Assembly (NCBI RefSeq): GCF_014489115.1 | Contig: NZ_JACTAH010000001.1 | Coordinates: 496,001 to 560,000 of the forward strand | Direction of reading: 5' to 3' | Length of the DNA stretch: 64,000 bases | Origin: Thauera sedimentorum | Lineage (GTDB): Bacteria; Pseudomonadota; Gammaproteobacteria; Burkholderiales; Rhodocyclaceae | Shown here: piece after piece, positions 1 through 64,000 of the stretch | Position numbering within the stretch: the first letter of the stretch is position 1 | How the letters are laid out: every line of letters starts with the position of its first letter | The notes under the pieces: generated by a model | What the model saw: only the letters and a program-made list of their open reading frames with translations | The model's database searches: none | What the model was told of the DNA's origin: nothing | Made by a program: the position numbers and the translations under genes

Positions 1-3000
1 CGGGGCGAGCCGCGGCGGCTGGATGCAGATGGGCAGCCCGTGGCGGGCACCGGGGTCGAACAGGTGGAGCTGAGCTTCGTCCGACCGAGCCTGCCCGACG
101 GAGAGCCTGGCGAGACCGTGCTCACCAACAGCCTCGGCCAGCTCACCCGCTACCGGCATGCGCAGATCGGCGGGCAGTACCGGCTGCTCGAAGCGCGCGG
201 GGCGGGCTGCGCCGGCTGCGGCGAGACCGACGTGCGCTATGGCTACGACCGGCACGGCAGTCTGGTGGAGCAGACCAAGCTCGATCGCAACGGCCAGCCG
301 CTGTGGAGCCTGCACTGGGAATACGACTCCCTTGGCCGGATCGTGCGCCACTCCCGGCAGGACTGGCAAGCCGGCCGGGTCCTGGCGACCCGGCTGCTGG
401 AGCGGCGCGAATACGAAGGCCCGCGCGACGCCCCCAGCCTCGTCGCGCGGCCCAGCGTCGTGCCGGGGCGGGAACATCAGCTGCGCATCGACTACAACGA
501 GCGCGGCCAACCGCTGCGCGTGCACGAGACCGGCTACAGCCCGTTGACCACGGCCGGCGACGTGGCCGCCAATGCAGACCAAGCCACCCGCATCGACCGC
601 AGCACCACCTACGCTTACCGCACCATCCTGGGCCGCAGCCTGTTGGCCGAAATCGATGGCCCCTTGCCCAACGGGCCGAAAAATGGCCCGGAAGACTCCG
701 ACATCACCCGCTACGAATGGGATGCGCGCGGCAACTTCATCGTGGTACTCGAGCAAGCGGGCGGGCGGCGAACCGCGCTGCAGTATCACCCGGATACCGG
801 ACTGCCACAGCGCGTCGTCAACGACGAGGGCGTCGAGGCCACCTTTGCCTACAACCTGCGCGCTCAGCTTGTGAGCGTGCGCAGCCACGGCCCGGGCGGG
901 TCACCGCCACGCGAACAGCAGATCCGCCACGACGCGCTCGGCCGCCCGGTCGAAGGCGAACACCCCGGAGTGCCCGGCGCCAACTGGCGCCAGGCCTGGG
1001 ACGAGCACGGTCGCTTGCAGTGGCGCGCCTCCGCCCTGGGCGTGTTGAACACCTACGCCTACGACACCGAAGGCCGGCTGATCGAGCAGGGCCGGCACAG
1101 CGCCAGCTTCGAGCAAACCCTGCGGCGCCGCTACGACGAGTCGGGTCGGCTCGCGCACGTCCGGGACAACGCGGGGCGCAGCCTGCAATGGCACTACGAC
1201 GCGCAGGGCCGGCTCGAACGCATGGTTGATGCACTGGGCTTTGGATACCCCGCGCCAGCCGACCCGACGGCTCGCCCGGCCGAAACCGATCCGGCCGGCA
1301 GAATTCTGGCGCTGCGCGACGACTTCGGTCGCACGGTGCTCACGCAGAGCCCGGACAGCGGCACGGTCCTGCGCCAGTTCGACGCCGCTAACCGCCTCGT
1401 GGCGATGCGCGACGCGGGCGGCAACCACGCCCGCTACGACTACGACGCACAAGGCCGCATCCTGCGCCAGACGGTCACCGACGCCCGCAGCGGCAACGAC
1501 GAGGTGACCGTCTGGCGCTACTCGGGCCGGCACTTGGTTGAGCTCGTCCACCCCACCCAAAGCGAACGCTACGAATACGATGCGCGCGGCTATCGCCGCG
1601 CGCGCATCGTCCGCCTCCCCACCGAGCAGGGCGAGCTGACCGCCGTCACCCGCTACGAACATGACGAGGCCGGCCGGCTCGTCGCCACCACCTTGCCCGA
1701 CGGCAGCCGGCTGCGTTACCAGCGCAACGGCCAGGGCCAGGTCGTCGCGCTCACGCGCAATCCGGTGCGCACCGCCTGGCTGCGCTGGCTGGGCCGCGAG
1801 CAGACCATCGCCCGCGGCTTCGAACGCGACCTGATTGGGCTGCGCGGCTACACCACCGGCAACGGCATCGAGACCCACTACCAGCGCAGCCGCAACGGCG
1901 CGCTGGCGCGGGTAGTGCATCGGCACCGCAAGGTGGAGCAGGCGCAGATGGCCCGCCACGGGTCTGCGCCCCTGCGGCTCGGCTACGGCCCGCAGGAGGC
2001 GGCCGAACGCCTGCTGGGCATTGCCCCCGCCCGGGCGCAGACGCCGCCGGCCTCGAAGGCCTCGCGGCTGCCCGGAGCGCTTGGGCTGCCGAACGACCCG
2101 TCGGCGCTGATTGATCACCGCTACCTATGGGATGTCCGAGGCAACCTGCTGCACAGCCGCCAGCTCGCCGCCGACGCACAGCCGGCCTGGCGCAGCCACG
2201 CCTATGACGGACACGACCGCCTGCTCGCCTCGGTCGAGTGGCAGGTCCACGGCAACACCCTCGCCGAACAGGGCGTCTGGCGCTACGCCTACGACCGCTC
2301 GCAACGCCGCGTGCTCGACCAGCAGGGCGTCGCCTCGCAAGCCGAGCTCTACGCCGGCACCCGGCGCAGCGCCTTCGTGCCCGACAGTCATCGGCGCATC
2401 GATGGACCCGCCAGCCGCTACAGCGCCAGCGGCCAGCCCGAGCAACTGGGTCACCGCGAATACCACTGGGACGCGCGGGGCCGGCTCGTCGAGGCGCGCG
2501 AGCACGGTACGACGCTGGTGCGCTACAGCTACGACCACCGCGGCTTGCGCAACCGTAAGACCCTGCTCTCCTCGCCCCCCGTTCGTCCCGAGCCTGCCGA
2601 AGGGCGAACCATCCACTACCTCTACGACGACGCCCGCCAACCGCTGGCCGAGCTCGACGGCGCGGGGCGGATCCTACGCCAGTACGTCTGGCTCGCCGAC
2701 CTGCCCTTGGCCGTCCTCGACACGCCCGAAGGCAGCGCGCCGGCATCGGCCGGACAAGGCGCCGCCGAGCGCATCGTCGGCGACCTGCGGCGCATTGCGC
2801 AGAGCTGGCTCGCCGGCCTCGACGGCATCGCCTGGCTGCACGCCAACCATCTCGGCGCCCCCGAGCTCGCGACCGGTGCCCAAGGCCAGGTGCTGTGGCG
2901 CGCACACTACGCGCCCTTCGGTGCGGCATCGGTCACCGGCCGCGAGAGCTTCGCCCTCCACCTGCGCCTGCCCGGCCAGTACTTCGACCCTGAAACAGGT

Positions 3001-4461
3001 CTGCACTACAACCGCGCCCGCTACTACGACCCGCAAGCCGGCCAGTACCTTAGTCCGGACCCGCTCGGCACCCCCGACGGGCCCAACCCCTATGCCTACG
3101 TTGCCTTCAACCCGCTGCGCTACATCGATCCGGACGGGCTCATCCTCTTCGCCTTCGACGGCACGGACAACTCTCGTGACAGGCGCGAACTGGAGCGCCT
3201 CGGTGGCTCGAGGACCAACGTGGTACGGTTCGCGGATCTTTATGAGGTCGGTGGCGCCGTGAACTACGTGTCCGGCGTGGGCACGCGCCACTTCGAGGAT
3301 GGAAACACCAACTACCTGGGCGATGAGTATCAGGACATCCTACCGAACGGCCTCGGCCCCATCCCAGATCGTGGCGGCAATTTCACCGGGCGCGCGCGCA
3401 TCGAGCGCATGTGGAGCTACTTCATCGACGCGGCCGAGGCCCATCCCGACGATGAGACCATGGACATCGACATCGTCGGCTTCAGCCGCGGCGCGGCGCA
3501 GGCCCGGGAGTTCGCCAACCGGCTGGTGGCCGCCAGCGTCATCTACGATGGGGTGCGCTACATCCGGTACTCGGCGCTCGACGGCGTCACGCGCCAGGAG
3601 GTCACGCGCTGCCAGCCGGTCAACCTGCGCTTCATGGGCCTGTTCGACACCGTCCTGAGCACCGACCTGCCGTGGGGGGCAACCTATCGTCTGGCGATAC
3701 CGGCGGAGTTCGCCCATGTGGTGCATGCCGTGGCGCTTAACGAGTACCGCAGCCAGCCTTATTCCTCCGACGTGTTCGGCTACCCGTTCAATGCGGCCTT
3801 CTGGAATGCGACCCGTCGCAATCTGCCCGACGACTTGCACCAGGGCGGCTTCCCTTTGGAATCCATCGGCGCGAGCAGCCACGAGCTCGGCCAGGTGCGC
3901 ATCGAGCGCGGCTTCATCGGCGCGCATGCCGATATCGGTGGCGGCTACGACGAGGGTGAAAACCAGTTGTCCTTCGTGGCGCTGAACTGGATGGTCGAGC
4001 AGGCGCAGAAGGCGGGGGTGAACATGAACGCTTCCGGCCTGGACTCGATCCCGGTTTCCAACCCCATCCTCCACGACCAGAGCAACGCCTTGCGCATCGG
4101 GGACCCGCGCGAGACCCCGCCGGTCTCACGTGCAGTCCAGCAGGGAGACATGACGTTTATCGAAACGGAGCTCCTGCGCGCCGAAGACCGCGAAGTCCGA
4201 GGCGCAGTCGCCGGCACCACCCAGCGTGACATGGGATTTACCGACTTCGGCCCCGATGACCGCAGCCTGACCACCGGCGAGACGCACGACTTCATCGCCT
4301 ATACCGAGCGCCCCGTGACGGGCAACCCGAATGACACCTGGGACGCGCTGACCGGCAACCAAACGGGACGGGTAAACATCGCTGCATACATGGACTGGCT
4401 GTGCGAACACGGTTATTTCGAGCGAGGTTCGGCACAGTGCGCATCTGGAGGAGCACCATGA
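1..4461 (+). CDS. Rhs/YD-repeat polymorphic toxin with C-terminal DUF2235 hydrolase domain (5' end outside window)
   Basis: The frame is open from base 1, so the start lies upstream and this is the 3' part of a larger gene. Dozens of YD-type repeats (for example YEYDSLGRIV, YDAQGRILRQ) form the Rhs shell up to about base 3140. It closes with the Rhs core hallmark RYYDPQAGQYLSPDPLG followed by DPDGL. After that conserved boundary the protein switches to a DUF2235-like domain starting FAFDGTDNS, with a nucleophile-elbow motif GFSRGAAQ at about base 3479. DUF2235 domains are found in Tle1-type type VI phospholipase effectors. I infer a contact-delivered lipase toxin inside an Rhs cocoon. The stop codon overlaps the start of the next gene (ATGA), the usual toxin-immunity spacing. 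Delivery genes (VgrG, PAAR, chaperone) are not in view. Confidence 0.9.
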   Translation, partial: RGEPRRLDADGQPVAGTGVEQVELSFVRPSLPDGEPGETVLTNSLGQLTRYRHAQIGGQYRLLEARGAGCAGCGETDVRYGYDRHGSLVEQTKLDRNGQPLWSLHWEYDSLGRIVRHSRQDWQAGRVLATRLLERREYEGPRDAPSLVARPSVVPGREHQLRIDYNERGQPLRVHETGYSPLTTAGDVAANADQATRIDRSTTYAYRTILGRSLLAEIDGPLPNGPKNGPEDSDITRYEWDARGNFIVVLEQAGGRRTALQYHPDTGLPQRVVNDEGVEATFAYNLRAQLVSVRSHGPGGSPPREQQIRHDALGRPVEGEHPGVPGANWRQAWDEHGRLQWRASALGVLNTYAYDTEGRLIEQGRHSASFEQTLRRRYDESGRLAHVRDNAGRSLQWHYDAQGRLERMVDALGFGYPAPADPTARPAETDPAGRILALRDDFGRTVLTQSPDSGTVLRQFDAANRLVAMRDAGGNHARYDYDAQGRILRQTVTDARSGNDEVTVWRYSGRHLVELVHPTQSERYEYDARGYRRARIVRLPTEQGELTAVTRYEHDEAGRLVATTLPDGSRLRYQRNGQGQVVALTRNPVRTAWLRWLGREQTIARGFERDLIGLRGYTTGNGIETHYQRSRNGALARVVHRHRKVEQAQMARHGSAPLRLGYGPQEAAERLLGIAPARAQTPPASKASRLPGALGLPNDPSALIDHRYLWDVRGNLLHSRQLAADAQPAWRSHAYDGHDRLLASVEWQVHGNTLAEQGVWRYAYDRSQRRVLDQQGVASQAELYAGTRRSAFVPDSHRRIDGPASRYSASGQPEQLGHREYHWDARGRLVEAREHGTTLVRYSYDHRGLRNRKTLLSSPPVRPEPAEGRTIHYLYDDARQPLAELDGAGRILRQYVWLADLPLAVLDTPEGSAPASAGQGAAERIVGDLRRIAQSWLAGLDGIAWLHANHLGAPELATGAQGQVLWRAHYAPFGAASVTGRESFALHLRLPGQYFDPETGLHYNRARYYDPQAGQYLSPDPLGTPDGPNPYAYVAFNPLRYIDPDGLILFAFDGTDNSRDRRELERLGGSRTNVVRFADLYEVGGAVNYVSGVGTRHFEDGNTNYLGDEYQDILPNGLGPIPDRGGNFTGRARIERMWSYFIDAAEAHPDDETMDIDIVGFSRGAAQAREFANRLVAASVIYDGVRYIRYSALDGVTRQEVTRCQPVNLRFMGLFDTVLSTDLPWGATYRLAIPAEFAHVVHAVALNEYRSQPYSSDVFGYPFNAAFWNATRRNLPDDLHQGGFPLESIGASSHELGQVRIERGFIGAHADIGGGYDEGENQLSFVALNWMVEQAQKAGVNMNASGLDSIPVSNPILHDQSNALRIGDPRETPPVSRAVQQGDMTFIETELLRAEDREVRGAVAGTTQRDMGFTDFGPDDRSLTTGETHDFIAYTERPVTGNPNDTWDALTGNQTGRVNIAAYMDWLCEHGYFERGSAQCASGGAP
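2581..2609. repeat. Palindromic repeat of the PVRPE-x-x-EGR type inserted in frame in the rhs gene
   Basis: The stretch begins GTTCGTCCC and ends GGGCGAAC, which are inverted copies around a short centre. It is translated in the rhs gene as PVRPEPAEGR, a sequence that interrupts the otherwise regular YD-repeat text. It resembles a dispersed palindrome seen in many proteobacteria with the core GTTCGTCC...GGACGAAC. I see no other copy in this window. Confidence 0.5.
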
Positions 4462-5159
4462 CAAGGAAATCGTCATCCCTGCCGCAGTCCCCATCGCGCC
4501 GCACGCTGCTGGCACTGAGCGCTGCCTTTCTGGCCGGCTGCCGGGGCAGCGCCCCCCGGCGCGTGCAGGCTCCACGCCAGCCTCTGAGCGCGGAGGACGA
4601 GGCGCTCAAGCGCAAGTTCCGCGGGCTCGAGGGCGGGCAGTTGCGGGTCGACTCGTTGTTTGTTGTTCATGGACTGAACATCTTTGACGAGAACGGGCGG
4701 CTTTTCTTCAGACGCGCGGGCATGAGTCCCCCCCGAGGCAGATTCATCGGTAGCTATGGTGCGGAATTCGGGGTGCCGAAGTTCTTGCGGGTGGAGTGGC
4801 GGGACAAGATCGAGATGGAGCCGGACGGCGCGCTCAAACGAGGTTTGCCAGGCGATGCCTTCTACGGTGGCACCATCCTGGGTGACTACACGATCCCCGT
4901 CGCCTCGCGCATTCCCGACGCCCTGCTCGAGGAAAAACGGCGGAACGGCGGCGGGTTCCGGCTGAAGATCCGCATCCATCCCGACGGGCCGCTCATCGGC
5001 TGGGACCTGGAGCGCGCTCCGGGCTCGGCACCCGACGGCTCGAAGTTCCATCACGCGGGCGGGGACTTCCAGGAAGCCTTCATCTACAACGGCAAGGCAC
5101 TGCGCAAGGGCTGGTTCATCCACCCCAGGACCGGTGAGCGTATCGAGACCGATTTCTGA
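4458..5159 (+). CDS. Lipoprotein, probable immunity protein of the Rhs-DUF2235 effector
   Basis: 233 residues. The ATG overlaps the rhs stop codon and has GGAG just upstream; a longer frame to 4401 would run inside rhs and is less likely. The N-terminus has a lipobox (LAGC, Cys28) preceded by SRRTLLAL, which looks like a twin-arginine or ordinary lipoprotein signal. The body has no domain I can name. It contains FLRVEWRDKIEMEPDG, GGTILGDYTIPVASRIP and a C-terminal GWFIHPRTGERIETDF. The pseudogene at 5356-6209 is a clear paralogue (RVRIVWRD, SRIPQDLIDELKR, GWYIDRRTGLKIETDY). Position directly after an Rhs toxin, periplasmic lipoprotein targeting and duplication all fit an immunity protein against a periplasm-acting lipase. 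That role is inference. Confidence 0.7.
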   Translation: MTRKSSSLPQSPSRRTLLALSAAFLAGCRGSAPRRVQAPRQPLSAEDEALKRKFRGLEGGQLRVDSLFVVHGLNIFDENGRLFFRRAGMSPPRGRFIGSYGAEFGVPKFLRVEWRDKIEMEPDGALKRGLPGDAFYGGTILGDYTIPVASRIPDALLEEKRRNGGGFRLKIRIHPDGPLIGWDLERAPGSAPDGSKFHHAGGDFQEAFIYNGKALRKGWFIHPRTGERIETDF

Positions 5160-5175
5160 ACGCCGGAACTGCTGA

Positions 5176-5343
5176 ATGAAGGCGCACGCCAATACGCTGC
5201 AGTACATCAGCCGGCTGCCGCGCGACCTCGAGCAACTGGGCGAGGGCACGGCGCTCGACCCGCGGACGCTGGGCAACGTCACCGGCACGGTGGACATGCA
5301 GGCCTACGTACAGTGGTTGCGCGACAACGGATACGGACTGTAA
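5176..5343 (+). pseudogene. Orphan C-terminal tail of a DUF2235 Rhs effector
   Basis: The 55-codon frame ends GNVTGTVDMQAYVQWLRDN followed by GYGL and a stop. The end of the rhs gene reads GNQTGRVNIAAYMDWLCEH followed by GYF, so this is a second, diverged copy of the toxin's last 50 or so residues. A TGA lies directly before the only ATG, and nothing upstream restores the rest of the domain. It sits between the two immunity paralogues, as expected for a displaced older effector C-terminus/immunity cassette. It is probably not functional by itself. Confidence 0.65.
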
Positions 5344-5355
5344 GGAGAACCGCAC

Positions 5356-6209
5356 ATGATGAGGCGACGCATCCTATTCGCCACTGCCGCAAGCGTGCTG
5401 CTCGCCGGCTGCCGCGGCGCACCGCCGGCGCCCGCACAGCCGCTCACCCCCGAGCAGGCGCGCTACCTGGAGAGCCGCGAACGTATGCTGAAGAAGTTCG
5501 GCCGCCCGGGCTTCGAGCTCGTGGTCGATGCGATGGAAGGGCAGGAGTTTCTCGGCGTCGAGTTCTTTCCCGAGCATGCGAAATACCCGTTCCTCCAAAG
5601 GGGGGGCAACGCCTGCAAACGCGGGGCAAGATGGTGCTCTCGCAGCCGGTGCCCGAACGGGTGCGCATTGTGTGGCGGGACTCCAGCGAGTTCGTACCCG
5701 ACGGGCGGGCGCTCTACGCCGGCAACATCATCGGCGACGAGCTCCTCGAAGTCGGCTCGCGCATTCCGCAGGATCTGATCGACGAGCTCAAGCGCGATCC
5801 GCGCGGCAGCCTGCGCCTGAAGTTCCGCATGAGCGAACAGGGCACGCTGTTCGGCTGGGATATCGAGCGGCGGCCGGGGCTCCACAGCGACGAGGCCAGG
5901 AAGGCTCGCGCGCAGGGCAAGGACCTCTATTACCCGCCCGCCCATAGCCACACCGGGGGCGATTTCAAGGAAGCCCGGCCTGCCTACTACGTCTGGGACG
6001 GGCACGGTTTCACGGAGCTGCCGCGGGCGCTGCCGACACCCTTGAGTGTGGCAGACCAGGCATTGCTCGACCAGTACGACCTGACACTGGTCGGCAAGGA
6101 GGGATGGATCAGGACTGTTCCTCCCACACCTTCGAACTACCGCAGAGTCTGGGAAAAAGGTTGGTACATCGACAGGCGCACCGGACTGAAGATCGAGACG
6201 GACTACTGA
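5356..6209 (+). pseudogene. Frameshifted lipoprotein, paralogue of the adjacent immunity candidate
   Basis: An ATG with a good Shine-Dalgarno (TAAGGAG) starts MMRRRILFATAASVLLAGC, a lipoprotein signal with Cys19. The frame then breaks in a run of seven G at 5600-5606. Reading continues in the -1 frame to 6209 with RVRIVWRDSSEFVPDG, SRIPQDLIDELKR and GWYIDRRTGLKIETDY, all matching the intact paralogue at 4458-5159. One extra G would rejoin the two halves into a protein of about 284 residues. The gene may be decayed, phase-variable through the G tract, or an artefact of homopolymer sequencing. An internal insert (about 5890-6130) makes it longer than its paralogue. Confidence 0.75.
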
Positions 6210-6689
6210 AGCAGCGGTTTTCCAATGGATGCCCCACCGATTCGAGGAAGCGATCATGACATCATCTGAACACCACGCGAGGCGGCAGGCCCGATGCTCG
6301 CTCACACGGGTATGTTCGAGCATGCGCCGGACCGCCTCGCTCTTGCGTTACGGGGCTAGCGGTTTACCCCGAAACCGACCTTGAGCGCTTCGATGTCCAG
6401 GTGCGCTTCGGCCAGCAGGCGCTTGAGCCGGTCGTTCTAGACTTTCAACTCCTTCAGCCACCAGGCGTCCTCCGCATCCATGCCGCCGTACTTCACCCGC
6501 AATGCGTAGAAACTTGTCGGGCAAGAACCCGTGCTGGCGCGCCAGCTCCGACACGGCCATGCCGGCCTAGACCGGCTTGAGGAACCCGATGATCTGCTCG
6601 ATGGTGAGTCGACTCTCTTCATGTCCGTTCTCTTCATGGTTGACGGACTTTAAAGCTTCACGTGGTACGGCTCAGTGGGGGCAGGTCAG
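6210..6689. other. Gene-poor scar region downstream of the rhs module
   Basis: Apart from the IS3 orfA remnant I see no credible gene here. Bases 6210-6355 show no conserved frame, terminator or repeat that I can identify. Confidence 0.5.
6356..6637 (-). mobile_element. Decayed IS3-family transposase orfA remnant
   Basis: Read on the minus strand, conceptual translation across frames gives IEQIIGFLKPV, stop, AGMAVSELARQHGF, frameshift, FYALRVKYGGMDAEDAWWLK, stop, then NDRLKRLLAEAHLDIEALKV ending GFGVNR. This is the classic order of an IS3-family OrfA: helix-turn-helix followed by a leucine-zipper-like end. Two in-frame stops and at least one frameshift make it inactive. No orfB and no clear terminal inverted repeats are visible, so only a fragment persists. 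It marks a recombination scar between the rhs module and the A/T-rich gene at 6690. Confidence 0.8.
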
Positions 6690-7472
6690 ATGGAAAGACT
6701 GTTGAGAATATTCGTCACGACATTGACCTCATTTGTGAGCCTCTTTCTTTCCTTTTCCTCATTCTCAGCTGCTTACGAGCAGACTCTTGACAGTGGCAAT
6801 TATCATTTGGAGCGCTGGGAGATGCCATTGGTGCGGTTGATTGTTAAGGATGCTAAATCGCATCAGAACGATAATGGCATAGCGCTGATTGAGGTGGATC
6901 TGATCGAGATTATCCGAAAGGGGGAAATGCAGCTAGGGAAAGGTCCAATAAGAGCTCAGTGGCGAACATATCGCGAGGCGTCGCCTCTTACTGCAGATTC
7001 GTGGGGAGGGGGTGAATCGGTTGGTGAGGAGCTATTCGACAGCTTAATGAATGTGAGTTTAATCTGTTTTGTGGGCTCGGCTTCAGGAAATATTATTTTG
7101 TATGCAGATGCATGTTTTGTTGATGGTCCTGATAATAAGGAAATTGCTGTGAAATTCTCCAAAAGAAAGCCGATTGGAGAATACTTGTATGATTACGCAT
7201 GGTTATGCGTTCTGTTATTTCCGCTAATCGGATTTATCTTGATTTTTGCTCTTCCAAAAATCGGTATGGTCGTTTCTGCTTCGTCGTTTCCGGCGGGAGT
7301 TTACATTCTTTCAGAGGGGAAAGCGTACGATGCAATCATCGTTTACCCAGCTCTCATTCTCGCGGGAATTGTAACGGCCTTAGGCTTTGCCCGGTTGCTC
7401 CATCAGATGGTCAAGGAGGAACGGAAGGATAAGGCCGTTGCCAGTCAGGACGAAGCATCGAGCTCAGATTGA
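6690..7472 (+). CDS. Unknown membrane protein with signal peptide
   Basis: 260 residues from the ATG at 6690; an in-frame GTG at 6675 is possible. The N-terminus MERLLRIFVTTLTSFVSLFL is a signal peptide or first membrane segment. It is followed by a soluble stretch of about 140 residues, then two to three hydrophobic segments (around YAWLCVLLFPLIGFILIFAL and YPALILAGIVTALGFARLL) and a short charged C-terminus. I do not recognise the family; the topology suggests an extracytoplasmic domain held by C-terminal helices. Codon use is visibly more A/T-rich than the surrounding genes, and it follows a transposase scar, so horizontal acquisition is likely. Confidence 0.55.
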   Translation: MERLLRIFVTTLTSFVSLFLSFSSFSAAYEQTLDSGNYHLERWEMPLVRLIVKDAKSHQNDNGIALIEVDLIEIIRKGEMQLGKGPIRAQWRTYREASPLTADSWGGGESVGEELFDSLMNVSLICFVGSASGNIILYADACFVDGPDNKEIAVKFSKRKPIGEYLYDYAWLCVLLFPLIGFILIFALPKIGMVVSASSFPAGVYILSEGKAYDAIIVYPALILAGIVTALGFARLLHQMVKEERKDKAVASQDEASSSD

Positions 7473-7566
7473 CCTCCTCCTAGCATCTTATGTGTGCTGA
7501 TACGGTATCTCCGGGAATTGTTATGGGCTGCAAGACCTCAATCGTCGTAACGTTCTTGCGACTGTC

Positions 7567-8157
7567 TTGTTATCGGTTATTGCGCCCACCGCATTAGCAG
7601 AAATTCTCAGAGGGCCGAGCGCAGCACGTCATGGACTGCGAAGTCGTGAGGTCTGGATCGGGGCAAGATCTCTGGCAGGGGCCAGAATAGGACGGGCCGA
7701 CGGCGACATTCAGGTCGTGTTTTTCGTCGATCTCAATTGTCCCGCCTGCGTCCAGTTGTGGCGATGGTTCGACATGCCAGCACGTCGCCAGTGGGCGACG
7801 TTGTGGGTGCCGGTGAGTCATATGCATCATTCCAGCACGGGACGCGGCATCGCGCTGTTACGCTCGGCACAGCCTAGGGCCGCTCTCCAGGAGAACTACG
7901 GTGAGGGCTTCGACCGGTCTACACGTACTGGCGGACTTGCAGTTGCTGAAGACGAGACGCTGGCCGAACTGTCCGCGATCCGCGTCAATACACACTTCTG
8001 GCGCACCTCTCTTTTCGAAGCCACTCCCATCACACTCTACCGCCGGCGTAATGGAACCTATTGGCAACTGCTGGGCCAGTTGCCCGAGCCGCAGATGGGT
8101 GCAGCCTTCTCGGAGCTCGGTTCGGCAGTCTTACCCGTCTTCAAAGCGCCGCGCTGA
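7567..8157 (+). CDS. Thioredoxin-fold protein with CPAC motif (DsbC/DsbG-like)
   Basis: The core VVFFVDLNCPACVQLWRWF is a thioredoxin-fold active site with a CPAC redox pair. It is followed by WVPVSHMHHSSTGRGIALLR, and later ATPITLYRRRNG carries the cis-proline-type TP. These resemble DsbG/DsbC thiol-disulfide proteins. The start is unclear. A convincing signal sequence (RRNVLATVLLSVIAPTALA, cleaved before E) is encoded in frame from about 7543, but no ATG or GTG lies in that frame. The options are TTG at 7567, CTG at 7528, or a frameshift from the ATG at 7523. I list the TTG conservatively. No obvious partner DsbD or substrate gene is nearby. Confidence 0.6.
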   Translation: MLSVIAPTALAEILRGPSAARHGLRSREVWIGARSLAGARIGRADGDIQVVFFVDLNCPACVQLWRWFDMPARRQWATLWVPVSHMHHSSTGRGIALLRSAQPRAALQENYGEGFDRSTRTGGLAVAEDETLAELSAIRVNTHFWRTSLFEATPITLYRRRNGTYWQLLGQLPEPQMGAAFSELGSAVLPVFKAPR

Positions 8158-8204
8158 GACTTGGTCCGTCCCTGTCAGGGGAATACCGTATCAGCACATC
8201 CGGC

Positions 8205-10564
<2,360 letters not shown>

Positions 10565-10568
<4 letters not shown>

Positions 10569-11005
10569 GATGCGGCAATGTAGGGGGCCGGAAGCTCGTG
10601 CAGCTGCGGGTCCGCCCAGTTTTCGAGGGCGAGTCCGGCGACGCGGTCGAACTCGCGGAGGTTGTTGGTGACCAGGGTGCAGCCCAGCGTCAGGGCGTGC
10701 GCGGCGATCTGGGTGTCTAGGGGGCCGATCGGCGTGCCGGCGGCTTCCAGCGCGCAGCGCAGTTCGGCGTAGCGCCACATGGCGCGCTCGTCGAAGGCGG
10801 CGACCTCCAGCGGCAGGAGGAAGGTCTCCAGCGCGGCGCGGTTGCGCGCCGAGCCGCTCTTGGCCACGCCGTAGGCCAGTTCCCCGGCGGTGATCGCCGA
10901 GATGCCGATGTCGCCGACCGGGTGCTGCTCGAAATGCAGCCTCACGTGCGCCGGACGCTGGTTGATGAGATAGATGCAGATGTTGGTATCCAGCATGAAT
11001 CTCAC
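10565..11005 (-). CDS. vapC: VapC-family PIN-domain ribonuclease toxin
   Basis: 146 residues. VapC toxins cleave tRNA or rRNA and are inhibited by the cognate VapB. The PIN signature is complete enough to expect activity: [10 protein letters not shown] (Asp6), [10 protein letters not shown] (Glu42) and [11 protein letters not shown] (Asp97), with TNNLREF near the C-terminus. The start overlaps the end of vapB by four bases and the stop overlaps the parC start by four bases, so translation of antitoxin, toxin and ParC appears coupled. Family identity is firm; the RNA target cannot be told from sequence. Confidence 0.92.
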
Positions 11006-11232
11006 GGCAGCAGATCCTCGCGCTCTTGCTGCGCCGGCTGCTGGCGCTCGAGGACGAAGCCGGGCTCGAACTGCTCGAGCGCGCCGAACAGGGTGCCCCA
11101 GCCGCGCCGGGGCAGCAGCACCACCGCGTCGCCGACACGCTTGATGAATACCTCGTCGCCTTCGAAGCGGTATTCCTTGGGCAGCCGCACGGCCTGGCTG
11201 CGGCCATTGACGAAGAGCTTGGCGGTTTCCAT
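11002..11232 (-). CDS. vapB: VapB-family antitoxin
   Basis: 76 residues. The N-terminus [23 protein letters not shown] is the typical AbrB/SpoVT-like swapped-hairpin DNA-binding fold of VapB/VagC antitoxins. The C-terminal half is the usual toxin-neutralising tail. GGAG lies five bases before the ATG. It precedes vapC with a four-base overlap, the classical antitoxin-first order. VapB dimers normally bind an operator over their own promoter, and a short dyad is visible just upstream at about 11252-11271. Confidence 0.92.
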
Positions 11233-11251
11233 GGGGGCTCCGGAAGGTGAT

Positions 11252-11271
11252 GGATATCGTTAGTATATACC
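11252..11271 (-). promoter_or_regulatory. Possible vapBC promoter and operator dyad
   Basis: On the minus strand the sequence reads GGTATATACTAACGATATCC. It contains a TATACT -10-like hexamer and imperfect inverted ends (GGTAT/ATATCC). It lies about 20 bases before vapB. The -35 is weak, so this is a modest prediction. Confidence 0.35.
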
Positions 11272-11306
11272 GTGTCGCAGCCGATGCCTGCGGGCGTCGG
11301 CGAGGT

Positions 11307-13286
11307 TCAGATATCCGCCTCCACGGAGTCGCCGTTCTCTTCCATCCAGGCGCGTCGCCCCGACGCTTCGCCCTTGCCCATCAGCAGGGTGAACATGCGC
11401 AGGGTGTCTTCCAGCGCCTCGGGGCGCACCGCCACCGGCAGCACGCGGCGGGTGGCCGGGTCCATGGTGGTCTCGCGCAGCTGGTCGGGGTTCATCTCGC
11501 CCAGGCCCTTGAAGCGGCCGACCTCGATGGCCTCGGCGCGGAAGCCTTCCTGCACCATGCGGTCGCGGATCGCGGTGAGTTCGCCTTCGTCGAGCGCGTA
11601 CAGGCGGCGCGCCGGGCGCTTCTTGCCCTGGGCGGGCACGTCGATGCGGTAGAGCGGCGGCTGGGCGACGTAGATGTGGCCGCGCTCGATGAGCTTGGGG
11701 AAGTGGCGGAAGAACAGCGTCAGCAGCAGGGTCTGGATGTGGGCGCCGTCCACGTCGGCGTCCGACATGATGATGATCTTGCCGTAGCGCAGGCCGGAGA
11801 GGTCCGGCTCGCTGTCGGCGCGGTGCGCGTCCACCCCCAGGGCCACCGCGATGTCATGGATCTCGGCGTTGGCCAGCAGGCGGTCGGGGTCGATCTCCCA
11901 GGCGTTCTGCACCTTGCCGCGTAGCGGCAGGATGGCCTGGGTTTCCTTGTTGCGCGCCATCTTGGCCGAGCCGCCGGCGGAGTCGCCCTCGACCAGGAAG
12001 AGCTCGTTGCGCTCAATGTCCTCGGATTCGCAGTCGGACAGCTTGCCCGGCAGCACCGCGACGCCGGAGCTCTTCTTGCGCTCGACCTTCTGCGCGCTCT
12101 TCTGCCGCGCCTGGGCTTGGCGGATGGAGAGTTCCGCGATCGCCTTGCCGGCTTCCACGTGGTTGTTGAGCCAGATCTCGAAGGGGTCGCGGATCTGCCC
12201 GGAGACCAGCTTCACCGCCTCGCGCGAATTGAGCTTTTCCTTCACCTGGCCCTGGAACTGCGGGTCGAGCAGGCGTGCGGAGAGCACGAAGCTCATCCGC
12301 CCGCACACGTCTTCCTGCTGCAGCTTGATGCCGCGCGGCAAGAGCGCATGGTGCTCGATGAAGGACTTGACCGCCTCGAACACCCCGGCGCGCAGGCCGG
12401 ATTCGTGGGTGCCGCCGGCCACCGTGGGGATCAGGTTCACATAGGATTCGCTCGGCACTGCGGTCTCGAACCAGGCCACCGCCCAGGCCGCGCCTTCGCC
12501 CTTGGCGAAGTTGGCGTCGTCCGCGCCGGCATAGCCTTCGGCGGTGTAGACCGGGGCCACCGGCTCCAGGTCGCCGGCCAGCTCCTTCATGTAGCCGGCC
12601 AGGCCTTCCGGGTAGCTCCAGCGCTTGGTGAGCACGGGGCCGGCGGGCTGCTCGATGTCGAGTTGCACGGCGACGCCGGGCAGCAGCACGGCTTTCGAGC
12701 GCAGCAAACGCTCGATCTCGCCGAGCGGGATCTTGGGGCTGTCGAAGTACTTCGGGTCCGGCCACACCTGCACCCGGGTGCCGCTCTGGCGGCCGCAGTC
12801 GCCGACCGTCTGCAGGGCGCCGATGCGCTCGCCGCCGTCGGCGAAATCGATGCGGTACTGCTTGCCTTCGCGCTTGACCTCGAGCTCGATGCGGGTCGAC
12901 AGCGCGTTGGTCACCGCCACGCCCACGCCGTGCAGGCCGCCGGAGAAGGCGTAGGCGCTGTTGCCCTCGCGCTTGTTGAACTTGCCGCCGGCGTGTAGCC
13001 GGGTGTAGGCCAGCACCACCACCGGCACGCCTTCCTCCGGGTGCAGGCCGACCGGGATGCCGCGGCCGTCGTCGGCCACCGAGACCGAGCCGTCCAGGTG
13101 CAGGGTGACGTGGATCTTCTTCGCAAAGCCGGCCAGCGCCTCGTCGGCGGCGTTGTCGATGACTTCCTGGATGATGTGCGCCGGGCTGTCGGTGCGGGTA
13201 TACATGCCGGGGCGCTCGCGCACCGGTTCCAGCCCCTTCAGCACGCGGAAGGAGGATTCGTCGTATTGCTGCTGCTTGCCAGTCAT
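11307..13286 (-). CDS. parE: DNA topoisomerase IV subunit B
   Basis: 659 residues. ParE is the ATPase subunit of topoisomerase IV. The GHKL ATPase part shows [33 protein letters not shown] and [11 protein letters not shown]. The TOPRIM part shows [16 protein letters not shown] and [16 protein letters not shown]. The length and C-terminal end (no GyrB-type insertion) favour ParE over GyrB, as does linkage to parC. The start is the ATG of [20 protein letters not shown]; an in-frame extension to 13316 lacks conserved residues. It is followed after 74 bases by vapBC and then parC. Confidence 0.94.
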
Positions 13287-13404
13287 CGCGGACCCGTCGG
13301 TGTAGGACGGGCGCAAGGATAAGGCGGGAGCGGGGGGAAGGGAAAGGGGAGAGCGGAAAGCTCAGGGCGACCGCACGAATGCCGGTATCGTCCCCATCGT
13401 TCCA

Positions 13405-13475
13405 TAGGAGCGGCCTTGGCCGCGATTGCGGCGTCCGTCGTCCCGCGGGCCTCATCGCGGCCAAGGCCGCTCCTA
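13405..13475. repeat. REP-type palindromic pair (copy A)
   Basis: Two inverted copies of TAGGAGCGGCCTTGGCCGCG face each other at 13405-13426 and 13454-13475, separated by 27 bases. Each copy is itself partly palindromic (GCGGCC..GGCCGC). The same arrangement occurs at 28926-28992 and 59911-59982. This one lies between the end of flgN and the start of parE. Confidence 0.85.
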
Positions 13476-13498
13476 GCGGGGCTGCGACGCAAGGGGGA

Positions 13499-13969
13499 TC
13501 AGGCGCTGCCCAGGATGCGTCCGCCGCCGGTGGTGCGGGCGTGGCCGTCGGCGTCGTAGAGCTGCGGCCGGTCGGCCGCGGCCAGCAGGATGGACAGTGC
13601 CCCCTGGTTGTGCTGCATGCGCTCGATGACCAGCTTGCCGTTCAGGCTGTTGCGCTCGCGCGCTTCGGCTGCGAGGCGCAGCACTTCGTCCCACTGGGCG
13701 AGGGTGTCGGGCATGTCGGCGCACAGGCTGCGGATCGCCTCGCCGGAGTTGGCCAGGCCGAGCCGGCCGAGCAGCATGGCGCGGGCGTCGTGCAGGCGCT
13801 GCAGGGTGTGGTAGAGCTCGGTCTTCTCGTTGGTGAGCGCCAGCAGCGCATCGGTGTCGCCCGCGACCAGCAGGCTCTCCTCGCGGCCGAGCAGGGTGAT
13901 GAAGGTACGCAGTTGCGTGACCTCCATGCCGATCAGCTGGGCAAACTGCAGGCGTTCGGTCTGGTTCAC
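13499..13969 (-). CDS. flgN: Flagellar export chaperone FlgN
   Basis: 156 residues, mostly helical. FlgN binds the hook-filament junction proteins FlgK and FlgL and escorts them to the export gate. The sequence has the family's features: a long N-terminal helix (AQLIGMEVTQLRTFITLLGREESLL), a central NEKTELYHTLQ stretch and the C-terminal NSLNGKLVIERMQHNQGALSILL, which resembles the FlgN region that binds substrates. The GTG start overlaps the flgM stop. It is the last gene of a minus-strand flgA-flgM-flgN group. Confidence 0.85.
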   Translation of the reverse strand: MNQTERLQFAQLIGMEVTQLRTFITLLGREESLLVAGDTDALLALTNEKTELYHTLQRLHDARAMLLGRLGLANSGEAIRSLCADMPDTLAQWDEVLRLAAEARERNSLNGKLVIERMQHNQGALSILLAAADRPQLYDADGHARTTGGGRILGSA

Positions 13970-14274
13970 GAGTGTCCGGGGTTCTCGTTCAGCATCTGGC
14001 GGACGCTGTCGATCAGGCCGTCGGCGATGCGGCCGGCGTCGATCTTGAAGCGTCCCTCGCTGATCGCCTGGCGGATCTCGTCGACCCGGGCGCGGTCGAC
14101 GACCGGCGCATTGGCGATGGCAGTCTCGGCCTTCTGCAGGCTCGAGGACAGCGAGGACAGTTGCACTTTGTCTCCGCCGGCGGCTGGGGCCGGCCCGGTT
14201 CCCGCCTGCTGGCGGGGTTTCGTCTCGCCGGCCTGCGGGCCGCCGAGCGACTTGACGGCGCTATCGATCTTCAC
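13966..14274 (-). CDS. flgM: Anti-sigma-28 factor FlgM
   Basis: 102 residues. FlgM sequesters sigma-28 (FliA) until the hook is complete and is then exported. The C-terminal part RVDEIRQAISEGRFKIDAGR IADGLI is the classical FlgM sigma-binding signature. The N-terminal half is low complexity, Pro/Ala/Gly-rich, as usual for this intrinsically disordered protein. It starts with GTG (reading MKIDSAVKSL); the nearby ATG runs into a stop after two codons. GGGAG lies about ten bases upstream. A well-formed sigma-28 promoter precedes it, giving the expected autoregulatory loop. Confidence 0.92.
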   Translation of the reverse strand: MKIDSAVKSLGGPQAGETKPRQQAGTGPAPAAGGDKVQLSSLSSSLQKAETAIANAPVVDRARVDEIRQAISEGRFKIDAGRIADGLIDSVRQMLNENPGHS

Positions 14275-14307
14275 GGCATGACTCCCGATGGGTGTTGTCT
14301 GTAACGT

Positions 14308-14334
14308 ATTTCGGCGCGACGAAGGAAAACTTTA
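14308..14334 (-). promoter_or_regulatory. Sigma-28 promoter of flgM
   Basis: On the minus strand TAAAGTTT is followed by an 11-base spacer and GCCGAAAT, very close to the consensus TAAAGTTT-N11-GCCGATAA. It lies about 34 bases before the flgM start codon. Confidence 0.8.
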
Positions 14335-14375
14335 GCGATTTTTACAGATATTTTTTTCGCGTGGCGAGCGTCGCA

Positions 14376-15077
14376 TCAGAGACCGACCTCGACGACCCCT
14401 CCGTTGCGCGCGATCCCCGAGATCACCTGGCCGCTCGGCATGCGCACGCGCACCGTCTCGCCCTCGGTTGCGCCGTTCAGCGCGCGCCCTTCGCTGCTCA
14501 CGTTGAAACCCGGGCCGCGGCTCACCACCTTGACGTTTTGCCCCTGGCGCACCGCCGGCGGCAGGCGCAGGTGGGTGGTGCGCAGCGGAGCACCGGCGCC
14601 CACCGCGATCCGCACATGATGGCCGACCGCCTGGGCCGGATCGGTGATCGTGGCCTCGGGCAGTGCGGCCAGGTCGCCCCGCTCGCGCTTCAGGTCGGCC
14701 AGGCCGACGATCTGTCCGGGGCGCAGCGGACGGGCCACCACCACGTAGTCGGTCAGCACCTCGACCCGGGCCGGCAGGTAGATGGTCCATTCGACCGGCG
14801 ACTCACAGCGCACGCCCACGTTGGTCTGTCCCCAGGCACGCGCGCCGGCCGGGAAGAAGGGCACCAGCTCCGCACAGGCCGGCAGCTGGTTGAGCGGGTC
14901 CATCCGCCCCACGGTCACGCTGACTTCGCCCGGCAGCCCGGCCGCTTCGGCCGCGAGAAAGGCTCGCGCTGCTTCGTGCACCGGCTCGGGCGCCTGCTGG
15001 GCGGCAGCCGGCAGGACGAGCGTGAAGATGGCCAGCAGGCCGCTTGCGATACGGGTGACTGTAGACATTCCTTTCAT
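14376..15077 (-). CDS. flgA: P-ring assembly chaperone FlgA
   Basis: 233 residues from the ATG of MKGMSTVTRIASGLLAIFTL; a second ATG three codons on is also possible. FlgA is a periplasmic chaperone that helps FlgI polymerise into the P-ring. A cleavable signal peptide ends at PAAAQQ. The C-terminal half is a SAF/ChapFlgA domain (ARPLRPGQIVGLADLKRERG, VGHHVRIAVGAGAPLRTTHL, VVSRGPGFNVSSEGRALNGA, GEVIVRMPSGQVISG-like end). It is divergent from flgB and lies upstream of flgM, with a separate sigma-28 promoter between flgA and flgM. Confidence 0.9.
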   Translation of the reverse strand: MKGMSTVTRIASGLLAIFTLVLPAAAQQAPEPVHEAARAFLAAEAAGLPGEVSVTVGRMDPLNQLPACAELVPFFPAGARAWGQTNVGVRCESPVEWTIYLPARVEVLTDYVVVARPLRPGQIVGLADLKRERGDLAALPEATITDPAQAVGHHVRIAVGAGAPLRTTHLRLPPAVRQGQNVKVVSRGPGFNVSSEGRALNGATEGETVRVRMPSGQVISGIARNGGVVEVGL

Positions 15078-15123
15078 GCGCCGATTGCACCACGCCCATC
15101 GGCGCAGCGGCAAGTCCACCGGG

Positions 15124-15142
15124 GGCGGCAAGGCTTGCCGCC
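15124..15142. promoter_or_regulatory. CGGCAA inverted repeat upstream of flgB (candidate FlrC site)
   Basis: The 19-base sequence GGCGGCAAGGCTTGCCGCC is a perfect dyad about 105 bases upstream of the flgB sigma-54 element. A further TTGCCGG follows at 15157. Similar CGGCAA/TTGCCG groups lie near other sigma-54 flagellar promoters of this window. The assignment to an enhancer-binding protein is inference. Confidence 0.4.
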
Positions 15143-15246
15143 CTGGACGGACGAGATTGCCGGCAGCAGCGGACAAGCGGACAAATTGGCCGGTATTTAC
15201 CGGTCTTATCCACCCAAGGTGCTTGCCTGCACGCCACTAATATCGC

Positions 15247-15262
15247 TGGCATGGAAGGTGCA
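15247..15262 (+). promoter_or_regulatory. Sigma-54 promoter of the flgB operon
   Basis: TGGCATGGAAGGTGCA has GG and GC dinucleotides exactly ten bases apart, matching TGGCACG-N4-TTGCA with two mismatches. It lies about 65 bases before flgB. Confidence 0.6.
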
Positions 15263-15327
15263 ATGGAGTCGATGCCGATGCCTTTGCACCGTTTACGGCA
15301 GCCGGTACGAATACATGAGGTGATGCC

Positions 15328-15732
15328 ATGAGAAACCTGCTCGACAACAGCCTGCGAGTGCACCAGGCGGCGCTCAATACCCAGGCCTACCGCCAACAGT
15401 TGCTGGCGTCGAACATCGCCAATGCCGACACCCCCAACTACAAAGCGCGCGACATCGATTTCCGCAGCACGCTGCAGGGCGTGCTAGGTAGCCGCGTCGG
15501 CCCGCTCGCGCTGGCGACCACCGCCGGCGGCCACATGGGTGTGGCGCAGTCGAATCCGCTGGAGCGCTTCGCCCAGTACCGCCAGGAGATCCAGTCCTCG
15601 GTCGATGGCAACACGGTGAACATGGATGTCGAGCGTGCGGCCTTTGCCGAGAACTCCATCCACTACGAAGCCAGCGTCACCTTCATCAATGGCCTGCTGA
15701 GCGGAATGCAGCGCGCGATCTCGGGCCAGTAA
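15328..15732 (+). CDS. flgB: Flagellar proximal rod protein FlgB
   Basis: 134 residues. FlgB forms the innermost part of the rod next to FliE. The conserved rod signature is present ([23 protein letters not shown]), and the C-terminal helix contains [24 protein letters not shown]. The length is typical. It is the first gene of flgBCDEFGHIJKL. The start follows GAGGTGATGCC. Good match throughout, with no defects. Confidence 0.96.
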
Positions 15733-15751
15733 GGACAAGGGGAGCCGGATC

Positions 15752-16165
15752 ATGAGCATGCTCAATGTCTTCAATATCGCGGGTTCGGCGCTCAACGCGC
15801 AGTCGGTGCGCCTGAACACCACCGCCTCCAACCTGGCCAACGCCGACAGCGTGGTCGGCGAGGACGGCCAGCCCTATCGTGCCAAGCAGGTGGTGTTCGC
15901 CGCCCGCCCGGTGCAGGGGGCCGGCAAGGACGCAGTCGGCGTGCAGGTCACCCAGGTGGTCGACAGCGCCGCGCCGATGCGCATGGTGTACGAGCCGAAC
16001 AACCCGGCCGCCAACGCCGAGGGCTACGTGGAGATGCCCAATGTGAACGTGGTGGAGGAGATGGTGAACATGATCTCCGCCTCCCGCTCCTACCAGAACA
16101 ATGCGGAAGTGATGAGCACCGCGCGGACCCTGCTGCAGCGCACGCTGCAGATTGGCGCGCAGTGA
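15752..16165 (+). CDS. flgC: Flagellar proximal rod protein FlgC
   Basis: 137 residues. FlgC continues the proximal rod. It carries the N-terminal rod motif ([15 protein letters not shown]), [13 protein letters not shown] and the C-terminal [28 protein letters not shown] motif shared by rod and hook proteins. It starts 19 bases after flgB and is clearly co-transcribed. Confidence 0.96.
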
Positions 16166-16222
16166 GCACGGTTCTTGCTGTGATGGCCTTGACCCAATCG
16201 GCAATGCCGTCCGGAGATTGAA

Positions 16223-16885
16223 ATGAGCGTGGTAAGCGAAACCAAGAACGTCCTGTCCAGCCTGGCGCGCAACGAGTCGGCAGAGACCAAGGAAACCGAG
16301 GACATGCAGGGGCGCTTCCTCACCCTGCTGACCACCCAGCTGCGCAACCAGGATCCGATGAATCCGATGGAGAACGCCGAGGTCACCTCGCAGCTGGCGC
16401 AGATGAGCACGGTGGATGGCATCGAGCGGCTCAACCAGATGTTCCAGCAGTTCGTGTCCTCGCAGGAGTCCTCCGAGGCCATGCAGGCGGCGGCCCTGGT
16501 GGGGCGCGGCGTGCTGGTCGAGGGCAAGGGCCTGATCCTCACCGAGGCGGGTGCCGTGGGCGGTTTCGTGCTCGATACGCCGGCCGACAAGGTGGTGCTG
16601 ACCATCCGCGACGCCAACGGGCTGGAGGTCGGCCAGATGGAGTTGGAGGACGTGGAGGCCGGCAGCCACAACTTCGTCTGGGACGGTGTGGCCATCGACG
16701 GCCAGCAGGCCGCCACCGGCCGCTACACGGTAGCCGTGGAAGCGACCCTGGGAGACGAGAAGGTGAGCGCCAAGACGCTGGAGTTCGGCCAGGTCACCGG
16801 CGTCATTCGCGGACCCAAGAGCACCGACCTGCAGGTCGGCTCGCTCGGCATCTTCCAGTTCGACGACATCAAGCAGATTCTCTGA
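16223..16885 (+). CDS. flgD: Flagellar hook-cap scaffold FlgD
   Basis: 220 residues. FlgD caps the growing hook and is replaced by FlgK. The N-terminal region has the family signature FLTLLTTQLRNQDPMNPMENAEVTSQLAQMSTVDGIERLN. The C-terminal part (VVLTIRDANGLEVGQMELED, HNFVWDGVAIDGQQAATGRY) is the FlgD Ig/tudor-like region. It follows flgC after 57 bases. Confidence 0.96.
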   Translation: MSVVSETKNVLSSLARNESAETKETEDMQGRFLTLLTTQLRNQDPMNPMENAEVTSQLAQMSTVDGIERLNQMFQQFVSSQESSEAMQAAALVGRGVLVEGKGLILTEAGAVGGFVLDTPADKVVLTIRDANGLEVGQMELEDVEAGSHNFVWDGVAIDGQQAATGRYTVAVEATLGDEKVSAKTLEFGQVTGVIRGPKSTDLQVGSLGIFQFDDIKQIL

Positions 16886-16900
16886 TCCGGAGCAAAGATC

Positions 16901-18184
16901 ATGGCATTCCAACAAGGTTTGAGCGGCCTGGCCTCTTCGTCCAAGGCCATCGACGTGGTCAGCAACAACATCGCCAACGCCAGCACCGTGGGCTTCAAGG
17001 GGGCGACCGCGCAGTTCGCCGACGTGTTCGCCTCCTCGCTGACCGGCGCGGTCGGCACCATCCAGATCGGTATCGGCAGCACCGTCAATGCGGTGCGCCA
17101 GGCCTTCACCCAAGGCAACCTGACCACCACCAACAATCCGCTGGACATGGCGATCAACGGCAACGGTTTCTTCCGCGTGCAACTGCGCGACGGCACGACC
17201 GCGCTGACCCGCAACGGCCAGTTCAACATCGACAACGAAGGCTACGTGGTCAACGCCACCGGCGAGCGCCTGATGGGTTACCAGGAAACCGATCCGGTCA
17301 GTGGCGACGTGAGCGCGCCGCTCAACCCGAGCAACGCCAACTACACCACGCTGTTCATTCCGCCCACCGGCATCCGGGCCCGTGCCACCGACAACGTCTC
17401 GGTGGGCCTGAACCTCAATGCCAAGGCGGACGTGATCGCCACCAGCCCGCCCGACATCAACGATACCGACAGCTACAGCTACACCACCTCGGTGCGGGTG
17501 TACGACAGCCTGGGTATCGACCATGCCCTGTCGTTCTACTTCGTCAAGAGCGCGGTGAATACCTGGGATGTCTATACCAGTCTCGACGGCGCGGCACCGA
17601 CCAACCCGCCGCTCGGCACGCTGGAGTTCAACGAGGACGGCACGCTGAACCAGACCCTGGATTCCGGCGGCGCCCCGGTGGCGACCAATCTGCTGTCGGC
17701 GGATTTCGGCGACCTGGGCAACGGTTCGACCAACCCCTTCGTTGTGTCCGGCATCAGCTTCGCCCGCGCCACCCAGTCGGGCAGCAGCGGTTCGGTGGTG
17801 AAGGAGCTGTCGCAGGACGGCTATGCCGACGGTGAGATCGCCGGCCTGTCGATCAGCCAGAACGGCGTGATCCAGGGGCGCTACACCAACGGACAGACCA
17901 AGGATATCGGCATCGTCGGCCTGGCCACGGTGCGCAACCCGAACGGTCTGACCTCGCTGGGCAACAACCTGTGGCGCGATTCGCCGGAATCCGGCGAGCC
18001 GGTGCTCGGACCCGCGGGCGAGGGCCTGAACGGGGTCATCTCCGCCGGCCAGGTCGAGGATTCCAACGTCGATCTGACCCAGGAACTGGTGCAGCTCATC
18101 ATCCAGCAGCGCAACTACCAGGCCAACGCCCAGTCGATCCGCACCCAGGACCAGATCCTGCAGACGCTGGTGAACCTCAGGTAA
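16901..18184 (+). CDS. flgE: Flagellar hook protein FlgE
   Basis: 427 residues. FlgE polymerises into the hook. The N-terminus LSGLASSSKAIDVVSNNIAN followed by ASTVGFKGATAQFADVFASS is the hook/rod signature. The middle contains the FlgE D1/D2 region (YSYTTSVRVYDSLGIDHALSFYF). The C-terminus ends VDLTQELVQLIIQQRNYQAN followed by AQSIRTQDQILQTLVNLR. The length is usual for a simple hook protein. A GC-rich inverted repeat follows at 18190-18220. Confidence 0.96.
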   Translation: MAFQQGLSGLASSSKAIDVVSNNIANASTVGFKGATAQFADVFASSLTGAVGTIQIGIGSTVNAVRQAFTQGNLTTTNNPLDMAINGNGFFRVQLRDGTTALTRNGQFNIDNEGYVVNATGERLMGYQETDPVSGDVSAPLNPSNANYTTLFIPPTGIRARATDNVSVGLNLNAKADVIATSPPDINDTDSYSYTTSVRVYDSLGIDHALSFYFVKSAVNTWDVYTSLDGAAPTNPPLGTLEFNEDGTLNQTLDSGGAPVATNLLSADFGDLGNGSTNPFVVSGISFARATQSGSSGSVVKELSQDGYADGEIAGLSISQNGVIQGRYTNGQTKDIGIVGLATVRNPNGLTSLGNNLWRDSPESGEPVLGPAGEGLNGVISAGQVEDSNVDLTQELVQLIIQQRNYQANAQSIRTQDQILQTLVNLR

Positions 18185-18234
18185 TGAACTAGGACGACGG
18201 CGGGGGAGACCCCGCCGGCGCGCAGGAGCACATC

Positions 18235-18972
18235 ATGGACCGCCTGATCTATACCGCGATGACCGGCGCCAAGCACACGCTTGGCCAGCAGGCTGCGGTG
18301 TCGAACAACCTGGCCAACATCAACTCCACCGGCTTCCGCGCGGAGTTGCACAAGCTGCGCTCGGTGGAAGTGCAGACCGACGCGCTGCGCAGTCGCGCCT
18401 TCGTGGTCGATGCCAGTGTCGCCTCCGATTTTGCCACCGGACCGATCGCCTTCACCGGGCGCCAGTACGACGCCGCCATCGAGGGCAAGGGCTGGTTCGC
18501 GGTGCAGACGCCAGACGGGACCGAGGCCTACACCCGCGACGGCAGCTTCGAGGTCAGCCCCAACGGCGTGCTGCAGACCCGCAGCGGCCTGCCGGTGATC
18601 GGCGATGGCGGACCGATCACCATTCCACCGGACAGCGAGATCGTCATCGGCAAGGACGGTTCGATCTCCGCGTTCACCCCCGGTCAGGGCAATGTGGTGA
18701 ACGTCGTGGCCCAGCTCAAGCTGGTCAATCCGCCCGAACAGGATCTGGTGCGCGGTGACGACGGCCTGTTCCGCCAGCGCAACGGCCAGCAGGCCGCGGT
18801 GGATGAGACCGTGCAGGTGGCCGGCGGCTACCTGGAAGGCAGCAATGTGAACGTGGTCGACCAGCTGGTGCAGATGATTTCCCTGTCCCGCCAGTTCGAG
18901 ATGCAGACCCGCATGCTGCAGACCGCGGAAGCCAACGACCAGGCCGCCGCACGGGTGATCGGCAACCGCTGA
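18235..18972 (+). CDS. flgF: Flagellar proximal rod protein FlgF
   Basis: 245 residues. The start MDRLIYTAMTGAKHTLGQQAAVSNNLAN is typical of FlgF. The AIEGKGWFAVQTPDGTEAYTRDGSF stretch and the C-terminal GSNVNVVDQLVQMISLSRQFEMQTRMLQTAE complete the family pattern. It shares an operon with flgE. The last part of the gene and the region behind it carry CGGCAA repeats that may serve flgG expression. Confidence 0.95.
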   Translation: MDRLIYTAMTGAKHTLGQQAAVSNNLANINSTGFRAELHKLRSVEVQTDALRSRAFVVDASVASDFATGPIAFTGRQYDAAIEGKGWFAVQTPDGTEAYTRDGSFEVSPNGVLQTRSGLPVIGDGGPITIPPDSEIVIGKDGSISAFTPGQGNVVNVVAQLKLVNPPEQDLVRGDDGLFRQRNGQQAAVDETVQVAGGYLEGSNVNVVDQLVQMISLSRQFEMQTRMLQTAEANDQAAARVIGNR

Positions 18973-18975
18973 CCG

Positions 18976-19070
18976 GCGGCAAACGGGGCGGCAAATAGCG
19001 CCGGAAATCTGCCGGTAATCGGCAAAATGATCGGGTGCTGCGGGCGATAAGCTGGAACCATCGGCAAAAG
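18976..19070 (+). promoter_or_regulatory. CGGCAAA motif cluster upstream of the flgG promoter
   Basis: CGGCAAA or close copies occur at about 18976, 18989, 19019 and 19061, with an inverted TGCCGG at 19009. The block ends a few bases before a sigma-54 element. I read it as a candidate upstream activating region for FlrC. Confidence 0.4.
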
Positions 19071-19076
19071 GGGCAC

Positions 19077-19092
19077 TGGCACAGCACTTGCT
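19077..19092 (+). promoter_or_regulatory. Sigma-54 promoter of flgG
   Basis: TGGCACAGCACTTGCT matches the TGGCAC-N5-TTGCW consensus fully, with GG and GC ten bases apart. It lies 40 bases before the flgG ATG and starts a new transcript inside the flg cluster. Confidence 0.85.
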
Positions 19093-19131
19093 CCTTGATT
19101 GTCAGACAGACTATCGCTCAGGAGCTCCAAA

Positions 19132-19914
19132 ATGATCCGCTCCCTCTGGACCGCCCGTACCGGCCTCGACGCCCAGCAGACCCAGCTGGACGTCATCTCC
19201 AACAACCTCGCCAACGTCGCCACCAACGGCCACAAGCGCCAGCGTGCGGTGTTCGAGGATCTCCTCTACCAGACCATCCGCCAGCCCGGCGCGCAATCGA
19301 CCCAGCAGACCCAGATCTCCTCCGGCCTGCAGATCGGTACCGGTGCGCGCGTGGTGGCCACCGAACGCATCTTTACCCAGGGCAGCCTGCAGCAGACCGG
19401 CAATTCGCTGGATCTGGCCATCCAGGGCAATGGCTTCTTCCAGGTGCAGATGCCCGACGGCACCACCGCCTACACCCGCGACGGCGCCTTCCAGCTCGAC
19501 AACCAGGGCAACGTCGTCACTGCCAGCGGCTACCCGCTGGCCGACGCGATCAACATCCCGGCCGATGCACGCTCGATCACCATCGGCAAGGACGGTACGG
19601 TGTCCGTGCTGGTGGCCGGCGATGTCAATCCGGTGGAGGTCGGCGCCATCCAGGTGGCCTCCTTCGTCAATCCGGGCGGCCTGCAGAGCGCGGGCGAGAA
19701 CCTGTTCTACGAGACCGCCTCCAGCGGCGTGGCCAACCTCAACGTACCGGGGAGCAACGGTTCCGGGGTGATCAACCAGGGTTACGTGGAAACCTCCAAC
19801 GTGAACGTGGCCGAGGAGCTGGTGAGCATGATCGTCACCCAGCGCGCCTACGAACTGAACTCGCGCGCCATCCAGACCTCCGACCAGATGCTCGGCCGGC
19901 TGACCCAGCTGTAA
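19132..19914 (+). CDS. flgG: Flagellar distal rod protein FlgG
   Basis: 260 residues from the ATG that gives [20 protein letters not shown], identical in length to well-known FlgG proteins; an in-frame extension to 19099 is not conserved. FlgG forms the distal rod through the P and L rings. The signature [20 protein letters not shown] and the insert [20 protein letters not shown] are diagnostic of FlgG. AGGAG precedes the start. It is the first gene after an internal sigma-54 promoter. Confidence 0.97.
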
Positions 19915-19926
19915 GGAGCGGCGATC

Positions 19927-20601
19927 ATGAAACTCAGCGCATCGCTTGCCGCCGCCGCACTGGCGCTGCTGTCCGGCTGTGCGTCGATCTACGGTACGCC
20001 GCCGACCGCGGTGCACCAGCCGATGAGCGCACGCCCGGAGATGTACGCGCGGAACGTGCCGGCCACCGGCTCCATCTACCAGAACGCGCAGGTCCGTCCG
20101 CTGTTCGAGGACCGGCGCGCGCGCAACATCGGCGACACCATCACCATCAACCTGGTCGAACGCACTACCGCGCAGAAGAGCGCCAACGCCACGGCCGGGC
20201 GCAGCTCGGGTCTGAGTGGCGGCATCACGGCCACCTCGCGGCTGCCGCTTGGCGGGCTCAACGGGCTGAGCGCCGAAGCCGGCGTGGAGTCGGATTTCTC
20301 CGGCTCCGGGGCGGCAGCGGCGAACAACGCCTTCAACGGCACGATCACCGTGACCGTGATCGACGTCTATCCCAATGGCAACATGCTGGTATCCGGCGAG
20401 AAGCAGATCGCCATCAACCAGGGCAACGAGTTCATCCGCTTCTCCGGGGTGATCAACCCCAATGCGGTGACCGCGGCCAACACCGTGCAATCGACCCAGG
20501 TGGCCGATGCGCGCATCGAGTACAAGGGCAGCGGTTTCATCGACGAGCACAACACCATGGGCTGGCTGCACCGCTTCTTCGTCGCCATCCTGCCGTTCTG
20601 A
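19927..20601 (+). CDS. flgH: Flagellar L-ring protein FlgH
   Basis: 224 residues, a lipoprotein with lipobox LSGC (Cys18). FlgH forms the outer-membrane L-ring bushing. The conserved core is [24 protein letters not shown], then the C-terminal [20 protein letters not shown] and [20 protein letters not shown]. It follows flgG after 12 bases. Confidence 0.96.
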
Positions 20602-20632
20602 GCGTCTTGCCGACCTGCGGAGCTGAAACATC

Positions 20633-21751
20633 ATGAAGGCAACCCTCGCACGTATCGCAAGCTTTGCCCTGGCGGCCTGCCTGCTGGCGGCCGGGCCGGC
20701 GCAGGCCGCGCCCGAACGCATCAAGGAACTGGCGTCGATCGCCGGCGTGCGCGACAACCAGCTGGTGGGCTACGGTCTGGTGGTGGGCCTGGACGGCAGC
20801 GGCGACCAGACCACGCAGACGCCCTTCACCGTGCAGAGCATCATCAACATGCTGAGCAACATGGGGGTCACCCTGCCGCCGGGTACCAACCTGCAGCTCA
20901 AGAACGTGGCTGCGGTCATGGTTACCGCCACGCTGCCGCCGTTCTCCCGCCCGGGCCAGCGCATCGACGTCACCGTGTCCTCGATCGGCAACGCCAAGAG
21001 CCTGCGCGGCGGCACCCTGGTGATGACCCCGCTCAAGGGGGCCGACGGGCAGATCTACGCCATCGCCCAGGGCAACATGCTGGTGGGCGGCGCGGGCGCG
21101 CAGGGTGGCGGAGCGTCGGTGACGATCAACCACCTGTCGGCCGGGCGCATCCCCGGCGGCGCCACGGTCGAACGCGCGGTGCCCACGATGCTGGGGCAGG
21201 GCGATCACGTGGTACTGGAACTCAACGACACCGACTTCGGCACCGCCCGCCGCGTGGTGGATGCGATCAACCTCGCCACCTCCGCGGGGACTGCCCAGGC
21301 GGTTGACGGGCGCACCATCCGCGTCCGTGCGCCGCTCGACCCCTCCGACCGGGTGGCCTTCCTCGGCCAGCTCGAAAATCTCACCGTGACTCCGGTGCAG
21401 CAGGCGGCCAAGGTCATCGTCAACTCGCGTACCGGCTCGGTGGTGATGAACCAGAAGGTGATGCTGCAGAACGTCGCGGTGGCGCATGGCAATCTCACCG
21501 TGAATGTCGTCACCGAGCAGCAGGCGAACCAGCCGCTGCCGTTCTCGCAAGGGCAGACGGTGATCACCGAGCGCGGCGAGGTGACCATCGAGCAGGTGCC
21601 TGGCAAACTGGTGAACGTGCAGGCCGGCAGCAACCTCGCCGACGTGGTCAAGGCGCTCAATGCGCTGGGCGCCACGCCGATGGACCTGGTCAGCATCCTG
21701 CAGGCGATGAAGTCCGCCGGTGCGCTGCGCGCGGATCTCGAGGTGATCTGA
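20633..21751 (+). CDS. flgI: Flagellar P-ring protein FlgI
   Basis: 372 residues with a signal peptide ending AGPAQAA. FlgI assembles the P-ring in the peptidoglycan layer. Its family signature is complete: RIKELASIAGVRDNQLVGYG, LVVGLDGSGDQTTQTPFT, NMLSNMGVTLPPG, and the C-terminal LNALGATPMDLVSILQAMKSAGAL. It is probably co-transcribed with flgG, flgH and flgJ. Confidence 0.97.
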   Translation: MKATLARIASFALAACLLAAGPAQAAPERIKELASIAGVRDNQLVGYGLVVGLDGSGDQTTQTPFTVQSIINMLSNMGVTLPPGTNLQLKNVAAVMVTATLPPFSRPGQRIDVTVSSIGNAKSLRGGTLVMTPLKGADGQIYAIAQGNMLVGGAGAQGGGASVTINHLSAGRIPGGATVERAVPTMLGQGDHVVLELNDTDFGTARRVVDAINLATSAGTAQAVDGRTIRVRAPLDPSDRVAFLGQLENLTVTPVQQAAKVIVNSRTGSVVMNQKVMLQNVAVAHGNLTVNVVTEQQANQPLPFSQGQTVITERGEVTIEQVPGKLVNVQAGSNLADVVKALNALGATPMDLVSILQAMKSAGALRADLEVI

Positions 21752-21753
21752 TC

Positions 21754-22779
21754 ATGGTCGGCAGCGGGCAGATCAACGTCCTCGATCCGAACTCGATGGC
21801 CAGCCTCAAGCGGCTGGCGCGCGAGGACAACTCGCCCGAGGCGCTGCGCGGGGCGGCCAAGCAGTTCGAGGGCATGTTCCTGCAGATGGTGCTCAAGTCG
21901 ATGCGCGACGCCATGCCCACCGACAGCCTGTTCGGCACCGAGCAGAGCCGCATGTACCAGCAGCTGCTCGACCAGCAGATGGCGGTGAACCTCGCCCAGG
22001 GGCGGGGCGTCGGTCTGGCGGACGTGATCTACCGCCAGCTCGGCGGCAAGGACGAGGCCGCGGGTGGCAGCGCCATCGACGCGCTCGAGGCCGCCGGGGG
22101 CGGCGTGTTCCCGATCGATGCCCGCCGTAGCGGCGGCGCGGCGGACGTCGACCCGATCTTCACCCTGATCAATGCCCAGCGCCGGGCGGCAAGTCTTGCC
22201 GGTCGGGTGCCGCAGCGGGACGAAGCGGGCGTCGAAGCGGCAGCGCTTGCCGCCCGGCTGAGCGCCGCGATCGACGGTGCGCGCGACGCGCAGGGCAAGA
22301 TCCCCGAGAGCGCGCGCGAGTTCGTCAGCGCGGTGTGGCCGCATGCGGTGCAGGCCAGCCGCAAGACCGGCATCCCGCCGCAGTTCATGGTGGCCCAGGC
22401 CGCCCTGGAAACCGGCTGGGGCGCCAAGATGCTGCGCCACGCGGACGGCACGCCCAGCTACAACCTGTTCAACATCAAGGCCGGCAGCGGCTGGAAGGGC
22501 GCCACGGTGGATCTGCCGGTGACCGAGTATGCCGCCGATGGCCGGACCTACAAGGAAAACGCCCGCTTCCGCTCCTACGGCTCCTACGCCGAGGCCTTCG
22601 CCGACTACGCGTCGCTGATGGCCGACAGCCCGCGCTACGCCGGGGTGCTCGGCCAGCGCGACGCCGCCGGCTTTGCCCGCGGGCTCCAGCAGGCGGGCTA
22701 TGCCACCGATCCGATGTACGCCGACAAGCTCACCCGCATCATCGGCGGCAGCACCCTGCGTACTGCGCTGGCCGGCTGA
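21754..22779 (+). CDS. flgJ: Flagellar rod cap / peptidoglycan hydrolase FlgJ
   Basis: 341 residues with two domains. Residues about 20-100 are the rod-binding domain (EALRGAAKQFEGMFLQMVLK, SMRDAMP, QLLDQQMAVNLAQGRG). A linker is followed by a glucosaminidase-type muramidase domain from about residue 190 (PQFMVAQAALETGWGAKMLR, YNLFNIKAGSGWKG, FRSYGSYAEAFADYASLM). The fused form is typical of beta- and gammaproteobacteria. The ATG lies two bases after the flgI stop. CGGCAAGTCTTGCCGG-type dyads sit inside the linker-coding part. Confidence 0.96.
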   Translation: MVGSGQINVLDPNSMASLKRLAREDNSPEALRGAAKQFEGMFLQMVLKSMRDAMPTDSLFGTEQSRMYQQLLDQQMAVNLAQGRGVGLADVIYRQLGGKDEAAGGSAIDALEAAGGGVFPIDARRSGGAADVDPIFTLINAQRRAASLAGRVPQRDEAGVEAAALAARLSAAIDGARDAQGKIPESAREFVSAVWPHAVQASRKTGIPPQFMVAQAALETGWGAKMLRHADGTPSYNLFNIKAGSGWKGATVDLPVTEYAADGRTYKENARFRSYGSYAEAFADYASLMADSPRYAGVLGQRDAAGFARGLQQAGYATDPMYADKLTRIIGGSTLRTALAG

Positions 22780-22800
22780 ACGCCACCGGCAAGAGTGAGC

Positions 22801-22816
22801 TGGCAAGGAACTTGCT
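22801..22816 (+). promoter_or_regulatory. Sigma-54 promoter of flgK-flgL
   Basis: TGGCAAGGAACTTGCT matches the sigma-54 consensus, with GG and GC ten bases apart and an intact TTGCT. It lies 39 bases before flgK. An ACCGGCAAG motif is 14 bases upstream. Confidence 0.8.
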
Positions 22817-22854
22817 GAGATAGGTCACAGGCACAGGGAATCGAAGGAAGGATC

Positions 22855-24780
22855 ATGGCCGGACTGCTCAACATCGGCTTGACGGGCCTCAACGCCGCAC
22901 AACTCCAGCTCAACACCACCTCGCACAACATCGCGAATGCGGCCACGCCCGGTTATAGCCGGCAGACCGTGGTGCAGACCACCAACGAGCCGATGTTCTC
23001 GGGCGTGGGCTTCTTCGGCCAGGGGGTGCGGGTCGCTGCGGTCAACCGGCAGTACAGCCAGTTCCTCGAGAACCAGGTGCTGTCGGCCGACAACCGGCGT
23101 GCCGAATATTCCGCGTACAGCGGGCAGATCGCCCAGCTCAACAACATGCTGGCCGACTCCGATGTCGGCCTGTCGCCGGTGCTGCAGGCCTTCTTCGCGG
23201 GCGTGCAGGACGTGGCGGCCAACCCGTCCAGCGTGCCGGCACGTCAGGCGATGATCTCGGCCGGTGAGGCGCTGGCCGCGCAGTTCCGCGCGCTGGATTC
23301 GCGCATGGCCGAAATCCGCCAGGGCACCGAGGGCGAGATCGGCGCCACCATCGACACCATCAACTCGCTGGCCAAGCAGGTCGCCGAGCTCAACCAGCGC
23401 ATCGCGGTGGCCCAGGCGGCCGGTGCGGGCGTGGCGCCCAACGATCTGCTCGATCAGCGCAACAACGTGGTGTCCGAGCTGAACAAGCTGGTCAAGACCA
23501 GCACCGTGCTGGAAAGCGACGGCCAGCTCAGCGTGTTCATCGGCTCCGGGCAGAACCTGGTGCTGGGCAATTCGGTGACCCAGCTCGGCACCGCGCCGAA
23601 TGCGCTGGACCCGGAACGCCAGGACATCGTGCTGATCGCCCCCAACGGCGCGCAGATCGCCATGCCCGAGTCGCTCGTCCAGGGCGGCGCCCTGGGCGGT
23701 CTGCTGGCCTTCCGCCGCGACGCGCTCGACCCCTCGCAGAACCGTCTTAACCTGCTGGCTCGTTCCATTACCGAGGCCTTCAACGCACAGCACACCCTGG
23801 GCGTCGACCTGGACGGCAACCTGGGGCAGGACTTCTTCAACTCCTCCCTGGTGCAGCGCGAGAGCGGCACCAGCGCCGCGCCGCAGGTGAGCATTGCCGA
23901 CGACAACGTCCTCACCAGCGACCGCTACCGGCTCACCTACACCGACGCCACCGGCGGCTACTCGCTGGTGCGCCTGCCCGACAACGCGCCGGTGGCGCTG
24001 CCCTCGGACATCGGGCTGTCGATCACGCCGCCGGCCACGTCCACCCCGGGCGACAGCTTCATCATCGAGCCGTTGCGCAATGCGGCGCGCGACATGGGCC
24101 TGGCATTCACCGATCCGCGGCTGATCGCCGCCGGCAGTCCGGTGTCGGTCAATGTGCCGGCAACCAATGCCGGTACCGGCAAGATCGACCAGATCGATGT
24201 CGGCAGCGTGGACGGGATGGCCAGCGGCTATCCGCAGTTTGCCGACTTCAACGTCAGCTTCGCCGCCAACACGCTCACCGTGCCGGCCGGCTACACGATC
24301 ACCCCGGCGGCCTACGACCCGGCAGCGGAATCGGCCGGCAAGAGCTTTACGGTCACCGGTCCGGGCGGGTACGAGTTTTCCTTCCGCCTCGCCGGCCTGC
24401 CGCAGAATGGTGATACCTTCACCTTCCAACCGACCGCCGAAGGCGTGTCCGACAACCGCAACGCGGTGGCACTGGGGGCGCTGCAGACCGCCCGGACCAT
24501 GCTCACCTCGGCGGCGGGCGAGCCGACCACCAACTTCCAGTCGGCCTACTCGCAGCTGGTGACCCTGGTCGGCAACAAGGCGCGCGAGGCGCAGGTGGGC
24601 GAGGCGGCGCAGGAAACGCTGCTGCAGCAGGCTTCCGATGCACGCGACGCCTTGTCGGGTGTGAACCTCGACGAGGAAGCCGCCAACCTGATTCGTTACC
24701 AGCTCGCGTACCAGGCCTCCGGACGCGTGATGTCGATCGCCCAGCGGCTGTTCGACGAACTGCTGTCCATCGGCCGCTAA
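22855..24780 (+). CDS. flgK: Hook-filament junction protein 1, FlgK
   Basis: 641 residues. FlgK connects hook and filament. The N-terminus LLNIGLTGLNAAQLQLNTTS followed by HNIANAATPGYSRQTVVQ is diagnostic. The C-terminus (DEEAANLIRYQLAYQASGRV MSIAQRLFDELLSIGR) completes the D0 helix pair. The central region (residues about 330-540) is expanded with a beta-rich insert, longer than in enteric FlgK. Its chaperone FlgN is encoded at 13.5 kb. Confidence 0.96.
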   Translation: MAGLLNIGLTGLNAAQLQLNTTSHNIANAATPGYSRQTVVQTTNEPMFSGVGFFGQGVRVAAVNRQYSQFLENQVLSADNRRAEYSAYSGQIAQLNNMLADSDVGLSPVLQAFFAGVQDVAANPSSVPARQAMISAGEALAAQFRALDSRMAEIRQGTEGEIGATIDTINSLAKQVAELNQRIAVAQAAGAGVAPNDLLDQRNNVVSELNKLVKTSTVLESDGQLSVFIGSGQNLVLGNSVTQLGTAPNALDPERQDIVLIAPNGAQIAMPESLVQGGALGGLLAFRRDALDPSQNRLNLLARSITEAFNAQHTLGVDLDGNLGQDFFNSSLVQRESGTSAAPQVSIADDNVLTSDRYRLTYTDATGGYSLVRLPDNAPVALPSDIGLSITPPATSTPGDSFIIEPLRNAARDMGLAFTDPRLIAAGSPVSVNVPATNAGTGKIDQIDVGSVDGMASGYPQFADFNVSFAANTLTVPAGYTITPAAYDPAAESAGKSFTVTGPGGYEFSFRLAGLPQNGDTFTFQPTAEGVSDNRNAVALGALQTARTMLTSAAGEPTTNFQSAYSQLVTLVGNKAREAQVGEAAQETLLQQASDARDALSGVNLDEEAANLIRYQLAYQASGRVMSIAQRLFDELLSIGR

Positions 24781-24797
24781 GCGCAGGAGAAACGGTC

Positions 24798-25985
24798 ATG
24801 AGAATCTCGAGCAACATGATCTACCAGAAGGGCGTGGGCGCGATGCAGCTGCAGACCGCCAACCTTCTGCACACCCAGCAGCAGGTGTCGACCGGCCGGC
24901 GCATCCTGACCCCGGCGGACGATCCGATCGCCTCGGCGCGCGCGCTCGAACTCGGCCAGTCGCGCTCGATCAACCAGCAGTTCCAGCAGAACATCGCCTA
25001 CGCTGGCGACAATCTGCGCCTGCTCGAGGGCAAGCTCGCCGGCATCGAGGACATGATCCAGTACAACCGCGAGCGCATCATCCAGGCCGGCAACGATGCG
25101 CTGAGCGACACCGACCTGGGCTTCATCGCCTCCGACCTGCGTGCCCAGTTCGACTCGCTGCTCGCCATCGGCAACACGCGCGACGGCCAGGGCGAGTACC
25201 TGTTCGCCGGATACAAGTCGCAGCAACAGCCCTTCGTCGGCGGACTCAATGGGGTGAGCTACGCGGGCGACCAGGGCGAACGCAGCATCCAGGTCAGCGC
25301 GTCGCGCTTCATGCCGATCAGCGCGCCGGGCGAGAAGCTGTTCAACAGCGTCAGCCTGGCCAACGGCGGCCTGTACGGCTTCAACGGGCAGGACAACACC
25401 GGCACCGGCTCGGTGTCGCTGAGCTACAACCCGGCACCGCCGGACCCGGCCACGCTGGGGCGCCGCTACGAGGTGAGCTTCGACGGCGCCAACTACACGG
25501 TCACCGAGCTGCAGCGCGGCAACCCCACGCCGGTGGCGGTGACCACCGGCCCCGGGCCGACGCTGTCCCTGCCGGGCGTAGACCTGACCGTCGCGGGTGC
25601 GCCTGCGGCGGGCGACAGTTTCGAGGTGATGGTGGCCTCGACCAACGTGTTCGACAATGCCGCGATGTTCGTCGACGCCCTGGAGCGCCCGGGCAGCGCG
25701 AGCATGACCGACATGGTCGCCTTCGGCCTCAACACCACCGATGCGTTCCAGGATGCCACGCTGACCTTCCGTGCGCAGGTCGGCGCGCAACTGGGCGAAC
25801 TCGACCAGCTCAACAGCCTCGGCGAAGACCTCGACCTGCAGTACGCCGACACCATCTCCCGGCTGGAGGACCTCGACTACGTCGAGGCGATCTCGCGCCT
25901 GACCCAGCAGCAGACCTATCTGCAGGCGGCGCAGCAGTCCTTCATGCGCGTGTCCAACCTGTCGCTGTTCAACTTCCTCAACTGA
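24798..25985 (+). CDS. flgL: Hook-filament junction protein 3, FlgL
   Basis: 395 residues. FlgL is the second junction protein. N-terminal MRISSNMIYQKGVGAMQLQT and QQQVSTGRRILTPADDPIAS are the flagellin-like signature; the C-terminal helix reads DLDYVEAISRLTQQQTYLQA AQQSFMRVSNLSLFNFL. It follows flgK after 17 bases and shares its promoter. Confidence 0.96.
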   Translation: MRISSNMIYQKGVGAMQLQTANLLHTQQQVSTGRRILTPADDPIASARALELGQSRSINQQFQQNIAYAGDNLRLLEGKLAGIEDMIQYNRERIIQAGNDALSDTDLGFIASDLRAQFDSLLAIGNTRDGQGEYLFAGYKSQQQPFVGGLNGVSYAGDQGERSIQVSASRFMPISAPGEKLFNSVSLANGGLYGFNGQDNTGTGSVSLSYNPAPPDPATLGRRYEVSFDGANYTVTELQRGNPTPVAVTTGPGPTLSLPGVDLTVAGAPAAGDSFEVMVASTNVFDNAAMFVDALERPGSASMTDMVAFGLNTTDAFQDATLTFRAQVGAQLGELDQLNSLGEDLDLQYADTISRLEDLDYVEAISRLTQQQTYLQAAQQSFMRVSNLSLFNFLN

Positions 25986-25990
25986 TCCCC

Positions 25991-26536
25991 ATGAAACGCT
26001 CCCGCCTGATCCTGCTCGCCGTGCTGCCGGTGCTCGCCGGCTGTGCCACCTCCGGCGGCTCGTCCAGTTCGGCGGCCCGCATCGGCGGCGAGGTGGCCCG
26101 TGACCATCACGCCACGGTGGTCGGCGCGCTCGGCGTGCGCGAGCTGCTCAAGGGGCTGGCGATGTGGACCGGTGAGTACCGTCACGCGGCGATGGTCGCC
26201 TATGCGATCTACGACCCCTTCGCGCCCACCTGGCGGATCAGCGCCACGGTGGCCTCGGCCGACACCGTGGCGCTGCAGCTGAGCATGAAGCGTCTGATCA
26301 GCGGCGGCGAGGGCGAGGCGCGCCAGGTTTTCCTGCGCGCGGCACGCCAGATGGTGGAAGAGGGGGGCTATGCCGGGTTCGACGTGCTGCGCTACGAGGA
26401 AGGCATCGAATCCACGCGACCGTTCGCGCACCGCACCGCCATGGGCGAGATCCGCCTGGTCGGTTCGCGGCAGTTTCCCACCCTGAACGAGCCCGCGACG
26501 CTAGCACCGGTCCGCGCCGACGCCGCCGCGCAGTGA
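25991..26536 (+). CDS. Lipoprotein of unknown function downstream of flgL
   Basis: 181 residues with lipobox LAGC (Cys18). No domain is recognisable. The body has GGEVARDHHATVVGALGVRE, a MVAYAIYDPFAPTWRISATVAS segment and a helical SMKRLISGGEGEARQVFLRA stretch. It starts six bases after flgL and ends 14 bases from the convergent fliR, so it belongs to the flgKL transcript. A role at the outer-membrane part of the basal body or in motor surroundings is possible, but only on position. Confidence 0.6.
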   Translation: MKRSRLILLAVLPVLAGCATSGGSSSSAARIGGEVARDHHATVVGALGVRELLKGLAMWTGEYRHAAMVAYAIYDPFAPTWRISATVASADTVALQLSMKRLISGGEGEARQVFLRAARQMVEEGGYAGFDVLRYEEGIESTRPFAHRTAMGEIRLVGSRQFPTLNEPATLAPVRADAAAQ

Positions 26537-26550
26537 GCAGTGCCCGCGGC

Positions 26551-27333
26551 TCAGGCCAGCGCGGCGAGCATCGATTCGATCGCCGCGAAACCCTGTTCGA
26601 AGAAGCTGAGGATCACCGGGCCGAGGAAGTGCATGGCCAGCATCAGCACCATCATGCCCATCGCCAGTGACACCGGGAAACCGATGGCGAACAGGTTGAG
26701 CTGCGGCGAGGCGCGGGTGAGGATGCCCAGGGCGATGTTGGTGACCAGCAGCGCGGTGAGCATGGGCAGCGACAACAGCAGTCCGGTGGCGAAGACCACC
26801 GTGGCGTAGCGCACGATGAAGCTCCAGCCGCCCGACGACAGCGGGGCGGTGGTGATCGGCAGCCACTCGAAGCTGCGCACCAGCACGTCGATCATCAGCA
26901 GATGGCCGTTGATCGCCAGGAACAGCAGGGTGGCGACCAGGCCGAGGAATTCCGACAGCACCGCGGTCTGCCCGCCGGTGCCGGGGCTGAAGAAGATGGC
27001 GAAGGACAGGCCCATCTGCATGCCCACCAGCGAACCCGCCATGTCTATCGCCGCGAACACCAGGCGCATCATGAAGCCGATGGCCACGCCGATGGCGATC
27101 TGCCAGAACAGCGCCAGCAGGCCCATGTAGGAGCCCGGGTCGATGGCCGGAATCGGCGGCAGCGCGGGAACGATGGCGATGGAGATGCCCAGGCCGATGC
27201 CCAGGCGCGCGCGCGTGGGAACGGCGCGGTTGGAAAACACCGGGGCACTGGCGAACATGCCGAGCAGGCGCGCCAGCGGGTACATGAAGGCGGTCAGCCA
27301 GCCGGCGAGCTGATCGTAGGTGACGCTCAGCAT
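26551..27333 (-). CDS. fliR: Flagellar export gate protein FliR
   Basis: 260 residues with about six membrane segments. FliR is part of the FliPQR export gate. Conserved stretches include RLLGMFASAPVFSNRAVPTR, ARLGIGLGISIAIVPALPP, GMQMGLSFAIFFSPGTGGQT and FAIGFPVSLAMGMMVLML. It is the last gene of the minus-strand fliKLMNOPQR group and is convergent with the flgL-lipoprotein unit. Confidence 0.95.
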   Translation of the reverse strand: MLSVTYDQLAGWLTAFMYPLARLLGMFASAPVFSNRAVPTRARLGIGLGISIAIVPALPPIPAIDPGSYMGLLALFWQIAIGVAIGFMMRLVFAAIDMAGSLVGMQMGLSFAIFFSPGTGGQTAVLSEFLGLVATLLFLAINGHLLMIDVLVRSFEWLPITTAPLSSGGWSFIVRYATVVFATGLLLSLPMLTALLVTNIALGILTRASPQLNLFAIGFPVSLAMGMMVLMLAMHFLGPVILSFFEQGFAAIESMLAALA

Positions 27334-27342
27334 GAGCGAACC

Positions 27343-27612
27343 CTAGCCGATCATGGTCGGGATGGACTCGAACAGCCGGCGGATGAAGTCGGTCATCACG
27401 GTGAGCAGCCAGGGGCCGGCCACCACCAGAGTGACGAACATGGCCACCACCTTCGGCACGAAGGACAGGGTCATCTCGTTGATCTGCGTGGCAGCCTGGA
27501 AGATGCTGACCACCAGGCCGGTGACCACCGCGGCCAGCAGCATCGGCGCGGACACCATCAGCGCCACCTCCACGGCCTGGCGGCCGAGATCGACGACGGC
27601 GGTAGGGGTCAT
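27343..27612 (-). CDS. fliQ: Flagellar export gate protein FliQ
   Basis: 89 residues and two membrane helices, the normal size for FliQ. It starts MTPTAVVDLGRQAVEVALMV, and VSIFQAATQINEMTLSFVPK is the signature. The same frame remains open upstream into fliP but without conservation, so I use the ATG at 27612. fliP ends 16 bases upstream and fliR starts nine bases downstream. Confidence 0.95.
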   Translation of the reverse strand: MTPTAVVDLGRQAVEVALMVSAPMLLAAVVTGLVVSIFQAATQINEMTLSFVPKVVAMFVTLVVAGPWLLTVMTDFIRRLFESIPTMIG

Positions 27613-27628
27613 GACAGCACTCCTCGGG

Positions 27629-28381
27629 TCAAATCGCGAAGCTCCGCACCAGCGAACCGACCAGCAGCGTCCAGCCATCCACCAGGACGAAGAGCATCAG
27701 CTTGAAGGGCAGGGAGACGATCACCGGACTCATCATCATCATGCCCATGGACATCAGCACCGAGGCGACCACCATGTCGATGATGATGAAGGGGATGAAG
27801 ATGATGAAGCCGATCTGGAAGGCGGTCTTGAGCTCCGAGGTGACGAAAGCCGGCACCACCACCCGCATCGGCAGGTCTTCCGCCTTTTCCACCGGCGGCA
27901 CCTTGGCCAGTTGGGCGAACAGCGACAGGTCCGGCTCGCGCACCTGGGCGAGCATGAAGGTCTTCATCGGCACCGAGGCGCGCTCCAGGGCGACGTCGAA
28001 GCCTATCGTCCCTTCGGCCATCGGCTGGTAGGCCTCCACGTAAACCTTCTCGGCCACCGGCGCCATGATGAAGAAGCTGAGGAACAGGGCCAGGCCGATC
28101 AGCACCTGGTTGGGCGGCGAGGTCTGCGTGCCCATGGCCATGCGCAGCAGCGAGAGCACGATGACGATGCGGGTGAAGCTGGTCATCATCAGCACCACCG
28201 CCGGCAGGAAGGACAGCGAGGTGAGCAGCAGCAGGGTCTGCACGCTCAGGCTGTAGCTGGTGCCGCCGCCCGGCGCCGGGGTGGCGGTGACCGCCGGCAT
28301 CACCTGGGCGAAGGCGAGGGCCGGCCCGGCCAGCAACAGCAGGCCGAGCAGGGTGCGGAGGATGCGGGGTTCAGCTGCCAT
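27629..28381 (-). CDS. fliP: Flagellar export gate protein FliP
   Basis: 250 residues. The start [20 protein letters not shown] gives a cleavable signal peptide, typical of FliP. Signature segments are [54 protein letters not shown] and [20 protein letters not shown]. It overlaps the end of fliO by 11 bases. Confidence 0.96.
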
Positions 28382-28820
28382 GCTTGCGGCGTTCGACGGA
28401 TTGCCTGAGCCAGGCGGAAAAATCCCGTCCCGCGGGCGTCTGCGGGGCGGCGGCAGGGAGTTGGTCGGCGTCGAGCACATGCAGGGTCTGCACGCTGCTC
28501 TGGGTGACGCCGAGCACCAGCACCTTGCCGGCCAGCTCCACCAGCACGACGCGCTCGCGCGGGCCGACCGCGGTGGCGCCGAGGACGTTGAGCGGAACGC
28601 TGCCGCCGCGCGGCGCCGACAGGCGCTTGATGGCCCACAGGGTGGCGAACAGGATGGCGATCACCACCGCGAGGCCGAAGAGCATCTGGCCGAGTCCGCT
28701 GCCGAGCTCGGGCATGGGTTCGGCCGTGGCCTGCGCATGCGCGGCGACGGGCAGGAACGGCAGGAGCAGGGCGGAGACGCGGTACACGGGGACGGTGGCG
28801 AGTTTCGACGCCCCAAGCAT
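28371..28820 (-). CDS. fliO: Flagellar biosynthesis protein FliO
   Basis: 149 residues from the ATG giving [20 protein letters not shown]; a longer frame would run into the repeat-containing gap and is unlikely. FliO helps assemble the FliPQR gate. It has a signal-like N-terminus (to VAAHAQA), one membrane segment ([20 protein letters not shown]) and the cytoplasmic FliO core ([20 protein letters not shown]). It is low in conservation, as usual; position between fliN and fliP supports the call. Confidence 0.85.
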
Positions 28821-28925
28821 AAACGCCGGCCGCGCGCGGACGCGGCCGGAACAGGCGGGGAAAAGCCGGGTTATTCGGCTGTTTGGGTGCGCCGGACGGC
28901 TGGCCGCACCGGGCGATGCCCCCCG

Positions 28926-28992
28926 CAGGAGCGGCCTTGGCCGCGATGCAGCGTACGGAGAAACCAAGGGTGCATCGCGGCCAAGGACCGCC
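28926..28992. repeat. REP-type palindromic pair (copy B) between fliN and fliO
   Basis: CAGGAGCGGCCTTGGCCGCG at 28926 faces an inverted, slightly degraded copy ending at 28992. It is the same element as at 13405 and 59911, here sitting inside the fliKLMNOPQR transcription unit. The pair fills most of the 183-base gap between two otherwise tightly packed genes. Confidence 0.8.
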
Positions 28993-29003
28993 GGGGGTGG
29001 GCC

Positions 29004-29489
29004 CTAACTGCGGATCTTCCGCATCCGTTCGGCCGGCGTGATGATGTCGGTCAGGCGGATGCCGAACTTGTCGTTGACCACCACGACCTCACCCTGGGCG
29101 ATCAGCGTGCCGTTGACCAGCACGTCCATCGGCTCGCCGGCCAGGCCGTCGAGTTCGACCACCGAGCCGTGGGCGAGCTGCAGCAGGTTGCGGATCGACA
29201 GCTTGGTGCGGCCGAGCTCGACGGTGAGCTGGACCGGGATGTCCAGGATCATGTCGAAGTCGTTCATGCCGCCGCCGTGTGCCGCCGGGGCGCCAAAGTC
29301 CGGAAAGAGGTGGCTGGCGGGCTTGGCCTGGTAGGGCGACTCGCCTTCCGCCGCGGCGGCTGCGAGGTCTGCCGCCACCTGCGCGGCTTCGGCGTCGCCG
29401 CTGCCGGTTTCCGCAGCTGCCTGCTCCATCATCGCGGCAGCCCAGTCGTCCTCGGTGATCTGGTCTTCTTCGGTTTCGTTCTCAGCCAT
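29004..29489 (-). CDS. fliN: Flagellar motor switch protein FliN
   Basis: 161 residues. FliN forms the lower C-ring with FliM and FliG. The C-terminal SpoA domain is complete (MILDIPVQLTVELGRTKLSI, LLQLAHGSVVELDGLAGEPM, DVLVNGTLIAQGEVVVVNDK). The N-terminal 70 residues are an acidic, Ala-rich extension. The start MAENETEEDQ overlaps the fliM stop by eight bases. Confidence 0.95.
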   Translation of the reverse strand: MAENETEEDQITEDDWAAAMMEQAAAETGSGDAEAAQVAADLAAAAAEGESPYQAKPASHLFPDFGAPAAHGGGMNDFDMILDIPVQLTVELGRTKLSIRNLLQLAHGSVVELDGLAGEPMDVLVNGTLIAQGEVVVVNDKFGIRLTDIITPAERMRKIRS

Positions 29490-30495
29490 GTTGGGCTCCC
29501 GGTATCGGTGTGGATTCTGGATCCTCGGCGGCGAGGAAGCGCTCCACCTTGATCGCGTACTGGCCGTTGAGCACGCCGTAACGGCCTTCGAGGACCGGCA
29601 CGCCGTCCGCTTCGATCTGCACCAGCTCGGAGACATGCAGCGGAATCACGTCGCCGGCACGCATGTTGACGATGTCGCGCAGGGTCACGCGCGACTGGCC
29701 CAGGTTGCAGACCAGCTCCACCTCGGCGGTCTGCAGCTGGCGGGTGAGCAGGTTGATCCAGCGCTTGTCCTGGGTGAGGTGGTCGCTCTGCATGGTCGAG
29801 TAGAGCATCTCGCGGATCGGCTCGACCATGGAGTAGGGGAAGCAGATGTGCATCTCCGCCTGCGCACCGCCCATCTCCAGCGAGAAGCTCGTCGACACGA
29901 CGATCTCGGAAGGTGTGGCAATGTTGGCGAACTGCGAGTTCATTTCCGAGCGGACATACTCCATCTCGATCTTGTAGACCGGCGCCCAGGCCTTGCAGTA
30001 TTCGGCGAACACCACGCCCAGCATGCCCTGGATGATGCGCTGCTCGGTGGGGGTGAAGTCGCGCCCCTCGACCCGGGTGTGGAAGCGCCCGTCGCCGCCG
30101 AACATGTTGTCCACGACGAGGAACACCAGGTTGGGGTCGAACACCACCAGGCCGGTGCCGCGCAGCGGCTTGGCGGTGACCAGGTTGAGGTTGGTGGGCA
30201 CCACCAGGTTGCGCACGAATTCGCCGTACTTCTGCACCTTGATCGGCCCCACCGAGACCTCGGTGTTGCGGTGCATGTAGTTGAACAGGCCGATGCGCAG
30301 GTAGCGCGCGAAGCGTTCGTTGATGAGCTCCATGGTGGGCATGCGCCCACGCACGATGCGCTCCTGGGTGGCCAGGTTGTACGGCTTTACGCCACCGGCC
30401 CCTTCGCTCTCGTCGGCCTCGGGTTCGTCGGACTCCCCGCTGACGCCGCGCAGCAGGGCGTCAACTTCATCCTGGGAAAGAAAGTCCGAAGACAT
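29482..30495 (-). CDS. fliM: Flagellar motor switch protein FliM
   Basis: 337 residues. The N-terminal FLSQDEVDALLRGVSGE is the conserved CheY-binding segment. The middle domain has GRMPTMELINERFARYLRIG and the C-terminus is a SpoA-like domain. FliM switches rotation direction on binding CheY-P. It lies in an operon between fliL and fliN. Confidence 0.97.
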   Translation of the reverse strand: MSSDFLSQDEVDALLRGVSGESDEPEADESEGAGGVKPYNLATQERIVRGRMPTMELINERFARYLRIGLFNYMHRNTEVSVGPIKVQKYGEFVRNLVVPTNLNLVTAKPLRGTGLVVFDPNLVFLVVDNMFGGDGRFHTRVEGRDFTPTEQRIIQGMLGVVFAEYCKAWAPVYKIEMEYVRSEMNSQFANIATPSEIVVSTSFSLEMGGAQAEMHICFPYSMVEPIREMLYSTMQSDHLTQDKRWINLLTRQLQTAEVELVCNLGQSRVTLRDIVNMRAGDVIPLHVSELVQIEADGVPVLEGRYGVLNGQYAIKVERFLAAEDPESTPIPGAQHG

Positions 30496-30509
30496 GATCG
30501 ATGGCCTCG

Positions 30510-31067
30510 TTACTGGATGATGAACGAGTTGAACAGCACGCCCTGCACCGGCCCGACGGCCGTGCCCGGCGCGGCGCCCGCAGGCGGGTTGAAGCCCAGT
30601 GCGCTGTTCACCTGGGTGAGGATCTCCTGCGCGAGCTTCTCGCGCCCTTCCATGGTAGACACCTCGGACGGCATCTTGCTCGACAGCAGCAGGTTGATGC
30701 GGTGGCGGATCTCGGGCATGAAGCCGTTGAGCTGGGCGCCGATCGTGGCGTCGGCCACCCGCAGCACGATCACCGCCTGCAGGTAATGGTCGGTTTCCTC
30801 GCGCGTCAGATTGACCGTGAAGGTGTCGAGCTGCACGAACACCGGCGGCTTGGACAGATCCACCGTGGGGGCGGCCTGTACCGCCGGGGTGGCTTCCGCG
30901 CTGTCGCCGCTGTTCTTGCCCTTCACCAGCAGCAGCACGCCGACCAGCGCCGCGGCAATCAGCAGCAGGAGCACCACGATCACCACGATGATGATCATGA
31001 GCTTGCTCTTCTTGGGGGCGGGTGCGTCAGTTGCTGCCACTTCCGGTTTTGCCGGCGCCTTGGCCAT
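30510..31067 (-). CDS. fliL: Flagellar basal-body protein FliL
   Basis: 185 residues. One N-terminal membrane helix (KLMIIIVVIVVLLLLIAAAL) follows a short Ala/Pro-rich cytoplasmic part. The periplasmic FliL domain contains VQLDTFTVNLTREETDHYLQ and ends with the conserved VLFNSFIIQ type of tail. FliL surrounds stators and supports torque. It lies 14 bases before fliM. Confidence 0.93.
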   Translation of the reverse strand: MAKAPAKPEVAATDAPAPKKSKLMIIIVVIVVLLLLIAAALVGVLLLVKGKNSGDSAEATPAVQAAPTVDLSKPPVFVQLDTFTVNLTREETDHYLQAVIVLRVADATIGAQLNGFMPEIRHRINLLLSSKMPSEVSTMEGREKLAQEILTQVNSALGFNPPAGAAPGTAVGPVQGVLFNSFIIQ

Positions 31068-31160
31068 GCCATTCTCCTTTTTCCACGCTTCGATTATCGG
31101 CGAGGCCGATCAAGCCCGAAGCGCGAAAAAGTGGGGCAGAGCGGCCCCTATTCCCGTGCT

Positions 31161-32441
31161 TCAGGCGAAGATGTCGACCAGGCCCTCGCCTTGTTTCGTC
31201 CATGTCGCAGCACCGCTCGCGGTGCTGCCGCCTGTTTCATTCACCCCGCCGACCGCATCGCGCCCGTGGCGACCGCGCGGCGAAGCGTCTTCCTGCCCGG
31301 TGCGCTGGTCACCCGAGGTGTTCACACTGGTCTGACCCAGGTTTACCCCGGACTGCGCCATCAGCTCGCGCAGGCGCGGCAAGGCCTGTTCCAGTGCTTC
31401 CTTGGCTTCGCGGGTGCTGGCCAGGAACTGGGCGGTGGCCTGGTCGCCGTTCATGTTGATCGACACCTCCACCTTGCCGAGGTTGGGCGGCGTGATCACC
31501 AGTTCCGCCTTGGACTCGCCTCGGCTGGTCATCCAGATCACCTTGCTGCCGACATCCTCCGCCCAGCCGTTCTGCCCGACCGGCGTTGCCACCTGCAGTT
31601 GCGGCCCCGGCTGCAGCGGGTTGTTGGCGCGGGGCGCGAACACGCTCTGCAGCGAGGTCGGCGGCTCGCCCTGCAGGGCCTGCATGGCCTTTGCGGGACT
31701 CTCCGTAAATGCGGTAACGGCACCGCTGCCGCGCGACTGAAGCTGCGCGACCAGCGAAGCGATACGGGTGGCGTTGGTCGATGGCTCGGCGAGGGTCGGG
31801 CTCTTGTCGGCGAGCGCATTCTGCAGAGATTTGCCCTTGCTGTCATCCGCACCCGCCAGAAGGTTCGAAGCGGTCTTCTGCTTGCCGCCGCGCAGTACGT
31901 CTGCCAGCGGGTCGGTCTCCGTGCTCGTCGCGTCGGCAGCTGCCCCGGTGCCGCCGGCGGCGCCGGCAAGCGCGGGGATCAGGGCGGCAATGGCTGCCGG
32001 CAGGGCGGCAGTTGCCGCCGTGCTTGCCGGTGCCTTGCCGGCTTCGGCGCCGTCCTGCGGCCGGGCGTCCCCGCCGCCCGCGGCCTGTTCGGCAGCGGCG
32101 GCTTCCTCGCTGGCCGGTGCATCGTCCTTTGCGGAGGCATCGGTGCGTTCGGTGCTGCGCTCCGTGCCTTCCGCGCGGCGTCCGTGTTCGGAACGCCGGC
32201 CGTGCTCGGTGTTGCGCGGGCGTTCGGCCTGCGGCCGTTCGCGCTGTGCGGTGGCTTCGGCCGGGCGTTCGGCAGCGCGCTCCGGGTTGCGTTCGCGCGG
32301 CGCGTCCATACGGTTCTGCAGGGTGCGGGAGAAGTCGTCGCCCGCCTGGCTGCCGCGCTCCGGCTGGCTTGCCATGAAGGGCGGCAAGCCGGACTGGGCG
32401 CTGGCGCCGTATTGGGGCTGGGCGGTGATCGGTGACGACAT
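31161..32441 (-). CDS. fliK: Flagellar hook-length control protein FliK
   Basis: 426 residues. The N-terminal two thirds are low complexity and rich in Ala, Glu, Arg and Pro, as in other FliK rulers. The C-terminal hook-length switch domain is clear: SKVIWMTSRGESKAELVITP PNLGKVEVSINMNGDQATAQ FLASTREAKEALEQALPRLR. FliK measures hook length and triggers the FlhB switch. It is the first gene after its own sigma-54 promoter. The coding sequence for residues about 125-160 holds many CGGCAA/TTGCCG motifs. Confidence 0.93.
   Translation of the reverse strand: MSSPITAQPQYGASAQSGLPPFMASQPERGSQAGDDFSRTLQNRMDAPRERNPERAAERPAEATAQRERPQAERPRNTEHGRRSEHGRRAEGTERSTERTDASAKDDAPASEEAAAAEQAAGGGDARPQDGAEAGKAPASTAATAALPAAIAALIPALAGAAGGTGAAADATSTETDPLADVLRGGKQKTASNLLAGADDSKGKSLQNALADKSPTLAEPSTNATRIASLVAQLQSRGSGAVTAFTESPAKAMQALQGEPPTSLQSVFAPRANNPLQPGPQLQVATPVGQNGWAEDVGSKVIWMTSRGESKAELVITPPNLGKVEVSINMNGDQATAQFLASTREAKEALEQALPRLRELMAQSGVNLGQTSVNTSGDQRTGQEDASPRGRHGRDAVGGVNETGGSTASGAATWTKQGEGLVDIFA
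31965..32045. promoter_or_regulatory. CGGCAA/TTGCCG motif cluster within fliK
   Basis: At least seven GGCAA or TTGCC hexamer-like copies occur here in both orientations, several preceded by C or followed by G. Another inverted pair (CTTGCC, eight bases, GGCAAG) lies nearer the start at about 32367-32388. They may be activator sites downstream of the fliK promoter, or simply reflect Ala/Gly-rich codons. Confidence 0.25.
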
Positions 32442-32478
32442 GGTTGCTTACCTCTCTGGCTTTGTCTGCCAGATCATG

Positions 32479-32494
32479 AGCAAGCTGTGTGCCA
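32479..32494 (-). promoter_or_regulatory. Sigma-54 promoter of fliK
   Basis: On the minus strand TGGCACACAGCTTGCT matches the consensus with GG and GC ten bases apart. It sits between the fliJ stop and the fliK start, so fliKLMNOPQR can be transcribed apart from fliFGHIJ. Confidence 0.85.
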
Positions 32495-32508
32495 GTCGTG
32501 CGTGGAAT

Positions 32509-32955
32509 TCAGTCGTCGATCTTGCCGTTGAAGCGGCGGGCGGCGTGTTCGTCGGACAGGCGCTGTTCCCGCCGCGCTTCGGTGCGCAGTTCGGCGGCGC
32601 GCTGGCGCTGCGTCAGCGTGTCGATGGCCTTGACCTTGTTGCGGTGGTTCATCCACACCTGCTGTCCCTGCACGGTGCGCAGGCGCGACTGCTCCACCAT
32701 GCTGCGCTGCGCCGCGATGGCCTCGTCGATCTTCACCAGGAAGGCGCTGTAGTTGCGCCAGGCGTCCGGACCGATGCCGCTGGCGGCGGCCTGCAGGAAG
32801 CGCTGCTGATACTCGTCGCGATACTCCTGGAGCATGTCGAGCTTGCGCTTGCCTTCGGTTTCGCTGGCGATCAACTCGCCCAGCCGGCGCGCGGCGTCGT
32901 CCATGCGCGACTGCATCAGTTCGAGCAGGGGTTGCAGCGGAGATGGTCTGTTCAA
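32509..32955 (-). CDS. fliJ: Flagellar export chaperone FliJ
   Basis: 148 residues from a TTG start (LNRPSPLQPLLELMQSRMDD), with GAGGG suitably upstream. The frame could extend to 33027, but the added residues are not FliJ-like. The protein is a long coiled-coil hairpin (DDAARRLGELIASETEGKRK, QRSMVEQSRLRTVQGQQVWM). FliJ sits in the centre of the FliI hexamer. Length matches enteric FliJ (147). Confidence 0.88.
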   Translation of the reverse strand: MNRPSPLQPLLELMQSRMDDAARRLGELIASETEGKRKLDMLQEYRDEYQQRFLQAAASGIGPDAWRNYSAFLVKIDEAIAAQRSMVEQSRLRTVQGQQVWMNHRNKVKAIDTLTQRQRAAELRTEARREQRLSDEHAARRFNGKIDD

Positions 32956-33048
32956 CGTGGCCCCCTCGCAAGTCGGGACCGAACGGCGTTTCGGTTCATG
33001 GGCATGTCGGGTGGCGGGCAGCGCCACGCCCGCGCTTCAGCGGTGTCG

Positions 33049-34455
33049 TCAGCCGGCCTGGGCGAAGAGCTGGTGCAGCTTGGCGGCGGCGTTGCGGTAG
33101 GCCTCGCGTTCGTCGATGCGCTGCTGCAGGAATGCCTCAAGTTTAGGATAAAGCGCGACGGCCGTGTCGAGCAGCGGGTCGGCGCCCGGCTGATAGGCGC
33201 CCACCGCGATCAGGTCGCGCGAGCGCTGGTAGCGCGAGAACAACTGCTTGAAGCGGCGCACCAGGTCGAAGTGCTCGTCGCCCACCAGGTTGTGCATGGC
33301 GCGCGAGATGGACTGTTCGATGTCGATGGCCGGGTAGTGCCCCTGGTCGGCCAGCGCACGGGAGAGCACGAAGTGGCCGTCGAGGATGGCGCGTGCGGCA
33401 TCGGCGATCGGGTCCTGCTGGTCGTCGCCTTCGGCCAGCACGGTGTAGAAGGCGGTGATCGAACCGCCGCCGTCCGGGCCATTGCCGGCGCGCTCGACCA
33501 GCGCCGGCAGGCGGGCGAACACCGAGGGCGGGTAGCCGCGGGTGACCGGCGGTTCGCCGATCGCGAGCGCGATCTCGCGCTGGGCCATGGCATAGCGGGT
33601 CAGCGAATCCATGATCAGCAGCACCTGCTTGCCCTGGTCGCGGAAGTGTTCGGCGATGGTGGTGGCGTAGGCGGCGCCCTGCAGGCGCATCAGCGGGCTG
33701 GTGTCGGCCGGGGCGGCCACCACCACCGAGCGGGCGAGACCTTGCGGGCCGAGGCTGTGCTCGATGAACTCCTTCACCTCGCGCCCCCGTTCGCCGATCA
33801 GCCCGACGACGATCACGTCCGCCGAGGTGTAGCGCGCCATCATGCCGATCAGCACCGACTTGCCCACCCCAGAGCCGGCGAACAGGCCCAGGCGTTGGCC
33901 GCGACCGACGGTGAGCAGACTGTTGATCGCGCGGATGCCCACGTCCAGGGGGGCGGAGATCGGCGCCCGTTGCAGCGGGTTGAAGGGGCGGCTCTGCAGT
34001 GAGCGGGCGAGGGAGGTGTCGAGGGGGCCGAGGCCGTCCAGCGGCCGGCCCGCGCCATCGACCACCCGGCCGAGCAGTCCGTCGCCCACCGGCAGGTGCT
34101 TGGCACGGTCGGCGGCGCGGCGGTTGCGCGGGGCGTCCTGGCCGGGCTGCAGGCGGTTGGGCGGTGTTTCCAGCGGCAGGACCAGGGCGCCCGGCGCCAG
34201 GCCGAAGACGTCCTCGGTGGGCATCATGTAGAGCTTCTCGCCGTGGAAGCCGACGACCTCGGCTTCCACCGAGCCGCCGCCGGGCACCATGATGCGGCAG
34301 CCCGAACCGAGCGGCAGCTTGAGGCCGGCCGCTTCCATGACCAGGCCGTTGATGCGCGTGAGGCGGCCGGAGAGTTCGTACGGACGGGCGTCGTCCACCA
34401 TCGCGCGGTTGCCGGCGAGGTAGGTGCGCCAGGTGTCGGCCAGCTGCATGCTCAT
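33049..34455 (-). CDS. fliI: Flagellum-specific ATPase FliI
   Basis: 468 residues. The P-loop reads [20 protein letters not shown], the Walker B region includes [20 protein letters not shown], and [20 protein letters not shown] is the FliI/YscN signature. FliI unfolds and delivers export substrates with FliH and FliJ. Its start overlaps the fliH stop by four bases. Confidence 0.97.
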
Positions 34456-35168
34456 GCGTCGTCCGCGTCCCAGGCGGTTTCGTCGCGTCCAAGGCTCTCG
34501 ATGATGCGCCGCCAGCGGGTTTCCACCGTGGCGTCGACCTGGGTGCCGCCGGCTTCCACCAGGCAGCCGCCGCGGGTCAGGCTGTCGTCCTCGATCAGGC
34601 GGTGCTCGCCGTGCGCGAACTGTTCGCCGAGCAGCTCGCGCACCAGTGCGGCGTCTTCCGGATGCAGGCGGACGCGGGCGTGGTTCTGCGGCAGTTCCTG
34701 CAGGGCGCTGCGCAGGGTGTCGGCGATGGCTTCAGGCCGGGCGACGAGCGTGTCGCGCACCATCTTGCGTGCGAGCGCGAGCGCCAGGCCCATCAGTTCC
34801 TCGGTGACCTGGGAGTCGAGTTCGTCGAAGGAGCGCTCCAGCGCCTGCACCATGTTGCCCAGCTTTTGCGCTTCGGCGCGCGCCTGTTCGCGGCCCTCGC
34901 GGTAGCCGGCCTCGCGGCCTTCGGCAAAACCGCTCTGGTAGCCTTCGCGGTGTGCCTCGGCGCGCGTCTCTTCCTGCATGCGCTCGAGCTCTTCCGCAGT
35001 CGGAAAGCGGAAATCCGCCAGCGGGGCCTCTTCCGGTTCGGCTTCGGACGGCGGCAGGGCTTCCTCCGGCGCGGGGTCGGCTGCAGCCGGCTGTTCGGGG
35101 CGCTCGTCGAAGGATGGCGGCTCCCAGCGCCGGTAGGCGCCCGCGGCCTGGTGGCGTTCGATCGCCAT
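34452..35168 (-). CDS. fliH: Flagellar export ATPase regulator FliH
   Basis: 238 residues. An acidic, Pro-rich N-terminus is followed by the glycine-repeat helix [20 protein letters not shown] (GxxxG-like periodicity, diagnostic of FliH) and a C-terminal domain binding FliI ([40 protein letters not shown]). The ATG at 35168 has GGAG six bases upstream; a GTG one codon earlier is less likely. Confidence 0.93.
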
Positions 35169-35186
35169 CACATGCTCCGTTCAGGC

Positions 35187-36191
35187 TCACACGAAGGCAT
35201 CGTCGCCTCCCTTGCCGCCGAGCATGACCTGGCCTTCCTCGGCCAGGCGGCGGACGATCTTGAGGATCTCCTTCTGCTCGGCCTCGACCTCGGACAGGCG
35301 CACCGGACCCTTGGCCTCCAGGTCCTCGCGCAGCATCTCCGCCGCACGGCTGGACATGTTCTTGAAGATCTTCTCGCGCAGCTCGGGCGCCGCACCCTTG
35401 AGGGCGACGATCAGCGAGTCGGACTGCACCTCTCGCAGGATGGTCTGGATGCCGCGGTCGTCGATGTCCATCAGGTTCTCGAACACGAACATCTCGTCGA
35501 GAATCTTCTGGGCGAGGTCCGGGTCGTACTCGCGCACGTTGTCGATCACCGAGGTTTCCGCCGCGGAGCCGACGAAGTTGAGGATCTCCGCCGCGTGGCG
35601 CACGCCGCCCATCGCCGCCTTCTTAACCGTGGAGGCGCCCGACAGCATGCGGGTCAGCGCGTCGTTGAGCTCCTTGAGTGCGGCCGGCTGCACGCCGTCG
35701 AGCGTGGCGATGCGCAGGATCACGTCGTTGCGCAGGCGTTCCGGGAAATGCTTGAGGATCTCGCCGGCCTGGTCGAACTCCAGGTGCACCAGGATGGTGG
35801 CGATGATCTGCGGGTGTTCGTTCTTGATCAGGTCGGCGGCGGTGGGGGCGTCCATCCACTTCAGGCTCTCGATGCCCGCGGTGTCCGAGCCGCTCAGCAC
35901 GCGCGACAGCAGATGGGCGGCACGTTCGTCGCCCAGCGCCTTGGTGAGCATCTCGCGGATCTGCTCTTCGTCGGCCTGGATGGCCGCACCCTTGCCGGAA
36001 TGCTCGTCCAGCTCGTCGAGCAGCGGCTCCACCTTGCTGCGCGGCTGCGCCGGCATGCTGGCCATCTTCATGCCGAGTTTCTGCACTTCGCGGGGCCCCA
36101 GGTGCTTGAGCACCTCGGCGGCTTCGTTCGGTCCCAGCGTGAGCAGCAGCAGCGCGGCCTTCTCCAGGCCTTCTTCCGGGGACGTGCTCAC
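35187..36191 (-). CDS. fliG: Flagellar motor switch protein FliG
   Basis: 334 residues. FliG couples the MS-ring to stator torque. It shows the N-terminal KAALLLLTLGPNEAAEVLKH, the EHPQIIATILVHLEFDQAGE EILKHFP-type central region and the C-terminal torque helix with alternating charges (VALKGAAPELREKIFKNMSS RAAEMLREDLEAKGPVRLSE). The start overlaps the fliF stop by four bases. Confidence 0.97.
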   Translation of the reverse strand: MSTSPEEGLEKAALLLLTLGPNEAAEVLKHLGPREVQKLGMKMASMPAQPRSKVEPLLDELDEHSGKGAAIQADEEQIREMLTKALGDERAAHLLSRVLSGSDTAGIESLKWMDAPTAADLIKNEHPQIIATILVHLEFDQAGEILKHFPERLRNDVILRIATLDGVQPAALKELNDALTRMLSGASTVKKAAMGGVRHAAEILNFVGSAAETSVIDNVREYDPDLAQKILDEMFVFENLMDIDDRGIQTILREVQSDSLIVALKGAAPELREKIFKNMSSRAAEMLREDLEAKGPVRLSEVEAEQKEILKIVRRLAEEGQVMLGGKGGDDAFV

Positions 36192-37846
36192 TTGCGGCCC
36201 TCCTCATTCACACCCATCCACTCCTTGATCAGCCCGGCGACGATCTTGGGATCGTTCTTCGCCAGTTCGCGGGCACGCGCCAGGCGGGTCTCGTAGGAGC
36301 CGGCCATGGCCGCGGCCGACAGGGTGACCTCGGCGCCTTCCTCGCCTTCTTCCATCGCTTCTTCCTCTTCCTCCCGCTCTGCCGGCGCCACGGTGCGCAG
36401 CAAGGGGCGGATGATTGCAAGATAGACGAACAGCACCACCAGCAGGATCACCAGATAGCGGGCGGCTTCCTTGCCCATGTCGAGCACTTCCGGGTCCTTC
36501 CACAGCGGCACTTCCGGACCGGCCTCGGCGGCGGCGAAGGCGCTGCCCACCACGTTGAGGCTGTCGCCGCGATCCTGGTTGTAGCCCATCGCCTCGCGGA
36601 CCAGACTGGTGATCTGGGCGATCTCCTGCTCGGTGAGCGGCACATTCACCGTTTCGCCCGCCTCGTTGACCTGGGTACGGTGGTTCAGCACCACCGCGAC
36701 CGACAGGCGCTTGACCTGGCCCATGGCCTGGCGCACATGCTGGATGGTGCGGTCGAGTTCGTAGTTGGTCACCGCGCTGCGGCTGCCGTTGAAGGTGGCG
36801 GCGTTGGTGCCGTTGTTGCCGTTGCCCACCGGCGGATTGGTGATCGGCGCGGTCGCCGGTGCCGGCGGCTGGTTGGACAGCGCGCCGGGCACGCCTTGCG
36901 GGCCGGGCTCGCCGATGCGGTTCTCGTTGATCTGCTGGCTGCGGATCGCCTGGTCGGGTGTGGGGTTGGGCTTGTAGGTCTCCGCGGTCTGCTCGACCTG
37001 GTTGAAATCGATGTCGGCGGTGACCTGGGCGCGGAAGTTGCCGTTGCCGAGGATGGGCGACAGGATGGTTTCGATGCGGCGGATGTAGCCGGTTTCGACG
37101 TCGCGCACGTACTGCAGCTGGCTGGAATCGAGCCCGGCCTGACGCAGCGCGCTGGCGCCGCCGGTGAGCAGGTTGCCGCTCTGGTCGATGACGCTCACGC
37201 CGGCCTCGCCCATGCGCGGCACGCTGGAAGACACCAGGTGCACGATACCGGCCAGCTGCGCCGGCTCGAGGATGCGGCCCGGGCGCAGGGCGACCATCAC
37301 CGAGGCGGTGGGCTTCTGGTCGTCACGCAGGAAGGCGGTCTGCTTCGGAATCGCCAGATGCACCCGTGCGCTGGCCACCGAGGCGATCGACTGTATGGTG
37401 CGCGACAGCTCGCCTTCCAGCGCACGCTGGTAGTTCACCTGTTCATGGAACTGCGAGACGCCGAGCTTCTGGGTCTCCATGATCTCGAAGCCCACCAGGC
37501 CGCCCTTGGGCAGGCCCTCGGCGGCCAGCCGCAGGCGTACGTCGTGCACCTGCGCCTCAGGCACCAGGATGGCATTGCCGGTTGGCGACAGGCGGTAGGG
37601 CACGTTCTGCTGTTGCAGCGCCGTGACGATGGCGCCGCCATCGCGTTCGTCGAAGTTGGAGAACAGCACCGCGTAGGCGGGGGCGCGCTGCCACAGCAGT
37701 ACGCCCACGACCAGCGCGATCGCCAGTGCCAGGGCGACGCCGCCGGCCAGCTTCTGACGCTGGTCCAGTGCGCGGATGTTCTCGATGACCTGCTGCAGCT
37801 GCGAGCGGGGCGGCTGTGCGGCAGCGGCGGTATCTGCGGTTGCCAT
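36188..37846 (-). CDS. fliF: Flagellar MS-ring protein FliF
   Basis: 552 residues from the ATG of MATADTAAAAQPPRSQLQQV (AGGA seven bases upstream). Two membrane segments flank a large periplasmic region: LAGGVALALAIALVVGVLLW near residue 40 and YLVILLVVLFVYLAIIRPLL near residue 450. Ring-building motifs include LFSNFDERDGGAIVTALQQQ and ALEGELSRTIQSIASVASAR. The C-terminus contacts FliG. It is the first gene of fliFGHIJ. Confidence 0.97.
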   Translation of the reverse strand: MATADTAAAAQPPRSQLQQVIENIRALDQRQKLAGGVALALAIALVVGVLLWQRAPAYAVLFSNFDERDGGAIVTALQQQNVPYRLSPTGNAILVPEAQVHDVRLRLAAEGLPKGGLVGFEIMETQKLGVSQFHEQVNYQRALEGELSRTIQSIASVASARVHLAIPKQTAFLRDDQKPTASVMVALRPGRILEPAQLAGIVHLVSSSVPRMGEAGVSVIDQSGNLLTGGASALRQAGLDSSQLQYVRDVETGYIRRIETILSPILGNGNFRAQVTADIDFNQVEQTAETYKPNPTPDQAIRSQQINENRIGEPGPQGVPGALSNQPPAPATAPITNPPVGNGNNGTNAATFNGSRSAVTNYELDRTIQHVRQAMGQVKRLSVAVVLNHRTQVNEAGETVNVPLTEQEIAQITSLVREAMGYNQDRGDSLNVVGSAFAAAEAGPEVPLWKDPEVLDMGKEAARYLVILLVVLFVYLAIIRPLLRTVAPAEREEEEEAMEEGEEGAEVTLSAAAMAGSYETRLARARELAKNDPKIVAGLIKEWMGVNEEGRK

Positions 37847-37887
37847 GCTGGATTCCTGTTGCAGTCCCTTTGACGGATGGCGGCATT

Positions 37888-37953
37888 GTCCGCCGGCAAA
37901 CGCAACTTCAATGTTCGGATAAGCGGCATTTTTTGCCGCCTGTTTGCCGGTTA
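37888..37953. promoter_or_regulatory. CGGCAA/TTGCCG motif cluster in the fliF leader
   Basis: CCGGCAAAC at 37892, GCGGCA..TTGCCGC (an inverted pair around T6) at 37923-37939 and TTTGCCGG at 37943 lie between the candidate fliF promoter and its start codon. Downstream activator sites of this kind are known for Vibrio FlrC; here it is inference. Confidence 0.35.
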
Positions 37954-37966
37954 CCATACACCGCAG

Positions 37967-37982
37967 CGCAGCTAGACTGCCA
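37967..37982 (-). promoter_or_regulatory. Candidate sigma-54 promoter of fliFGHIJ
   Basis: On the minus strand TGGCAGTCTAGCTGCG has the invariant GG and GC ten bases apart but deviates from the consensus at several other bases. It lies about 120 bases before fliF. Confidence 0.45.
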
Positions 37983-38013
37983 GTCGTGAAAAACTGCCGG
38001 GAGCCCGAGCCCG

Positions 38014-39191
38014 ATGCCGAATCCGCCCACCTCCGCCAGTCCCGCCCAGCCGGTGCCGCCCACGGTACCCGATGGCGGCGTGGCGCGACTGGATGCCGCG
38101 CAGCTCGCCGAAGCCTTCCAGCTGTTCAGCCGGGCGTCGGAAGAACTCTCGCACGCCTATAACGCCCTGCAGGGCCGGGTCGAGCAGCTCACCGAACGGC
38201 TCACCGTGCTGATGGGCGCGCTGCCAGCCGGTGTGGTGGTGCTGGACCGCGCCGGCACGCTGGTGCAGGTCAACCGCGCGGCCGAGGAGCTGTTCGGCGC
38301 CGGCATCACCGGGCGGCAATGGCAGCAGGTGGGCGCCGCGCTGCAGGCGACCGAGACCCCGGGCGAGATGAGCGTGGAGCTGGCTGATGGCCCGCGCCGC
38401 CTGTCGGTGTCGGAGACCGCGCTGGAATCCGGCGACGAGCGCATCCTGCTGCTGCACGACATCACCGAAACCCACCGCATGCGCCTGGCCGCCGAGCGCA
38501 ATGAGCGCCTCGCGGCGATGGGCGAGATGGTTGCCGGCCTGGCCCACCAGCTGCGTACCCCTTTGGCCGCGGCCCTGCTGTATACCGGCAACCTGCGCCA
38601 GCCCGAACTCGGCCCGGCCGAACGCCTCAAGGTGGCCGACCGCGCCATCGAGCGCATGCGCTACCTGGAGCGCCTGATCCGCGACATGCTGCTGTTCGCC
38701 CGCGGCGACAGCCTGGGGCGCCAGTTCTTCGGCGTCTGCGAGCTGAGTGCCGAACTGGCCCACACCCTGGAGCCGGTGGCGCGTGCGCGGCAGATCGAGT
38801 TCAGCAGCCAGTGCGACTGCGGCGAACTGCAACTGCATGGTGACCGCAAGGCGCTCGCCGGTGCGCTCACCAACCTGCTGGAGAACGGCATCCAGGCCAC
38901 CGAACCGGGCGGCAGCGTCGACTGCCAGGTGCGCCAGGTGGGCCAGGACATCGTGTTCACCGTGCGCGACAGCGGGCGCGGCATCGACCCCGCCATGCAG
39001 GAGCGCCTGTTCGAACCCTTCTTTACCACCCGGGCCGAAGGCACCGGCCTGGGGCTGGCGATCGCGCGCGGCGTGGCGCGCGCCCACGGCGGCGAGATCA
39101 CCCTGGATTCCGCGCCCGGCAAGGGCTCCACTTTCATGCTCACCGTCCCGCTGCCGACCGAGGGCGGAGACGCAGACGGCAAGGCCGAATC

Positions 39192-39195
<4 letters not shown>
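38014..39195 (+). CDS. flrB: Flagellar sensor histidine kinase FlrB/FleS
   Basis: 393 residues, soluble (no membrane segment). Residues about 60-150 form a PAS-like domain (LMGALPAGVVVLDRAGTLVQ). The H-box is AGLAHQLRTPLAAALLYTGN with His178. The N, G1 and G2 boxes are NLLENGIQA, DSGRGIDP and GTGLGLAIARG. The unusual AHQLRTPL H-box is typical of the FlrB/FleS group. The kinase should phosphorylate FlrC, encoded directly downstream with a four-base overlap. It is divergent from fliF. No FlrA/FleQ gene is in the window. Confidence 0.93.
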
Positions 39196-40625
<1,430 letters not shown>

Positions 40626-40712
40626 AGCCTCCGCAGATTCGGGCCCTGTTCTTGCTAAGTATTCGCAGGGCGCCCGCGTGCGCCGGACAGGGCTGCATGC
40701 CGAGCGTGGTGG

Positions 40713-40728
40713 TGGCATGCGGGTTGCT
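40713..40728 (+). promoter_or_regulatory. Sigma-54 promoter of fliE
   Basis: TGGCATGCGGGTTGCT matches the consensus with intact TTGC and ten-base spacing of GG and GC. It lies 43 bases before the first fliE ATG. Confidence 0.8.
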
Positions 40729-40770
40729 CTGCTAGACTGGAAACCAAGCTAACCCGGACGCCGGGGGAAG

Positions 40771-41100
40771 ATGATGGATACCCGCGGAATTGACCAAGTA
40801 CTGAATGAGCTGCGCTCGGTGTCGCAGGCTGCCTCCGGCAAGCCCGCGGCAGGCGCGGGCGCGCAGGGTGCCGAGGGCGTGGATTTCGCCCAGGTGCTGC
40901 AGAATGCGCTGGTGGATGTGAGCTCGGCGCAGAAGGAAGCGCGTGCCATGGCCGAGAGCTTCTCTGCCGGCGACCCGAACGTGAACCTGCAGGACGTGAT
41001 GGTCGATCTGCAGAAGGCCAGCCTGTCCTTCCAGCAGATGGTGCAGGTGCGCAACCGCCTGGTCACCGCCTACCAGGACATCATGAACATGCCGGTCTGA
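40771..41100 (+). CDS. fliE: Flagellar MS-ring/rod junction protein FliE
   Basis: 109 residues (108 if the second ATG at 40774 is used). FliE joins the MS-ring to the rod. The C-terminal signature VDLQKASLSFQQMVQVRNRL VTAYQDIMNMPV is textbook. It is separated from fliF and points the other way. Its last nine codons and stop are part of the 28-bp att repeat: the gene is intact because the integrated element restores the same sequence, but its natural terminator now lies 12.7 kb away at 53784. Confidence 0.96.
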   Translation: MMDTRGIDQVLNELRSVSQAASGKPAAGAGAQGAEGVDFAQVLQNALVDVSSAQKEARAMAESFSAGDPNVNLQDVMVDLQKASLSFQQMVQVRNRLVTAYQDIMNMPV

Positions 41101-41101
41101 C
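41074..41101 (+). repeat. attL, 28-bp direct repeat at the end of fliE
   Basis: It encodes the last codons (QDIMNMPV) and stop of fliE plus one base and is identical to 53747-53774. The bases on either side differ, which defines the maximal crossover core. Confidence 0.9.
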
Positions 41102-41217
41102 GGCGTTTGGCGAAGTCCACGATAGTCCAGGCTTACGAAGTAACCATCTGAAAAACAACAAATTATTTGGATATGGCGTCCGCCGTTGTCCAAGTTTGTT
41201 CGTTGCAATCCAGTGCA

Positions 41218-41243
41218 TTTGTGGGTAGGGTTGTGGGTAAAGA
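41218..41243 (+). promoter_or_regulatory. Candidate integrase arm-type sites, left end
   Basis: Two direct copies TTTGTGGGTAGGG and TTGTGGGTAAAGA follow each other with a 13-base period. The same TGTGGGTAAAGA occurs near the right end at 53664-53675. Repeated short motifs just inside both att sites are typical of tyrosine-integrase arm binding. Confidence 0.5.
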
Positions 41244-41261
41244 CCCATAACTTACTTCCCT

Positions 41262-42563
41262 ATGCCCACACCTACGGCACTGACGATCCTTCTCGAAGTT
41301 GCAGACCAGAACCGGCTGACATCAGACGAGTTCAAGCGATCCCTAAACGCACGCAAGGTCCTGAATGCGAAGGCAGGGGATGGAGCGACGAAACTGGCTG
41401 ACGGAGGAGGGCTAACGCTCTACATCCCGCCCTCAGGGGCTAAGGCGTGGCGCTACCGCTACCGGCTGCAAGGGAAGGAGCAGACGCTCACCATTGGTGC
41501 TTACCCGGAGGTTTCATTGGAGTGCGCGCGGATTGCGCATCGGGGGGCGCGTTGGCTCGTCGCGCGGGGTGTGCATCCGCGAAGCTATATTGAGGATGAG
41601 GTCGCGGCGCGCACGGCGCGAGAGCAGGCGGCCAACGAGCACACCTTTAAGGCGGTCGCTAAGAGGTGGATGGCTGCAACTGCCTCACACCTTGCGCCGC
41701 GAACCGCAAGGCATCGTGAGGCGATGCTCGAAAAGCATGTTCTTGGGGCGCTGGGCGATAGGGCAGTACATGAGATTACCCGCAAAGAGCTTCACGGTCT
41801 CTTGACAGCGCTCGACCCGAGGGCTCCGGTCACGGCGCGATATTGCCGAGGCTACATCAATCAAATTTTCGAGTACGCGGTGGATGGGGAGCTTGTACAG
41901 GCCAATCCGACGCCTCGCTCCCGTGTGCTCGCTAATGCGTCGACGCGAAAAGAGAAGCCGCGTAAGGCTTTGCCTGTCGGTCGCTTAGGTGAATTCCTGA
42001 TGGCGGTGGAAGATGCACCATCAACGGCTCAAGAAACAAAATCGGCGCTACGTCTTCTCGTGATGACATGGTGCCGCACATCAGAGGTAACGGGAGCTCG
42101 GTGGGAAGAGTTCAGCTTGGACGATGCAGTTTGGCTGATTCCCGCCGCCAGAATGAAAGGCGGTGAAGAGCATCGCGTCTTCTTAAGTAGGCAGGTAGTC
42201 GAGTTGCTTAGAGCCTTGGGGCCGAAAACAGAAGGCCCTGTCTTTCGAAACCGCAAGAATCCAAACGAGCCAATGCATCGTATGACTCTGACGAACTGGC
42301 GCAAACGTTGGGGATTCGGGGATGTTATGGACATTCACGGTTTGCGGGCTACGGCTTCTACTTGGGCTAATGAGTCGGGAAGGTATAGGCCGGATGTGAT
42401 CGAGGTCGCTCTTGCGCACAAGGAGGCAGATCGCGTGCGCGCTGCTTACAACCGGGCAGAGTTCAGTGAAGGGTTGCGCGCACTATGGCAAGACTGGTCA
42501 GACTTGTGCGATAGAAAGTTGGCCGAGGCCCGCGAGAAGAGCAAAGGGCGGTCAACTTCGTAG
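41262..42563 (+). CDS. Tyrosine integrase (P4-type, DUF4102-like arm-binding N-terminus)
   Basis: 433 residues. Residues about 25-100 form a DUF4102-like arm-DNA-binding domain (KLADGGGLTLYIPPSGAKAW RYRYRLQGKEQTLTIGAYPE). The catalytic domain has Arg272 (MTWCRTSEVTGARW), a Lys in the MKGGEEHRV hairpin, His359-x-x-Arg362 (HGLRAT), His386 (LAHKEADRV) and Tyr396 (RAAYNR). All expected catalytic residues are present. It lies directly inside attL and reads away from fliE. It should catalyse integration into, and with a directionality factor excision from, the fliE end. Confidence 0.95.
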   Translation: MPTPTALTILLEVADQNRLTSDEFKRSLNARKVLNAKAGDGATKLADGGGLTLYIPPSGAKAWRYRYRLQGKEQTLTIGAYPEVSLECARIAHRGARWLVARGVHPRSYIEDEVAARTAREQAANEHTFKAVAKRWMAATASHLAPRTARHREAMLEKHVLGALGDRAVHEITRKELHGLLTALDPRAPVTARYCRGYINQIFEYAVDGELVQANPTPRSRVLANASTRKEKPRKALPVGRLGEFLMAVEDAPSTAQETKSALRLLVMTWCRTSEVTGARWEEFSLDDAVWLIPAARMKGGEEHRVFLSRQVVELLRALGPKTEGPVFRNRKNPNEPMHRMTLTNWRKRWGFGDVMDIHGLRATASTWANESGRYRPDVIEVALAHKEADRVRAAYNRAEFSEGLRALWQDWSDLCDRKLAEAREKSKGRSTS

Positions 42564-42668
42564 CATGCTAGTGCATGTCGATCTACTTTTCTTACCATGG
42601 AACTTAGATCATTTTTGACAAACAGTTTGCGAATTATTCTGGAAAATTCACACTCAGATTCGACGTGG

Positions 42669-42682
42669 ATCAATTAATTGAT
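42669..42682. promoter_or_regulatory. Palindrome next to the -35 box
   Basis: ATCAATTAATTGAT is a perfect 14-base palindrome and overlaps the first T of the TTGACA hexamer, a position fit for a regulator. Confidence 0.5.
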
Positions 42683-42710
42683 TGACAGAGGTGAGTGTAT
42701 TCAATATAAT
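42682..42710 (+). promoter_or_regulatory. Exact-consensus sigma-70 promoter
   Basis: TTGACA (42682-42687), a 17-base spacer and TATAAT (42705-42710) match the ideal promoter in every base. Transcription would run toward the AlpA-like gene at 43053. Confidence 0.85.
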
Positions 42711-42717
42711 GCTCGCC

Positions 42718-42736
42718 ACTAGATTTAATATCTAGT
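42718..42736. promoter_or_regulatory. 19-base palindromic operator candidate at the transcription start
   Basis: ACTAGATTTAATATCTAGT has perfect 7-base arms around a 5-base centre and begins eight bases after the -10 box. A repressor bound here would block the promoter. Confidence 0.6.
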
Positions 42737-42788
42737 TGATTCACTGCTAGCTAACTCCCAGTTGGCCTATATTATGAATGTACTCATC

Positions 42789-42816
42789 GCGTTGCGATGA
42801 GGTTCAATCGCAACGC
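42789..42816 (+). ncRNA. Structured leader RNA upstream of the AlpA-like gene (candidate)
   Basis: GCGTTGCGAT pairs perfectly with ATCGCAACGC over an 8-base loop. No T-run follows, so it is not a simple terminator. It may be a leader structure, an attenuator or part of a small RNA driven by the consensus promoter. Confidence 0.35.
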
Positions 42817-43052
42817 ACACTGTTGCGTCTGAAAGGGTCTGCAGATTATTTCGCTCCGATTCTGAGCGTTGTGCTGTGTGGCCTACCCGTGAAATCCGAC
42901 TGTTACCACAATGTGGTAGGCGTCTGCTCGGACAAGTCACGCACTTTTCCCGTCAAACGATTCCGAAGTGGCTAGCGCTTGTGGCATTGCGCTACGGCGT
43001 CAGTCGTCGCATCTGCTCATCTACGGAGTTCGTAAACAATAGGGGAAAATGT

Positions 43053-43238
43053 ATGAAAGCACTCAGAATCAAGCAAGTTATTGAAAAGACGGGCCTTGGG
43101 CGTAGCAGTATCTATGCTCTTCTGGCGAAGGGAATGTTTCCGAAGCAGACGTTGCTCGCAGCTAGAGTTGCTGTGTGGGCGGAAGAGGAGGTAGATGGCT
43201 GGCTTCGGGACCGGTTCTCAAGCCGAAGTGCATGCTGA
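43053..43238 (+). CDS. AlpA-family excisionase/regulator
   Basis: 61 residues with a winged-helix AlpA/MerR-like pattern: RIKQVIEKTGLGRSSIYALL AKGMFPKQ, then VAVWAEEEVDGWLRDR. AlpA proteins of P4-like and CP4-57-like elements regulate the integrase gene or act as directionality factors. GGGGAA precedes the ATG. The long frame upstream to 42876 has no conserved content. Position between integrase and replication-type gene is the usual one in satellites. Confidence 0.85.
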   Translation: MKALRIKQVIEKTGLGRSSIYALLAKGMFPKQTLLAARVAVWAEEEVDGWLRDRFSSRSAC

Positions 43239-43535
43239 TTGTAGTCATGTGTGAGCATCAAGCATCAAATGATGTGTAGATGCCAATAATCCGATGCCGT
43301 GTCACTTCGCTTCAACGTATTTATTCAGATACTTAACGGAGCGAGTGGCGGCATCGGTGACGACTAGCCCATGGTAGGCACGGTCAGCCAATGTGCCTCA
43401 ACTTTGGTACATAAATAATCACTGCTAAGCGAGACTCGCTAGCAAGCTGGACGCATCCCTAAGCTACTGGTTTTCATTCCTAGCCCTTTGGAGCATTAGT
43501 CGAGGTGCGTCTATAAGATATAGGTTCAAAGCTAA
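43239..43535. other. Non-coding region with long inverted repeats (possible origin)
   Basis: An imperfect inverted repeat of about 20-base arms (43291-43311 with 43340-43357; outer arms CCGATGCCG/CGGCATCGG) encloses a 28-base A/T-rich loop. A second hairpin, AGCGAG-A-CTCGCT with flanking GCT/AGC, lies at 43423-43443. The region precedes the HUH-type gene and could be its replication origin. Confidence 0.45.
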
Positions 43536-44048
43536 ATGAATACTGCAACAAGTCAAGAGAGTTTCTACGAAAACAAACACGAAGAGCGGCAGAAATTAAA
43601 ACAAGGTTACTCAGAATTTATTGAGCGCCAGAACTTTACGTGGCACCTAACCGCAAACTTCAACAGAGACACAACGCACGTTCAGGGCTGGAAAATCCTG
43701 AAGAATTGGTCTGCGCGAGTTGATAGACGGCTTCACGGGAGAAACTTCCACAGGAAATCTATCGACGAAAGGCTTTTCTTTATTGCCGTACCAGAGATCG
43801 GTGGAAGTAGTGGGTACTTGCACTACCACATCGTTGCGAAGATGCCTATTCACTCAGAGGCTTGCTTCGAACTTGTGGCGGCTTCAGTTTGGGAAGAGCT
43901 GGTGCGAACAGGTGATTTATTCTGTCAAAAAATCCAGAATTCTGCCGAGGATGTTAGTAGGGTGGTGAGCTACGACATCAAGGATATATGGAAAAATAAC
44001 GGTTTAGAGCAAATAATCATTTCCACAGAATTTGCGCCAAATAATTAA
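43536..44048 (+). CDS. Small HUH-type replication initiator candidate
   Basis: 170 residues. Three motifs in the right order resemble rolling-circle Rep proteins: motif I NFTWHLTANF (residues 33-42), motif II GYLHYHIVAK with His96-x-His98, and motif III VVSYDIKDIW with Tyr146 and Lys149 (YxxK). The protein is short and shows no helicase domain. Low G+C codon use contrasts with the host genes. It follows the inverted repeats described upstream. In satellites and plasmids such a protein nicks the origin. An alternative is a relaxase- or transposase-like HUH enzyme. Family assignment is by motif reading only. Confidence 0.55.
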   Translation: MNTATSQESFYENKHEERQKLKQGYSEFIERQNFTWHLTANFNRDTTHVQGWKILKNWSARVDRRLHGRNFHRKSIDERLFFIAVPEIGGSSGYLHYHIVAKMPIHSEACFELVAASVWEELVRTGDLFCQKIQNSAEDVSRVVSYDIKDIWKNNGLEQIIISTEFAPNN

Positions 44049-44074
44049 TTGATCCATCGCGCCGTCGTGGTGGT

Positions 44075-44332
44075 TCAAACGTGTTCGACAACGTGAAGCA
44101 CTAGAGCGCCACGACTAACAATATATTCGATGCGCGACACGAAATACGGATGATCATCAAAAAATACGGGGGTATCAGGGTGCCCCCGTAGCCACTCAAT
44201 GAACTCGCCGATCTGCTCTGAAGTGGCACGTCTTTCACTAACGCAACCCTGCCTCTTAGCGAACTTTACAGATACGTTTATTGGTCCGCCAGAAAAATAC
44301 TCAAGATACTCGATTCGTTCCAACTGAGACAC
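44075..44332 (-). CDS. Hypothetical protein
   Basis: 85 residues, MSQLERIEYLEYFSGGPINV at the N-terminus and EWLRGHPDTPVFFDDHPYFV in the middle. I do not recognise it. It is encoded opposite to the HUH-type gene, in the same direction as the next small genes. Compact, mixed alpha/beta composition, no signal or membrane segment. Confidence 0.45.
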   Translation of the reverse strand: MSQLERIEYLEYFSGGPINVSVKFAKRQGCVSERRATSEQIGEFIEWLRGHPDTPVFFDDHPYFVSRIEYIVSRGALVLHVVEHV

Positions 44333-44353
44333 GGTGTATCCCTCAAGACTTAT

Positions 44354-44385
44354 GGCCTCGAAGTTCTCGCTTCGGGGCCTTTTCT
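44354..44385 (+). terminator. Hairpin with T-run
   Basis: GGCCTCGAAG pairs with CTTCGGGGCC around TTCTCG, followed by TTTTCT. On the plus strand it looks like a rho-independent terminator and could end transcripts coming from the HUH-type gene. Confidence 0.45.
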
Positions 44386-44386
44386 A

Positions 44387-44662
44387 TTAATTCAACAACG
44401 GACACCAACCCGGTCTGTTCGTATCCTCGTGCAGATGGTGGGGCCGACATGACTGAGCGACGCACCGATAGGGGTTCCGGTCGGAGAGCCAGCGGGATTC
44501 AGGGTCTTGCTCCGGGTTTTGCACCTTGGTACAGACCACCGCGAGGTCAGTGGCACAGAACCAGTCTTCCGGCTCCGGATCGGGGATTACACGGTGATTA
44601 GGACAGTCGAGGCAGTTTGCCGCTGGTCCTGTGGGGCTCTTGCCCTTCTTTGACTTGCCCAT
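44387..44662 (-). CDS. Small cysteine-rich protein
   Basis: 91 residues, MGKSKKGKSPTGPAANCLDC at the start, from an ATG with a strong GGAGGT; the longer frame to 44740 is unlikely. Seven cysteines occur: CLDC, WFCATDLAVVC, YRCVAQSC and GWCPLL. The spacing suggests a zinc- or metal-binding knuckle. I cannot name the family. It lies just downstream of the phosphatase on the same strand and may be co-transcribed. Confidence 0.6.
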   Translation of the reverse strand: MGKSKKGKSPTGPAANCLDCPNHRVIPDPEPEDWFCATDLAVVCTKVQNPEQDPESRWLSDRNPYRCVAQSCRPHHLHEDTNRPGWCPLLN

Positions 44663-44676
44663 AGAAATACCTCCAT

Positions 44677-45630
44677 TCAAGTCTGTCCGTTCTGCACGTA
44701 GTGGAAGCCTTCGTTCGAGAGTTGCTGCTCCCCGTTCCAACGATATGCGACAAGCTTGCCCTGCTTGGCCACAGAAAAGTCCGTACAGGCCGCTAATGGG
44801 CTCTGAATGGTTGGATGGCCACTCATCCAGTAATGGCCGAAAAAGACCGGTTTCTGCGGCTGGTAGCGGTATCGCGCGGATTCAGGAATCTCGACCGGTG
44901 GGAACTTCGCACGGATGTGATCATCGATCACCGCTGCGTCTGGGAACAGAATCGCACTCTCATCCCACCATCGAACACGCACTTCGCTGCGCGCATGCCC
45001 CCCTTTGTCTTCGAAAGTTACGCCGGCTGGGAGCGATGTTTCAAGGCCTTTGAGCCACACTTCTATGGCGTTGAACAAAGTTTCCTCTTCACCTGGTGCA
45101 GGTTTGCTCGCTGCTTCATTCATCAGTTCTGGTGTCAGGCGATTACCCGGCGCGAGGCGTCCTGCGAACCGGTCCATATACCCGGTGTGCCAGCAGGCGT
45201 GAATCACATTGATCCCGTCCAGTTCGAGCCACAGCGGCAGGGTCAGAAACCAGTCGACAACGTCCTTGTGTAGCTCTGAGTTCCCACTCACTGCAGCAAG
45301 AAAGGCGGCGTGCTGATCCTCATTCTTCTTGGAGTGCTCGCGAAGGGGCCTGCCATGCTCGTCGAGGGTTCGCCACGCGATGGCGTTGAACTCATGATTT
45401 CCCATCGTGGCCTGCGCATGGCCCGCGTCGACCATCCTGCGAACGATGTCGACGACCTCCAGTTGCTTCGGTCCTCGGTCGATAAGGTCGCCGACGAACA
45501 CAGCTTTGCGTTCAGGATGACGCCAAGTTCCAACCTGTTTGCGGTAGTCCAGCTTTTGAAGCAGTGCTTCCAGTTCATCGGCGTGACCATGAATGTCTCC
45601 AATCACGTCGTACCCAGCAACTTCCGCCAT
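44677..45630 (-). CDS. Calcineurin-like metallophosphatase
   Basis: 317 residues. The metal-binding motifs of the metallophosphoesterase fold are in order: DVIGDIHGHADELEALL, AVFVGDLIDRGPKQ, ATMGNHEFNAIAW, and a later GHYWMSG. This is the ApaH/PrpE-type branch, acting on phosphoproteins, bis-nucleoside polyphosphates or related substrates. It is the best-recognised cargo gene of the left part of the element. Similar phosphatases occur with nucleic-acid repair or defence cargo, but no partner (such as a kinase-ligase) is present here. Confidence 0.85.
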   Translation of the reverse strand: MAEVAGYDVIGDIHGHADELEALLQKLDYRKQVGTWRHPERKAVFVGDLIDRGPKQLEVVDIVRRMVDAGHAQATMGNHEFNAIAWRTLDEHGRPLREHSKKNEDQHAAFLAAVSGNSELHKDVVDWFLTLPLWLELDGINVIHACWHTGYMDRFAGRLAPGNRLTPELMNEAASKPAPGEEETLFNAIEVWLKGLETSLPAGVTFEDKGGHARSEVRVRWWDESAILFPDAAVIDDHIRAKFPPVEIPESARYRYQPQKPVFFGHYWMSGHPTIQSPLAACTDFSVAKQGKLVAYRWNGEQQLSNEGFHYVQNGQT

Positions 45631-45665
45631 GAGTGCTCCCGTTCTGTCTGTTTCTTGATTGATGG

Positions 45666-45908
45666 TCAGACCCCAACGCCGACGATCTCGGCGTAGCTCT
45701 TTTTTAAATCCTCGCCAGAGAGCGCGTCTTCAAAGAACGCGTCGACGAGAACGGCGCGAAAGGCTTCGAAGCTGAGTTGCGCCAACGGGATTTCCGCAAT
45801 CGCGCTAGCGATCCTGTCGTATTCGTCTTCCATGTCCTCGCACACGTTGCAGCCCGTGTTCGCGGGGTCATGGCGATAGAGAATTGCACTGATGCGATCA
45901 GGCGTCAT
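45666..45908 (-). CDS. Hypothetical protein
   Basis: 80 residues from the ATG giving MTPDRISAILYRHDPANTGC (AGGA seven bases upstream). The sequence is acidic and helical (CEDMEDEYDRIASAIAEIPL). Its start overlaps the end of the next upstream gene by four bases, so the two are translationally coupled. Family not recognised. Confidence 0.6.
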   Translation of the reverse strand: MTPDRISAILYRHDPANTGCNVCEDMEDEYDRIASAIAEIPLAQLSFEAFRAVLVDAFFEDALSGEDLKKSYAEIVGVGV

Positions 45909-46369
45909 TTGCTGTTCCTGTCTTCGGTAAGAACTTCCATACGAACCTGCGGCGAGACAAAGCCGTCCTGCCAGAGCAGCACGCGTCCGTGGGCACCGCC
46001 CTTGTCTGCGCAATGAAACTGCAGGACGCCCGACACTGCGCTGGCGACCGTGATGGTCGAAGCGATGTAAAGATCGCAGTCGAATAGATCGTCGAAGACG
46101 TCGATCAGCACTCCTTCCCCCGGCAGAACCTGCTCATAGCGGGTCTGGGCATCGGTGGTCGCCACCGGGTCGCCGTCCGCGTCGATGAAGCCGCCTACCG
46201 AGCCATTCGCGACCCAGTCGAGCGTCTCATCCGTGTGGTTCACGAAGAACAGTTCGCCATTGCTGCGGTAGAGGCAGAATCGCGGGCGCAACGCCCTGTC
46301 TGTGCGCGAGTGTGGGTAGTTGAGCAGCGCCGCATCCCTTCGTCGCTTTGCTTGCATTTCGTGGTCCAT
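45905..46369 (-). CDS. Hypothetical protein
   Basis: 154 residues, beginning MDHEMQAKRRRDAALLNYPH. The core is beta-rich (RFCLYRSNGELFFVNHTDET, YIASTITVASAVSGVLQFHC). No signal peptide or membrane segment. Coupled to the 80-residue gene downstream. Possibly a small cytoplasmic protein of accessory regions; no function assigned. Confidence 0.55.
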   Translation of the reverse strand: MDHEMQAKRRRDAALLNYPHSRTDRALRPRFCLYRSNGELFFVNHTDETLDWVANGSVGGFIDADGDPVATTDAQTRYEQVLPGEGVLIDVFDDLFDCDLYIASTITVASAVSGVLQFHCADKGGAHGRVLLWQDGFVSPQVRMEVLTEDRNSK

Positions 46370-46395
46370 CGGAGTGTTGAGGATTCGCCTGGCCG

Positions 46396-46590
46396 TCAGA
46401 AGCTGCGCTTGACCGCCCCTGTCTTGATGTCGATGACCTTCACGCGGCCAGTCTTGTCCGTGACCTGGACCATGTCGCCGAGAACCTGCGCAGAGACGAT
46501 GCCGCCGCTCACCGTCCGTTTAACTGCGCCTGTCTTGACTTCGACGACTCTCGCGAACCCTCCTTGCACCTTCACGGCATAGGCAGTCAT
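46396..46590 (-). CDS. Small protein with internal beta repeat
   Basis: 64 residues. Two halves repeat: VVEVKTGAVKRTV and VIDIKTGAVKRSF, each ending with a KTGAVKR turn, so a small beta-sheet protein is likely. AGGAG lies eight bases before the ATG. It is the first gene of the minus-strand group and is divergent from the WYL regulator. I do not know a characterised homologue. Confidence 0.6.
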   Translation of the reverse strand: MTAYAVKVQGGFARVVEVKTGAVKRTVSGGIVSAQVLGDMVQVTDKTGRVKVIDIKTGAVKRSF

Positions 46591-46759
46591 TGAATTGTCT
46601 CCTGGATACGCAAAGTTGTTGGGCATCGTGCCGTAGACGATGACAATGGTCACCACGGCATGCGATAGACGTAGAATAATGGCGTAGTGCGACGCAGCTT
46701 GTCGCAGCGTGCAAGGAAAGTGGCCCATCGCAAGCGGGGAATCGACAGGCAATGCAACT

Positions 46760-47818
46760 ATGGGACGGACACGAGTGACCATCCGAGCGACCATCCTTCG
46801 CCACTGGCAGCTTCTCAGGCTCTTACCCCGCTATCCGCAGAAGATCACCGCTCAAGAACTCAAGCAGGCGCTCGCGGTGCACGGCTTCGACACCACGGAA
46901 CGGACTGTCCAGCGCGATCTGATGGACCTGTCGAGTGCCTTCCCCTTGGTGGTCGATGAGCGTGCCAAACCCTATGGCTGGAGTTGGCAGCGCGAAGCCC
47001 GTAGTTTCGATCTGCCGGGGCTGTCGGTTGCCGAGGCACTGACTTGGGTTCTCGCGGAACAGCATCTGCGGAGCCTGCTCCCGGCCGGTATCGTCGAACA
47101 CCTTCAGCCCCAGTTCCAAGCCGCCCGAAGCCGGCTGTCTGCCGAACAACAGCCCACGCCAGCGCGATCCTGGTTGGACAAGGTTCGCACCGTGCCACCC
47201 GCACAACCACTGACGCCGCCCCAAGTCGCCCACGAGGTTCAGCGCACCGTCTCCGATGCGCTCATGCGCGAGCGCCAGTTGGACATCAGCTATCGCAAGA
47301 AAGGCAGCAAGTCCGCGGAGAGCTACCGAATACATCCGCTGGCCATTATCCAACGTGGCTGGGTGATCTACCTGCATGCCCGCATTGGCGACTACCCCAA
47401 CGCGCAGAACTTCGCTTTGCACCGCGTCGAGGCGGCAACGCTACGCGAAGAACCAGCCGTTGCACCACCGGGCTACGATCTCGACGCCGGTATCGAGCGG
47501 GGTATCTGGGCTTTCGGCAAGGGCCAGCTATTACAAGTCGCGCTGCGCTTCTCGCGCGAGGCCGGAGAGCACCTGCTCGAAACACCCCTATCTACCGATC
47601 AGTCGGTAAGCGACGAAGGTGGCACGCTCCTCGTCCATGCAACTGTGGCCGACACCCCGCAGCTCAGATGGTGGCTGCTCGGCTTTGGCGATACGGTCGA
47701 GGTTCTGAGCCCGACTGCCCTGCGACGGGAGATGTCGGATGTCGCCGCTAGAATGGCCCGAAAGTACGCCTCTGGTGCGATGATGGACTCCTCAGCGGCG
47801 CTTGCGCAAAGGGCCTAG
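46760..47818 (+). CDS. WYL-domain transcriptional regulator
   Basis: 352 residues from the ATG at 46760; GTG starts at 46709 or 46721 are possible. The N-terminal helix-turn-helix covers TILRHWQLLRLLPRYPQKIT AQELKQALAVHGFDTTERTV QRDL. A WYL core lies at residues about 165-235 (RQLDISYRKKGSKSAESYRI HPLAIIQRGWVIYLHAR), followed by a WCX-like C-terminus (RWWLLGFGDTVEVLSPTALR). WYL regulators such as BrxR and CapW repress or time phage-defence operons. It lies 128 bases before the type ISP gene on the same strand, so control of that gene is the obvious inference. Confidence 0.85.
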   Translation: MGRTRVTIRATILRHWQLLRLLPRYPQKITAQELKQALAVHGFDTTERTVQRDLMDLSSAFPLVVDERAKPYGWSWQREARSFDLPGLSVAEALTWVLAEQHLRSLLPAGIVEHLQPQFQAARSRLSAEQQPTPARSWLDKVRTVPPAQPLTPPQVAHEVQRTVSDALMRERQLDISYRKKGSKSAESYRIHPLAIIQRGWVIYLHARIGDYPNAQNFALHRVEAATLREEPAVAPPGYDLDAGIERGIWAFGKGQLLQVALRFSREAGEHLLETPLSTDQSVSDEGGTLLVHATVADTPQLRWWLLGFGDTVEVLSPTALRREMSDVAARMARKYASGAMMDSSAALAQRA

Positions 47819-47946
47819 CGCACGCATCCGTAAGCCGCTACCTGCGGGTCAGTGACCGTCTTCGCCCTTCGACCATCACCTTACAGTCTGAGATAGTTAA
47901 CGTTGCTGTGCGGACAGCTTGTCCTGCACAGGTTCTTGAGGCTCCT

Positions 47947-50900
47947 ATGTCTTCACTTAAAGTCTTGCTTGACACCTTTCGCTCCGCATCCGTCTCCGAG
48001 CGGGAGAAAGGTACCTATTTCGAAGAGTTGATCCTCTGCTATCTACGGAATGAAGCAACGTACCGTGATCTCTATGCGCAGGTTTGGACGTATGCGGATT
48101 GGGCGCAGCTGCGACAAATCGATGCCCGTGACGTCGGTATCGACCTTGTGGCCCAAACAGCTACCGGTGAGTACCACGCCATCCAATGCAAGCTGTACGC
48201 GGAAGACTATCGCCTGCAGAAAGGTGACATCGACAGCTTCTTCACGGCATCAGGCAAGAAACCGTTCACGCACCGCATCATTGTCAGCACGACCAATCAC
48301 TGGAGCGAGCACGCAGAAGATGCGCTGCGTGATCAGCAGCCTCCGGTCAGCAAGATAGACCTTCACGATCTGGAAAACAGCCAGATCGAGTGGGCCAGCT
48401 ACGCGCCAAAATCGGCTCCCGTGCTCAAAAGCAAGAAGCAACTGCGTGAGCATCAACAAGCCGCCCTAGCAAAGACTCAAGCAGGCTTGGCATCGGCTGA
48501 CCGTGGCAAGCTCATCATGGCTTGCGGTACTGGAAAAACCTTCACCGCCCTCAAAATCGCAGAGACGCTGGCCGGCAAAGGCAAACGGGTGCTCTTCCTT
48601 GTCCCGAGCCTCAATCTACTGTCACAAACCCTCACTGAATGGACGCAGGAAAGCGAAACGCCGCTACACAGTTTTGCAGTCTGCTCTGATAGCGACGTGG
48701 GCAAGAAGCGGAAGAAGGATGACGATACCGTTCAAACCTTCACCCATGAATTGCGCTACCCCGCGACGACCGAGCCTGGCCGGCTGGCAACGGAAATGGG
48801 CAAGCGTCACGATACCGGACACATGAGCGTGGTGTTCAGTACCTACCACTCCATCGATGTGATCAGCCGTGCCCAGCTTGAGCATGGTCTGGCGGACTTC
48901 GATCTGATCATCTGTGACGAAGCCCACCGCACCACCGGCGCCACCTTCGAGAGCGAAGACGAGAGCGCCTTTGTTCGCGTTCATGACAACGCCTACATCC
49001 GCTCCGCCAAGCGGCTGTACATGACTGCTACGCCACGCATTTATGGCGAGCTTGCCAAGGCCAGCGCGGAAAAAGACAACGTGGCCCTGTGTTCCATGGA
49101 TGACGAAGCCCTCTATGGCAAGGAGCTTTTCGTCATCACCTTCTCGGAAGCGGTACGCCGGAAGCTACTGTGCGACTACAAGGTGATCGTGTTGGCCATC
49201 GAAGAGGCCCACGTCAGCCGCCGTATCCAGAATCTGCTGAAAGACCCGGACAACCAGCTCAAGGTAGATGACGCAGCCAAGATCATCGGCTGCTGGAAAG
49301 CGCTATCCAAGCAGGGGCTGGCAGATGACCTGATAGGTGATGGTCAGGCCATGCAACGCGCCGTGGCCTTCTGTCAGGTGATTGAAATCGCAAAGGCAGG
49401 CAAGACGCACAAGGTCAGCTCGAAGCAGATTGCCTCCATGTTCCAGTCCGTCGTCGAGGCGTACCAGGAGGCAGAAGAATTCGAGCAGGTGGCGAACCTC
49501 CACTGCGAAGCCGACCATGTGGATGGCAGCATGAACGCCAGCGAAAAAGAAGCCAAACTCGCCTGGCTCAAGGAAGCCCCCCCGGAAAACACCTGCCGGA
49601 TTCTCTCCAATGTGCGTTGCCTGTCCGAAGGCGTCGACGTGCCCGCCCTGGATGCTGTGCTGTTCCTGACGCCGCGCAATTCGCAAGTGGATGTGGTGCA
49701 GTCGGTCGGCCGCGTCATGCGGACAGTCAAAGACCCGGTAACGAATGAAGACCTGAAGAAACGCGGCTATGTGATCCTGCCTGTGGTCATCCCGGCCGGC
49801 GTAGAGCCTCACGAAGCGTTGAACGACAACCAGACCTACAAGGTGGTCTGGCAGGTGCTGCAAGCCCTGCGCTCACACGATGACCGCTTCGATGCGATGG
49901 TGAACAAGCTCGATCTGATCGGCAGGGACCCCAGCAAGATGGAAGTCATTGCCGTCACCGACAAGGTAGCCAAAAAACAAGAAAAGCCCAAGGGCAAGAG
50001 CAAGGGCCAGACCGGCCAGGGTGGCTTCAGTATTGGCACTTCGGTCACGCAGAACAAGCCGGTTCAGCAGCCCCTGGAGTTCGAGATTGGCGAAATCGAG
50101 CGCGCCATTTACGCGAAACTGGTGCAGAAGGTAGGCAACCGCCACCACTGGGAGGACTGGGCCAACGACATTGCCAAGATCGCCCGCACCCACGTCGACC
50201 GTATCACTGGCATTCTGGAAAACAAGGCGAACACCCAAGAGCGTGAAGCCTTCAATGCTTTTGCAGAAGAACTGCGCGACGACCTTAACGATAGCATCAC
50301 CGATTGTGAAATCATCGAAATGCTGGCCCAGCACCTGATTACCAAGCCGGTTTTTGATGCGCTTTTTGAAAGCTACAGCTTCGCCCAGCACAACCCTATG
50401 TCGCAGGCCATGCAGGCGGTCCTGGATTTACTGCAAGAGCATCACCTGAGCAAGGAAGTGGATACCCTTCAGTCTTTCTACGACAGCGTGAAACTGCGGG
50501 CTGAAGGCATTGAGAGCGCCACCGGCAAGCAGAAGATCGTGGTGGAGCTGTATGACAAGTTCTTCCGCAATGCCTTCCCCAAGATGACGGAACGGCTGGG
50601 CATCGTCTATACCCCTGTGGAAGTGGTGGATTTCATCATCCACAGCGTCAATCACATCCTGCGGACGGAGTTTGGGCAGACACTGGGCAGTGAGGGCGTT
50701 CACATCATTGACCCCTTCACCGGCACCGGTACCTTCATCACCCGCCTGATGCAAAGTGGTCTGATCACGCCGGAGCAGTTGCCCTACAAGTACAAAAACG
50801 AAATCCACGCCAACGAGATCATCTTGCTGGCCTACTACATAGCCGCCATCAATATCGAAGCGGTGTATCACAGCATTGTTGGCGGCGAATACCGACCTTT

Positions 50901-52887
50901 TGACGGCATTTGTCTGACTGACACCTTCCAGATGTACGAGAAGGATGATCTGGTGGACGCATTGCTAGTACAGAACAGCACAAGGCGCAAGCGGCAGAAA
51001 GCACTGGACATTCGCGTCATCATTGGAAATCCGCCGTATTCAATCGGCCAAGCCAGCCAAAATGACGACAACCAAAACACTCAGTACAAGAGGTTGGATG
51101 AGAGCATAAGAAACTCATATGTTGCTCGCTCAACTGCAACGGCGAGTCGAGCAATGTACGATAGTTACATTCGTGCTATCCGCTGGGCCAGTGATCGCAT
51201 TGGTGATAGTGGCGTCATCGGTTTTGTCACCAATGCAAGCTTTGTCGAGGCCAACACTGCAGACGGCCTACGCCAGTGTCTGGCAGATGAATTCTCTAGC
51301 CTGTATATCTTCCATCTGCGCGGAAACCAGCGCACCAGCGGCGAAGCCTCACGCAGGGAGGGTGGTAAGATTTTTGGCAGTGGCAGCCGTGCGCCCATTG
51401 CCATTTCGCTGCTTGTAAAGAACCCACAGACTGAAGAGCAAGGCCGCATCTATTTCCACGATATTGGCGACTATCTGAGTAGAGAAGATAAGCTGGAGCG
51501 AATCAGTATCTTGGCTAGTGTAGCTGGCATCGCCGCAGAACAGGGCTGGCAGTCCATCACGCCAAATGAGCATGGAGACTGGTTGAAGCAGCGGGATGAC
51601 AGCTTCAACACGCACTTGGCTATTGGAAGCAAAAGAGGGCACGAAAAGTCACTATTCAGCAACTACTCTCAGGGCGTACTTACCGCTCGTGACGCTTGGT
51701 GCTACAACTTTAGCAAGAATGCTCTTGCGAACAATGTTCGACGGACAATTTCCTCCTACAACCAGCTTCTGACAGGAGTAGATATTGCCGACAAGAGCAG
51801 CATTAGCTGGACTCGTTCACTGAAGAAACAGTTTCAAAAAGGGCGGCCGCTGGAGTTCGATAGTTCGTGCTTAACCGTAAGCAGCTATCGGCCATTCACA
51901 AAGCAGCACCTCTACTTCAACAGAAGACTTAATGAATACATCTATCAGATGAGCGCAGTGTTTCCAAGAGGTGCAAGAAACTGCGTCATCGTGATAACGG
52001 GAACCGGCGAGACAAAGGACTTCTCCGCGTTGATCACGGATTGCATTCCGGACTTCAAGCATCACTACAATAGCCAATGCTTCCCGCTATACCTTTTCGA
52101 TGACGCAACAGGAACCAATGAGCAGCCACAGTCTGGGCTGTTTGATACCCCGTCCAACACAATGCGCCAACAGCGTGATGCCATCACAGATGAAGGGCTG
52201 TCGCACTTCCAAAGGGCTTACCCCGGTGAGCTTATCTGTAAAGAGGATGTCTTCTATTACGTCTATGGCCTCCTGCATTCGTCAGATTACCGCGAACGCT
52301 ACGCTGATAACCTGAATAAGGAGTTGCCGCGCATCCCATGCGTTATCACCGCAGCCGACTTCTGGGCCTTCTCCAAAGCCGGACGCAAACTGGCCGACCT
52401 CCACCTAAATTACGAAACCGTGGCGCCGTACCCGCTCAAGACTGAATCAGTCGGCAAACTGACTGATGCTGACTACCGCGTCGTGAAGATGAAGTACGGC
52501 AAGAAGGGAAAGGACAAAGACCTAACCACGCTGCATTACAACGATAAGATCACTTTGACCAGCATCCCGCTGGAAGCGTACGACTACGAGGTCAATGGCA
52601 AACCGGCGTTGGATTGGGTGGTGGAGCGTCAATGCGCAAAGCCCGACAACGTCAGTGGTATCGTCAATGACGCTAATGATTGGGCTATCGAGACTATGAG
52701 CAACCCACGCTATCCACTGGAGTTGTTTGCGCGCGTGGTAACGGTCAGCTTGGAAACGATGAAGATCGTGAAGAGCCTTCCTAGGCTCCAGATCATGACA
52801 GGCCTAGCTCCTGGCGCACTCAATGACGAATTTCAATCTGGCGTGGCAGTCGCGGGCGGGACGCTCCAGGTTGTATCAGCGGGTTAG
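47947..52887 (+). CDS. Type ISP (single-polypeptide) restriction-modification enzyme
   Basis: 1646 residues from the ATG of MSSLKVLLDTFRSASVSERE, with GAGG upstream. Domains in order: Mrr-like nuclease (DVGIDLVAQT..YHAIQCKLY, PD-(D/E)xK type, residues about 55-85); SF2 translocase with Walker A ACGTGKT near 194 and DEAH near 322; helical coupler; N6-adenine methyltransferase with motif I DPFTGTGTF near 922 and NPPYSIGQ near 1028; then a target-recognition region. Size and order match LlaGI/LlaBIII-type enzymes, which modify one strand and cut between head-to-head sites after translocation. No separate specificity subunit is needed. All catalytic motifs seem intact. Confidence 0.93.
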   Translation: MSSLKVLLDTFRSASVSEREKGTYFEELILCYLRNEATYRDLYAQVWTYADWAQLRQIDARDVGIDLVAQTATGEYHAIQCKLYAEDYRLQKGDIDSFFTASGKKPFTHRIIVSTTNHWSEHAEDALRDQQPPVSKIDLHDLENSQIEWASYAPKSAPVLKSKKQLREHQQAALAKTQAGLASADRGKLIMACGTGKTFTALKIAETLAGKGKRVLFLVPSLNLLSQTLTEWTQESETPLHSFAVCSDSDVGKKRKKDDDTVQTFTHELRYPATTEPGRLATEMGKRHDTGHMSVVFSTYHSIDVISRAQLEHGLADFDLIICDEAHRTTGATFESEDESAFVRVHDNAYIRSAKRLYMTATPRIYGELAKASAEKDNVALCSMDDEALYGKELFVITFSEAVRRKLLCDYKVIVLAIEEAHVSRRIQNLLKDPDNQLKVDDAAKIIGCWKALSKQGLADDLIGDGQAMQRAVAFCQVIEIAKAGKTHKVSSKQIASMFQSVVEAYQEAEEFEQVANLHCEADHVDGSMNASEKEAKLAWLKEAPPENTCRILSNVRCLSEGVDVPALDAVLFLTPRNSQVDVVQSVGRVMRTVKDPVTNEDLKKRGYVILPVVIPAGVEPHEALNDNQTYKVVWQVLQALRSHDDRFDAMVNKLDLIGRDPSKMEVIAVTDKVAKKQEKPKGKSKGQTGQGGFSIGTSVTQNKPVQQPLEFEIGEIERAIYAKLVQKVGNRHHWEDWANDIAKIARTHVDRITGILENKANTQEREAFNAFAEELRDDLNDSITDCEIIEMLAQHLITKPVFDALFESYSFAQHNPMSQAMQAVLDLLQEHHLSKEVDTLQSFYDSVKLRAEGIESATGKQKIVVELYDKFFRNAFPKMTERLGIVYTPVEVVDFIIHSVNHILRTEFGQTLGSEGVHIIDPFTGTGTFITRLMQSGLITPEQLPYKYKNEIHANEIILLAYYIAAINIEAVYHSIVGGEYRPFDGICLTDTFQMYEKDDLVDALLVQNSTRRKRQKALDIRVIIGNPPYSIGQASQNDDNQNTQYKRLDESIRNSYVARSTATASRAMYDSYIRAIRWASDRIGDSGVIGFVTNASFVEANTADGLRQCLADEFSSLYIFHLRGNQRTSGEASRREGGKIFGSGSRAPIAISLLVKNPQTEEQGRIYFHDIGDYLSREDKLERISILASVAGIAAEQGWQSITPNEHGDWLKQRDDSFNTHLAIGSKRGHEKSLFSNYSQGVLTARDAWCYNFSKNALANNVRRTISSYNQLLTGVDIADKSSISWTRSLKKQFQKGRPLEFDSSCLTVSSYRPFTKQHLYFNRRLNEYIYQMSAVFPRGARNCVIVITGTGETKDFSALITDCIPDFKHHYNSQCFPLYLFDDATGTNEQPQSGLFDTPSNTMRQQRDAITDEGLSHFQRAYPGELICKEDVFYYVYGLLHSSDYRERYADNLNKELPRIPCVITAADFWAFSKAGRKLADLHLNYETVAPYPLKTESVGKLTDADYRVVKMKYGKKGKDKDLTTLHYNDKITLTSIPLEAYDYEVNGKPALDWVVERQCAKPDNVSGIVNDANDWAIETMSNPRYPLELFARVVTVSLETMKIVKSLPRLQIMTGLAPGALNDEFQSGVAVAGGTLQVVSAG

Positions 52888-53043
52888 CTATTGAGAGAGT
52901 CCGGCCGCTCATTCTCTTCCCGCGTCAACAAGTGGTCACTTCTTGGCACCCATCCGAGAAATGTCAAAAACATAGGCGTACACAGTAACTGGCATGGTGC
53001 GATATACTGACAGCAGTTTCTGACACTTTTAGGAGCCGCTGTC

Positions 53044-53637
53044 ATGTCCCGCGTCTTTGCCTACGCCCGTGTCTCGACGGTAGACCAGCTCACTGAGAAC
53101 CAAGCCGAACAGATCGCTCAGGCCGGCTACTCGATCCAGCCGAATCGGTACATTGAAGAGAAGGTATCGGGATCGGTGCCCACTTCGCAGCGCCAAGGCT
53201 TCCAGAAGCTCATGGATCGCATGGAGGAAGGCGACACGCTCGTGGTCACCAAGCTGGACCGGATCGGTCGCGACTCCATCGATGTTCAACAGACGGTCAA
53301 GCTCTGCGCTGAGCGGGGCATCCGGCTAGTTGTGCTTCAGCTTGGCAACCTCGATCTGACTTCATCGGCTGGTGAACTCATGGTCAAGGTGCTTGCGGTA
53401 GTCGCGGACTTCGAGCGCGATCTGATCATTGAGCGTACTCAGGCGGGGCAGGCGCGTGCGCGAGCCGAAGGAAAGCACATGGGGCGTCCGAGCAAGACGA
53501 CTGAGGAGCAGCGCAGAGCGATTCTTCAGAGGCTGACTGGCGGAGAGTCAGTGTCGTCGCTCGCGAGGGCCTATAGGCTCTCTCGGGGCACGGTCATCAA
53601 CATTCGCGATGCTTGCAGGTCTGCGAGCCAAGCATAG
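53044..53637 (+). CDS. Serine recombinase (resolvase/invertase family)
   Basis: 197 residues. The catalytic Ser11 lies in FAYARVSTVDQ. Further signature stretches are LVVTKLDRIGRDSIDVQQTV, LTSSAGELMVKVLAVVADFE RDLIIERT and the C-terminal HTH (SVSSLARAYRLSRGTVINIR). GGAG precedes the ATG. It is the last gene of the element before attR. It may resolve multimers or invert a segment; I see no clear invertible inverted-repeat pair beside it. Confidence 0.92.
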   Translation: MSRVFAYARVSTVDQLTENQAEQIAQAGYSIQPNRYIEEKVSGSVPTSQRQGFQKLMDRMEEGDTLVVTKLDRIGRDSIDVQQTVKLCAERGIRLVVLQLGNLDLTSSAGELMVKVLAVVADFERDLIIERTQAGQARARAEGKHMGRPSKTTEEQRRAILQRLTGGESVSSLARAYRLSRGTVINIRDACRSASQA

Positions 53638-53645
53638 GCGAGGGG

Positions 53646-53685
53646 GTGGGTATCCTGCATAAGTGTGGGTAAAGATGTGGGTACG
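53646..53685 (+). promoter_or_regulatory. Candidate integrase arm-type sites, right end
   Basis: GTGGGTA occurs three times: at 53646, in TGTGGGTAAAGA at 53664 and in TGTGGGTACGG at 53676. The last two match the pair near attL, with the same direct orientation. Confidence 0.5.
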
Positions 53686-53746
53686 GACGATGTGGTATTC
53701 TGAGCAAGTCTTGTAAATAAAGGCTTATAAGGCTTAAGAAGCATTA

Positions 53747-53774
53747 CAGGACATCATGAACATGCCGGTCTGAC
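53747..53774 (+). repeat. attR, 28-bp direct repeat
   Basis: Exact copy of the end of fliE (41074-41101). It is followed by the displaced fliE terminator, which shows that the ancestral fliE ended here. Confidence 0.9.
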
Positions 53775-53783
53775 ACGTTCCGG

Positions 53784-53830
53784 CCCTGAAACGACAACGC
53801 CGCCCGATGGGCGGCGTTGTCGTTTCAGGG
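53784..53830. terminator. Bidirectional terminator, originally behind fliE
   Basis: A perfect 22-bp stem (53784-53805 with 53809-53830) with a 3-base loop. It sits 12 bases after the ycgR stop and, before the insertion, about ten bases behind fliE. It was built to separate two convergent units. Confidence 0.85.
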
Positions 53831-53842
53831 CGGGGTTTCGAC

Positions 53843-54616
53843 TCAGAGGCCGCGCTCGCGGGCGCTGCGGTCGCGTTCGACCTTGAAGATGTAGCGCTGG
53901 ATCAGGTTGTTGGCGCTGTTGGGCAGGTTCACGAATTCGCAGCCGGCCCGCAGCACTTCGACGCCGTTGCGGTTGGTCAGGCGGAACAGGTTGCGTACCC
54001 GCATGCGGACCGTGACCGGGCCGAAATCCGGCAGGTTCACGCGGCAGCCGTCGAACTCCATGCCGGGCACGAAATCCGCGTCGTCGGGCGGCACGACCAC
54101 GGCCATGCCGCCACCGGAGATGTCCAGCACCCGCGCTTCGATGGTGCGCGGTTCTTCGTCCTTCTGCGGAACCGGGATGGTGCAGTTCAGCGCGTGGGTG
54201 ATCGGCGCGACCAGCCGGTAGAACTCGCGGCGCTGCAGGCGCAGCAGGCGCTCCGGGCGGTCGGCCACGAAGGCGTCGCGCCCCTGGTAGGTGACTTCCT
54301 GGATGCCGCTCAGGGGAAACTGGATCTTGATGCCTTCGAGCTGGGTGGCGCAGATCAACTCGTCGATGGACGCCACCCGGCGGTTCACCGCTTCGTCCGG
54401 GCTGGCGTCGAAGACCAGGCGTTCCTCGTCGTCGATCAGCGTGAGGATGGCGGTGAGGAAGGACTGATTGCCGGAGGGCAGGTAGGTGGTGATCAACGCG
54501 CGGTTTTCCACCAGCGAGCGGAGGATCTGCTTGATTTGCCGGGCGTCGTGCAGCAGGTACTGGGCAAAGTCGTCGGAGCGAAGCAGTTCGACTCGAGTGG
54601 TGTTTTCGGTGCTCAT
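53843..54616 (-). CDS. ycgR: Cyclic-di-GMP-responsive flagellar brake YcgR
   Basis: 257 residues. An N-terminal YcgR/PilZN domain (to about residue 120) is followed by a PilZ domain with RLQRREFYR (Arg129, Arg130, Arg134) and DISGGGMAV (Asp165-x-Ser167), the c-di-GMP ligands. On binding c-di-GMP, YcgR slows the motor through FliG/MotA. It is convergent with the (ancestral) fliE position and heads the second flagellar block on the minus strand. Confidence 0.93.
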   Translation of the reverse strand: MSTENTTRVELLRSDDFAQYLLHDARQIKQILRSLVENRALITTYLPSGNQSFLTAILTLIDDEERLVFDASPDEAVNRRVASIDELICATQLEGIKIQFPLSGIQEVTYQGRDAFVADRPERLLRLQRREFYRLVAPITHALNCTIPVPQKDEEPRTIEARVLDISGGGMAVVVPPDDADFVPGMEFDGCRVNLPDFGPVTVRMRVRNLFRLTNRNGVEVLRAGCEFVNLPNSANNLIQRYIFKVERDRSARERGL

Positions 54617-54725
54617 GCGGGGGGCCGGCTGGTGGCGGTGCGCAGTTGGGTGAGGGCCGATTCTATAGCATCGAACCGGACTGCGTCGCCGACATTAGGG
54701 GGTGCGAAGCCTGCCTGTTCCGCTT

Positions 54726-55079
54726 TCACAGCGCGGGACCGCCCTTGTCCGGGCCGGTCGGGGCGCCGGGCAGGGTGGCGCTCGGCGGCGGTGGCGCACT
54801 CATGTCGCCTTGTTCCACCCGATACAGCCAGGCGAGCAGCTCGGCCACGGCCAGATAGAGCTGGGGTGGAATGCGCTCGTCCAGATCCACCTGCATCAGC
54901 AGCGCGACGAGTTCGGGCGATTCGTGAACATATACGCCCGCCTCGCGGGCACGCGAGATGATTTCCTGGGCGATCAGTCCGCGGCCCTTGGCCACCACGC
55001 GCGGTGCGGCCTCGCCCGCGGTGTAGGTCAGCGCAACGGCTTCGCCGCGGGTGGCGAGCGGGTTGTCGTCAGGCTGCAT
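54726..55079 (-). CDS. FlhB C-terminal-domain-like protein (FhlB)
   Basis: 117 residues. The stretch AVALTYTAGEAAPRVVAKGR GLIAQEIISRAREAGVYVHE SPELVALLMQVDLDERIPPQ LYLAVAELLAWLY matches the cytoplasmic domain of FlhB after its NPTH cleavage site. No NPTH and no membrane segments are present, as in Bacillus FhlB/YlqH. Such proteins can stand in for cleaved FlhB in export specificity. It overlaps the upstream FliK-like gene by 11 bases. Confidence 0.85.
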   Translation of the reverse strand: MQPDDNPLATRGEAVALTYTAGEAAPRVVAKGRGLIAQEIISRAREAGVYVHESPELVALLMQVDLDERIPPQLYLAVAELLAWLYRVEQGDMSAPPPPSATLPGAPTGPDKGGPAL

Positions 55080-56220
55080 CCGGGACCTCCACCACCATGC
55101 CGGTCAGTGGCACGCCGATGGCTTCCAGTGCGCTTTCCAGCGCAGGCCGGCCGTCCTGCAGGGCTTGGGCGGCATCGGGGTCGTCGGCCTGCATGCGCAG
55201 CGCCAGGCCGCTTGCGCCGAGGTAGAGATGGGCGTCCACGCCGCCGAGGCGCGGGAGCGTGAGGTGCAGGGAGGTGTGCCACTCGCGTGCGTCGCCGCTG
55301 CCGTCGCCTTCACCGTCGCCCGGGTCCTCGATGCGCCATTCGATGTGCTGTCCCGGCCAGGCCTGGCCGTGCCAGACGTACTGTTGCGTGGCCAGGGCGT
55401 CGAGCTGCTGGTGCACCACCGGAAGGATGCGCTCGGGCACCGCGGGGACCCGCCCCGCGGCAGTGGCTTCCGCCTGCGGTGCGGCGCTTGCCGCCCGCTC
55501 GGCGCCGCCGGCCGGCATCGCGGCCGCGGCAGCGCGCGCGCCCGCCGCCTGGGCTGGCGTGCCGGCGGCAGCGGCTTGCTGTGCTTGTGCCTGTGCTGGT
55601 GCGCCCGTGGCCTGCGGTGAAGCGCCGCGCGCTGCGGCCTGCTGGCCTTGCGGCTCGCCCAGCAGCGATGCGGTATCGACCTTGCCGGCCAGCCATCTGG
55701 ACTGGTGCGCTTCGTAGAACATGCCGCTCTGCGCCAGCGCCTGACGCAGGATCGGCGCCAGCGCGGCACCGTTTGCCGGGGGGGCGGAAAGCAGGGGTTT
55801 GCCGCCCGCCAGCGCCGCGGGTTCGGCCGCCGGCTGGCCGGTCAGCAGAAAGCTGATCAGGCGTCCGGCGGGGCTGAGTTCGGGCCGGGTGATGTTCGCG
55901 CCGGCTGTGGCGGGCGGATCGGCCAGTTGGGCAAACACTGCGCGCGGGGTGGTCTGGGTGACGACGAGTTCCAGGGTGTCGCCGGCATTGGCCGCGTGGG
56001 GCAGCGCCAGGGTGATCTGACGCCCGGCGACGATGGCCTGGAAGCTGCCGTCGGGCAGGGCGCGCTGCAGGGCGGCGGTAAAGCGCTGGCCGGGCAGCAG
56101 TTCGGGCAGCTGCGCCTGGATCTCACGTGCACGCTGCAGGCCCGGGACCGGGGGTTCGGTCTCGAAGAAGCTGGCTTCGGTCAGCAGGCGAAGACGGGCA
56201 GCGAGGTCGGCGGGGATCAT
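55069..56220 (-). CDS. Second FliK-like hook-length control domain protein
   Basis: 383 residues. The middle part (residues about 190-260) is an Ala/Gln-rich low-complexity spacer. The C-terminal part SLHLTLPRLGGVDAHLYLGA SGLALRMQADDPDAAQALQD GRPALESALEAIGVPLTGMV resembles a FliK C-terminal domain. The N-terminus has a beta-rich PGQRFTAALQRALPDGSFQA IVAGRQITLAL stretch. Tight linkage to the FlhB-like gene pairs a ruler-type protein with a switch-type protein, next to but apart from the main fliK at 31.2 kb. Its role is unproven. Confidence 0.75.
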   Translation of the reverse strand: MIPADLAARLRLLTEASFFETEPPVPGLQRAREIQAQLPELLPGQRFTAALQRALPDGSFQAIVAGRQITLALPHAANAGDTLELVVTQTTPRAVFAQLADPPATAGANITRPELSPAGRLISFLLTGQPAAEPAALAGGKPLLSAPPANGAALAPILRQALAQSGMFYEAHQSRWLAGKVDTASLLGEPQGQQAAARGASPQATGAPAQAQAQQAAAAGTPAQAAGARAAAAAMPAGGAERAASAAPQAEATAAGRVPAVPERILPVVHQQLDALATQQYVWHGQAWPGQHIEWRIEDPGDGEGDGSGDAREWHTSLHLTLPRLGGVDAHLYLGASGLALRMQADDPDAAQALQDGRPALESALEAIGVPLTGMVVEVPDAA

Positions 56221-56268
56221 TGTTCGCCTCCAGTGCGGACGTCGTGCCGCCTTCTGGCGCCGTCCGCG

Positions 56269-56616
56269 TCAGGCGCCGCCGGTGCGTTGCGGCATGCCGT
56301 AGGCGGTGTTGACCTTGGAACGCACCTGGGCGCTGGAGAGATCTTCGCCCAGCTTGCTGCGGGCGGGCTCGATGATCTGCGTGATCGACCCGATCCCGGC
56401 AAGCAGGCGCTCGAGCACGAGGCGTCGCCGTTCGAGTGCCGCAGGGTCGTCGGGCAGGGCGCTGCGCCCCAGTTCCGAGGCGATCGACAGGGCGCGCTGG
56501 CCGAGCTCGGGCAGGGCTTCCCATTCGCCGGCCCGCGAGCGGGAATCAAGCTCGGCCAGTATGGCCTGAAGCTCTTCGCCGAGGCCGTCCGCGTCGGGTT
56601 TGGCCTGTGGGTTCAT
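56269..56616 (-). CDS. fliT: FliT-like flagellar chaperone
   Basis: 115 residues from the ATG of MNPQAKPDADGLGEELQAIL, which overlaps the fliS stop by four bases. It is helical, with WEALPELGQRALSIASELGR and RRLVLERLLAGIGSITQIIE. FliT proteins bind the filament cap FliD and are poorly conserved; the call rests on size, helicity and position after fliD-fliS. Confidence 0.65.
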   Translation of the reverse strand: MNPQAKPDADGLGEELQAILAELDSRSRAGEWEALPELGQRALSIASELGRSALPDDPAALERRRLVLERLLAGIGSITQIIEPARSKLGEDLSSAQVRSKVNTAYGMPQRTGGA

Positions 56617-57014
56617 TGGCCGACCCGGTCGCCGATCTGCGCCCACGCGTCGCCCAATTCGGTCAGCAGCCGGCTGGCCTCGTCGAGGCAGGCCGGATCG
56701 TTCTGCATCTGGCCTTTCAGCACCTGCAGCGCGATGTACTCGTACAGGTCGTCCAGCGATTTCGCCAGCTGCCCGCCGGCTTCGAGGTCGAGGCTCGCAC
56801 GAAGTCCGCGCGAGATGATGTCGATCGCGCGGGTGATCGCTTCCGACTTGGCCTGGACGTTGTTGTCCAGCATGTGCTGGCGGGCCTTGGCGATGTAGGC
56901 GAGCGCGCCGTCGAACAGCAGTTTGATCAGCCTGTGCGGGCTCGATCCGAGAATCTCTGCGTCAACGCCCGCCGAGCGGTAGGCGTTCTGTACGTTCATC
57001 GCGTGTGAGAACAT
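56613..57014 (-). CDS. fliS: Flagellin export chaperone FliS
   Basis: 133 residues. FliS binds the C-terminus of flagellin and prevents premature polymerisation. The conserved start is NAYRSAGVDAEILGSSPHRL IKLLFDGALAYIAKARQHM, and YIALQVLKGQMQNDPACLDE lies near the C-terminus. It sits between fliD and fliT in the usual order. Confidence 0.95.
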   Translation of the reverse strand: MFSHAMNVQNAYRSAGVDAEILGSSPHRLIKLLFDGALAYIAKARQHMLDNNVQAKSEAITRAIDIISRGLRASLDLEAGGQLAKSLDDLYEYIALQVLKGQMQNDPACLDEASRLLTELGDAWAQIGDRVGQ

Positions 57015-57042
57015 GGTGCGCGTTCCTCTATCGGGCGTCTGG

Positions 57043-58383
57043 TCAGCTGCTGCGCGATGCGTTGAGGCTGGCTAGTTGCTGCGTCAGGTAGGACGAGGTG
57101 GTGTTCAACTGGCCCATCAGTGTATCAAGGGCCACGTACTGTGCCCGGATCCGTTTCTCGGTCAGTTCGAGCTGGTATTCCAGGCGGGTGCGCTGGTCGT
57201 CGAGACGGTCGACCGACTGGTTGAGACCGTCGGTGCGGTTGGCGAGCAGGCCATCGAAGGAGGTGACCTCGTCGGCCAGCGTTTCCATCGACGCGCCGAT
57301 GGTGTTGAGCGTAGAGGTGACCGCGCCGAAGTCGGTGTCGATCGCGTTCTTCAGCTTGGTCTCGTCCAGGGCCAGCGTGCCGTCGCGCTGGAAGGACACA
57401 CCCAGCGAGGAGAGGTTGGCGAAGGCCGTGCCGGCCAGTTCCGCCGGGGAGGCGCCGGCGGTCGAGCGCAGCAGGCCCTGCAGGGTGCGTACGGTCCCGT
57501 CGCCGTTGAGCACGCCCGCGGAACCGGACTCGGCGTTGTAGGCACTGCTGGTCTTCAGCTCGTTCACCGCAGCGTTGTAGGCGGTGACGAACTCCTTGAC
57601 GGTATCGAGGACGTTGGCGTCGGTACGGGCGATGTCCACCGTCGAGCTGCCCACGGTCTTGGCGGTGATGGTCACGCCCGAGATCACCGTGGAAAACTCG
57701 TTGCTCTGCGAGGTGACGGTTTCGCCATCGACCTCGATGATTGCGTTCTGCGCCGTCCGGGCGTTGGGGTTGGCGACATCGAAGGTCGCCAGGCTCGCCA
57801 GGTTGGCGTCGCCGCCGCTCACCGAGAGGCTGAATGCGGCGTCGGTGCCGGTTTCGGTCGAGGTCAGTATGAGGCGTGAGCCGGCATCGCCGGTGACCGT
57901 CGTCGCGGTCACACCGATGCCGGCGTCGTTGATCGCGGAGCGCAGGTCGTTGATGTTGCCACCGCCGAAGGCGACGTCGACGTCCTCGCCGTTGATGGAG
58001 AAGGTGAGGGTTCCTGCCGCGAAGGTGGTGCCCGAGGCGTACAGGTTGGACAGCGATTTCTGCGACTGGGCCACCTGGACGACATTGACGTTGTAGCTGC
58101 CGCCGCTGGCGAATGCGCCAGGCGCCACGCTCAGCACGTCCTCGTCCCCCAGGCTTGCCGTGAAGCCGGCAAGCTTTGCCGGGTCGGCAAGTTTGTCCGC
58201 TGCCGTCTGGAGCGCGTCGAAGCGCGTCTTGATGGTGCCGAACGCGGAGATCTTGGCCTGGTAGGAGGCTTCACGCCGGTTCAGCGCGGTAAGCGGTGCG
58301 CGCTCGATGGCCATCAGCTTCTCGACGATGCTGTTGGCGTCGAGGCCAGAACCGATACCGAGAGAAGAGATGGACCCTGCCAT
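57043..58383 (-). CDS. fliD: Flagellar filament cap FliD
   Basis: 446 residues. FliD caps the filament and inserts flagellin. The N-terminus SISSLGIGSGLDANSIVEKL MAIERAPLTALNRREA is diagnostic, and the C-terminus holds the D0 coil (RLDDQRTRLEYQLELTEKRI RAQYVALDTLMGQLNTTSSY LTQQLASL). The length is typical. GCCGGCAAGCTTTGCCGG-type motifs lie in the coding region near 58160. Confidence 0.96.
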   Translation of the reverse strand: MAGSISSLGIGSGLDANSIVEKLMAIERAPLTALNRREASYQAKISAFGTIKTRFDALQTAADKLADPAKLAGFTASLGDEDVLSVAPGAFASGGSYNVNVVQVAQSQKSLSNLYASGTTFAAGTLTFSINGEDVDVAFGGGNINDLRSAINDAGIGVTATTVTGDAGSRLILTSTETGTDAAFSLSVSGGDANLASLATFDVANPNARTAQNAIIEVDGETVTSQSNEFSTVISGVTITAKTVGSSTVDIARTDANVLDTVKEFVTAYNAAVNELKTSSAYNAESGSAGVLNGDGTVRTLQGLLRSTAGASPAELAGTAFANLSSLGVSFQRDGTLALDETKLKNAIDTDFGAVTSTLNTIGASMETLADEVTSFDGLLANRTDGLNQSVDRLDDQRTRLEYQLELTEKRIRAQYVALDTLMGQLNTTSSYLTQQLASLNASRSS

Positions 58384-58422
58384 GATGTACTCCGTTTGTT
58401 CCGTGTTGCGCCCTGGCGCCGC

Positions 58423-58887
58423 TCAGGCCTCCTGCCTGAGAAGCAGACCGGGCGCCGTGCTGTTCGAGCCGAGTTCCTCGATCCGCTCGGCGATGCGCAG
58501 AAGCTCTTCGGACGGAATCTGTCGAATGACTTCCTGCGACTCGCGATCGACCACCTTCACCACCACGTCGCCGGTCCTGTCGTGGATGCTGAACGAGATG
58601 TCCCGCACCACCGGTTCAAGGGCTTTCTCGATCCGCGCGATGGCGTTCGACAGCTGCTCCTCGCTCGCGTTTTCCTTGCCGTCTGCTTGCGACTGAGCGT
58701 CCGCCGGGCGCAAGTTGCCGCCCGTTGCATTCTGAGCAGGATTCGTGCCCGGAGTGCCGGAGACCGCAAGCGGCGAAACCCCGCCCTGCGTGTTTGCAGT
58801 CGGGGGCTGCGGCGTTGTGTCTGCCGGGCCTAGCTTGAAACTGGCTTGAGGAGCCGGAAGCCCGCTCTGCACAGGTTGGATGGCCAT
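58423..58887 (-). CDS. flaG: FlaG family flagellar protein
   Basis: 154 residues. The C-terminal FlaG domain (IARIEKALEPVVRDISFSIH DRTGDVVVKVVDRESQEVIR QIPSEELLRIAERI) is well conserved. The N-terminal 70 residues are a disordered Pro/Gly/Gln-rich tail, longer than in many FlaG proteins. FlaG influences filament length. It heads the flaG-fliD-fliS-fliT group behind the flagellin genes. Confidence 0.92.
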   Translation of the reverse strand: MAIQPVQSGLPAPQASFKLGPADTTPQPPTANTQGGVSPLAVSGTPGTNPAQNATGGNLRPADAQSQADGKENASEEQLSNAIARIEKALEPVVRDISFSIHDRTGDVVVKVVDRESQEVIRQIPSEELLRIAERIEELGSNSTAPGLLLRQEA

Positions 58888-58906
58888 GATGCCCTCCAGT
58901 TCAAGA

Positions 58907-58938
58907 CCGGCGGAGGCGCTTGCGCGCCCTCCCGCCGG
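58907..58938 (-). terminator. Hairpin between fliC1 and flaG
   Basis: CCGGCGGAGGCGC and GCGCCCTCCCGCCGG pair around TTGC. A T-rich stretch follows on the plus side only; for the minus-strand flagellin transcript the hairpin has just TCTT behind it, so it may be a weak terminator or a 3'-end stabiliser. Confidence 0.5.
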
Positions 58939-58980
58939 TTATTCTTTTTAGGATTGAAGCGCATTCTAGCGCTCAATCGA

Positions 58981-59772
58981 TCAGCGCAGCAGCGAGAGCA
59001 CGTTCTGCGGCACGGCGTTGGCCTGGGCGACCATGGCCACACCGGACTGCTGCAGGATCTGCGAGCGCGACAGGGAGGCGGTTTCCGCGGCGAAGTCGGC
59101 GTCCATGATGCGGCTGCGTGCGGCGTACTGGTTCTCGCGCGCGGTTTCGATCTGCTGGATGCGGAACTGCAGCGAGGACATCGTGGCGCCGATGCTGGAG
59201 CGGTTGGAGGCCACCGAGTTCAGCGCGGTGTCGATCGCACCGAGGGCGGTCGTCGCCGCGGCGCTGGAACCGATGCCGCCGCCGGGGGCCGCCACGCTGG
59301 TGAAGGTGCCGGCGATGGTCTGGCCGGAGGCCGCACCCGTCTGGAAGGTGAAGGAGCCGAAAACCGACTGGTTGTTCAGCTTGGCTGCACCTTGCAGCGC
59401 GCCGACTTCGGTGTTCAGGGCGGTGTACTCGTTGTTCAGGTAGCCGCGCTCGGTGTCGGAGATGGTGCCGTTGAGCGACTGCACGGCCAGCTCGCGCATG
59501 CGCTGCAGGATCTCGCCCACGGTGCCGAGCGCGCCGTCGGCGGTCTGCCCGAAGGAGATGCCGTCGGCGGCGTTACGCATGGCGACGGTCAGGCCGCGTG
59601 CGTCGGACTCCATGCGCTGGGCGACGGCCAGGCCGGCGGCGTCGTCCTTGGCGGAGTTGACCCGCAGGCCGGAGGACAGGCGCTCGAGCGCGGTCGAGAG
59701 GCCCAGCGAGTTCTTGTTCAGGTGCCGTTGCGCATTGAACGAGTAGGTGTTGGTGTTGATTACTTGTGCCAT
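58981..59772 (-). CDS. fliC: Flagellin (copy 1)
   Basis: 263 residues, a short flagellin with D0/D1 domains and almost no variable D2/D3. The N-terminus MAQVINTNTYSFNAQRHLNK and the C-terminus LQQSGVAMVAQANAVPQNVL SLLR are canonical. It is nearly identical to copy 2 except residues about 125-180, where it has VAAPGGGIGSSAAATTALGA. A sigma-28 promoter lies upstream at 59857-59883. Expected class IV filament subunit. Confidence 0.96.
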   Translation of the reverse strand: MAQVINTNTYSFNAQRHLNKNSLGLSTALERLSSGLRVNSAKDDAAGLAVAQRMESDARGLTVAMRNAADGISFGQTADGALGTVGEILQRMRELAVQSLNGTISDTERGYLNNEYTALNTEVGALQGAAKLNNQSVFGSFTFQTGAASGQTIAGTFTSVAAPGGGIGSSAAATTALGAIDTALNSVASNRSSIGATMSSLQFRIQQIETARENQYAARSRIMDADFAAETASLSRSQILQQSGVAMVAQANAVPQNVLSLLR

Positions 59773-59856
59773 TTTGGGCCTCCAGGGAGCCAAGATTGAT
59801 CAGACGGCAGATCGGTGTTCGGTTTGCTGCCACGTCATCTTTGCCGTTCAAGTGAA

Positions 59857-59883
59857 TTAACGGCGGGCCGGTGCAGAACTTTA
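59857..59883 (-). promoter_or_regulatory. Sigma-28 promoter of flagellin copy 1
   Basis: On the minus strand TAAAGTTC, an 11-base spacer and GCCGTTAA, two mismatches from the consensus. It is about 85 bases before the start codon. Confidence 0.8.
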
Positions 59884-59910
59884 GGGCATTTTTTGCCGGG
59901 CATCCGTCCG

Positions 59911-59982
59911 GTAGGAGCGGCCTTGGCCGCGATGTGGCGGTGGTTTCCTCGTAGGTCGCATCGTGGCCAAGGCCGCTCCTAC
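59911..59982. repeat. REP-type palindromic pair (copy C) between flagellin genes
   Basis: GTAGGAGCGGCCTTGGCCGC at 59911 faces its inverted copy ending at 59982 (one mismatch, GTGGCC), 24 bases apart. It lies just upstream of the copy 1 promoter. It is the best-preserved of the three pairs in the window. Confidence 0.85.
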
Positions 59983-60022
59983 GGGGCGATCAGGGCCTTT
60001 CGGTGCAGAGCCCGGACGCAAG

Positions 60023-60056
60023 GACGGCGGACGCATCCGGGGATGCGTCCGCCGTC
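60023..60056 (-). terminator. Strong hairpin downstream of flagellin copy 2
   Basis: A perfect 15-bp stem (GACGGCGGACGCATC with GATGCGTCCGCCGTC) with a 4-base loop starts 35 bases after the copy 2 stop. There is no U-run, so termination efficiency is uncertain. Confidence 0.6.
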
Positions 60057-60090
60057 GGGAAGAGGCGAGCGCCCGCGGGCGCTCAATCGA

Positions 60091-60882
60091 TCAGCGCAGC
60101 AGCGAGAGCACGTTCTGCGGCACGGCGTTGGCCTGGGCGACCATGGCCACACCGGACTGCTGCAGGATCTGCGAGCGCGACAGGGAGGCGGTTTCCGCGG
60201 CGAAGTCGGCGTCCATGATGCGGCTACGTGCGGCGTACTGGTTCTCGCGCGCGGTTTCGATCTGCTGGATGCGGAACTGCAGCGAGGACATCGTGGCGCC
60301 GATGCTGGAGCGGTTGGAGGCCACCGAGTTCAGTGCGGTGTCGATATTGGTCAGGGCGGTCGATGCGTTGCCGCTGGTGTTGATCGTGCCGACCGGCGTG
60401 GTCACGCTGGTGAAGGTGCCGGCGATGGTCTGGCCGGAGGCCGCACCGGTCTGGAAGGTGAAGGAGCCGAAGACCGACTGGTTGTTCAGCTTGGCTGCAC
60501 CCTGCAGCGCGGTGACTTCGGTCTGCAGTGCGGTGAACTCGTTGTTCAGGTAGCCGCGCTCGGTGTCGGAGATGGTGCCGTTGAGCGACTGCACGGCCAG
60601 CTCGCGCATGCGCTGCAGGATCTCGCCCACGGTGCCGAGCGCGCCGTCGGCGGTCTGGCCGAAGGAGATGCCGTCGGCGGCGTTACGCATGGCGACGGTC
60701 AGGCCGCGTGCGTCGGACTCCATGCGCTGGGCGACGGCCAAGCCGGCGGCGTCGTCCTTGGCGGAGTTGACCCGCAGGCCGGAGGACAGGCGCTCGAGCG
60801 CGGTCGAGAGGCCCAGCGAGTTCTTGTTCAGGTGCCGTTGCGCATTGAACGAGTAGGTGTTGGTGTTGATTACTTGTGCCAT
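60091..60882 (-). CDS. fliC: Flagellin (copy 2)
   Basis: 263 residues. The first 120 and last 85 residues are identical to copy 1 apart from single changes; the middle reads VTTPVGTINTSGNASTALTN. Identity at DNA level extends a little beyond the stop (GCGCTCAATCGATCAGCGCA shared) and to the ribosome-binding region, then falls off, pointing to gene conversion. It has its own sigma-28 promoter. Confidence 0.96.
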   Translation of the reverse strand: MAQVINTNTYSFNAQRHLNKNSLGLSTALERLSSGLRVNSAKDDAAGLAVAQRMESDARGLTVAMRNAADGISFGQTADGALGTVGEILQRMRELAVQSLNGTISDTERGYLNNEFTALQTEVTALQGAAKLNNQSVFGSFTFQTGAASGQTIAGTFTSVTTPVGTINTSGNASTALTNIDTALNSVASNRSSIGATMSSLQFRIQQIETARENQYAARSRIMDADFAAETASLSRSQILQQSGVAMVAQANAVPQNVLSLLR

Positions 60883-60968
60883 TTTGGGCCTCCAGCGAAT
60901 CAGGTTCGATTACACGGCAAGCGTTTGATCCTGCTTACTGCATTGGTGATTCGTGCCGTTCAGATGCT

Positions 60969-60995
60969 GTAACGGCCGCTGGTGCACGAACTTGA
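60969..60995 (-). promoter_or_regulatory. Sigma-28 promoter of flagellin copy 2
   Basis: On the minus strand TCAAGTTC, an 11-base spacer and GCCGTTAC. It is a weaker match than that of copy 1 but at the same position relative to the gene. Confidence 0.65.
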
Positions 60996-61007
60996 GAGCA
61001 ATGGCAC

Positions 61008-61041
61008 GAAAAAAATGAAAAACCCCGCCGGGGCGGGGTTT
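61008..61041 (-). terminator. Rho-independent terminator of flagellin copy 3
   Basis: On the minus strand AACCCCGCC pairs with GGCGGGGTT and is followed by TTTCATTTTTTT. It lies 22 bases after the copy 3 stop. Confidence 0.9.
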
Positions 61042-61062
61042 GCGTTTGCCGGGGAGTGGCGC

Positions 61063-61857
61063 TCAGCCTTGCAGCAGCGAGAGCACGTTCTGCGGCACCG
61101 CGTTGGCCTGGGCGACCATGGCCACGCCGGATTGCTGCAGGATCTGGGCGCGGGACAGCGCGGCGGTCTCGGCGGCGAAGTCGGCGTCCATGATGCGGCT
61201 GCGCGCAGCCCACTGGTTCTCGCGAGCGGTTTCGATCTGCTGGATGCGGAACTGCAGGGCCGACATCGTGGCGCCGACCGTCGCGCGGTTGGCGGCAACC
61301 GAGTCGAGGGCGGTGTCGATATTGGTCAGTGCCGTCGCTGCGCCCGCGCTGGTGCCGATGGCGCCGGCCGGCGTGGCGACGCTGGTGAAGGTGCCGGTGA
61401 TGGTCTGGCCGGCGGCTGCGCCGGTCTGGAAGTTGAAGGTACCGAAGACCGACTGGTTGTTCAGCTTGGCCGCACCCTGCAGATCGGTGACCTGGGTCTG
61501 CAGTGCGGTGAATTCGTTGTTGAGGTAGCCGCGTTCGGTATCGGAGATGGTGCCGTTGAGCGATTGCACCGCCAGTTCGCGCATGCGCTGGAGAATCTCG
61601 GCCACGGTGCCGAGCGCGCCGTCGGCGGTCTGCCCGAAGGAGATGCCGTCCGAGGCGTTGCGCATGGCTACGGTCAGGCCGCGCGCATCGGATTCCATGC
61701 GCTGGGCAACCGCCAGGCCGGCCGCATCGTCCTTGGACGAGTTCACGCGCAGGCCCGAGGACAGCCGCTCCAGCGCGGTGGAGAGCCCGAGCGAGTTCTT
61801 GTTCAGATTGCGCTGGGCATTCAGGGAGTAGATGTTGGTATTGATGACCTGCGGCAT
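61063..61857 (-). CDS. fliC: Flagellin (copy 3)
   Basis: 264 residues, begins MPQVINTNIYSLNAQRNLNK and ends NAVPQNVLSLLQG. It is the most diverged of the three (about every tenth residue differs in the D0/D1 parts; GTFNFQTGAAAGQTITGTFT in the middle). Its promoter is of the sigma-54 type and a full terminator follows, so it is an independent unit. It may form the filament base or be the main subunit. Confidence 0.96.
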   Translation of the reverse strand: MPQVINTNIYSLNAQRNLNKNSLGLSTALERLSSGLRVNSSKDDAAGLAVAQRMESDARGLTVAMRNASDGISFGQTADGALGTVAEILQRMRELAVQSLNGTISDTERGYLNNEFTALQTQVTDLQGAAKLNNQSVFGTFNFQTGAAAGQTITGTFTSVATPAGAIGTSAGAATALTNIDTALDSVAANRATVGATMSALQFRIQQIETARENQWAARSRIMDADFAAETAALSRAQILQQSGVAMVAQANAVPQNVLSLLQG

Positions 61858-61944
61858 TTTGGGCCTCCGGTAAGTTCGTTATCCGTTCCGTGGTGGCGCC
61901 GGTATCTGCCGAAGCGCCGTTCCTTTGCGTCTTGGTTCAATCTA

Positions 61945-61960
61945 AGCAGAATGCGTGCCA
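61945..61960 (-). promoter_or_regulatory. Sigma-54 promoter of flagellin copy 3
   Basis: On the minus strand TGGCACGCATTCTGCT has an ideal TGGCACG -24 box and GC ten bases after GG; only the -12 T is changed to C. It lies 87 bases before the start codon. No sigma-28 element is visible for this gene. Confidence 0.75.
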
Positions 61961-62046
61961 GCAAACTGTTCAGGGCGAATTGACTGATTTATTTCGTTTT
62001 TTTCCCTCTTTCGCGTGCTGGCAGGCGCGAGAAAGGGGCTGTGATT

Positions 62047-62120
62047 CTTGCCGGTCGCGAGCCGGCGATCTTTGTTGCCGGCCACTGCTTGCCGGGCGGC
62101 AATCCTTGCCGTCCGGCAAG
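62047..62120. promoter_or_regulatory. CGGCAA/TTGCCG cluster upstream of flagellin copy 3
   Basis: Six copies in about 74 bases: CTTGCCGG at 62047, GTTGCCGG at 62074, CTTGCCGG at 62088, GCGGCAA at 62096, CTTGCCG at 62104 and CCGGCAAG at 62112. They lie about 85-160 bases upstream of the sigma-54 element, entirely in non-coding DNA. This is the clearest candidate FlrC enhancer of the window. Confidence 0.5.
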
Positions 62121-62132
62121 CGGCAGGCCGTG

Positions 62133-63668
62133 TCAGCCGACCACGCCGAGCAGCCGGGCCTGCGTAAGTGCGCCGCTGGCTTCCAGGTCGTCGGACAGGT
62201 CCATCGCCAGATTGGCCAGCGCCTCCTCGTCCAGGGCGCGGCCATCCTCTTCCATGCTGAGACCGCAGTGCTTCATCAGCTCGGCGAGCGTCGCGCCCGC
62301 TTCTCCGGCAGCCGGATCGGCCAGGACGGCGAGTGCCAGCGCCTGGGTCTTGTCGAACCAGAATGCGGACCCGTAGCAGGGTGAGAGCAGCAAGGCGCCG
62401 TCCCGGTCGCCGGCGGCGAAGGCCTCGGCGAGCAGGGCGCGGTTCGTTGCGGCGATCACCGGGTGTGACGGGGGCAGCGGTGCCGGAAGGGTCGGGCGCA
62501 CCTGGCCGGACAGCACCCACTGGGTCAGCGCGGCGACGAGGTCGTCGCGGCCGTGGCCGGCAAGCGCCGGCTGGGCCGCGAGATCGGCGAAAGTGCGTGC
62601 CTGGTCCTGCAGCAGGGCGAAGACGGTTCGGTGAAGCGGGGTGTTGAGACTGAGCTGATTGGCCCCGGCGAGCGGAGCGAACTGCACGTCAGTGGCCGGT
62701 ACGGCGGCACGGAAGCACATCGCGGCCAGGGTTTCCGTGCGCGGCAAGGGCGCCGCATCGGCGGGTGCCGCCACATAAAGGTCGGTGCGAAAGACGGTGT
62801 TGTAGAGGAAGTCCTTGTGGACCTCGCGGGTGACGCGCTCGGTCTGGGCATTGAACAGGCCCGAGACATTGGCCGGCACGTCGATGTCGGCGTGGTTCTG
62901 CCACAGCGGGAGCGTGCCGGCGAACGCCAGGCCGGAGTTCTGCATGGCGCCCGCCACCTCGTCGACGCCGAAGATGTGCCAGTCGTCGTGGAAGAACTCG
63001 TGGGCGATGTAGTGGGGATCCTTGTCGAACAGGGATTCGGCGTACTTCGCGAGTTCGGGGTTGAGGCGGAAGAACGGCACCTGGGCGTTGAGCATCAGGC
63101 GCAGGTAGGAAAGGCCGAGATGGGCGCGCTCCAGCGGGTTGGTCGACAGCGGGGTGGCGAAGCGGCGCATGATGTTGCGCAGCGGCTCCCGGGCCGAGAA
63201 GCCCGGTTTGGCGTTGTAGCTCACCAGCACCAGGCCGCCGGGCTTGAGCCGGCGCTCGATGAAGCGGTGGATGTCCGCGCGCACCGCGTCCGAGACCCAG
63301 GTGTATAGCCCGTGCATCGCGATGAAGTCGAACTTCTGGCCGTCATCCCGCGCCACCCAGTCGGCGATGGAGTCGGCGTACAGGGCCAGGTTGGTCAGGC
63401 CGGCGGCATCGGCCAGCCCGCGTGCGCGGGCGATGTGGTCCGGGATGACGTCGATGCCGGTGAAGCGTCCGCCGGGGTGGGTGGCGGCGTGCACCACCAG
63501 TGAGAGTCCGTTGCCGCAACCCAGCTCGCAGTAGTCGAAGTCGTCGGGGTTGCGGGGCAGGTGGCCGTTCAGGGCGGCCAGATAGTTGATCGCCAGCGGG
63601 CTGAGCTGCTCGTAGTAGTTGTCGATGTAGGCGACGTCGGTGATGTAGCCGTCGTGGGTCGAATCCAT
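62133..63668 (-). CDS. SAM-dependent methyltransferase with methyltransferase-regulatory domain
   Basis: 511 residues. The N-terminal class I methyltransferase domain has motif I YCELGCGNGLSLVVHA, then FTGIDVIPDHI and DFIAMHGLYTWV. The following region (residues about 200-300) fits a methyltransferase-regulatory domain, and the rest is helical. It lies directly upstream of the flagellin genes on the same strand, next to a probable glycosyltransferase. Modification of flagellin or of its glycan is the likely role, but the substrate is not evident from sequence. Confidence 0.8.
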   Translation of the reverse strand: MDSTHDGYITDVAYIDNYYEQLSPLAINYLAALNGHLPRNPDDFDYCELGCGNGLSLVVHAATHPGGRFTGIDVIPDHIARARGLADAAGLTNLALYADSIADWVARDDGQKFDFIAMHGLYTWVSDAVRADIHRFIERRLKPGGLVLVSYNAKPGFSAREPLRNIMRRFATPLSTNPLERAHLGLSYLRLMLNAQVPFFRLNPELAKYAESLFDKDPHYIAHEFFHDDWHIFGVDEVAGAMQNSGLAFAGTLPLWQNHADIDVPANVSGLFNAQTERVTREVHKDFLYNTVFRTDLYVAAPADAAPLPRTETLAAMCFRAAVPATDVQFAPLAGANQLSLNTPLHRTVFALLQDQARTFADLAAQPALAGHGRDDLVAALTQWVLSGQVRPTLPAPLPPSHPVIAATNRALLAEAFAAGDRDGALLLSPCYGSAFWFDKTQALALAVLADPAAGEAGATLAELMKHCGLSMEEDGRALDEEALANLAMDLSDDLEASGALTQARLLGVVG

Positions 63669-63816
63669 TTTCCTGCCCTTGCTTGAAGACGAAACTGCCG
63701 ATGACTCGACATTAGTCCCATTTGCTCAATGGGCAAGCACGGAAGTGAATGAAAAATCGACGCTATTTCCGCGCCTATGGCGCGCAGGGCGGGGCGGCGG
63801 GCATCTCGACGGGGCC

Positions 63817-64000
63817 TCAGCCGGGCAGATGCGCGGCCAGCCACTCGTCGAGGTGATCCTCAAGGATGTAGTGGTCGAGCACCCATTGCCGCATTGCCTG
63901 TCCTTCACGCTCCGCCGCGTTCGGGTCGTGGATGCGGGCGCGGATGGCGTCCAGCCAGTCGCGGGGCCGGTTGCTGACCTTGCAGGCTGGTGAGTCGCGA
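63817..64000 (-). CDS. C-terminal end of a probable glycosyltransferase (continues beyond the window)
   Basis: Sixty codons remain open to the window edge and end in TGA. The peptide contains SNRPRDWLDAIRARIHDPNA AEREGQAMRQWVLDHYILED HLDEWLAAHLPG. The pattern of a helix with ...AMRQWVLDHYILEDHLDEWL is typical for the last helices of GT-B glycosyltransferases. Function is inferred from this short tail and from the flagellin neighbourhood only. Confidence 0.45.
   Translation of the reverse strand, partial: RDSPACKVSNRPRDWLDAIRARIHDPNAAEREGQAMRQWVLDHYILEDHLDEWLAAHLPG

Follow-up and report, generated by a model that had tools for sequence, protein, structure and literature searches.

The window analysed here, a stretch of 64,000 nucleotides from Thauera sedimentorum, raises the question of why the last codons of a flagellar gene, fliE, recur 12.7 kb downstream, and whether the DNA between the two copies is an integrative element that uses the 3' end of fliE as its attachment site, as a first-pass annotation had proposed. 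The direct repeat, CAGGACATCATGAACATGCCGGTCTGAC, is exact over the 28 bp that had been claimed for it, and when up to 3 mismatches were allowed it was found exactly twice in the 3.96-Mb genome (backwards control, 0). The last eight codons of fliE and its stop lie within the first copy, and the gene remains whole, as had been stated. The 12.7-kb island that follows is low in GC, i.e., 47-62% in 1-kb steps, against mostly 64-74% elsewhere in the window. A second GC dip, outside the element, was seen at window positions 6001-8000 (56% and 52% vs about 67%). A tRNA scan found no tRNA gene in the window. Three features characterize the island: a tyrosine recombinase gene inside it and close to one end, with 160 bp between the attL core and the start of int; terminal direct repeats with the FliE reading frame regenerated intact; and an empty site in relatives (G001 and G005). 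Judged by these features, the window element is an integrative element whose mechanism would be standard tyrosine-integrase integration with regeneration of the target gene. The coordinates of its parts are given in Table 1.

Table 1. Features of the fliE-linked element and its borders (feature; window position; strand; basis or remark)
Sigma-54-like promoter, TGGCATGCGGGTTGCT	40713..40728	+	sequence match only; 58 bp upstream of fliE
fliE, target gene, intact	40771..41100	+	ORF; PF02049, 104.6 bits, E=3e-30
attL core	41074..41101	+	28 bp; repeat and genome-wide uniqueness
Weak hairpin with T-rich tail	41165..41195	+	-14.2 kcal/mol; lax scan without control
P'-arm pair of TGTGGGTA, 12 bp apart	41220..41239	+	proposed arm-type integrase sites
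Tyrosine integrase (int)	41262..42563	+	Arm-DNA-bind_3, Phage_int_M, Phage_integrase (PF13356, PF22022, PF00589)
AlpA-like protein, candidate excisionase/regulator	43053..43238	+	PF05930 on longer ORF; PHROG excisionase and transcriptional regulator, 6e-10
Possible HUH replication-initiator-like protein	43536..44048	+	PF23343, 24.9 bits, below cut-off 27.8; no PHROG match
Metallophosphatase-like cargo protein	44677..45630	-	PF00149
WYL-WCX regulator	46709..47818	+	PF13280, PF25583
Type ISP single-chain restriction-modification enzyme, 1659 aa	47908..52887	+	PF18135, PF22240, PF13156, helicase domains; PADLOC PDLC03597, 2402 bits
Serine recombinase, resolvase/invertase type, 197 aa	53044..53637	+	PF00239; PHROG DNA invertase
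P-arm pair of TGTGGGTA, 12 bp apart	53664..53683	+	proposed arm-type integrase sites; 83 bp left of core
attR core	53747..53774	+	28 bp; repeat and genome-wide uniqueness
Native fliE/ycgR terminator-like hairpin, displaced from fliE	53780-53834	+	sequence; comparison with relatives
ycgR (PilZN-PilZ), host gene past the site, convergent	53843..54616	-	domains and relatives

The site was compared with that of five same-genus relatives (G001 to G005), within a set comprising one genome per species and no strain pair differing by the element alone. Empty sites of the kind anticipated, in which fliE reads into the hairpin, are present in G001 and G005; in both, the match to the window runs unbroken from the second copy of the repeat across the hairpin and ycgR, with 82% and 83% identity at positions 1-870. 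In two further relatives, G002 and G004, fliE likewise runs directly into a terminator-like hairpin (four of the five in all), followed by about 0.8 kb and about 5 kb of other DNA, respectively, before ycgR. The roughly 5 kb in G004 (L083) past the fliE terminator indicates that the surroundings vary outside the att site as well. G003 carries, 3' of fliE, sequence resembling the element arm that includes an arm pair and a terminator-like hairpin; no integrase was recognisable in this stretch, ycgR lies 2.8 kb on, and the site is read as a decayed insertion. Among the genomes opened, one per species, none had the repeat at both positions without the element.

To find related integrases, we searched 395 Rhodocyclaceae genomes, scoring up to four candidates per genome. 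Matches at E<=1e-90 were obtained in at least 10 genomes, the window included, a count that is a lower bound because of the four-candidate scoring; weaker members of the clade, beyond those listed, could lie elsewhere. All ten integrases have fliE directly upstream and in the same direction, with 138-180 bp between the first base of the stop codon and the position aligned with integrase residue 1, so that the fliE-linked integrases whose existence the first-pass annotation had left to be checked do exist. The nine non-window members are 44 to 70% identical to that of the window, and the ten span 7 of 68 genera. Since three genera each hold two distant members (identities to the window of 44 and 63% in g45, 44 and 65% in g34, and 48 and 56% in g8), acquisition at fliE has probably been repeated.

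A tree of 74 integrases was then considered, comprising the ten fliE-linked proteins, 33 located elsewhere and 31 of 120 listed homologues. The tree is unrooted, and in it the ten fall on one side of a 100/99 branch with all 33 others outside; among the 31 homologues, whose location was unchecked, 19 fell inside the fliE clade and 10 in a sister group. No fliE was found in the flanks (mostly 1.5 kb) of the 33 outside loci (L005-L037) or of L089, the flank of L033 giving one 28-residue chance-level match (E=0.68). A tRNA gene was present in the flank of 13 of the 29 outside loci scanned, each time upstream of int and on the int strand (13/13). With the tree unrooted, the fliE clade would most simply have descended from tRNA-using ancestors. 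A class-wide search of 369 genomes gave a single match besides the window at E<=1e-66 (G574, 40% identity), which has no fliE and is preceded by tRNA-Gly and tRNA-Cys genes. A scan of genome contigs returned five integrase relatives of 31-36% identity, and viral contigs contained neither an integrase relative nor an exact copy of the att motif. Integrases in plasmid and phage records were below 60% identity, the best among the 15 and 10 matches listed being 40.6% and 36.8%.

Among known integrases, the nearest are the tyrosine integrases of the P4/CP4-57 type, with Arm-DNA-bind_3 and AlpA. The window element resembles this type in domain layout, in its AlpA neighbour, in the position of int beside attL and in its co-direction with the target gene; its integrase scores 199 bits against PRK09692, below the cut-off of 434. 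A flanking tRNA gene is present in 13 of 29 relatives outside the clade, whereas the clade uses fliE. The proposal of an integrative element at the 3' end of fliE is upheld by the repeat, the empty sites and the integrase clade, and is stronger than first put forward because a whole clade is tied to the gene. We assign a probability of about 0.93 to the reading that the tyrosine integrase is one of a clade specific for the fliE 3' end, at which it integrates with fliE kept whole.

Further occupied sites and scars were sought through the att motif. The site pattern matched at least once in 297 of the 395 family genomes, and 23 genomes, most of which were read, had two or more att-motif matches. 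This two-copy search added three genomes with a partial int at fliE, i.e., G249, where int is cut by the contig end, and G330 and G277, which hold int fragments. In G035 one contig has fliE at its end, and another carries an att copy ahead of ycgR. G201 (L147) and G325 (L148) have two att copies behind fliE, 1.0 and 0.7 kb apart, with no integrase between them. The intervals contain little but a toxin-antitoxin-like pair (Phd/YefM and ParE in G201; DUF433 and DUF5615 in G325), and the P-arm pair remains in G201 and is absent from G325. Altogether, the integrase search and the scar check, which covered the genomes with at least two att-motif matches and those of the same genus, yielded at least 17 genomes with an occupied or scarred site, including G003 and G284, the latter with int and no distal copy found. 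In G135, G038, G289, G349 and G035 the gene after the distal copy is ycgR; in G315 it comes after a third copy. Seven genomes (G049, G194, G209, G273, G302, G345 and G383) were set aside, their second match having 2 mismatches and resembling other sequence; fliE copies were opened in G273 and G302 alone, and a case may hide among the seven. G208 has two fliE genes.

Comparison of 14 att pairs, eight of them read across two contigs of draft genomes, defined the core. Repeat positions 2-14 were identical within all 14 pairs, though the sequence varies between hosts; host variants such as CAGGACATGATG or CAAGATATCATG are the same in both copies of one genome. Positions 16-20 were likewise invariant within pairs. 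This invariance is partly built in, since a motif search tolerating up to 2-3 mismatches located the att copies, and the patterns used to read them prescribe some letters of the core. G330 differs within its pair at position 1. The other within-pair differences, at position 24 in seven of the 14, in the stop codon's second base in three, at 15 in two and at 21 in one, are synonymous for FliE or exchange one stop for another. For G284 no attR was found.

On both sides of the element, pairs of an TGTGGGTA-like octamer recur at similar positions. The two octamers of a pair are 12 bp apart. Measured from the first base of the fliE stop, the attL-side pair lies 101-135 bp to the right in 11 of 14 flanks (0.03 expected from base shuffles); the attR-side pair is present in 11 of 15 flanks, 83-85 bp to the left of the distal core (0.07 expected). 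These expectations flatter the octamer because it was picked by eye from the very flanks tested. Under the same criterion the pair is missing from three of the attL and four of the attR flanks. The nearly fixed position at -83 to -85 is a stronger sign for arm pairs than the shuffle figures, and the TGTGGGTA pairs are candidate arm-type sites of the Arm-DNA-bind_3 domain.

We propose that the integrase, presumably active in catalysis and able to excise the element, would bind the paired TGTGGGTA sites on both attP arms and recombine a core matching the conserved DNA for the FliE C-terminus (QDIMNMPV). Strand exchange would take place where attP and attB must match, most likely in repeat positions 2-14, with 16-20 as the alternative. 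From a crossover in 2-14 it would follow that the element swaps in its own synonymous last FliE codons and stop, which selection on FliE would keep. AlpA is likely an excisionase or a regulator of int. The cargo is free to vary; in the window it is a type ISP restriction-modification system with a WYL regulator.

The type ISP enzyme combines nuclease, helicase, coupler, methylase and ISP C-terminal specificity domains in one chain (PF13156, PF04851, PF22240, PF02384 and PF18135). A small serine recombinase adjoins the right attachment arm of this tyrosine-integrase element, and a near-palindromic 19-bp inverted repeat, 89% complementary, brackets the AlpA and possible replication-initiator genes (window 42666-44056). 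Neither conjugation genes nor a relaxase were recognised among the window-element proteins scanned, which included part of the small ORFs; likewise, 10 proteins compared with PHROGs (again with part of the small ORFs) included no phage structural gene. The PHROG matches were of integrase, excisionase and invertase types, and the sole packaging-type match was a 20-bit partial one, to a terminase small subunit, in the serine recombinase. On these marks the window element classes neither as an integrative and conjugative element (ICE) nor as a prophage or phage satellite.

Other members of the family differ in size and load. Where both att copies stand on a single contig, their spacing ranges from 12.7 kb in the window through 22.3 kb (G315) and 32.0 kb (G277) to 110 kb (G253). 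In scans of selected large ORFs, G315 showed type I restriction genes, G289 showed TraC_F_IV and TraI_2, G247 an AcrB-type pump, and G253 helicase and nuclease-domain proteins that are perhaps defence. The G289 element looks conjugative from its TraC_F_IV and TraI_2; for G289 and G247 we infer that the cargo lies inside the element, because the distal copy is on another contig. The 110-kb element of G253 also holds two adjacent ORFs (1291 and 650 aa; L164 14003-19827) with no Pfam match at E<=1e-5. Past the distal att copy, arm-like stretches are present in G315 (L102/L113) and G277 (L146), and G315 has a third att-like copy 707 bp on, ahead of ycgR; the extra stretches are probably tandem insertions or scars. 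In G163 a similar arm-like stretch was seen, matching at 78% over 59 bases on the short end of a contig.

The window element might be an inert island that integrated once by the fliE route and has since lost its mobility. Decayed relatives exist, i.e., G003 with an arm only and the short intervals of G201 and G325, and the window element has no recognised conjugation, relaxase or phage structural gene, all of which fits such a history. Against this, the integrase ORF and the AlpA gene are present and unbroken in the window, as are both cores and the two pairs of arm sites, and we regard lost mobility as rather unlikely.

Another possibility, a link between flagellar expression and excision that the first-pass annotation had also raised, concerns transcription. 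The first-pass annotation had the fliE terminator moved 12.7 kb away, and the hairpin is indeed found beyond the second repeat copy; sigma-54 flagellar transcription could then pass into int, and excision would follow motility gene expression. A sigma-54-like site precedes fliE in 15 of 18 genomes (not G004, G284 or G249) under a loose pattern with no shuffle control. A consensus scan of window positions 40600-41300 reported no terminator and no sigma-70-like promoter, int is co-directional with fliE and at most 180 bp from it in 10 of 10 cases, and by strict scan a strong terminator-like hairpin is absent from eight of the ten sites with full-length int. Read-through from fliE to int is possible at these eight. 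However, the same scan found strong hairpins between fliE and int at 4 of 14 occupied or scarred sites, against 0.7 expected: two of the ten with full-length int (G289, G038) and two of the four scarred ones (G003, G277). Unoccupied or distal sites had one in six of seven cases (0.45 expected), G302 being the exception. A lax scan added weaker hairpins in the window, G163 and G135; that of the window, reported by neither the consensus nor the stricter scan, lies near the position of the canonical terminator in G289 and G003. Some elements therefore shield int and most may not. Moreover, all 13 relatives with a flanking tRNA gene share the co-directional layout, which thus needs no expression-based reason, the orientation of int following from the attP layout. 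We consider it improbable that flagellar transcription drives excision in this way, and just as doubtful that the family has specialised on a flagellar gene and ties its excision or transfer to host motility through sigma-54 fliE transcription that reaches int, at least in members without a strong terminator, such as this one.

Finally, it is most improbable that the repeat arose by chance or duplication and that the low-GC block entered long ago by some other route with the integrase as passenger: the serine recombinase at the right end would suit such a route, but similar att pairs and int positions recur across elements with differing cargo, the located integrases group by site, and the repeat occurs nowhere else in the genome.

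A clade dedicated to the fliE 3' end has counterparts among known islands. According to Farrugia et al. (2015; PMC4482086), dusA-specific integrases target the 5' end of a tRNA-modification gene. The fliE clade is like the dusA family described there in having one integrase family, one protein-coding target, variable size and cargo, and the integrase as common gene, and differs in using the 3' end of a flagellar gene. In the TIGER/Islander announcement, 43.4% of islands of all integrase types lie in coding sequences and 33.8% in tRNA or tmRNA genes (PMC12424338); a precisely mapped insertion in a protein-coding gene, as here, is common in that collection. The site had been called unusual, which holds for this gene, whereas protein-coding targets in general are not rare in the same source. 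The word fliE is absent from the text of PMC12424338, PMC4482086 and PMC12884075, and the TIGER/Islander database may hold fliE islands. In PMC4686621 fliE is used as a PCR marker, and the titles and abstract openings listed in the literature searches contained no report of fliE as an attachment site. The att specificity is of a well-known kind; what is new, judging by these searches, is the choice of fliE and the recurrence of that choice within one clade.

The finding adds a new attachment specificity common to a clade, consisting of the conserved fliE core and the proposed arm sites. It also shows that restriction, conjugative and other cargo can share a core flagellar gene as their hotspot. 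A ready attB may be present in flagellated Rhodocyclaceae, Aromatoleum for example, and would offer a handle for finding islands there; any effect of insertion on motility or fliE transcription becomes a directly testable question.
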